Of a stretch of 25,969 nt of DNA, positions 1 to 25,969 are shown one piece after another. The stretch covers positions 1-25,969 of IMG/VR virus record IMGVR_UViG_3300044638_007414. One strand, written 5' to 3'. Source of the DNA: a virus. Each line of letters begins with the position of its first letter. Within the stretch, counting starts at the first letter, position 1. Below the pieces are notes generated by a model that did no database searches, was not told where the DNA came from, and was given only the letters and a program-made list of their open reading frames with translations. A program made the translations under genes and the position numbers.

Positions 1-74
1 ACAGGGCAAATACTTTCATACCAACAATTCTCTTGTTGACTATTACTGTTAATATGTTGACCTGTAGTTCTCAT
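1..74 (-). CDS. Partial hypothetical protein (N-terminal 24 residues)
   Basis: An open frame starts with ATG at 74 and runs off the left edge without a stop. It begins MRTTGQHINSNSQQ and includes two Cys. I recognise no family. It has the same orientation as the tRNA and small-gene block to its right. The 57 bases between it and the tRNA-Arg gene are AT-rich and hold no other gene. The call rests only on an open frame of 24 codons, so it could be spurious. Confidence 0.3.
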   Translation of the reverse strand, partial: MRTTGQHINSNSQQENCWYESICP

Positions 75-131
75 TGTATTGATAAGTACTTCTAATGTAT
101 GAAATATTTTTATTTTGTCAAATGTTTTTTG

Positions 132-203
132 TAGCCCCACCAAGACTCGAACTTGGAACATCTGCTTAGAAGGCAGAAGTTATATCCCTTTAACTATAGA
201 GCC
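132..203 (-). tRNA. tRNA-Arg (anticodon UCU)
   Basis: The minus strand folds as a full cloverleaf. The acceptor stem GGCTCTA/TGGGGCT pairs with three G-U pairs. The D stem is GTTA/TAAC, the anticodon stem TCTGC/GCAGA carries loop CTTCTAA, and the T arm is CCAAG-TTCGAGT-CTTGG. The anticodon TCT reads AGA, a codon common in AT-rich phage genes. The discriminator is A and CCA is not encoded. Confidence 0.93.
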
Positions 204-216
204 ATAATCCGTTAAA

Positions 217-381
217 TTACTTCAACAAATCAATTTTTTTACCAACTTCTTCGGCTTCCGCCATAATCTTGTCTGCCAGTGTTCTGTTGGAATGAGAAGC
301 TGTGTAAGCCTCTTTCAACAACTTATTGTAAGTTTCCTGTAGTTTTTCTTTTTCTGTTTTCTTCTTAAATAATCCGAACAT
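217..381 (-). CDS. Small Lacal_2735-family-like protein (54 aa)
   Basis: The 54-residue frame begins MFGLFKKKTEKEKLQ and ends KKIDLLK; it is highly charged and should form one helical hairpin. The start (MFGLFKKK...EKL...Y..LLKEA) and the AEAEEV segment match my memory of the Lacal_2735 family, short proteins of unknown function in Flavobacteriia. No catalytic residues are visible. It lies just downstream of a membrane coiled-coil gene and 13 bases upstream of the tRNA-Arg gene on the same strand. It points to a flavobacterial host and may have been taken from one. The family assignment is from memory; the reading frame itself is clear. Confidence 0.75.
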   Translation of the reverse strand: MFGLFKKKTEKEKLQETYNKLLKEAYTASHSNRTLADKIMAEAEEVGKKIDLLK

Positions 382-392
382 AATATGTGAAT

Positions 393-408
393 AACACTAT
401 CGTCTTTG
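393..408. repeat. Left arm of an inverted repeat flanking 420-671
   Basis: AACACTATCGTCTTTG is the reverse complement of 691-707 apart from one extra base in the right copy. The two arms bracket the membrane coiled-coil gene. Pairing in the minus-strand RNA would close a loop of about 280 bases. The left arm ends 12 bases from the start of the Lacal_2735-like gene. Function unknown. Confidence 0.6.
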
Positions 409-419
409 AAAGTTTTTAT

Positions 420-671
420 TTAATCTTTATGCCTTGCGGCGTTCAATCTACTTTCAAGTTTATCAAGTCGTGAATCTATTGTTCGATAAATATCGTCAAT
501 AATTCTATCACGATCTCTCATTTGATTTTCAATTTCTCTTGCGAGAAACTGATTTATTTGTTTAATTTCTTCCTTCTGTTTATTCACTCTAACAAAAGCA
601 ATAACCGCAACCACTGCCACAGCAATGACCACAACTATAGACATTCCTAAAATAAATGATACTAAATCCAT
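420..671 (-). CDS. Membrane-anchored coiled-coil protein, unknown function
   Basis: This 83-residue protein has one hydrophobic segment at about residues 5-27, rich in V, I and A. A charged, probably coiled-coil tail follows (about residues 30-78, Lys/Glu/Arg/Asp with regular Leu/Ile). This predicts an inner-membrane protein with the coil in the cytoplasm, but topology is inference. The start is well supported: a Shine-Dalgarno-like AAAGGAG sits about 9 bases upstream of the ATG, unusual here because most genes in the window lack one. It lies between tRNA-Leu and the Lacal_2735-like gene and is flanked by the inverted repeat 393-408/691-707. I do not recognise the family. Confidence 0.75.
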   Translation of the reverse strand: MDLVSFILGMSIVVVIAVAVVAVIAFVRVNKQKEEIKQINQFLAREIENQMRDRDRIIDDIYRTIDSRLDKLESRLNAARHKD

Positions 672-690
672 ATAATTTTCTCCTTTATTC

Positions 691-707
691 CAAAGAACGA
701 TAGTGTT
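691..707. repeat. Right arm of the inverted repeat flanking 420-671
   Basis: CAAAGAACGATAGTGTT is the reverse complement of 393-408 with one inserted base. It abuts the 3' end of the tRNA-Leu gene, one base away. Confidence 0.6.
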
Positions 708-708
708 G

Positions 709-790
709 TATCAGGAGAGGGAATCGAACCCTCACGGCCAAAGCCACAAGATTTTAAGTCTTGCGTGTCTACCTATTCCACCACCCCGAC
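709..790 (-). tRNA. tRNA-Leu (anticodon UAA)
   Basis: This is a class II tRNA with a long variable arm. Anticodon stem CAAGA/TCTTG has loop CTTAAAA, giving anticodon TAA (reads UUA). The T arm is GAGGG-TTCGATT-CCCTC. The acceptor stem GTCGGGG/TCCTGAT contains several G-U pairs. Discriminator A; CCA not encoded. It lies 26 bases downstream of the methyltransferase gene on the same strand. Confidence 0.93.
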
Positions 791-816
791 ATTGTTTAAC
801 AAAAATAATGAAAGTT

Positions 817-1467
817 TCAGATATTTTCAACCCGATGTTTCATAATTTCACAATACTTCTCATCGATTTCATAACTAATTGAATTGAATCCCAACTCTTG
901 AGCAACCTTACTTGTTGTTCCACTTCCACCGAACACATCAATAATTGTTTGATTTGGTTGTGCGGTTGTCAAAATAATTCTTCGGATTACTTCCTCAGGA
1001 ATTTGACAAGGGTGTTCGGTTTTTTCCTTGCTAACATTTTTGACTTGGTTGATTTCCCACCAATCATAAAGTTTGGCACCAGTCTTTCCTTCAGCAATTC
1101 TTTTTTGAATACGTTTGTCTTTGAGATTTTTATATTCCTGTCTGACTTTCCTAAAGTCAGGTTTACAACCCCACCATGAAATTAAACGACTTTGTTTTCC
1201 TGTGTTTGAGTTATACACCCAACAAACAACCTGTTCACATTTGGCGTTGATTGCCTTTGGTAACAAGTTGATTGTTTCTTCGGGGTAATGAATTATAACA
1301 CAAGGAGTTGGGATTTTGGATAATAACTCAATATAATCCTGTTCAGTTAACTTGTCTTTGTATTCGTTGTATGAATACTCTTGATTATAAGGTGGGTCGG
1401 TTATTGTTAATCCTGTTGGTATGTTGCAGTTTCTAAAATCTTCGTTGATAATTGTTGTTTCCACCAT
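817..1467 (-). CDS. Beta-class DNA methyltransferase (N6-adenine or N4-cytosine)
   Basis: This is an S-adenosylmethionine-dependent amino-methyltransferase that modifies DNA bases. The catalytic motif IV, DPPY, is at residues 24-27. The AdoMet-binding motif I (DVFGGSGTT, about 177-185) comes near the C terminus, followed by an acidic strand end (SYEID). Motif IV before motif I, with the target-recognition region between them, is the beta-class order. At 216 residues it is short but both core motifs are intact. No restriction endonuclease gene is adjacent, so it is an orphan enzyme. In phages these usually protect DNA from host restriction or alter packaging and expression; which applies here is unknown. 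The target sequence cannot be read from the protein. Confidence 0.9.
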   Translation of the reverse strand: MVETTIINEDFRNCNIPTGLTITDPPYNQEYSYNEYKDKLTEQDYIELLSKIPTPCVIIHYPEETINLLPKAINAKCEQVVCWVYNSNTGKQSRLISWWGCKPDFRKVRQEYKNLKDKRIQKRIAEGKTGAKLYDWWEINQVKNVSKEKTEHPCQIPEEVIRRIILTTAQPNQTIIDVFGGSGTTSKVAQELGFNSISYEIDEKYCEIMKHRVENI

Positions 1468-1484
1468 AAATTTAATAAATCATT

Positions 1485-2201
1485 CTAAAATTCTTCTTCC
1501 CACAGTGTGTTGGATCTAGACTCTTCAATGTTGTATGCGTGTGATAATATAACTGTTTTTTCATTAAAATCAAATTGGAATTCACCTTGAGATCCTTCAT
1601 TTATTTCCCAACCTCCGAAGTTTTCTTCCAATTGTTGATAACACCATTCTTCTACTTCGGTTGGCACAGATTCTCCATATGGATTACGTGCTCCAGAATC
1701 AAAATGTGATTCGATGTATCCACTATCACCACCTCCATTATACTTCAAGACCAAATAATTATCTTCAGGAATTTCGATATCATCGAAAACTCCTTTTTCT
1801 TCCCACTCTTCAATTATATCATCGTATTCGACACCTTCTGAACCTCCCTCAATTTGATAACTATACATGTGCGTTAAGGAGATTTCTCTTTTAACACTAT
1901 CAATCGTTATTTCGAATCTTTGATAATCGATGTTACCATCATTAGGTAACTCGCTATATAATTCATCATCATCAACATAACTGATAATTTTTTTCAATAT
2001 TGGTACAAGTCCGTCTGGAATTTCTGCGGTATAATTATTTTCAAAATGAGTTGGAAAATAATTTTCCCTGTATGAAATTTCTTCGTCGTCAGGTTCCATT
2101 TCAAATATAATGTCTCCGTATGTCATTCCCAATGAAGCGAGATATCTTGAAACCTTACCTAAATATTTTTTTTCTTCTGGTGTTAGTATATTTTGTGCCA
2201 T
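1485..2201 (-). CDS. Acidic hypothetical protein, C terminus resembling DUF6878
   Basis: This 238-residue protein is strongly acidic, with no signal peptide or membrane segment. The C-terminal third contains FGGWEINEGSQGEFQFDF followed by a His/Asn-bearing strand, which recalls DUF6878 proteins as I remember them; this is a tentative match. The N-terminal part (LTPEEKKYLGKVSRYLASLG) looks helical. It lies 11 bases downstream of the DUF6915-like gene, and both domain types occur in phages and plasmids as accessory genes. A TATTTAT box lies only 4 bases before its ATG, so it may be expressed separately from a leaderless transcript. Function unknown. Confidence 0.8.
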   Translation of the reverse strand: MAQNILTPEEKKYLGKVSRYLASLGMTYGDIIFEMEPDDEEISYRENYFPTHFENNYTAEIPDGLVPILKKIISYVDDDELYSELPNDGNIDYQRFEITIDSVKREISLTHMYSYQIEGGSEGVEYDDIIEEWEEKGVFDDIEIPEDNYLVLKYNGGGDSGYIESHFDSGARNPYGESVPTEVEEWCYQQLEENFGGWEINEGSQGEFQFDFNEKTVILSHAYNIEESRSNTLWEEEF

Positions 2202-2205
2202 ACAA

Positions 2206-2212
2206 ATAAATA
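2206..2212 (-). promoter_or_regulatory. TATTTAT box 4 bases before the start at 2201
   Basis: The minus strand reads ATATTTATTTGTATG, so the box is four bases from the start codon. If the box is a -10 element, the transcript would be leaderless. It is one of ten such boxes in the window. Confidence 0.4.
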
Positions 2213-2566
2213 TCAGTCTTCGAATTCTAATTTAACGGTCTTCAACATCCACTGAGGCCTTTGACTGGACGCAACATTATTAACCCATTCTTTAGCCGAT
2301 GGAATGTAATTATTACAATCCTCCTTGACATGTTGTTCACCAACATAACGGGTATAAACTGTCTTCCCATCTGAGTTTTTGAATTCGGTACCAAACCTTT
2401 TTTCCATTTCAAATATTCCTTCACTATGGTGTCGAAACATTCTATGTAAGGAATCGCCAAACCATGACTTGGTTTCGTCTAACCATTCATGTAAATGAAT
2501 GTAGTCCTCAGGTTTTCCACCAAACTTTTTGGCGGACGATTTTGCGTGTAAGTTTGGATGTGCCAT
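2213..2566 (-). CDS. DUF6915-family protein
   Basis: This 117-residue protein begins MAHPNLHAKSSAKKFGG and contains LHEWLDETKSWFGDSLHR, FRHHSEGIF and GEQHVKEDC. The conserved His-rich helices (HEW, HRMFRHH, EQHV) match the DUF6915 family as I remember it, found in phages and other mobile DNA with no assigned function. The clustered His, Asp and Glu could bind a metal, but that is inference. Its ATG overlaps the stop of a 32-codon frame upstream (TAATG), suggesting coupling if that frame is translated. It sits with the DUF6878-like gene in the accessory tRNA region. Confidence 0.85.
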   Translation of the reverse strand: MAHPNLHAKSSAKKFGGKPEDYIHLHEWLDETKSWFGDSLHRMFRHHSEGIFEMEKRFGTEFKNSDGKTVYTRYVGEQHVKEDCNNYIPSAKEWVNNVASSQRPQWMLKTVKLEFED

Positions 2567-2664
2567 TATGATTTAATTTGTGAAAAAGATTGTAACGTCT
2601 GTACGGTTTGTTTCCAAGGATAATCCTTCAGTTTCCATTTCATTCTTAGCGTCCGTTCCGTCAT
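2566..2664 (-). CDS. Possible 32-aa peptide coupled to the DUF6915 gene
   Basis: A short basic frame starts with ATG at 2664, contains KWKLKDYPWKQTVQTLQ, and stops with TAA overlapping the next ATG (TAATG). It fills most of the gap between tRNA-Ser and the DUF6915 gene. No family is recognised. Support is limited to position and the coupled stop/start, so it may be just a leader. Confidence 0.3.
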   Translation of the reverse strand: MTERTLRMKWKLKDYPWKQTVQTLQSFSQIKS

Positions 2665-2687
2665 TCTTTCGAATCGTTACTATCTTG

Positions 2688-2772
2688 CAGAGGAGGACGG
2701 ATTCGAACCCCCGTTACCTTTCAGTAAAACAGTTTTCAAGACTGCCGCCATCAACCACTCGGCCACTCCTCT
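2688..2772 (-). tRNA. tRNA-Ser (anticodon UGA)
   Basis: Class II tRNA with a perfect acceptor stem AGAGGAG/CTCCTCT and discriminator G, typical of tRNA-Ser. The anticodon loop CTTGAAA gives TGA (reads UCA), and there is a long variable arm. The T stem GGGGG/CCGTC has one G-G mismatch in the middle, which may weaken folding or indicate drift. Confidence 0.9.
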
Positions 2773-2781
2773 AAATAGGAA

Positions 2782-2847
2782 TGGGTATTTGCAACTACCC
2801 ACTCCCGAACACGACTTACCCTGGGACGCTGTTCTTATGGGTAGCGT
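2782..2847. other. GC-richer structured element between tRNA-Ser and the endonuclease gene
   Basis: Several short helices compete here. TGGGTA (2782-2787) pairs with TACCCA (2796-2801). CTACCCA (2795-2801) also pairs with TGGGTAG (2838-2844). ACGCT (2826-2830) pairs with AGCGT (2843-2847). It is too short between its outer arms to be a tRNA. It may be a processing signal, a terminator-like element or a tRNA remnant. Confidence 0.35.
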
Positions 2848-2867
2848 AGTAAGTACTGTTGAATCTC

Positions 2868-3521
2868 CTATTCGGAATTTATTTGTGTTCTTCCGAACCT
2901 CCATCCGAGTGGAAGTTCATCATTTTTTTTCATTTTCCTATTCTCATTTCCGTTGGTTATCCAACAAGAACCAAACTGTGAATTACTACTCCCTTTCTGT
3001 TTCAGTGAATTTGCTTCACCGATTTTTCGTTTACTATCTTCTTTGTGTTTTTTTCCACTCCAATTTGGTGGGGATTTAATCTTTCCTTCCAATTCCCATT
3101 CTTTTCGTCTTTCTCTGAAAGATTCGATGTATTTTTCTCTTTCTTCCGGATTATTTATCAATCTCTCCTTTCTGAGTTTTCCGGCCATAATACCCCCCAA
3201 TCGTGCTCCATTTGGAGATATAAAACCTCCCCCTCCTCCGTAAACTAAATTAATACACTTCGGATTTTTTAACAACTCTTCATTTACTAATTTTTTTTCT
3301 GCCTCCCTCAAATCCTCATAGTTTTCAAAAAACTCCAAATATTCTAATTTGAAATTCTCTTTCCCATTTTTTTTGATGGACGATTTTAATATAGTCCCAC
3401 TTCCCAAATATCCATCATTCAAATCATTAGTCGAATGTATTCCTATATAAAACTTCCCATTTTTTTTGTTAGTCGTTTTATAAACAAAGAAGTACTTTTT
3501 ATTCTGATTAGAATTATTCAT
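2868..3521 (-). CDS. GIY-YIG homing endonuclease (SegE-like)
   Basis: This is a free-standing DNA endonuclease that promotes its own spread by cutting DNA lacking the gene. The nuclease domain is at residues 10-95: FVY at about 12-14, YIG at 25-27, then GYLGSG. A NUMOD3-type DNA-binding motif follows (WSGKKHKEDSKRKIGEA, about 150-170). The C-terminal segment CWITNGNENRKMKK...GWRFGR is the pattern seen in SegE-like phage endonucleases. At 217 residues it looks complete. It lies inside the tRNA cluster between tRNA-Ser and tRNA-Thr, a common location for such elements. It interrupts no recognisable gene. Its cut site is unknown, though the neighbouring tRNA region is the natural guess. Confidence 0.92.
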   Translation of the reverse strand: MNNSNQNKKYFFVYKTTNKKNGKFYIGIHSTNDLNDGYLGSGTILKSSIKKNGKENFKLEYLEFFENYEDLREAEKKLVNEELLKNPKCINLVYGGGGGFISPNGARLGGIMAGKLRKERLINNPEEREKYIESFRERRKEWELEGKIKSPPNWSGKKHKEDSKRKIGEANSLKQKGSSNSQFGSCWITNGNENRKMKKNDELPLGWRFGRTQINSE

Positions 3522-3549
3522 ATAATTAAGTATCCCCTAAAAATAAAAA

Positions 3550-3621
3550 AGCTCCCACTCGGAATCGAACCAAGTTATCATGATTACAAGTCATGCGCAT
3601 CGCCAGCAATGCTTTAGGAGC
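3550..3621 (-). tRNA. tRNA-Thr (anticodon UGU)
   Basis: Full cloverleaf: acceptor GCTCCTA/TGGGAGC, anticodon stem CATGA/TCATG with loop CTTGTAA (anticodon TGT, reads ACA), and T arm CTTGG-TTCGATT-CCGAG. Discriminator T; CCA not encoded. Confidence 0.93.
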
Positions 3622-3638
3622 GTATAATTAAATATCTG

Positions 3639-3712
3639 TGGGCCTGGTAGGAATCGAACCTACTACCTTCACATTATGAGTGTGCCGCTCTAACCGAGTG
3701 AGCTACAGGCCC
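3639..3712 (-). tRNA. tRNA-Met (anticodon CAU)
   Basis: Perfect acceptor stem GGGCCTG/CAGGCCC, D arm GCTC...GAGC, anticodon loop CTCATAA (CAT) and T arm TAGG-TTCGATT-CCTA. The paired first base argues for an elongator Met or a lysidine-modified Ile tRNA rather than an initiator. The first pair of the anticodon stem is a G-A mismatch. Confidence 0.9.
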
Positions 3713-3820
3713 AAAATATCAACGTTTTCAATGATAATATTCTTTATCGTAAAAATCAACGATGTACTTTTATCAAATCAACATGACAAAGGTATAAAAA
3801 TTTTTTCATCCATCACACCT

Positions 3821-3850
3821 TTTGTTTCTAAAAAAAATAAATTACTTTTG
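3821..3850 (+). promoter_or_regulatory. Bacteroidetes-type promoter for the HNH gene
   Basis: TTTG at 3821-3824, an 18-base spacer and TACTTTTG at 3843-3850 match the -33 TTTG / -7 TAnnTTTG pattern of the Bacteroidetes primary sigma factor. The start codon follows 16 bases later. The region 3713-3820 to its left is AT-rich and holds no other gene. Confidence 0.65.
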
Positions 3851-3866
3851 TTAAAACATTTGATAA

Positions 3867-4352
3867 ATGAGTACAGTATTAGTTTTGAATTTTGACTACA
3901 CACCACTTAATGTGACAAGTGTTCAGAGGGGATTCGTGTTGGTAACCAAGGGTAAAGCAGAGGTTGTAAGATCTGGGGAAAATCCGATTATTACTGGGTA
4001 TAACAAATACGTACGACCAGTCATCATACGTCTTTTGAAATATATCAGACATAGGACAAGATTGAATAAACCAAACCGTAGTCGCATTTATAAAAGGGAC
4101 GGATATGAGTGTGTTTATTGTGGGTCAAAAAAACATTTGACCTTAGACCACGTATTACCAAAATCCAGAGGAGGAACAAACGAATGGACAAACTTAGTTA
4201 CCTGTTGTTCCAAATGTAATCGACAGAAGGATAATAAGACCCCTGAGGAGGCTAAAATGTCAATGAGTAGGCCAGCGTATGAGCCACCTATAATGTATGA
4301 CGACGTGGTCTTATTAAACGTTTGGACAGATTTCCAAAAATCTTTTGGATAA
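3867..4352 (+). CDS. HNH endonuclease
   Basis: This 161-residue protein carries a complete HNH nuclease domain. A CxxC pair at 82/85 (ECVYCG) and CxxC at 114/117 bind structural zinc, with catalytic LDHVLPKSRGG (H95), N109 and CNRQK. The N-terminal part (LVLNFDYTPLNV...RGFVLVTKGKAEVV) is typical of chromosomal HNH proteins of Bacteroidetes, so it may come from the host. It could be a nicking homing enzyme, a restriction-like nuclease or a repair enzyme; the sequence does not decide. It has its own host-type promoter, and its stop lies inside the promoter of clpP. Confidence 0.9.
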   Translation: MSTVLVLNFDYTPLNVTSVQRGFVLVTKGKAEVVRSGENPIITGYNKYVRPVIIRLLKYIRHRTRLNKPNRSRIYKRDGYECVYCGSKKHLTLDHVLPKSRGGTNEWTNLVTCCSKCNRQKDNKTPEEAKMSMSRPAYEPPIMYDDVVLLNVWTDFQKSFG

Positions 4353-4374
4353 ACTAAAAATTGTATTAACTTTG
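4344..4374 (+). promoter_or_regulatory. Bacteroidetes-type promoter for clpP
   Basis: TTTG at 4344-4347, a 19-base spacer, and TAACTTTG at 4367-4374 fit TTTG/TAnnTTTG exactly. The -33 box overlaps the last codons of the HNH gene, and the ATG follows 17 bases after the -7 box. Confidence 0.7.
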
Positions 4375-4391
4375 TAAAAAATAAACCATAT

Positions 4392-5072
4392 ATGAACATC
4401 GGACAAGACTTTCAAAACTATTACGTAAATCACTTGGGTAAAGGGTCATTGGACCTTCACAATTTCTCAAATCAAATTCAGTCATCTATGACTCCTTACA
4501 TTCTCGAAGAAAGAGAAATGAGGGCTACTCAGATTGACATCTTCTCAAGATTGATGAGAGACAGAATCATTTGGGTTGCAGGACCTGTTGATGATAGAAT
4601 GTCAACTATTGTACAAGCACAACTAATGTTTATGGACAATGTTGATAAAACCGATATTACGATGCACATTGACAGTCCAGGTGGAAGTGTTAAATCAGGA
4701 CTATCTATGGTTGATGTAATGAACTACATTGCTTGTGACATCAGAACTGTGAACACAGGAATGGCGGCGTCTATGGGGTCTGTATTGTTGGGGGCGGGTA
4801 CTAAAGGAAAAAGAAGTTCTTTGAAGTATTCAAGAACAATGCTACACCAATCTTCAGGTGGTGCTGTAGGTAACATTCAAGATGCGGAAATCACAATGAG
4901 AGAATGGGCTAAATTGAATGATATTCTATTTGGTTTACTTGGTGAGTTCTGTGGGAAAGACCCTGAACAAGTTAAGTTGGATGCTAGCAGGGATTTGTGG
5001 TTGGATAGTGAACAAGCTCTCGAATATGGAATTATTGACCAGATTGTTAAAACGAAAAAGAAGGGTAAATAA
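4392..5072 (+). CDS. clpP: ATP-dependent Clp protease proteolytic subunit (ClpP)
   Basis: ClpP is the serine peptidase of the Clp complex; it forms a tetradecameric chamber and degrades proteins fed by a Clp ATPase. The triad is intact: Ser127 in GMAASMGSV, His152 in RTMLHQSSGG and Asp201 in SRDLWLDSEQA. The MHIDSPGGSV strand that forms the oxyanion region is present. At 226 residues it is full length. The N-terminal stretch TPYILEEREMRATQIDIFSRL closely follows chromosomal Bacteroidetes ClpP, so a host origin is likely. No ClpX or ClpA gene is in the window, so it probably uses host ATPases or mixes with host subunits. It has its own host-type promoter and terminator, suggesting early expression. 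A role as prohead protease is possible but less likely given this similarity. Confidence 0.95.
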   Translation: MNIGQDFQNYYVNHLGKGSLDLHNFSNQIQSSMTPYILEEREMRATQIDIFSRLMRDRIIWVAGPVDDRMSTIVQAQLMFMDNVDKTDITMHIDSPGGSVKSGLSMVDVMNYIACDIRTVNTGMAASMGSVLLGAGTKGKRSSLKYSRTMLHQSSGGAVGNIQDAEITMREWAKLNDILFGLLGEFCGKDPEQVKLDASRDLWLDSEQALEYGIIDQIVKTKKKGK

Positions 5073-5087
5073 CCCTTCTTTTTTTTT
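5058..5087 (+). terminator. Intrinsic terminator after clpP
   Basis: AGAAGGGT (5059-5066), five-base loop, ACCCTTCT (5072-5079), then a run of T. The stem overlaps the clpP stop codon. Strong rho-independent form. Confidence 0.9.
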
Positions 5088-5140
5088 AGACTTAGAACAC
5101 CCCCTTTTTTTTTTGTTCGTCAGTTTATCACAAAATAATT

Positions 5141-5857
5141 TTACTTATTTTGGCTTGTTCCTGATGTCAGTGAAGACAACAATCCTCCTACGCCTCCAAG
5201 ATCACCAGAAGTAACATCGGTTTTTAGTTTGTCATAAACTCCTGAAGCTTTGTCATTCATTTTACCGAACAACTGGCAAACTACACCACCTATTTGACCT
5301 TCAATACTTTGGATAAATTTGGTGTCTTTAACCGCACCTCCCAAAGCATTTCTCAAGAATGTATATCCTTGACCTTCCAATCCTTGTTGTCTTTGAATCA
5401 TCATGAACACAGCCTCTGATAAAGATTCTGCTACCAACTTGGTTAATTCATCACAACTTTTAAGAGCTTTAGCTAATCTTGTTGGATTGGATGTAATAAA
5501 TGAAACTAAGAAATCTTTGAAATATCCTGAGAGTCCAATTCCACTTAGAAGTGAGTTAACCATAGGTTCAACTATTGTTTGTAGAATTCCTCCTAATGAG
5601 TTTCCAAAAATTTTACCTAAGAAACCCATTAGTTCTTCATTCAACAAACTTGTTTCTTGAAGGTATGCGATTTCTTGTATTAATTTATTTGCAATTTTTG
5701 TTTTCTTTGACTTAGGTAATGAATGAAAGTTTTTAATATTATCTTCAGACTCGACAATCATCATGATTCTACTTCTGATTAAATTTTGTTCAATCAGGAT
5801 AGTTTCTTTTTTGTTTTTTGCCTCGAGAAGACTCGCTTTAATTTTTGTCTGTAACAT
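5141..5857 (-). CDS. Hypothetical, probably head-packaged or structural protein
   Basis: About 238 residues. The N terminus (MLQTKIKASLLEAKNKKE) is a basic amphipathic helix leading to LIEQ at residues 21-24. Amphipathic and weakly hydrophobic Gly/Leu-rich helices follow (FLGKIFGNSLGGILQTIVEPMV and GLSGYFKDFLVSFI), and the tail is Gly/Ser-rich. I chose ATG 5857, four bases after the stop of the upstream gene; a GTG at 5872 would add five residues and overlap it. It is the last of three adjacent minus-strand genes sharing an [I/L]xEQ motif after a leader, which suggests targeting to or processing in the phage head (inference). The hydrophobic helices could interact with membranes on ejection. 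No known family. Confidence 0.8.
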   Translation of the reverse strand: MLQTKIKASLLEAKNKKETILIEQNLIRSRIMMIVESEDNIKNFHSLPKSKKTKIANKLIQEIAYLQETSLLNEELMGFLGKIFGNSLGGILQTIVEPMVNSLLSGIGLSGYFKDFLVSFITSNPTRLAKALKSCDELTKLVAESLSEAVFMMIQRQQGLEGQGYTFLRNALGGAVKDTKFIQSIEGQIGGVVCQLFGKMNDKASGVYDKLKTDVTSGDLGGVGGLLSSLTSGTSQNK

Positions 5858-5861
5858 AATC

Positions 5862-6896
5862 TTATCTACCACTACTTTTTATTCTCCACGGAGAATTTTG
5901 TCCAGGTCCACCTTGTGCTCTTCCTGTCAAAATATCTAAGATATTATCAAATTTTTTCCCTCTACCAGCAATTCCCCACTCACCATAATGTTCATCATTA
6001 CATGCTTGAACAATTCTCTTTGCTTTGGTCATTGTTGAAGGTTCTACAACAATACTATTTCTTCTTTTGAATCCTTCATACCAATCTTCAATATTTTTTC
6101 TACAAACATTTTTATCAACTGATTGATTCGAAATAATATCTCCTAAGATGGTATCATCTTTACCACTCATGGTAGATTGTAAATTTGGATCATACCACAT
6201 GACTAAACCATTAGGGAATAAGTCACCTGGTGCTCCTAGTTCTTTATCTGTAATTTTAACCATCGTAGATTGTTCGACTCTTGTAGGGTTAAGTTTGTAA
6301 CCTCTTGTGGTAAATCTATCAATGAAATCTAATTGGTCTTGATTGAATTGTGTTGTGGACGTATTTGGAGTAAATGTGGTTGAATCTCCCTTTGGTCTAT
6401 AAAGTGTCACATTACCTATAACTATTTTGTCAAAAACTTTATCTAAAGTTGTCAAATCAACACCTTCGGCCTTTAATGTTTCTAATTTTTTCCAATTTTT
6501 TTTCATTTCAGTTGCAATTTTGGAATCTATTTCTGCTTGTGTTGCAGCAGTAACCGCCTGTGCTGCAGCTTGTTGAACTTCCGTACAATCCCATTTACCT
6601 GGAAGGAATTCGAATTTACCGTCAGCATTAAAAATACCAGCTCTACCGTCAGCAAAGAAATATCTAAATTTACCAGGAGTTTTTGTACTCTCTTGTTTAA
6701 TCGCAAATTGTAATGCAGGGTTCTTACTTTGCATTGTCACAATTTTACCGTTCTTTATACATCCGTCAGTTAATATTTTATTTAATTGACTTTTTAAATC
6801 AGTAACAGCTTGTTCTGAGATTAAAGGTTTTTTCATTTTGGAATGCATTTCCAAAATTGATTCTCTATCTATTTGAGTGATATTATTCATTTTCAT
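5862..6896 (-). CDS. Hypothetical virion-associated protein with [I/L]xEQ leader
   Basis: 344 residues, no signal peptide or membrane segment. The leader DRESILEMHSKMKKPLISEQ ends in ISEQ at residues 26-29, like the genes on either side. An aromatic and Gly-rich segment follows (FRYFFADGRAGIFNADGKFEFLPGKW), then an Ala/Gln-rich helix, and a basic C terminus (GKKFDNILDILTGRAQGGPG). ATG 6896 or the ATG two codons later could be the start. It is followed closely by the 5857 gene and preceded by the PG-binding gene, forming a short operon. Probably a virion or internal head component; no family recognised. Confidence 0.8.
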   Translation of the reverse strand: MKMNNITQIDRESILEMHSKMKKPLISEQAVTDLKSQLNKILTDGCIKNGKIVTMQSKNPALQFAIKQESTKTPGKFRYFFADGRAGIFNADGKFEFLPGKWDCTEVQQAAAQAVTAATQAEIDSKIATEMKKNWKKLETLKAEGVDLTTLDKVFDKIVIGNVTLYRPKGDSTTFTPNTSTTQFNQDQLDFIDRFTTRGYKLNPTRVEQSTMVKITDKELGAPGDLFPNGLVMWYDPNLQSTMSGKDDTILGDIISNQSVDKNVCRKNIEDWYEGFKRRNSIVVEPSTMTKAKRIVQACNDEHYGEWGIAGRGKKFDNILDILTGRAQGGPGQNSPWRIKSSGR

Positions 6897-6910
6897 ATTC
6901 TTTTTAAAAT

Positions 6911-7957
6911 TTAGAATTCGGTGTCAACGCTGATACGTTGTTCTTCACCAGAAATTTCAGGGTCTTCTTCTGTAGTTTTACCACATATTTTATCAACATC
7001 AGCATCTGTGAAAGAATCAAATCCTTTTGCTTTCAATGCCTTTTGTGTGTTTGGTCCAAATTTACCATCAGTGGTCAATCCTCCTAAACATCCTTGGACT
7101 TTCCTAATCGCTTCTGATTTACATCCAAAAGAATAGGTTCCTGAACAATCTTTATATCCACTTTTACCTCCTTTACATTTTTCTTGATTAGGGTTGACGG
7201 TACAATCTACTTCAACGGTTTCATCTTTAATGGTTAATAAAGAATCTTCAACACAGTTTCTGATTGGTCTGAAAATTTGTTTCCATTCAGATTCTGCATC
7301 TATATCACTATCTAAATCATCAAACAAATCACCACTATCAGAATTTTTGTTATAATATTGTACTAAAGCACAAAAATCAGATGCGGTAGCCCCTTCTAGT
7401 TGTTTGAACGCTCCAAATAATTTTTCTTCATCTGTTCCTCCTCTGAATCCGTAACTATCATTTATGATAGCGTCTTCAATATCATCACTAATTGAACGTA
7501 AATCAGTATCTTGAAGTTTACGAGGTAATTTGGCAATCTTAGATGCTTCCGAAGAACACATCTCAAACATCTTTTTAACTTTATTTGCACCTGTGTCTTT
7601 AGTTATTAACCAATATGCTAATGGTAGAAGACCTAAACCTACCGCGCCTCCAATAACTCCAAATCCAACTGTGGCTGCGGTTCCTGCTATAGTTCCCGCA
7701 GGTGTTAAGGCCAATCCCACAGAAGTTGCCAAACCTGGTAATGAAGCGATACTACCTGTTAATGATCCCGAAACTAGACCTGTCGCTGCGGCACCCGCCC
7801 CTAAACCAGCTCCTGCGACTGCCCCTGCAGCAGCGGGTGCTGCAAGTTGTTCAGAAATTGTTTCTTTATTTTCATTCAAAGTTTTTGAAGAATCATAATT
7901 CATCATCAACTTTATTCTTTCTAGTGCCTCTTGTGGGCTGTATTTTGGTTGTACCAT
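6911..7957 (-). CDS. Virion-type protein with Gly/Ala-rich hydrophobic region and PG-binding domain
   Basis: 348 residues. A leader (PQEALERIKLMMNYDSSKTLNEN) ends in TISEQ at residues 33-37. A long Gly/Ala-rich hydrophobic stretch covers about 38-118 and could span or insert into a membrane. A helical region (about 150-235) with GGTDEEKLFGAF and LVQYYNKNSDSGDL vaguely recalls annexin-type helical repeats. Near the C terminus, about residues 275-325, a peptidoglycan_binding_1-like domain is seen (AIRKVQGCLG...TDGKFGPNTQKALKAKG). Several Cys in this part could form disulfides. A plausible role is an internal protein that contacts the cell wall or membrane during DNA entry; this is inference. 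A TATTTAT box lies 18 bases upstream. Confidence 0.82.
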   Translation of the reverse strand: MVQPKYSPQEALERIKLMMNYDSSKTLNENKETISEQLAAPAAAGAVAGAGLGAGAAATGLVSGSLTGSIASLPGLATSVGLALTPAGTIAGTAATVGFGVIGGAVGLGLLPLAYWLITKDTGANKVKKMFEMCSSEASKIAKLPRKLQDTDLRSISDDIEDAIINDSYGFRGGTDEEKLFGAFKQLEGATASDFCALVQYYNKNSDSGDLFDDLDSDIDAESEWKQIFRPIRNCVEDSLLTIKDETVEVDCTVNPNQEKCKGGKSGYKDCSGTYSFGCKSEAIRKVQGCLGGLTTDGKFGPNTQKALKAKGFDSFTDADVDKICGKTTEEDPEISGEEQRISVDTEF

Positions 7958-7975
7958 GTGGAAATACTTTATTTT

Positions 7976-7982
7976 ATAAATA
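7976..7982 (-). promoter_or_regulatory. TATTTAT box upstream of 7957
   Basis: The minus strand reads ATATTTATAAAATAAAG, with the box 18 bases before the ATG. One of ten similar boxes. Confidence 0.4.
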
Positions 7983-7990
7983 TAACTTAA

Positions 7991-8227
7991 TTACCAAATT
8001 TGATTAGCTGACCCCCTTTTAAGTTCGGTATTCCATTTTTCTCCTGAAACTCCTAATCTATTGGCCTTTCCTCTTGTTATTGGGTAGGAGTCTGCCCACT
8101 TTGGAACCTTTCCTCCTCCACCTCCTGAAGCTGGTGGTGCGGCTTCTTGTTCACCCATTTCATTTTTATTTCCCATTTGAGAATACTTTGCAAAAAAATC
8201 TATGAGGAAGTCAATGTCTAATATCAT
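7991..8227 (-). CDS. Small hypothetical protein with Gly linker and basic tail
   Basis: 78 residues. A short hydrophobic/acidic start (MILDIDFLIDFFAKY) leads to an acidic/Ala-Pro segment, a five-Gly linker, and a C-terminal unit with Lys, Arg and Trp: KVPKWADSYPITRGKANRLG then SGEKWNTELKRGSANQIW. The two ends of that unit look like two diverged copies of a motif (RGKANRLG and KRGSANQIW). No family is recognised. It is the first gene of the minus-strand structural block and starts four bases after a TATTTAT box, so a leaderless transcript is likely. It is divergent from the lipoprotein gene at 8277 with only 49 bases between. Confidence 0.7.
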   Translation of the reverse strand: MILDIDFLIDFFAKYSQMGNKNEMGEQEAAPPASGGGGGKVPKWADSYPITRGKANRLGVSGEKWNTELKRGSANQIW

Positions 8228-8231
8228 TCTA

Positions 8232-8238
8232 ATAAATA
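8232..8238 (-). promoter_or_regulatory. TATTTAT box 4 bases before the start at 8227
   Basis: The minus strand reads ATATTTATTAGAATG. It lies next to the opposite-facing TTTG box of the 8277 promoter (8240-8243), so the two promoters share about 40 bases and could exclude each other. Confidence 0.45.
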
Positions 8239-8239
8239 T

Positions 8240-8272
8240 TTTGTATAATCAAAAAAAATTTCATTATATTTG
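8240..8272 (+). promoter_or_regulatory. Bacteroidetes-type promoter for the lipoprotein gene
   Basis: TTTG at 8240-8243, a 21-base spacer, and TATATTTG at 8265-8272. The ATG at 8277 is only four bases past the -7 box, so the mRNA should be leaderless or nearly so. Confidence 0.65.
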
Positions 8273-8276
8273 ACGC

Positions 8277-8807
8277 ATGAAGAAATTCACTCTGATAATC
8301 CTTTTACTCCTTTCATCTTGTCAATTCTACGTCACCGAAATCAAGGATGTTACGTTGAGTGGTAAGTACGTTGTTTCCAAATTGCAAATCACAAATGTCG
8401 ACCAAAATCAAACACGAGACGAAATTTATCTTGTTGGGGATGCGTATGTAAACAACAATCTTCCTCATCCATTCAATAATATCAAAATCAATAATTTTTA
8501 TCTTCACTTCGATTATTCTACGGTAAGAATGGATTTACGTGGTGTTACAAAATCAGGTGAAGATATTTGGGGATATGGATTATCACCAAACGAAATTTTT
8601 TATAAAACATTTGGGACGACCCCATTTCACTCAGGATATCTTCAATATCATTATACCTCCAAGAACGGAGGTCATGTTTCAATGACATTTATGATTGAAG
8701 ATGATGGAATGGAGACACTTCAGATTAAATCATCTGGTGCGTGGTTTGATGGTAAATTTGGACAAAAACAAGTTATGACAATCTTATTAACCCGAGTTGG
8801 CCCTTAA
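8277..8807 (+). CDS. Phage-encoded lipoprotein, unknown function
   Basis: 176 residues. The N terminus MKKFTLIILLLLSSC is a lipoprotein signal with lipobox LSSC (Cys15), so the mature protein should be lipid-anchored in the envelope. The rest is rich in beta-strand and aromatic residues (YLHFDYSTVRMDLRG, WGYGLSPNEIFYKTFG) and looks like a compact beta domain. It stands alone on the plus strand with its own host-type promoter, so it may be made early. Phage lipoproteins often block superinfection or modify the envelope; that role is only a possibility. Its stop overlaps the stop of the convergent gene at 8804. Confidence 0.8.
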   Translation: MKKFTLIILLLLSSCQFYVTEIKDVTLSGKYVVSKLQITNVDQNQTRDEIYLVGDAYVNNNLPHPFNNIKINNFYLHFDYSTVRMDLRGVTKSGEDIWGYGLSPNEIFYKTFGTTPFHSGYLQYHYTSKNGGHVSMTFMIEDDGMETLQIKSSGAWFDGKFGQKQVMTILLTRVGP

Positions 8808-9103
8808 AATAATTCACTATTGGGAAGTGATTTTGGATTAACGATATAATATTCGTTTAAAAAAGATATTAGTATATCTTCATCTAATTCAATTTTTACT
8901 TCTTCATATAAATCATCCTCAAGGTCATCATCAAAAAAATCAAAAGATTCTGTGATTAAGTCAAATCCATAACTCTCCATTACACTATAATGTATTGTAT
9001 CGATTCTTACAACATCTTCTTCATCTTCAATGGTTCTGAATGATACATCTACTAAATTAGTCTCATTATTAAAATAATAAGATACGATTTCCTTGATTTC
9101 CAT
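8804..9103 (-). CDS. Small acidic hypothetical protein
   Basis: 99 residues, very rich in Asp and Glu (DFFDDDLEDDLYEEVKIELDED) with alternating hydrophobics suggesting an alpha/beta fold. No signal or known motif. Its start is preceded by GTTTATAAATTG about 15 bases upstream, a partial match to a T4-like late promoter. It is separated from the upstream minus-strand gene by a strong terminator, so it is transcribed on its own. Ends overlap by four bases with the convergent lipoprotein gene. Confidence 0.7.
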   Translation of the reverse strand: MEIKEIVSYYFNNETNLVDVSFRTIEDEEDVVRIDTIHYSVMESYGFDLITESFDFFDDDLEDDLYEEVKIELDEDILISFLNEYYIVNPKSLPNSELF

Positions 9104-9171
9104 AATAATTTCAATTTATAAACAAATAGTTTGAAACAGAGTAAAATCCATATTTCTATAAATTTTTTTAT

Positions 9172-9198
9172 AAAAAAACCCCATATTTCTATGGGGTT
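9172..9198 (-). terminator. Intrinsic terminator after the 9247-10719 gene
   Basis: On the minus strand, AACCCCATA, a GAAA tetraloop and TATGGGGTT are followed by a run of T. A perfect 9-bp stem. Confidence 0.9.
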
Positions 9199-9201
9199 GA
9201 A

Positions 9202-9237
9202 ACTCATTTGAGTCGGTCCTACGAGACTATCATAGGA
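9202..9237 (-). other. Two small hairpins in the 3' leader to the terminator
   Basis: Between the stop at 9247 and the terminator lie ACTC/GAGT (9202-9213) and TCCTA/TAGGA (9217-9221/9233-9237). With the terminator they make three hairpins in a row at the mRNA 3' end. They might stabilise the message. Confidence 0.4.
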
Positions 9238-9246
9238 GGGGTAATT

Positions 9247-10719
9247 TTATTTTATAATTTTCATTCTATTCATCATTTTCATGACTTTTTCTTTCTGATT
9301 CATGAAAGATTCTTTCAAATCCTCGTCAATTTCAAATTCTTCTTCTGAATCTTCGTCTTCCATTTCTTCATTATAACTTGTTCTTTGGTATGGTCCTGCT
9401 TTACCTGGTCCTTCAGAATCAAAGTCATACGGAGGATCCATTTCACCATAAATCCCTTGAGATCCTGATACGTCGACTTCATCTATTTCATCTGCGAATG
9501 CCGATTCCATGAACATAAAGTCCTCTTCTTCCTCTTCTTCCTCGCGACCTTCACATTCTTCGTAATAACCTGAAATTAAATCCTCTCCGAACCAATCTTT
9601 ACAAATATCATGTAATTTATCAAAAAGGTCATCGTTTTCATAATCTTGTCCTGTTTCAGCAAAGAAACTATCGATTGCCGAAGAAATAATGTTGTCAGCG
9701 TATTCGAATTCATCACTAAAATCATGACACATATCCCATTGAGTTTTTTCATAATCAATAAAACTTAATAGGTTGTCATAAGTAATTCCTCTTCTTTTAT
9801 ATCTTATTTTATCCTCAGGTGACATTTCATGTTCTTCCATTTCTCCTTCAGTTGGATATACATCACCAGGTCCGTCAGAAACAAAGTCATATGCTCGTTT
9901 GATATTACTTAAGTCCATATCAGGTGTATTTCCACCGCCAGTATATCCTTGTTCATCAATAGTTTCAGTTCCTTTTAATAAATCTTTGTCAATAAGACCA
10001 ACTTTTACCAAACGATTCAATAATGTTTTTCTTGGTAATTTTCTCAAATATCTAATTACAATTGGTGGAATGTCTTCACCATATTGTCCAAACAAGTTAT
10101 TTAGAATTTCATTTTCTTGTGGAGTTGGAGTAAATGAAGCTCTTGCTCGAGATGCTTTCATACCTCTTTTACCTTTTTCATAAGGTTGGTCATCTGTTTC
10201 ATCTTCATCTATTTCATCACCAACTTGTAAGTCTTCGAATCCATCATCTTCATTGTCAGGATCTTCGTATTCACCTTCTTTATATAAATTTTTATGCATT
10301 TTTTCAAATGTATCAACACTATTAGATGGTCCTTCGATGTAATCAAACCCTGCAGATGGGTTCAAATCTTCCTCATCATAGATGTCGTCGAGTTTACCTG
10401 TGGTTTCGTCGATAAAGCTTTCCATTTTAGACCCACATTGTTCACAAACATCCTCTTTCATGGTACCACCACACTGTTCACACATTTCTTTTTCTTCAAC
10501 TTGTTCGTTGATTCCCATATTTGTATATTTCTTAACTTCACCTTTGTTGTTAACAACCAACCCCTCTTTATCACCTGCGAAATCATAAACATACAAAGGT
10601 TGTGTATTAGAAACCTGTGGTTGCATTGTTTGGTATCCGTTATACAAACTTTTGTGTTGGTCCAAAATATCTTGTTTCTCTGTTGCAGATAATTGACCTA
10701 ATCCGAAATATCCTCTCAT
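9247..10719 (-). CDS. Large acidic protein with zinc ribbon, probable structural or scaffold role
   Basis: 490 residues, strongly acidic through most of its length. The N terminus (GQLSATEKQDILDQHKSLYNGY) is helical, and GINEQ occurs at 69-73, matching the [I/L]xEQ motif of neighbouring proteins though further in. A zinc-ribbon-like CEQCGG...CEQCGS (two CxxC, about residues 79-98) follows. A short motif recurs three times: FDYIEGPS, YDFVSDGPG and YDFDSEGPG. The C terminus ends in a basic Met/Lys helix (EKVMKMMNRMKIIK). The acidic, repetitive make-up fits a prohead core or scaffold-like protein, but this is inference. A TATAAATA sequence, equal to the T4 late consensus, lies 17 bases upstream, and a terminator closes the gene. 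Confidence 0.8.
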   Translation of the reverse strand: MRGYFGLGQLSATEKQDILDQHKSLYNGYQTMQPQVSNTQPLYVYDFAGDKEGLVVNNKGEVKKYTNMGINEQVEEKEMCEQCGGTMKEDVCEQCGSKMESFIDETTGKLDDIYDEEDLNPSAGFDYIEGPSNSVDTFEKMHKNLYKEGEYEDPDNEDDGFEDLQVGDEIDEDETDDQPYEKGKRGMKASRARASFTPTPQENEILNNLFGQYGEDIPPIVIRYLRKLPRKTLLNRLVKVGLIDKDLLKGTETIDEQGYTGGGNTPDMDLSNIKRAYDFVSDGPGDVYPTEGEMEEHEMSPEDKIRYKRRGITYDNLLSFIDYEKTQWDMCHDFSDEFEYADNIISSAIDSFFAETGQDYENDDLFDKLHDICKDWFGEDLISGYYEECEGREEEEEEEDFMFMESAFADEIDEVDVSGSQGIYGEMDPPYDFDSEGPGKAGPYQRTSYNEEMEDEDSEEEFEIDEDLKESFMNQKEKVMKMMNRMKIIK

Positions 10720-10731
10720 AACTAATAGTTT

Positions 10732-10743
10732 TATTTATAAATA
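10732..10743 (-). promoter_or_regulatory. Late-promoter-like TATTTATAAATA upstream of 10719
   Basis: This palindrome contains both TATAAATA, the T4 late promoter consensus, and its reverse complement. It lies about 17 bases before the start codon. Confidence 0.5.
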
Positions 10744-10765
10744 CTTTTATTTCTTTGTTTTTTCA

Positions 10766-10797
10766 TTTGACATTATTTCAGATAAATTTTATTATTG
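10766..10797 (+). promoter_or_regulatory. Bacteroidetes-type promoter for the 10891 gene
   Basis: TTTG at 10766-10769, a 20-base spacer, and TATTATTG at 10790-10797 (one mismatch to TAnnTTTG). Transcription would begin close to 10804, the first base of the long stem. Confidence 0.5.
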
Positions 10798-10803
10798 TAT
10801 TAC

Positions 10804-10878
10804 ACAAGTGAGATCCGGATTTTCATCCGATAGTATCTTGGTAATTTATTTATCGCCTCAAACTACGGACTCACTTGT
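10804..10878 (+). promoter_or_regulatory. Structured 5' leader RNA before the 10891 gene
   Basis: ACAAGTGAG (10804-10812) pairs perfectly with CTCACTTGT (10870-10878); with one bulged A the stem extends by TCCG/CGGA (814-817/866-869 of this kilobase block). Inside, CGGAT-TTTC-ATCCG (10816-10829) and CGATA/TATCG (10828-10832/10851-10855) overlap and exclude each other, so two folds are possible. The stem begins about where transcription should start and ends 12 bases before the ATG. It matches no riboswitch class I know. Confidence 0.5.
10819..10843. repeat. 25-bp repeat, copy 1
   Basis: Matches 25767-25791 at 24 of 25 positions; both contain CGATAGTATCTTGGTA. On the minus strand this copy encodes ATG AAA AT..., then stops after eight codons, like a cut-off version of the gene start at 25774. 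Confidence 0.8.
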
Positions 10879-10890
10879 TATTTCTCTACT

Positions 10891-11145
10891 ATGACAATCA
10901 ACGACTACGATATCCACGAATACGCTGAAGGTGCCATCATCCTTGATGGACTTGACGAGGCAATCATTGGGATTGTTGAGGAGTTCGGTAACGGGCCTCG
11001 CATCCTTTATTCCAAAAACAAAATCCTTAACATTTTATGTGAAAGAGATTTAATGACCATGACTGAGGCTATGGAATTTTTTGATTATAACATCATCGGT
11101 CTTTATGCTGGTGAACAAAATCCAGTATTTTTGGTTTCTGAATAA
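10891..11145 (+). CDS. Conserved phage hypothetical protein
   Basis: 84 residues, acidic, soluble. The segment ILDGLDEAIIGIVEEFGNGPRILYSKNKIL, followed by MTEAMEFFDYNIIGLYAGEQNP, belongs to a small protein type I recognise from many large phages, without known function. It has an unusually long structured 5' leader for this window, suggesting post-transcriptional control. First gene of the plus-strand block. Confidence 0.85.
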   Translation: MTINDYDIHEYAEGAIILDGLDEAIIGIVEEFGNGPRILYSKNKILNILCERDLMTMTEAMEFFDYNIIGLYAGEQNPVFLVSE

Positions 11146-11161
11146 TTTTTTCTTATCTTTA
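11130..11161 (+). promoter_or_regulatory. Bacteroidetes-type promoter for the 11176 gene
   Basis: TTTG at 11130-11133, a 20-base spacer, TATCTTTA at 11154-11161 (one mismatch to TAnnTTTG). The ATG is 14 bases further on. Confidence 0.45.
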
Positions 11162-11175
11162 TAAAAAAGAACGAA

Positions 11176-11361
11176 ATGAAATGGGAAGTAAATCACAGTA
11201 AATTTAGAAAAGTTACGGGAAAATATTGGATAATTCCCTGTATATCTATTTGGTATGATCAATATTACTTCTTGGAATTAGGAGTAAACACCCCAGCCTT
11301 TGGTCTTAATGTTTCTTTTTTTAATTTTGCTTACGGAATAGTTATACAAAAGCAATATTAA
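11176..11361 (+). CDS. Small hypothetical protein, aromatic-rich
   Basis: 61 residues with many Trp, Tyr and Phe (KYWIIPCISIWYDQYYFLELG and SFFNFAYGIVIQ). The pattern suggests a small beta-sheet protein or a peripheral membrane protein. No family recognised. It is in the early-type plus-strand run and has its own candidate promoter. Confidence 0.65.
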   Translation: MKWEVNHSKFRKVTGKYWIIPCISIWYDQYYFLELGVNTPAFGLNVSFFNFAYGIVIQKQY

Positions 11362-11393
11362 TAAAATAATAAATTTTAATATACTTAAACAAC

Positions 11394-11612
11394 ATGCAAA
11401 CATTAGTTTTTAACACAAAAACCAAATCCGTCGTAGTTTACGAAGGAGAACTTCATTCAAAAATTCTTTATACTTTCCAAGACGTTCCAACCGTAAAAGT
11501 TTTGGACACCTACTACGAAGTTATGGTTAAACAAGCAAGTGAAGAAGGAGAGATAAGAGTACCTGTAGGTAGATTTCCAGTCTCTAATACAAACATGCTA
11601 ATCCAAAATTAA
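11394..11612 (+). CDS. Small hypothetical protein
   Basis: 72 residues, mainly predicted beta strands (MQTLVFNTKTKSVVVYEGEL, TVKVLDTYYEVMVKQ) with a C-terminal VPVGRFPVSNTNMLIQN. No signal or membrane segment. It begins a chain of genes that overlap or nearly touch as far as 17342. Function unknown. Confidence 0.75.
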   Translation: MQTLVFNTKTKSVVVYEGELHSKILYTFQDVPTVKVLDTYYEVMVKQASEEGEIRVPVGRFPVSNTNMLIQN

Positions 11613-11615
11613 ATT

Positions 11616-11819
11616 ATGACGAAAAAAATTGTAATTTTAATCAAAAGATTTTTGCCACCACTTTTGTTGGGAATTTTTTTAGTTTTTTCTCTCATACCAA
11701 TGACGGAATCTACAAATTTTTTTGTTTCGACAATCTCGACAATTTTGGGAGGAATTTTAATTTCACTTGTGTTTTATCTACTTTTTTTTCGTATCTTTAG
11801 GGGTACTGAAAAAAAATGA
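11616..11819 (+). CDS. Small two-helix membrane protein
   Basis: 67 residues: a basic N terminus (MTKKIVILIKR), two hydrophobic segments (about 12-28 and 38-58), and a basic C terminus (RIFRGTEKK). Both ends are probably cytoplasmic. Its stop overlaps the start of the RNA ligase (ATGA), so translation is coupled. No family recognised. Confidence 0.75.
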   Translation: MTKKIVILIKRFLPPLLLGIFLVFSLIPMTESTNFFVSTISTILGGILISLVFYLLFFRIFRGTEKK

Positions 11820-12871
11820 ACTTCGACTTAAACATATTGAACGATTACATAGATAAGGGTTTGGTGGTCAAAAATGACCATCCAACCCTTTCTTTATCTA
11901 TTTACAACTACACCAGAAAAACCCAATACGAAAAATTATGGGATAATATTACCAAAAGTTGTAGGGGATTAATTTTAGACAATCAAGGGAATGTAATCGC
12001 GAAGTCATTCGACAAGTTTTTCAATTTGGAGGAACTTTCCCACACCGAAATACCCAATGAAGATTTTGAAGTATATGAAAAACTTGATGGGTCTTTAGGA
12101 ATTTTGTTTTGGTATCAAGGTAAATGGATTATCGCTAGTAAGGGGTCATTTACTTCAGACCAATCAATAAAGGCAAAACAAATATTAGACGAAAAATATA
12201 ATGTGGAACCTATCCCAAAAGGGTACACTACTTTAGTCGAAATAATTTACCCTCAGAATAGAATTGTATGTGATTACGGTAGTGAAGAATCTTTGGTGGT
12301 GTTATCAATGATTAGTAATGCCAATGGTAAAGAACTTGAATATGATTCATTATTATTGATAAATAAAGAAACTAATATTCCCGTAGTCAAAAAATACGAT
12401 GGAATTCAAGACTACAAGAGTCTTAAATCCACTATCTCCAAAGAAAGGGAGGGTTATGTTGTTAAATTCAGAAGTGGTCTTAGAATGAAGATAAAAGGGG
12501 AAGATTATGTTTATCTTCACAGATTATTAACTGAGTTTTCAAATGCCCATATTTGGGAATATTTGAAAGATAATAAGGATTTGAATGTATTATTGGATAG
12601 CGTCCCTGATGAATTTGATTCTTGGGTTAAAACTACCGTAAAAGATTTGGTTGTCAGATATGAAAATATCCTCAAAGATTACACTGAGATATTCAATGGA
12701 CTGAAATCCAAAAATTTAGACTCAAAAGATTTTGCCGAGAATGCGAAAGGATATGACCATCCATCAATATTATTCAGTATGTTAAACGGGAAAGACGTTT
12801 CTCCATTTATTTGGAAATTAATAAAACCTGAGTACAGTAAACCATTTTGGCAAAAGGTAGGTGAATCATGA
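11816..12871 (+). CDS. T4 Rnl1-type RNA ligase
   Basis: ATP-dependent RNA ligase that seals RNA nicks by adenylating a lysine. Nucleotidyltransferase motif I is EKLDGS with Lys89; motif IIIa includes TTLVEIIYP (Glu142); motif IV is EGYVVKF (212-218); motif V is KIKG (225-228). The upstream CRGLIL and KFFNLEE segments are typical of the Rnl1 family. The length, 351 residues, fits the family, including the C-terminal helical domain that recognises tRNA in T4. In T4 the enzyme repairs tRNA cut by host anticodon nucleases; a similar role is likely with the five phage tRNAs in this window. No polynucleotide kinase/phosphatase is visible here. Confidence 0.93.
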   Translation: MNFDLNILNDYIDKGLVVKNDHPTLSLSIYNYTRKTQYEKLWDNITKSCRGLILDNQGNVIAKSFDKFFNLEELSHTEIPNEDFEVYEKLDGSLGILFWYQGKWIIASKGSFTSDQSIKAKQILDEKYNVEPIPKGYTTLVEIIYPQNRIVCDYGSEESLVVLSMISNANGKELEYDSLLLINKETNIPVVKKYDGIQDYKSLKSTISKEREGYVVKFRSGLRMKIKGEDYVYLHRLLTEFSNAHIWEYLKDNKDLNVLLDSVPDEFDSWVKTTVKDLVVRYENILKDYTEIFNGLKSKNLDSKDFAENAKGYDHPSILFSMLNGKDVSPFIWKLIKPEYSKPFWQKVGES

Positions 12872-13068
12872 AACCAAGTTTAGAAAAAATATTAGACAAT
12901 CACATAGTTCACACCGGATTTTTTGATAGAAATTCAGTTGAAAAATGTATGGAACAATCTTATGATTTGGGGACTAAAGAATTCGTTGAATGGCTACAAA
13001 AACAAGATTACCTCTCCGACAACATAAACTACATCATCGAAGAATGGAAGAACCAAAATAAATTATGA
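12868..13068 (+). CDS. Small hypothetical protein after RNA ligase
   Basis: 66 residues, soluble and helical, with Trp/acidic segments (FVEWLQKQDYLSDNINYIIEEW). Starts within the ligase stop (ATGA) and its own stop overlaps the next start in the same way. Function unknown; tight coupling suggests co-expression with the ligase. Confidence 0.75.
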   Translation: MKPSLEKILDNHIVHTGFFDRNSVEKCMEQSYDLGTKEFVEWLQKQDYLSDNINYIIEEWKNQNKL

Positions 13069-13397
13069 AATATTATCTTTTGGTTTTGGCGTTTCAAATT
13101 ATGTTCAATATCTTTAAGGTGTTGGAGATAAAATACACGTACGAAAACAAGTTAAGTCTATTGTTATATAATTCCATTTACATCAATCTAATCTCTTTGG
13201 GGTCAGTTTATTGGTCATTGGACCTTCTTTTTGAAGGTGATTGGTGGGTAATTCCATTTTACGTTGGTGGTAGTGTTGTTGGAAAGTGGATTGCGATGAG
13301 ACATGTAGAAAACATCAGATATAAAATATTCAAACTCTTTGGGAAAAAAATAAGTAAATTACAAAATAAACTACCTAAACAAGATGAAGACAACTAG
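13065..13397 (+). CDS. Three-helix membrane protein
   Basis: 110 residues. Hydrophobic segments lie at about 3-22, 30-52 and 60-80 (WWVIPFYVGGSVVGKWIAM), followed by a basic cytoplasmic-type tail (KIFKLFGKKISKLQNK). No catalytic motif or known family. It overlaps the next gene by 14 bases. Confidence 0.75.
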   Translation: MKYYLLVLAFQIMFNIFKVLEIKYTYENKLSLLLYNSIYINLISLGSVYWSLDLLFEGDWWVIPFYVGGSVVGKWIAMRHVENIRYKIFKLFGKKISKLQNKLPKQDEDN

Positions 13398-14034
13398 TAA
13401 ATTCGGTCCATTCAAGGACAACAGACCTTTTGATGAGAAAGCTTTGGATTTTCTACAAAGCCTTCTATTTTGGAGAGGTAGAAAAAAAGGAATGACTTAT
13501 ACCAGAGATATTACTTTGGACGATATTCGTGCGGTATTTTTCCCAGAAAATTTTTACGAGAAGTATAAATATTTGGGTTCTGTACCTTACAGAGAACTCG
13601 GAACTTTATTCAAAGCAATGTACCCTTTGGTACTAGCAATGGATTACGAAGCGAAACCTAAAGGTTGCCCAAGATGGTTTCTTCGTTTCTTGCACTTGTT
13701 TGGGTCAGATAATTCTATTGTCAGAGTTCGTAACCTAACTTTACATAATTTGAAAGTGAAACTTACCAAAGGTATCATAATGAATGATTATAAAACAAAG
13801 TGGGCGGATTATGATTTGAGAATTTCAATAAGTGCTCCTGAACATCTTCATAATTTGGCAAACGCAATAGAAGGAGAATATTTTTCTCAAGGAAGACAAA
13901 AGGAATTGGCAGAACAAATCAAGGAACTTGACCCAAACGCCAGTATTATTTGGGGTGATGTTAACCGACTTGTAAAACAGTATAACGATTTATTATCTAA
14001 CAAAAACGAAGATGTTTATGACTATATCAGCTGA
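13384..14034 (+). CDS. Hypothetical phage protein
   Basis: 216 residues, soluble. An N-terminal part (about 20-60) contains RGRKKGMTYTRDITLDDIRAVF, and a basic central region follows (PRWFLRFLHLFGSDNS). The C-terminal third is helical and charged (SQGRQKELAEQIKELDP). I do not recognise it. It overlaps genes at both ends and belongs to the same transcription unit as the ligase and thyA. Confidence 0.75.
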   Translation: MKTTSKFGPFKDNRPFDEKALDFLQSLLFWRGRKKGMTYTRDITLDDIRAVFFPENFYEKYKYLGSVPYRELGTLFKAMYPLVLAMDYEAKPKGCPRWFLRFLHLFGSDNSIVRVRNLTLHNLKVKLTKGIIMNDYKTKWADYDLRISISAPEHLHNLANAIEGEYFSQGRQKELAEQIKELDPNASIIWGDVNRLVKQYNDLLSNKNEDVYDYIS

Positions 14035-14215
14035 AATATTGGTATCAATTTTCTTTTTACTTTTAATCCCCATTATTATTTCTTTTATGTGGGTAAGAGG
14101 TATAGATTATATGCATAAAAATCACCCTGATTACAAAGGTTATGATTTATTCGATGAAACTGAAGATAATACTAAAGATGAAACTGAAGATGAAAAAGAT
14201 GATTCAAAAGATTAA
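14012..14215 (+). CDS. Small membrane protein with acidic tail
   Basis: 67 residues: one hydrophobic helix (about 6-27), then a very acidic tail made of near-repeats (ETEDNTKDETEDEKDDSKD). Two start codons lie two codons apart (ATG TTT ATG). Predicted single-pass protein with its tail in the cytoplasm. Function unknown. Confidence 0.7.
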   Translation: MFMTISAEILVSIFFLLLIPIIISFMWVRGIDYMHKNHPDYKGYDLFDETEDNTKDETEDEKDDSKD

Positions 14216-14301
14216 GATTATTCTAAAAGAGATTTGGTTAGGATTCTCAATTTCCAATTATATTCAACAAAACCACCAACAATTTGGTAAACTATAAAAT
14301 T

Positions 14302-14592
14302 ATGACAAAACGATTGACTACAAAACAAAAACAAGAACAATTTGTTGTAGATGTAATCAACAAAATGTTTGAAATCGCAGGGTACCAAGTAACCTACGAT
14401 GATGTAAAGGACAGAAAAGATGATTGGTATGCCCAATGGACAATGACCATGGAACAAAATGAACAATGGAAAAAGTGGGGTATGGATTATATGAAACGAG
14501 TATTTCGTTGGAATAAAACCTTATGTGAAAGAGAAATGGGAATGGTTTCTTTAATGTGGGGATTAAAATTTAGTGATTTCGATAATGAATAA
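14302..14592 (+). CDS. Hypothetical phage protein upstream of thyA
   Basis: 96 residues, basic N terminus ([27 protein letters not shown]), then a Trp-rich, charged middle ([21 protein letters not shown]). ATG 14302 is preferred over an in-frame TTG at 14284. Its stop overlaps the thyA start by eight bases. No family recognised. Confidence 0.75.
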
Positions 14593-14905
14593 CATAGAAA
14601 GACAATATCAACAACTACTCGGAGACATTTTAGAGAATGGAGTAGAAAAAAAAGATAGAACAGGAACTGGAACTCTTTCAGTATTTGGTAGACAAATCCG
14701 CCATAAAATGAGTGAGGGATTTCCTTTACTTACCACAAAGAAGATGGCATGGAAAACTATGGTCACGGAACTCCTGTGGTTTTTGAGAGGTGAGACTAAC
14801 ATCAAATTCCTATTGGATTATGATTGTCATATTTGGGATGGGGACGCTTACCAAGCGTACCTCAAAGAATGTGAAAAATTAAAAAAAGATGAGGGAAATA
14901 AGTAA
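14585..14905 (+). CDS. thyA: Thymidylate synthase, N-terminal fragment of split thyA
   Basis: Thymidylate synthase converts dUMP to dTMP using methylene-tetrahydrofolate. This 106-residue piece holds the start of the enzyme: phosphate-binding Arg25 in DRTGTGTLS, then [25 protein letters not shown] and [12 protein letters not shown]. It stops soon after the site of the 765-bp endonuclease insertion. The catalytic Cys lies in the second fragment (15653-16510). The break lies in the variable loop before LGPIYGKQW, so the fragments could fold together as a two-chain enzyme. ATG 14585 fits the family start; an in-frame GTG at 14573 is less likely. Confidence 0.93.
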
Positions 14906-15660
14906 TTTTTATATCCATCACCATATTTATATAAAAAGAGAATATGGAAACAAAATACTATTTGTATATTAAGACAAGTCCGTTAGGATTGAGATATCTT
15001 GGTAAAACTACTAAAGACCCAATCACCTATTTAGGTAGTGGTAAGATTTGGAAACGACACATTAAAAAACATAATTTTACCATTAATGATATTGAAACAG
15101 AAATTGTATTTGAAACAAATAATGTTGATGAGTTAATTAAAAAAGGTATAGAATTAAGTAATTTATATAATGTTGTTGAATCAAAGGAATGGGCGAATTT
15201 AAGAGAAGAGGCTGGTGATGGTGGAGATACTAGTAAGTTTATTGATTTTTCAAATCCATCATTCCACAACCCAAATAGAAGCAAACATTTGAATATTTGG
15301 TTAAATGACGTGACAGAAGAAGAGAGAAAAAAAATTCTAAGAGATAGAATCAATAAAGTGGATTTTGAAGAAAGAGATAAAAAAACAAAAGAAAGCACAG
15401 ATTGGGATAGTTGGAGAGAATCTATCAAAAATAGGAAAACTGACTATTCTAAATTCTTAAACAAAGTACACGAAAAAAATAAAAAACCAATACTGCAGTT
15501 TGATTTGGCGGATAATTTTATACAAGAATTTGATAGTGCTTCGTCAGCTGCTAAATCGTTAGGTTATGATAATGGTGGGAACATAACAAATTGTTGTAAG
15601 GGTAGGTGTAAATCTACTTTAGGATACAAATGGAAATATAAAAATATAGAAAGTGAAAGC
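14896..15660 (+). mobile_element. 765-bp homing endonuclease insertion inside thyA
   Basis: AAATAA occurs at 14896-14901 and again at 15661-15666. Removing 14896-15660 joins GGA to AAT AAA AAT GAT and restores one thyA frame of about 386 codons. The insertion is a multiple of three bases. Outside the endonuclease frame it leaves only about 42 bases, too few for a group I intron core, and its stop codons rule out an intein. Confidence 0.8.
14924..14930 (+). promoter_or_regulatory. TATTTAT box before the thyA-inserted endonuclease
   Basis: The sequence CCATATTTATATAAAAAG sets the box 13 bases before the ATG. In T4 the intron endonuclease I-TevI is also driven by an internal late promoter, so separate late expression is plausible. 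Confidence 0.45.
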
Positions 15661-15666
15661 AAATAA
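14944..15666 (+). CDS. GIY-YIG homing endonuclease in thyA (I-TevI-like)
   Basis: 240 residues. The GIY-YIG domain is at 4-90 with YLY (6-8), RYLGKT (17-22) and TYLGSG. A charged linker follows (about 115-175), then a C-terminal DNA-binding module from about 180: KPILQFDLADNFIQEFDS with SAAKSLGY and a C..C-bearing end (NCCKGRCKSTLGYKWKY), typical of NUMOD1/IENR1 repeats. The nuclease, linker and DNA-binding order follows I-TevI, which lives in the T4 thymidylate synthase gene. Its target is probably thyA itself. The last codons overlap the second thyA fragment (GTG 15653), so translation of that fragment could be coupled to this gene. Confidence 0.92.
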   Translation: METKYYLYIKTSPLGLRYLGKTTKDPITYLGSGKIWKRHIKKHNFTINDIETEIVFETNNVDELIKKGIELSNLYNVVESKEWANLREEAGDGGDTSKFIDFSNPSFHNPNRSKHLNIWLNDVTEEERKKILRDRINKVDFEERDKKTKESTDWDSWRESIKNRKTDYSKFLNKVHEKNKKPILQFDLADNFIQEFDSASSAAKSLGYDNGGNITNCCKGRCKSTLGYKWKYKNIESESK

Positions 15667-16510
15667 AAATGATTTACACGAAAGTGGTAGACCGCTAACG
15701 AAAGAAGAGTTCATTAAAGAAATCAAAACCAATAATGAGTTTGCTAAAAAGTGGGGTGAATTAGGTCCAATTTATGGTAAACAATGGAGAAGTTGGAATG
15801 GTAGAAAAACTGATGGGTTTGTTGAGTATGAATCGAATGGTTATAATGAAAATATAAAAGGTGTTGACCAAATCACAAATCTAATCAACGAACTTAACAC
15901 AAATCCTGATAGTAGAAGATTGATGGTATCTGCTTGGAATGTAGGTGACTTAGACCAAATGGTTCTACCACCTTGCCACTATGGATTCCAAGTTTATACA
16001 AGAGAGTTGCGGGTTGGAGAAAGGTTAGATTTAGCGGCAAAAACTTATGATACATTTGACCCATTTGATTTTGGATTACCGATGGTAAACATTGAACATG
16101 ATGATATAGATAAATTATATCCTGTTCCTAAAAGAGCAATCTCTTTAATGTGGAATCAACGAAGTGTAGATACATTTTTAGGATTACCATTTAACATTGC
16201 AAGTTATGGATTGTTGTTAGAAATCATTGCAAAGGAAGTTAATATGGTACCTGATGAGTTGATTGGCAATTTAGGTGATGTTCATTTGTATTCGAACCAC
16301 ATTGAACAGGCGAAAGAACAAATGCATAGAAGACCTTATGATTTACCCAAAGTTCAAATCACGGAAAGAAATTGGTACCAACATGAAAAAGTAAAAGAAC
16401 ATTTGGGAGAAAAAACATTCACCGAAAAAATCATGTCTTATAGACCAGAATGTTTTGAGTTAATTGGTTACGAATCACATCCAACCATCAAAGCTCCATT
16501 ATCAAATTGA
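15653..16510 (+). CDS. thyA: Thymidylate synthase, C-terminal fragment of split thyA
   Basis: 285 residues carrying the catalytic part of the enzyme: LGPIYGKQWRSW, DSRRLMVSAWNVGDLDQM, the nucleophile Cys108 in LPPCHYGFQ, QRSVDTFLGLPFNIASYG and HLYSNHIEQ. The Asn in LPFNIASYG marks a thymidylate synthase rather than a dCMP hydroxymethylase. An extra segment of about 30 residues between the Cys loop and the QRS strand is a phage-type elongation. There is no ATG near the start; GTG 15653 inside the end of the endonuclease gene is the best candidate. All catalytic residues are intact, so the split enzyme is probably still functional. Confidence 0.92.
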   Translation: MKANKNDLHESGRPLTKEEFIKEIKTNNEFAKKWGELGPIYGKQWRSWNGRKTDGFVEYESNGYNENIKGVDQITNLINELNTNPDSRRLMVSAWNVGDLDQMVLPPCHYGFQVYTRELRVGERLDLAAKTYDTFDPFDFGLPMVNIEHDDIDKLYPVPKRAISLMWNQRSVDTFLGLPFNIASYGLLLEIIAKEVNMVPDELIGNLGDVHLYSNHIEQAKEQMHRRPYDLPKVQITERNWYQHEKVKEHLGEKTFTEKIMSYRPECFELIGYESHPTIKAPLSN

Positions 16511-16513
16511 GTC

Positions 16514-16750
16514 ATGCAAGTCATTATTATACTCAGTACAGATGTAGAACCAGATATTGCGGACCTTATTCTCGAACATAAATTAGAGGGAGGATATTCA
16601 ATTGATTACGCACTAAATTCGTTGGTCTCTTATTACAAGGGTCAAGAAATTACAATATTCAATTTCAACAAATACTTTGTACTTGATAATAGATGGAGTG
16701 GATATGAAATAGATGATTATGGAACTAAAATCGTTATAAAATTCAAATAA
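16514..16750 (+). CDS. Small hypothetical protein after thyA
   Basis: 78 residues, mixed alpha/beta (MQVIIILSTDVEPDIADLIL, a Tyr-rich middle, then DDYGTKIVIKFK). No signal or membrane segment. Starts three bases after the thyA stop and touches the next gene. Function unknown. Confidence 0.7.
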   Translation: MQVIIILSTDVEPDIADLILEHKLEGGYSIDYALNSLVSYYKGQEITIFNFNKYFVLDNRWSGYEIDDYGTKIVIKFK

Positions 16751-16987
16751 ATGTTACAGGTTACAGAAAAAGTAAAAAATAGAACTTACGAAATAAGTTT
16801 ACAATCGACAGGTATAGTTGTAGGTTCATTTGTAAACATCGATGGATTCTTTTATTATGAACCATCAAAAAATAAAACTTGGGGATTTTGGTCTGAAGAA
16901 TTCTTAAAGAGTTTATCAAATGACATAGAAAAATTAAATTACCAAATAAATAAAAGTATTGACGAATACTTCCAATTACAAACATAA
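16751..16987 (+). CDS. Small hypothetical protein
   Basis: 78 residues with two beta-rich strands (NRTYEISLQSTGIVVGSF, DGFFYYEPSK) and a charged C-terminal helix (EKLNYQINKSIDEYFQLQ). Starts directly after the previous stop. Not recognised. Confidence 0.7.
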   Translation: MLQVTEKVKNRTYEISLQSTGIVVGSFVNIDGFFYYEPSKNKTWGFWSEEFLKSLSNDIEKLNYQINKSIDEYFQLQT

Positions 16988-16996
16988 AATTATAAT

Positions 16997-17155
16997 ATGG
17001 AAGATTCAAAAGCAAATTGCAAATGTGGTTGGCCTTGGGTATTCCATTACAATTCGAAAGGAAAAATGAATGTGATATTCAAGGCCAAACTCCCACAAAA
17101 AACTATTGAAGATTATATAAAAGGAGACTATTGGTTAAAAAATGAAAAAAGTTAA
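16997..17155 (+). CDS. Small Cys/Trp-containing protein (52 aa)
   Basis: A 52-residue frame begins MEDSKANCKCGWPWVFHYN and ends GDYWLKNEKS. The CxC plus Trp pair recalls half a zinc knuckle, but no second Cys pair is present. It overlaps the next start by 14 bases and continues the gene chain, which supports it as real. Function unknown. Confidence 0.65.
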   Translation: MEDSKANCKCGWPWVFHYNSKGKMNVIFKAKLPQKTIEDYIKGDYWLKNEKS

Positions 17156-17342
17156 AGAAGTATTTGTAATTTTTAATCCTTACGATAATGGATACTATGA
17201 TGGGTATGGATATTTTCGAGGGATTTTGTTTAGTAAAAAATATGCTGAAAAAGAAATGGCAGTTTCAGAAATGGAAAAAATTCTCGATCATTCAAGTGGG
17301 CAAACTTTCTTGAAGATTGAGTCATTCAACACTTTCTCATGA
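17142..17342 (+). CDS. Small hypothetical protein, last of the plus-strand run
   Basis: 66 residues with a Tyr/Gly-rich first half (FNPYDNGYYDGYGYFRG) and a charged helix (KKYAEKEMAVSEMEKIL). It ends just before a bidirectional terminator. Not recognised. Confidence 0.7.
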   Translation: MKKVKEVFVIFNPYDNGYYDGYGYFRGILFSKKYAEKEMAVSEMEKILDHSSGQTFLKIESFNTFS

Positions 17343-17348
17343 ATATGG

Positions 17349-17402
17349 AATAAATTGGGGGGGATGACTACGGGAGAGACATCTAATCTCTCCCAATTTA
17401 TT
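17349..17402. terminator. Convergent bidirectional terminator
   Basis: GGGAGAGA (17371-17378) pairs with TCTCTCCC (17387-17394). A second pairing, AATAAATTGGG (17349-17359) with CCCAATTTATT (17392-17402), uses the same CCC. It lies exactly between two converging genes. Confidence 0.75.
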
Positions 17403-17628
17403 ATTCTTCAATAACTTTTTTCCACGCATCGGTGGAGGTAATCAACCCTAAATGAGATCCATTATCCCAATTTACACTGATAATTTTTTCATCTCCATCT
17501 TCGAATGGGTCGGAACTTATTAACGTTACCGTACCAATTGTTCCCGGAGTTACACTAGTTTCTCCATCCATGTGATAACACATGACTCTATCTCCAACTT
17601 TTAATTCTGGATTTAATGGTCCTTTCAT
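17401..17628 (-). CDS. Small KOW/SH3-like protein
   Basis: 75 residues from ATG 17628. LKVGDRVMCYHMDG...GTIGTVTLI...ISVNWDNGSHLGL has the VGDRV...G..G.V pattern of small SH3/KOW-type barrels, which bind proteins or RNA. No other domain. A TTG 18 bases upstream would give a longer start but would run through the promoter palindrome, so ATG is preferred. It is divergent from 17662 with 33 bases between. Confidence 0.75.
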   Translation of the reverse strand: MKGPLNPELKVGDRVMCYHMDGETSVTPGTIGTVTLISSDPFEDGDEKIISVNWDNGSHLGLITSTDAWKKVIEE

Positions 17629-17661
17629 AACAATAAATATAACCAATATATTTATTGTTAT
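17627..17661. promoter_or_regulatory. Palindromic back-to-back promoter
   Basis: Perfect 15-bp inverted repeat: ATAACAATAAATATA (17627-17641), five bases, TATATTTATTGTTAT (17647-17661). Each arm holds a TATTTAT box (minus 17633-17639, plus 17649-17655) 4 and 6 bases from the start codons of the two divergent genes. Confidence 0.6.
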
Positions 17662-18282
17662 ATGGAATTTTTAATTACAGAATCTCAACTAAGAGTTCTT
17701 CTTCAAGAAGAGGAAAAATCCCAACTTGGGTTACACGTGAAAAACATGTATGCCTTCACAAAACAAATGTTGAATAAAGTTTTCAAATCTTATGGTATAA
17801 ACCTAAGAATGTTGTTGACATGGGGTACATCAGTTGGAGGTTTGGTTCTTCCTCTCGACCAATATTTGAGAACACAACACATGGAATTGACAGAAGAACA
17901 AAGAATGTTAGTATTAGTGGGAATTATTTTTGCATTATTTTTTGAGACCAAAAGACCTTTTACAAAAATTATGTCTTTGATTAAAGAAAATGGTTTGGAA
18001 AATATTTTTCAGGATGGACTTCAAAAAGGAACACAATTGAGAGATGCGTTCACGAACTTTTTATCTTCGGCTAACACAGGAGTTGGAACATTTTTGGAAG
18101 CTATCGCTTACAGTTTCCTAATTCCTATCATTACAGATGTTCAATCCGTATTAGGTCAAACAGAAAACATTGAAACTGCAGCAATATTGATTGCTGAAAG
18201 ATTGTTGGCGGCAGGAGTTATCTTAGTAGGAAGACAAACCCTGATAGATGTGGTAAAAAATGTTTTGGAAAAATTAAAATAA
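17662..18282 (+). CDS. Membrane or head protein with an ITE leader
   Basis: 206 residues. The N terminus MEFLITESQLRVLLQEE contains ITE at 5-7 and resembles the leaders of the other suspected head proteins. Hydrophobic segments occur at about 50-65, 80-96 (MLVLVGIIFALFF), 140-160 and 170-195, so it is probably membrane-inserting. Its start follows the palindromic promoter by zero bases. It converges with the 18284 gene, one base apart, with no clear terminator. No family recognised. Confidence 0.75.
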   Translation: MEFLITESQLRVLLQEEEKSQLGLHVKNMYAFTKQMLNKVFKSYGINLRMLLTWGTSVGGLVLPLDQYLRTQHMELTEEQRMLVLVGIIFALFFETKRPFTKIMSLIKENGLENIFQDGLQKGTQLRDAFTNFLSSANTGVGTFLEAIAYSFLIPIITDVQSVLGQTENIETAAILIAERLLAAGVILVGRQTLIDVVKNVLEKLK

Positions 18283-18283
18283 G

Positions 18284-18664
18284 TTAATCTTTCAGTTCGA
18301 CCAAATTAATTACTTTTGTACAAATCACGTATTCGTTTAATCCGAACATTTCCAAAAAACTTTTTAATAAGTTATCAGTTTTATAACAAATGTTAAGGAA
18401 TACTCTATGTGTAGTTGGCTTATCAACTTCTTCACCCATGTATTTTTTGAATAATTCGAAATATAAATCGGACTGTTTGTTGGATGGTAAGATGTACAAA
18501 GTATATTCAATAAATTTTGTTTCTTGTCCAATCACAATATAGTTTTTGGTTCCTGTTAGTTTTATTTTGAAATCTGTGTCGAAATTATAATTCGAATCAA
18601 TTTGGAATATATGATTCTCCAAAAATTTATTTATTCTATTCCACAACTTATCTGATGGTTCCAT
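18284..18664 (-). CDS. Hypothetical protein
   Basis: 126 residues, mixed alpha/beta. Recognisable pieces: ELFKKYMGEE, a strand IEYTLYILPS, and a C-terminal YVICTKVINLVELKD. No signal or known motif. It begins just after the cupin-like gene on the minus strand and ends one base from the convergent gene. Confidence 0.7.
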   Translation of the reverse strand: MEPSDKLWNRINKFLENHIFQIDSNYNFDTDFKIKLTGTKNYIVIGQETKFIEYTLYILPSNKQSDLYFELFKKYMGEEVDKPTTHRVFLNICYKTDNLLKSFLEMFGLNEYVICTKVINLVELKD

Positions 18665-18665
18665 A

Positions 18666-18935
18666 CTATTCTAATTCTTCAATTTCAACCACTAATTGGT
18701 CCGGTCCTTTTATGACTCTATGCCAAACAAATTTGGGTATGTGAATTTGACCGGACTTCAACAATTTGACCGGCAATTCATTTTCCATTTGAAATGACCA
18801 TCCACCATCTTCAATAATGGTTACATTTCGGCCATTTAAGTCTTGATGCCACTTCAATTCTTCTTCCTCCACATCAGGACTAAACGTCCTAATTTTTTTA
18901 TTATTTACTTCTATTTGTTCAAAAGGAAAATCCAT
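18666..18935 (-). CDS. Small cupin-like protein
   Basis: 89 residues. The pattern KWHQDLNGRNVTIIEDGGW...FQMENELPVKLLKSGQIHIPKFVWHRVIKG matches a single cupin barrel, with His residues (KWH, IHIP, WHR) that may bind metal. Such short cupins recur in large phages without known substrate. The start ATG 18935 overlaps the upstream stop (TAATG), so it is coupled to the 19558 gene; a TTG six bases earlier is less likely. Confidence 0.75.
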   Translation of the reverse strand: MDFPFEQIEVNNKKIRTFSPDVEEEELKWHQDLNGRNVTIIEDGGWSFQMENELPVKLLKSGQIHIPKFVWHRVIKGPDQLVVEIEELE

Positions 18936-19558
18936 TACCAAGAATTTGAAGATGATAATCCGAGTTGTTTTGCGTAACGGCCTACGTTACAACTCCAGTA
19001 TCCTGCGGTGGTTCTATCTTTCTTTTGGCTACACTTGTGTCGTGCTCTAAATGACTTTGCAGCACCTTTGTTTGCGTTTCTAACTCTCAAGTTAGGATCA
19101 CCAAAAGATACTTTTTTGATACCCCCACTTTTTGACTTCACATAAACTGCGAATTTTTTTGGTCCACCTGAAGTTCTAAATGGTTTGTTTAATTTTACAT
19201 TCTTACCTCTGTGTTTTGCTTCTTCTAACACATCTTCCTCATCCTCCTCTTCGTAAATGAATGGAGCATCAAGATAAATTAGTTTACCTTTAATTGAAAC
19301 CTTTTTACCCAAATCTGATTCGACCATCAAAGTATCTTCTTCGTTAAGTTCAATTTTTCCCTCTTCCCACAACTGTCTAACTTCATTTACTAAATCAAAA
19401 TAACTTTCAGAATATGCTCGGAAAATGTTGTTAGTTAAAGTCAATTCATTATCAACGTGATATTTCAATGCTTCTGAAACTTCAACTGATTCTTTAATAA
19501 TTAAAGATTTGTTCAAATGTTCTTCTAATGTTTCTTTGATTAGTTCTCTTAAATTCAT
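18935..19558 (-). CDS. Virion-type protein with conserved C-terminal SFGDPN/RARH/YWSC domain
   Basis: 207 residues. The N terminus is a charged helix (MNLRELIKETLEEHLNK, then SLIIKESVEVSE) like the leaders noted elsewhere. An acidic centre (YEEEDEEDVLEEA) follows. The basic C terminus has KKVSFGDPNLRVRN, SFRARHKCSQKKDRT and GYWSCNVGRYAKQLG with two Cys. I have seen this C-terminal pattern in many large phage proteins of unknown function; it could bind zinc or nucleic acid. A TATTTAT box is 16 bases upstream. It starts the short operon down to 18284. Confidence 0.75.
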   Translation of the reverse strand: MNLRELIKETLEEHLNKSLIIKESVEVSEALKYHVDNELTLTNNIFRAYSESYFDLVNEVRQLWEEGKIELNEEDTLMVESDLGKKVSIKGKLIYLDAPFIYEEEDEEDVLEEAKHRGKNVKLNKPFRTSGGPKKFAVYVKSKSGGIKKVSFGDPNLRVRNANKGAAKSFRARHKCSQKKDRTTAGYWSCNVGRYAKQLGLSSSNSW

Positions 19559-19574
19559 TGGTTTGATATTTCCT

Positions 19575-19581
19575 ATAAATA
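19575..19581 (-). promoter_or_regulatory. TATTTAT box upstream of 19558
   Basis: The minus strand reads GAGTATTTATAGG; the box is 16 bases from the ATG. Confidence 0.4.
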
Positions 19582-19584
19582 CTC

Positions 19585-20202
19585 TTACTCTCTATTAAAT
19601 TTTAACTTCCAATACACTCCTCCTGTGACATATGGTGTAAATTTGCCTGTAACGCCATCAAATGTTCTATTTGCGACTCCACCACCGATTTGGAATACTT
19701 TATCATCTTTTGTTTTTAACAATATGCTTGTTCCTAATGAATTAACCCAATCTTGATGACTCAAGGCTCCGTTCAATCCCACATAAACTTGGTTTCTAAC
19801 TTTCGGTGGTTCAGGTGCTGGTTCCCTAACAATCTTAGGTTTCACATTTGATGTAAACTTTCTTGAAACAACATTATTTTGTGAAATGGTGTCAAACAAA
19901 TATATAAACCCCTGATTATTACTCAACATTATTGTATCCTGCACGAAATTTTTGAAGTAAAAATTTTTGAGAATAAATGCGGTGTCGACTAGTGGAGTTG
20001 GCGCTGGCACCTCAACAATTTTTTCTACTTCAACTTCGTACGGAACCTCCACTTCAACTTCATAAATAACCTCCTGAGGTATTGTATCATAAACCAATTT
20101 TTCTTCTATTTTGATTTGTGGAGGAACGAAAAATTGTAAGAATATTATTATACCCACCATTATGAGTATTACTATGTGTCTGATGTCAAATATCTTTTTC
20201 AT
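19585..20202 (-). CDS. Membrane-anchored protein with barrel-like C terminus
   Basis: 205 residues. One N-terminal membrane helix (about 9-27) is followed by a Val/Glu/Pro-rich rod-like stretch (YEVEVEVPYEVEVEKIVEVP) that could reach across the periplasm. The C-terminal 70 residues alternate in the manner of outer-membrane beta strands (QVYVGLNGAL, VFQIGGGVANR, YVTGGVYWKLKF). It could tether inner and outer membranes, as a spanin does, but no lipobox or spanin motif is present. Starts four bases after the 20207 gene in the envelope cluster. Confidence 0.75.
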   Translation of the reverse strand: MKKIFDIRHIVILIMVGIIIFLQFFVPPQIKIEEKLVYDTIPQEVIYEVEVEVPYEVEVEKIVEVPAPTPLVDTAFILKNFYFKNFVQDTIMLSNNQGFIYLFDTISQNNVVSRKFTSNVKPKIVREPAPEPPKVRNQVYVGLNGALSHQDWVNSLGTSILLKTKDDKVFQIGGGVANRTFDGVTGKFTPYVTGGVYWKLKFNRE

Positions 20203-20206
20203 ATTG

Positions 20207-21529
20207 TTATAACATTAATCTTGAACCAATCAAGAAATTGCTAAGAATTGGAGAACTTGAGTTACCCAATGCTCTATAGTTTAGGCTTAATCCAAATCGT
20301 TTACTTATTTTATAATCAAATGAGGAACCGACTAAGAAAGAAAATTGTCTATTCACCGTTGACTCACCTGTTTTGGGATTATATGAAATTGGTGAGTTCA
20401 TTAGAAAAATTTGTGGTGAAAGAGTGAGTTTGGTGTTTACGACATATGGTTTTGTCCAAAATACAACTGCCGAAGTGGCAAGAGATACGTTAAATACTCT
20501 TTTAATTGTTCTTGTTTCAGTATTAACTTCAGTATCTTTCAACAATAAAGTTATTAAACCAACGTTATATCCGTATGTACCATATTTTTCACTTGGTTTA
20601 ATATTCGTGTACCCAAGTAATCCCATATAAGTTCCATCTAAGTAAGCCGCGGTGAATGAGTAAGAGTGGATTTGACTTAATTTACCTTGTTGAAAATTCA
20701 TTTTTGTATATCCTCCACCTAAAGCAAATTGGTCTAATGTACTCCAAATCATGGCGTTTGCACCCCAAGTTTCATTTCCCGCTAATGATGATTGACTAAC
20801 ACCAAAGGAGGCGATGGCACTATATTTCAAATCGGGACCTTGTACGGTTGTCAAGTCTGAGGCAACCAACATTGGGTTTACTGGTCCGACTTTCTTTTTA
20901 TCACCTTTCCCTTTGCCATCTGAATTATCATCTTCACTTTCTCCCGAATCTCCACCTTCTGAACCACCTTCTTCAGAACTACCCTCAGAACTCGACTCAC
21001 TTGAACTTGACTCACTCGATCCTGATTCACTACTACTTGATGATGAAGACGATGATGATTCTCCTGAAGAAGATTGAGATGATGAACTAGATGAAGAAGA
21101 AGATGATGAGGATGTAGGAGTGGAACTACTTGCGGAAGACGCTGCAGTTGAGGAGGCTGATGAAGATGCCGCGGATGAAGCTGCGGAAGATGCCGCAGAT
21201 GAGGCAGCTGACGACGCTGCGTTGGCTGCGGCTTGTGATACAGTTTGTGTGACAGTTTGGGTTACTACCGCATTTGCGGGACATGGGGTTGAAAAAATTC
21301 CGTTAATCCAAATGGTTACTTCCCCTGAGGTGAATTGTTGATAAGTGAATACTTTAGATTTGTTTCTGACTATAACTAATACACCATTATTAGATTGTAT
21401 GGGTATAGATACAACATAAGTTTTTGAATCACAGGGGTCAATGTATGTTTGTGTAACAACTTGCCCCTGTGACTCGTGGTAAACTAATACCATGAATAAT
21501 AACATCAAAAATATTTTCAAACTTTTCAA
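20207..21529 (-). CDS. Outer-membrane barrel protein with long Ala/Ser-rich linker
   Basis: 440 residues. Signal peptide about 1-23 ending ESQGQ. A small Cys-containing domain follows (about 24-90, DPCDSKTYVVSIP, TPCPANAV). A low-complexity tract of about 110 residues begins with Ala-Ser repeats, passes through Ser/Glu/Gly and ends in a Lys/Gly patch. The C-terminal 225 residues have alternating strands (SAIASFGVSQSS, DQFALGGGYTKMNFQQ, FGLSLNYRALGNS) and end in L, like a beta barrel. The start appears to be TTG (no in-frame ATG until residue 9), unusual in this window. It lies between the CsgG-like and anchored-barrel genes, so a surface structure fed by the export module is possible. The Ser-rich tract may be a flexible spacer or glycosylation region. 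Confidence 0.8.
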   Translation of the reverse strand: MKSLKIFLMLLFMVLVYHESQGQVVTQTYIDPCDSKTYVVSIPIQSNNGVLVIVRNKSKVFTYQQFTSGEVTIWINGIFSTPCPANAVVTQTVTQTVSQAAANAASSAASSAASSAASSAASSSASSTAASSASSSTPTSSSSSSSSSSSSQSSSGESSSSSSSSSSESGSSESSSSESSSEGSSEEGGSEGGDSGESEDDNSDGKGKGDKKKVGPVNPMLVASDLTTVQGPDLKYSAIASFGVSQSSLAGNETWGANAMIWSTLDQFALGGGYTKMNFQQGKLSQIHSYSFTAAYLDGTYMGLLGYTNIKPSEKYGTYGYNVGLITLLLKDTEVNTETRTIKRVFNVSLATSAVVFWTKPYVVNTKLTLSPQIFLMNSPISYNPKTGESTVNRQFSFLVGSSFDYKISKRFGLSLNYRALGNSSSPILSNFLIGSRLML

Positions 21530-21551
21530 GTATCATCGGTTTTGAAATATT

Positions 21552-22274
21552 TTATTCTGTGAATATTCCTTTTTTAATCATTCTATCTAAAATTCTGGCA
21601 CAAGCAATGTCAAGTGCTTTTTTTGTCGCGATAGATATTGTAGATTGATTAAACTTTACTGGATCGACTGTTGCGTCTGATAGAAGTGTTAATTCTCTTG
21701 TGGTAACTGCTTCTCCAAGTCCTGATGCTCCGAATACAACACCAGTTTCCGCATTTGTAAATCTAACTTGTAGACCAATACGGGTAACCATCATATTTTT
21801 CACACCATCTTTCAGGTTTACAGTTTCATCTTCTGAAATGGAGTAATCATAACATTCAATGGTTACGAAATATTCCGCTAAATTGATTTTACCGAATCCA
21901 TCCAATTGGTTTTCAGAAATTCCCGCTTGAGATGCTTGAAATTGTTTCACCATTCGGTTTTTGATTTCCGTCTTATCTTCAGTAAATTTGAATCTATTAA
22001 GATTCTCAAGATATTCCATAGAAATGTTCGCAACACCTAAACCAACTCGTTTTTCTTTTAGTTCAGGATACATCTCATACATTTCATCTGAAATACCTGC
22101 CTTTAGGATTTGAATTGGAATTTGCTTTCCTTCATAATCCATAAATTGACTTATGTCAATTGCGGTTTCGAATGAAGCTTTGTATTGCTCAGTCTTTGTG
22201 CTTCCCACAGTTTGAGAAAACGCCGATATTTGTACTATTAGTGCAAATATCGACGATAAAATAAACTTTTTCAT
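21552..22274 (-). CDS. CsgG-family envelope protein
   Basis: 240 residues with a signal peptide ending SAFSQ. The mature part fits the CsgG/curli-assembly fold: a first alpha/beta half (GVANISMEYLENLNRF...), LAEYFVTIECYDYSIS, TRIGLQVRFTNAETGVVFGASG, and a C-terminal helix (ISIATKKALDIACARILDRM) like the one ending CsgG. CsgG forms the outer-membrane channel that secretes curli subunits. Two odd points: the lipobox Cys of CsgG is absent, and the segments expected for its two pore hairpins look short, so it might be a CsgG-fold periplasmic protein rather than a channel. Neighbours encode secreted, lipoprotein and barrel proteins. Confidence 0.75.
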   Translation of the reverse strand: MKKFILSSIFALIVQISAFSQTVGSTKTEQYKASFETAIDISQFMDYEGKQIPIQILKAGISDEMYEMYPELKEKRVGLGVANISMEYLENLNRFKFTEDKTEIKNRMVKQFQASQAGISENQLDGFGKINLAEYFVTIECYDYSISEDETVNLKDGVKNMMVTRIGLQVRFTNAETGVVFGASGLGEAVTTRELTLLSDATVDPVKFNQSTISIATKKALDIACARILDRMIKKGIFTE

Positions 22275-22305
22275 ATTGAATCTAAGTTATCCCTCAATTC
22301 GTTTA

Positions 22306-22467
22306 TTAAGGTCTCTTTGGCCAAGCCCAACCCTTCTTCTTACCTCTCAACATCAAGTAAGTTGCTCCTCCGAAGAAGACTAACAAATACAATGATGGTG
22401 AATAAAATACAAACATGGCAACCATCAATAATGACAGGAATACCATAAAACTTAAAAATTGTTCCAT
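22306..22467 (-). CDS. Small two-helix membrane protein (53 aa)
   Basis: A 53-residue frame, MEQFLSFMVFLSLLMVAMF...LYLLVFFGGATYLML, then RGKKKGWAWPKRP. Two membrane helices and a basic tail. It starts one base after the 22795 gene stop (TAATATG), which supports real translation. Probably an inner-membrane helper of the envelope cluster; function unknown. Confidence 0.7.
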   Translation of the reverse strand: MEQFLSFMVFLSLLMVAMFVFYSPSLYLLVFFGGATYLMLRGKKKGWAWPKRP

Positions 22468-22468
22468 A

Positions 22469-22795
22469 TTACCATTTTGGAGCGGTTTCTTTGAACTCGT
22501 CTCCTTCTTTTTTCTTAGGTTTATCTGTCGATGCAGGTTGTGATGCTGGTTGATTTGATTTTTCTCTGATAATCACAGTTTCTTTACCACCAGATTGTTG
22601 CTGTTGGTTGTTATTGTTGATGATAATTGGTGTTTGTTGTTGGACAGGTGTTGCAGCAGCTTCTTCATCTCCACCGATGAATTTACTTGTCATAACACCG
22701 CCAGCTCCTAACACAGCAGTAGTCAACAATCCGATGATTGTTTTCTTTAACCCTGTCCATGTCCCATCATTGTGGTCTTCTGTTTCTTCACTCAT
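22469..22795 (-). CDS. Single-pass membrane protein with Gln/Asn-rich segment
   Basis: 108 residues: an acidic N terminus, a membrane helix (about 18-38, TIIGLLTTAVLGAGGVMTSKF), then low-complexity TPVQQQTPIIINNNNQQQQSGG and a charged Ser/Pro/Lys tail. There is no cleavable signal. Gln/Asn-rich tracts can be amyloid-prone, which is suggestive next to a CsgG-like gene, but the tract here is short. Function unknown. Confidence 0.7.
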   Translation of the reverse strand: MSEETEDHNDGTWTGLKKTIIGLLTTAVLGAGGVMTSKFIGGDEEAAATPVQQQTPIIINNNNQQQQSGGKETVIIREKSNQPASQPASTDKPKKKEGDEFKETAPKW

Positions 22796-22815
22796 GTTAT
22801 TTTAGTTTAGTTGGT

Positions 22816-23172
22816 TTATTTTATTATTATTGGATATTTTACTTCGTTACCTGAGATGTCTATGAAGATTATGTCATAATACCCCGCAGATTCTTTTGAT
22901 AAGTCAAACACTCTTTGTGTTGTGTTATTAGTTGCAGTAAATCCCTCCTTTTTAATTGGTGTTTCTTGACCAAATGGGATTATTTGTATTGAGTATTTTG
23001 CACCAATAGTCGTTTCAAATTCAATAATTACTACATTATCATTTTGGAAAACAGATTTTATACTGGTGGTATTTGACTCAACACCTAAATTGATTACTTG
23101 TAATTCATCATCGTATGGGTTCATACATCCCTGTAATAAAAGACATCCGAGTATAATTAATATTTTTTTCAT
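22816..23172 (-). CDS. Small lipoprotein with beta-sandwich domain
   Basis: 118 residues. The N terminus is a lipoprotein signal (MKKILIILGCLLLQGC, lipobox LQGC, Cys16). The rest has an FxxDLSKESAGYYDIIFIDISG...YPIIIK pattern, which resembles the Ig-like C-terminal domains of Bacteroidetes surface proteins, including type IX secretion sorting domains and DUF3244-like domains. A lipid-anchored sorting-type domain would be unusual. Starts one base after the stop of the 25279 gene, so they are co-expressed. Confidence 0.8.
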   Translation of the reverse strand: MKKILIILGCLLLQGCMNPYDDELQVINLGVESNTTSIKSVFQNDNVVIIEFETTIGAKYSIQIIPFGQETPIKKEGFTATNNTTQRVFDLSKESAGYYDIIFIDISGNEVKYPIIIK

Positions 23173-23173
23173 C

Positions 23174-25279
23174 TTAGAAATTGTTATATCCTGTTAATTT
23201 TATTTGGGTTGTGTTCAAATTTATACCCAATTGAGACCCCTTCACGGCACTTGCGTCCATAGTTGAAGAGACTTTAACCGAAGTTAGAATATCAACTCCA
23301 CTACCTATAGTCGAAAATTTCAACTTAAATGGAACTACGTTTCCGTTTAATGGAGTTTTTTCACCTTGGTCTATTGCTCCAAATTTAATTTTTCCATCCA
23401 CTGAATTCACAAACAAATACCATGTATTTGGTACGTTAGGTGATAATTCTTCAAATTTGATTTTGGTTGGGTCGTAATCAAATTGAAATTGTAATCCCGT
23501 CACTAAATTTCCATTTGTTGTGACATTAACTGGAATTTCTATATTATTAGATGTTACAGTTACATTTGATAGATTAACATCAATCGATGGTACAGTATTC
23601 GGAGTATTGATAAATGACTCAGTAGACATGGTTCTAAATGCGGTATTAGATTTCAAACTATTTGACGCTCTACTCACTACAGATGCTACTCCATTATTAC
23701 TTACAACAACTTGTGATGAGTGAGAACGATTCACATCTCCCCACAAAAGATATTTCAAGTCTACAACCGTGTTAGTTCCTATTGTCCCTGTTTTAATATA
23801 AGTTTTAGGGAAATCGAAAGAATTCCAATTAGTTGTTGTTATTGCTCCCCAAGAATTTGATGGTGAGTCATTAAATGTAAATTCCGCCCTTAACCCAAAG
23901 TCAGGGCCTCCATTGATATTTCTTATGTATGGAGTGTAAGTTGACGTGCCTATTGAAGATATACCAGATGGTATTCTAAATGTTGCCCAAGTTCCGTCCT
24001 TCGAAACAAATTCTACAGGTCCAACATACAAATCAAATAATTGAAGTGACTTTATTTTTTCAGGAGTATAAGTTGCATCGAATTCTCTCATATCAACCAA
24101 TATTCTGGACACATTTTGAGAATAATGATTTGGTGTAATTATCGCCCACTCAACTTGACCAGCGATAGTTGTTGCGTCAGTCGACATCCATGTTGGTACA
24201 CTCATATAACCACCACTACCTTGTGTATATCCATTTGGAACGGTTACTAACGCGTCAATACCTACAACTTGAGATAACAACCTTGGTAAATCTCCTCCAT
24301 CAATCAATTTATTTCTATTGATGTCAGCGGCATATAGGGATTGTCCTGAATTGATTGTTTGTCCTTTGCTCCCATCTAATCCCATTGTCACAAATTCTCC
24401 TTGTGCAGATGTAAAGTCGGAAATTGTTATTGCGTTATTATAAATGGTATTTAGTTTGTCCGTCTCATGCATTACCGAAACCTCATATACTTTATTTTCA
24501 GATAATAAGGATTGGTTTACATCCACATTACCGTTTGATAAAACATTAAAGTTTTGATTGGTATTTGTTAAAGTATCTCTGAATGAAACCCTTAAACTAG
24601 TTAAATTTAGTAAATTCGTATTTGCATCAACTTTTGCAGTTATCAATTTACCTGTATTTTGGTTCATAATAACCTCAGTTGATAATGGTGTATCCATAAA
24701 GGTTGCGACACCAGATCCTTGGCCATTCCATCCAGCAACAAAGTTTAATTTAGTCGGATTAAATGAATTTGCTGTAGATGCTGCTTTTAATCTAAATCTT
24801 ACAATCAACATTCTATCATAAGATGTGAACGGCATTGCCGAATTTGTTGACCAAGTTATGGTTGCTCTAAGAATCGCATTAGACCCACTAGGATTATATG
24901 TGTAAGTTGCATTGGAAACATATCTTTGTGTACCATTTGTAAAAGTACTATTCCCTGCGTAAGTATAATGTGGATAATTTTGCCAAGCCAATTGTATATT
25001 TGAACCTGCTGGGAGTATTCCTCCATTTCCTCCAGTACCGGTATGATTAACCGAAACAATCTCAAAGTTTATTTGGTCGTATTGAAAGTCAAACATTAAT
25101 TGCCTTGTAACTGCATCACTGTTACCATTAGCCTGAACTATAACGTCAAATTGGTCTCCCCTATCAATAACTCCCCCGCTTATATCTGTTAAAACTCTTG
25201 TGTCGGGGAACTTAAACTTAATTTGTCCAAATGAAGTGAACGAGATTAGGAAAAAAGATATTAGTAATAAATTTTTCAT
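23174..25279 (-). CDS. Secreted protein with cohesin-like and dockerin-like domains
   Basis: 701 residues with a signal peptide ending TSFGQ. A cohesin-like beta sandwich fills about 29-205. A dockerin-type calcium loop, DINRNKLIDGGD (319-330), matches DxNxNxxIDxxD; a second, degenerate GDVNRSHSS lies at 514-522, far downstream, so the two halves are separated by an inserted domain. A second cohesin-like domain (566-690: VTGLQFQFDYDPTKIKFEEL, GKIKFGAIDQ, VVPFKLKFS) closes the protein. Such domains make protein-protein contacts on cell surfaces. Cohesins and dockerins in a phage envelope cluster are unusual. It could be a scaffold exported to the host surface or displayed on the virion. It lies immediately downstream of 25280 and is followed by the lipoprotein gene. 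Confidence 0.85.
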   Translation of the reverse strand: MKNLLLISFFLISFTSFGQIKFKFPDTRVLTDISGGVIDRGDQFDVIVQANGNSDAVTRQLMFDFQYDQINFEIVSVNHTGTGGNGGILPAGSNIQLAWQNYPHYTYAGNSTFTNGTQRYVSNATYTYNPSGSNAILRATITWSTNSAMPFTSYDRMLIVRFRLKAASTANSFNPTKLNFVAGWNGQGSGVATFMDTPLSTEVIMNQNTGKLITAKVDANTNLLNLTSLRVSFRDTLTNTNQNFNVLSNGNVDVNQSLLSENKVYEVSVMHETDKLNTIYNNAITISDFTSAQGEFVTMGLDGSKGQTINSGQSLYAADINRNKLIDGGDLPRLLSQVVGIDALVTVPNGYTQGSGGYMSVPTWMSTDATTIAGQVEWAIITPNHYSQNVSRILVDMREFDATYTPEKIKSLQLFDLYVGPVEFVSKDGTWATFRIPSGISSIGTSTYTPYIRNINGGPDFGLRAEFTFNDSPSNSWGAITTTNWNSFDFPKTYIKTGTIGTNTVVDLKYLLWGDVNRSHSSQVVVSNNGVASVVSRASNSLKSNTAFRTMSTESFINTPNTVPSIDVNLSNVTVTSNNIEIPVNVTTNGNLVTGLQFQFDYDPTKIKFEELSPNVPNTWYLFVNSVDGKIKFGAIDQGEKTPLNGNVVPFKLKFSTIGSGVDILTSVKVSSTMDASAVKGSQLGINLNTTQIKLTGYNNF

Positions 25280-25774
25280 TTAATTTGTTTCAAATAGTTT
25301 AGTTACCAAGTTATCACTAGCCTTCTTCAACGCATTACTCAAAGATTGTTGATTGAAATTCCCTCCGTTGTCCACAATTAGTGTTGACATAGAAATTTCA
25401 GATGATTCTTCTTCGACAATGACCTCTTTGATTTTTTTCCCATCAACCTTCAAAACTCCTCTAAGACGTATTACAACAGATTCACTGTCTTTGTGAAATA
25501 CAGAGACATTCGTCTTGGTTTTTAATACATCCAAGTAGACAATTTCAATAGATAATTTTTGATTGGAGTCAGGGTTTAGATCGAAATTTTTTTCTTGTAA
25601 AAATTCCTCTGTGATGTTTCTCAAACCGAATTCTAAGTTTCGATTTCCTGCGAGATTTCCCACTTGAATCTTGTTTACGACAGATTCAACCCATATTTCA
25701 TCAGTAAGATTTGTGGTGACATGGGGCATTATGTATAGCATAATGCCCGCCATAAACAGGGTTAATATTTTCAT
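25280..25774 (-). CDS. Periplasmic or exported hypothetical protein, first gene of envelope cluster
   Basis: 164 residues with a probable signal peptide (MKILTLFMAGIMLYIMPHVT), cleavage uncertain. A central strand-rich region (QKLSIEIVYLDVLKTKT, SVVIRLRGVLKVDGKKI) is followed by a C-terminal helix QQSLSNALKKASDNLVTKLF, a layout like small CsgG-fold, LptE or YajG-type periplasmic proteins. The precise family is not clear. Its start codon lies inside the 25-bp repeat shared with 10819-10843, and a TATTTAT box lies 20 bases upstream. It is transcribed first in the envelope cluster and ends directly at the next start. Confidence 0.8.
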   Translation of the reverse strand: MKILTLFMAGIMLYIMPHVTTNLTDEIWVESVVNKIQVGNLAGNRNLEFGLRNITEEFLQEKNFDLNPDSNQKLSIEIVYLDVLKTKTNVSVFHKDSESVVIRLRGVLKVDGKKIKEVIVEEESSEISMSTLIVDNGGNFNQQSLSNALKKASDNLVTKLFETN

Positions 25775-25791
25775 TCGATAGTATCTTGGTA
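25767..25791. repeat. 25-bp repeat, copy 2
   Basis: Matches 10819-10843 at 24 of 25 positions. On the minus strand it contains the 5' leader (TACCAAGATACTATCG) and the first bases of the 25774 gene. Confidence 0.8.
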
Positions 25792-25794
25792 TCC

Positions 25795-25801
25795 ATAAAT
25801 A
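25795..25801 (-). promoter_or_regulatory. TATTTAT box upstream of the envelope cluster
   Basis: The minus strand reads TGATATTTATGG. It is 20 bases from the start at 25774, and the repeat occupies the space between. Confidence 0.4.
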
Positions 25802-25870
25802 TCACGAAATTTAATTTTGTCCTAAATTTTTAGTTTATGTTAAAGTGAATATCTTATCAGGTTTAGATAA

Positions 25871-25877
25871 TATTTAT
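25871..25877 (+). promoter_or_regulatory. TATTTAT box before the right-edge gene
   Basis: The sequence AATATTTATTGATAT lies 19 bases before the ATG at 25897. The rest of the 25802-25870 gap is AT-rich with nothing else recognised. Confidence 0.4.
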
Positions 25878-25896
25878 TGATATAAAATAAATTACT

Positions 25897-25969
25897 ATGA
25901 TACTAAAAGTTGGGTCTAAAGGAGAAGACGTAAAAAAACTCCAAGCAAAATTAGGTTTAGGTGCCGATG
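25897..25969 (+). CDS. Partial protein with N-terminal peptidoglycan-binding repeat
   Basis: The open frame begins MILKVGSKGEDVKKLQAKLG and runs off the right edge after 24 codons. The KxGSKGEDVKKLQxKLG pattern is the first helix of a PG_binding_1 domain, often at the ends of phage endolysins and other cell-wall hydrolases. The catalytic domain lies outside the window, so an endolysin is likely but unproven. Next to the envelope cluster this fits a lysis or envelope-remodelling region. Confidence 0.75.
   Translation, partial: MILKVGSKGEDVKKLQAKLGLGAD

Follow-up and report, generated by a model that had tools for sequence, protein, structure and literature searches.

Why should a phage devote eight consecutive genes to proteins of the bacterial envelope? 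The question is raised by a window of 25,969 nucleotides, the whole stretch of viral DNA analysed here (IMG/VR record IMGVR_UViG_3300044638_007414), in which eight adjacent minus-strand genes had been annotated as encoding almost exclusively exported or membrane proteins. This description is borne out: the eight ORFs were confirmed, running from 25774 to 19585 with intergenic gaps of 0-31 bp (Table 1). Six of the eight proteins carry an N-terminal signal peptide, lipobox, or uncleaved membrane anchor according to their sequences, and hydropathy reveals hydrophobic segments in the two remaining small ones. Domains, fold, and export signals together support the proposal of a phage-borne envelope module with CsgG-fold and cohesin proteins. 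No known riboswitch was found at the module, the only Rfam matches being tRNAs.

Table 1. Genes of the envelope module and the neighbouring endolysin gene, with the evidence for each assignment
Feature	Coordinates	Strand	Evidence
164-aa exported protein, second CsgG-fold member	25280..25774	-	profile comparison, immuto gp019 homologue
701-aa secreted cohesin protein, dockerin-like motif, no T9SS sorting domain	23174..25279	-	PF00963, motif
118-aa lipoprotein, LP13 family, probable surface anchor	22816..23172	-	hhalign, mutual exclusion
108-aa inner-membrane-anchored protein, disordered tail, invariant C-terminal Trp	22469..22795	-	immuto gp016
53-aa small membrane protein	22306..22467	-	hydropathy, position
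240-aa exported CsgG-fold protein	21552..22274	-	AlphaFold2, Foldseek, immuto gp017
440-aa predicted outer-membrane 12-strand barrel protein, TTG start	20207..21529	-	AlphaFold2, Foldseek
205-aa protein, inner-membrane anchor and C-terminal outer-membrane-like strands	19585..20202	-	38-member cluster, sequence
Endolysin gene 5' end, divergent, cut by contig end	25897..25969	+	sequence, L008 relative

Two of the tabulated features had not appeared in the first-pass annotation, namely the paralogy of the 164-aa protein to the CsgG-like protein and the divergent endolysin start.

The CsgG-family identity suggested for the 240-aa protein held when its structure was predicted: the AlphaFold2 model (pLDDT 76) adopts the CsgG fold, with a Foldseek match to CsgG 4uv2 (E 4e-6, probability 1.0; Z about 11), though the window protein has no match to CsgG PF03783 above the Pfam cut-off. 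Structure comparison shows a resemblance to both CsgG and PelC. A CsgG Pfam match was seen for two of 25 relatives, and the record of one relative passes the curated cut-off (21.0 vs 20.8 bits). Because direct hhalign comparison of the family with the CsgG of HTVC008M failed (3.4), the kinship rests on the fold and the weak Pfam matches. The protein is the most conserved member of the module, gp017 of the cultured Flavobacterium phage immuto being 51% identical to it. The 164-aa protein is its CsgG-fold paralogue: the family profile of the former (A3) aligns with the CsgG-like profile (A2) at an hhalign probability of 97.6 (E 3e-12), immuto encodes a homologue (blastp E 5e-8), and a weak YajG-like Lipoprotein_16 match was also obtained. 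A CsgE identity of the 164-aa protein was rejected, given this clear paralogy and the lack of any CsgE match in related records. No useful relative emerged when A2, A3, and the 701-aa protein were compared by sequence with solved structures.

Does the CsgG fold make this a curli system? The earlier doubt about a channel role of the CsgG-like protein is upheld by its pore hairpins, the first of which has normal length and invariant acidic residues, while the second falls about 11 residues short of that in a true phage CsgG and does not form in the monomer model. None of 14 module-bearing phage records (which may be incomplete) contains CsgE, CsgF, or curlin repeats, while the pelagiphage control HTVC008M was positive for CsgG, CsgF, and curlin. 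The curli-type reading is thus not supported, because the hairpins are acidic or short and the curli partners are absent from these records.

The cohesin/dockerin claim made for the 701-aa protein stands in its cohesin part, as PF00963 reaches 27.1 bits against a cut-off of 24.1, whereas the dockerin part consists of one dockerin-like calcium-loop motif (DINRNKLIDGGDL, starting at residue 319) with no Pfam Dockerin_1 match in the window protein. Among 23 relatives, Dockerin_1 matches were found in 12 (E up to 1, best 7.8e-5), cohesin in 19, and the T9SS CTD in 18. In immuto, cohesin and T9SS CTD of gp015 both lie above their curated cut-offs, the sorting domain (PF18962/TIGR04183) scoring 34.6 and 44.8 bits, and gp013 combines Lectin_C with a dockerin-like motif.

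The type A sorting domain is absent from the window's own 701-aa protein. In the window clade the cohesin protein has lost it, and the adjacent gene encodes a related lipoprotein. Across 112 loci, the sorting domain was found at 64 and the lipoprotein at 46, with no locus carrying both and two carrying neither; the two are mutually exclusive, and nested exceptions inside the window clade (L061, L067) also keep this rule. Moreover, eight of the 14 phage records carry exactly one T9SS CTD each, always inside the module locus. The relationship between lipoprotein and sorting domain runs through a sister family, LP7, to which LP13 aligns (hhalign 97.0) and which itself aligns with the T9SS sorting domain (hhalign 90.4, E 1.4e-6); compared directly with that domain, LP13 gives a weak hhalign value of 21.8 (2.8 at first attempt). 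Judged from these comparisons and the mutual exclusion, the 118-aa lipoprotein is probably a surface anchor that replaces the sorting domain in the window clade.

The 440-aa protein was modelled by AlphaFold2 as a small N-terminal domain, a helix, a Ser-rich disordered arm, and a 12-strand barrel. Its low-complexity arm is long and hypervariable; the barrel has NanC, FapF, and EspP as structural neighbours in Foldseek and reaches VIA-align Z values of 13-17 against barrels. The 108-aa protein, homologous to immuto gp016 (blastp E 3e-8), has one TM segment and a tail of about 74 aa; its C-terminal Trp is present in 137 of 137 relatives, and in 31 of 42 direct neighbours this gene and the CsgG-like gene have 7 bp in common. 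The 53-aa protein sits where relatives encode holin-like two-TM proteins and is itself a holin candidate only. In the 205-aa protein, which is confined to the window clade, one strong TM segment, a spacer rich in Pro and Glu, and, at the C terminus, about four strands of outer-membrane type can be read from the sequence.

Related phages do keep these genes together, as had been supposed, with gene order conserved far beyond chance. Counted over 33 dereplicated loci that have flanks longer than 6 kb and are not phylogenetically independent, the cohesin-type protein and the barrel are each present at all 33, the Trp-tailed protein at 30, the paralogue at 29, and all four at 27. Large viruses of Bacteroidota share the module, which occurs in hundreds of viral contigs; one carrier, the Flavobacterium sp. 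LMO8 phage immuto (gp013-gp019 region), is in culture, and there the block comes after replication and nucleotide genes and not after tail genes. It is essentially a phage system, because a pattern-limited scan of 84,980 prokaryote genomes returned two matches only, both of them MAG contigs and possibly phage. No published description of the module was found in the literature.

Domains, folds, conserved order, and the mutual exclusion were established computationally; from them we infer a surface location, an assembly, an outer-membrane complex, and a benefit. The best overall explanation, to which we give slightly less than an even chance, is that these phage genes remodel both the envelope and the surface of the infected, presumably Bacteroidota, cell. 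That it belongs to the host envelope rather than to the virion is held with good confidence; surface modification as its purpose is a tentative proposal, just short of evenly balanced. The model assumes a Bacteroidota host with a T9SS for the relatives. The cohesin/dockerin protein would leave the cytoplasm via Sec by means of its signal peptide and, in most relatives, would pass the outer membrane through the host T9SS via its C-terminal sorting domain; in the window clade, where that domain is lost, the separately encoded lipoprotein would take over its anchoring. With cohesin and dockerin joined in one protein, and with dockerin-like motifs also borne by adjacent C-type-lectin proteins in relatives, these proteins would be able to assemble at the cell surface. 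Together, the 12-strand barrel and the pair of periplasmic CsgG-fold proteins probably make up a single outer-membrane complex, which the Trp-tailed protein may link to the inner membrane. As to the benefit, the likeliest would be an altered surface that blocks competing phages or changes adhesion. A more specific version, in which head-to-tail cohesin-dockerin polymers carrying lectins are displayed via the T9SS or the derived lipoprotein and held by the CsgG-fold/barrel complex, appears rather unlikely.

Lysis of the outer membrane is the strongest rival, because an endolysin is often adjacent. The Trp-tailed protein, the two-TM holin-like proteins, the CsgG-fold (lipo)proteins, and the barrel would then breach or bridge the outer membrane late, replacing spanins and acting with the endolysin. 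The window's endolysin gene starts 122 bp from the module, and its first residues are identical to those of the L008 endolysin, which matches phrog_181 (E 8e-68); endolysins of relatives contain PG_binding_1 and GH19 domains. An endolysin is present at 16 of the 33 dereplicated loci; among 18 phage records encoding it, 10 place it within 10 kb of the module, where about two would be expected by chance (an estimate). The order paralogue - [peptidase] - two-TM protein - endolysin is recurrent, and small membrane proteins c4/c6 are found at 73 of 87 loci, always on the module's strand. The tail of the Trp-tailed protein could cross the periplasm, the 7-bp gene overlap favours lysis as well, and lysis through a CsgG pore has been proposed before, for phage Melnitz (PMC9004378). 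However, the endolysin lies at least 30 kb from the module in immuto and several relatives, c4 and c6 have no database support as holins (neither Pfam nor PHROGs gives a holin or spanin match for the small membrane proteins), and it is hard to see what part in lysis a T9SS-sorted cohesin protein would play, even though it ranks with the most constant partners. Lysis is a doubtful reading, though not a far-fetched one.

A dedicated export channel is improbable. Here, the barrel and the CsgG-fold proteins would be a secretion pore for the cohesin protein or other cargo, comparable to FapF for amyloid, PelBC for polysaccharide, and CsgG for curli. Foldseek groups the barrel with FapF and EspP, the CsgG-like protein resembles CsgG and PelC, and barrel and CsgG-fold genes are neighbours in nearly all loci; on the other hand, the pore hairpins of CsgG type seem ill suited to the task, a second exporter would be superfluous for the cohesin protein of most relatives, given its T9SS sorting domain, and 12-strand barrels are numerous and functionally diverse. 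Virion decoration or fibres, which the first-pass annotation had entertained, are very improbable because the proteins carry export signals: although cohesin and lectin domains can serve adhesion, a capsid built in the cytoplasm would not be expected to contain proteins with signal peptides, lipoboxes, a T9SS sorting domain, or a barrel of outer-membrane type, and the position of the immuto block, after replication and nucleotide genes and not tail genes, also speaks against virion parts.

Remodelling of the host envelope, the reading we prefer, has partial counterparts among known systems. The fold predicted for the 240-aa protein is that of the CsgG/PelC/LptE/FlgT superfamily of periplasmic (lipo)proteins, which it also resembles in having a barrel gene as partner. 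Barrel partnerships are known for PelC with PelB and for LptE with LptD. The module differs from that superfamily in its sequence identity of ~10%, in the absence of a lipobox from the window protein, and in the second paralogue within the same module. FapF, the Pseudomonas functional amyloid exporter, and autotransporter translocators likewise have a 12-strand barrel after a helix and an N-terminal periplasmic-type domain, but the window barrel has its hypervariable arm and no detectable sequence kinship with them. The arrangement also recalls Rz/Rz1-type spanins: close to an endolysin, the gene for an inner-membrane protein whose tail has the length of the periplasm immediately precedes that for a (lipo)protein of outer-membrane type. 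In contrast to spanins, this (lipo)protein has a CsgG fold and is not short and proline-rich, a barrel and a cohesin protein are added as partners, and the searches made gave no sequence match to known spanin families.

T9SS cargo with a proposed role in superinfection exclusion is encoded by Cryophage (PMC7468147), whose proteins also carry a type A sorting domain and are presumably exported by the host system. The Cryophage cargo consists of single variable enzymes; that of the module, by contrast, is a cohesin/dockerin protein whose gene belongs to a conserved block of several genes, and one module clade has exchanged the sorting domain for a related lipoprotein. This swap is a clue to the evolution of sorting domains and to the re-anchoring of surface proteins. 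The curli/T8SS of pelagiphages and of the OM43 phage Melnitz (PMC7029224, PMC9599517, PMC9004378) is likewise phage-encoded, multi-gene, and envelope-acting, with a CsgG-fold protein. The module, however, has no CsgF, CsgE, or curlin repeats, its CsgG-like protein falls below the Pfam cut-off in the window, its sole cultured carrier infects Flavobacterium, and it further encodes a 12-strand barrel, another CsgG-fold protein, and a cohesin/dockerin protein that in relatives would be routed through the T9SS. Bacteroidota phages thus have a different envelope module that shares only the CsgG fold with phage curli. It bears on the question of why phages carry curli-type envelope genes, and a cultured phage with a named host makes its purpose testable; if true, the surface-display reading would describe a previously undescribed system, the T9SS counterpart of phage curli.

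The eight open reading frames running from 25774 down to 19585 on the minus strand are separated by only 0, 1, 20, 1, 31, 22, and 4 bp. At the sequence level, a signal peptide, lipobox, or N-terminal membrane anchor is recognizable in six, and the other two encode small membrane proteins, in agreement with the first-pass annotation of eight adjacent genes that are almost all for exported or membrane proteins. The IMG/VR record comprises 25,969 bases, and the window is a fragment. This module is phage-borne because a CsgG-like protein 100% identical to that of the window is found on a 326-kb viral contig and a homologous block is present in immuto, a cultured Flavobacterium phage (160 kb).

Features of the window and of related viral loci (L-numbers)
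Position	Strand	Feature
25280-25774	-	CsgG-fold paralogue
23174-25279	-	Cohesin-type protein
22816-23172	-	Lipoprotein (LP13 family)
21552-22274	-	CsgG-like protein
20207-21529	-	Low-complexity barrel protein
19585-20202	-	Inner-membrane anchor, about four C-terminal outer-membrane-like strands
14573-14905, 15653-16510	+	Apparently split thymidylate synthase
14944-15666	+	GIY-YIG-like endonuclease
131-3712	-	Five tRNA genes
2868-3521		GIY-YIG-like endonuclease, between tRNA-Ser and tRNA-Thr
4392-5072	+	ClpP-like protease (PHROG head maturation proteases, phrog_94, E 1e-35)
5141-5872, 5862-6896, 6911-7957	-	Leader-bearing proteins
17662-18282	+	Leader-bearing protein
18935-19558	-	Leader-bearing protein
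L081:9935-10513		NUC1-type nuclease, signal peptide, DKGH motif
L137:11595-12044, L110:194-649		Secreted putative zinc peptidase, HESLHL/HESKHL motif

Outside the module, thymidylate synthase appears split around an endonuclease frame, versus an uninterrupted thyA in relatives L011 and L013; no intron was matched there in Rfam. Similar short leaders (e.g., LRELIKETLEEHL and ITESQLRVLLQEE) start several otherwise unrelated proteins and resemble T4 capsid-targeting sequences; these proteins are perhaps packaged in the head.

IMG/VR contains at least 493 relatives of the CsgG-like protein; 160 loci were fetched in two scans and their genes clustered. In the usual arrangement, the cohesin-type protein is followed by the Trp-tailed membrane protein, the CsgG-like protein, the low-complexity barrel protein, and finally the CsgG-fold paralogue; the window departs from it in that the paralogue stands first. 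Of the 87 loci flanked by more than 6 kb on either side, 77 carry all four partners co-directionally within 8 kb. Dereplication (92% identity of the CsgG-like protein) left 33 loci, which share ancestry; among them the cohesin-type protein is present in 33, the barrel in 33, the Trp-tailed protein in 30, and the paralogue in 29, with all four in 27. Related phages thus keep these genes together, as had been expected, and the flanking genes differ from locus to locus. Pattern-limited scans of bacterial genomes gave two matches only, both metagenome-assembled contigs.

Pfam CsgG does not match the CsgG-like protein of the window, matches 2 of 25 relatives (best 1.9e-4), and in one phage record scores 21.0 bits, above its curated cut-off. 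The proposed family assignment is nevertheless borne out by predicted structure: the AlphaFold2 models used here are monomer predictions from shallow alignments, and this one (25 sequences, pLDDT 76) adopts a CsgG fold, with CsgG as top Foldseek matches (E 4e-6) and VIA-align Z scores of 10-11 for CsgG, 9.8 for PelC, and about 8 for LptE and FlgT. By our own count, hairpin 1 is comparable in length to that in the true CsgG of pelagiphage HTVC008M (about 23 versus 25 residues). Since hairpin 1 bears invariant E148 and D149, and hairpin 2 falls about 11 residues short of its HTVC008M counterpart and is unformed in the model, a channel role appears doubtful, as the first reading had suspected. 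A simple pattern finds lipoboxes in 43 of 162 relatives, which makes a periplasmic, outer-membrane-associated location plausible. The paralogue's family profile matches the CsgG-like family (hhalign probability 97.6, E 3e-12), and the module therefore has two CsgG-fold proteins. CsgE was rejected as an identity for the paralogue, with no CsgE match in related records.

The barrel protein is predicted (41 sequences) to begin with a small N-terminal domain and a helix, followed by a disordered arm and then a 12-strand barrel (pLDDT about 70-93 by block); within its family the arm is hypervariable and both ends are conserved. Foldseek ranks NanC, the autotransporter EspP, and the amyloid exporter FapF highest, and VIA-align Z scores of 12-17 to many barrels make the modeled fold class clear, but not the specific family. 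In the Trp-tailed (22469) family, 137/137 members end in Trp. These proteins have a single hydrophobic segment plus a tail of roughly 74 residues, which if extended would be long enough to span a periplasm. Where their gene directly adjoins that of the CsgG-like protein, the two share 7 bp in 31 of 42 cases. Small, mostly two-TM proteins (clusters c4 and c6) lie on the module's strand at 73/87 loci, mostly adjoining the CsgG-like gene. Three copies of the 19585-20202 protein could form a 12-strand trimeric barrel linking both membranes.

For the suggested cohesin/dockerin protein, a Pfam cohesin domain is present in the window protein (27.1 bits), together with one dockerin-like loop. Among relatives, cohesin was matched in 19/23, a type IX secretion system (T9SS) sorting domain in 18/23, and Dockerin_1 in 12/23 at E up to 1; the dockerin-like motif was counted 143 times over 123,136 residues of family members versus 20 over 581,604 of other frames. 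The protein is split in immuto, where gp015 has cohesin and T9SS sorting domains, both over curated cut-offs, and its neighbor gp013, a C-type lectin, also bears a dockerin-like loop. Exactly one sorting domain occurs in 8 of 14 phage records searched, each inside the module by coordinates. The window clade lacks it and encodes the LP13 lipoprotein directly downstream. LP13 is related to a sister family, LP7 (hhalign 97.0, E 1e-10), and LP7 to the sorting domain (90.4, E 1.4e-6); one profile matched 23 LP7 members at E <1e-3, and its best match outside these families had E 0.28. Among 112 loci with enough upstream sequence, which share ancestry, 64 have only the sorting domain, 46 only the lipoprotein, none both, and two neither. 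This exclusion is more than one split between two clades because L061 and L067, nested in the window clade, have the sorting domain without the lipoprotein. The lipoprotein probably takes the sorting domain's place as surface anchor.

The export signals point to the host envelope rather than to virion fibres, which had also been proposed, and a host-envelope role in general is probable. Modification of the infected-cell surface is the most economical purpose, at slightly under even chances: the cohesin-type protein would be put outside the cell by the host T9SS or by the lipoprotein, joined in some phages by lectin partners, and the barrel and CsgG-fold proteins would form an outer-membrane complex tied to the inner membrane, so that competing phages might be excluded or adhesion altered. 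Benefits of this kind are a published but unproven proposal for the T9SS cargo of phages (PMC7468147) and for phage-encoded curli (PMC7029224, PMC9599517). The NUC1-type nuclease (29 members, also in L119, L134, and L142) adjoins or sits within the module at several loci; a putative periplasmic DNase would fit superinfection exclusion. The recurrent HESLHL/HESKHL protein (47 members) adjoins the module in many loci.

Lysis, the strongest rival, is rather unlikely as the module's function. It is a live reading because endolysin genes lie nearby, starting 122 bp away and divergent in the window, within 10 kb in 10 of 18 endolysin-encoding phage records (chance estimate about two), and directly behind a small two-TM protein in several loci. 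However, in immuto and others the module is retained with the endolysin at least 30 kb off, and few partners are as constant as the T9SS-sorted cohesin protein.

CsgF, CsgE, and curlin repeats were absent from 14 module-carrying phage records, which may be incomplete, whereas the HTVC008M control matched CsgG, CsgF, and curlin. The module is therefore not curli, and what it shares with curli is the CsgG fold.
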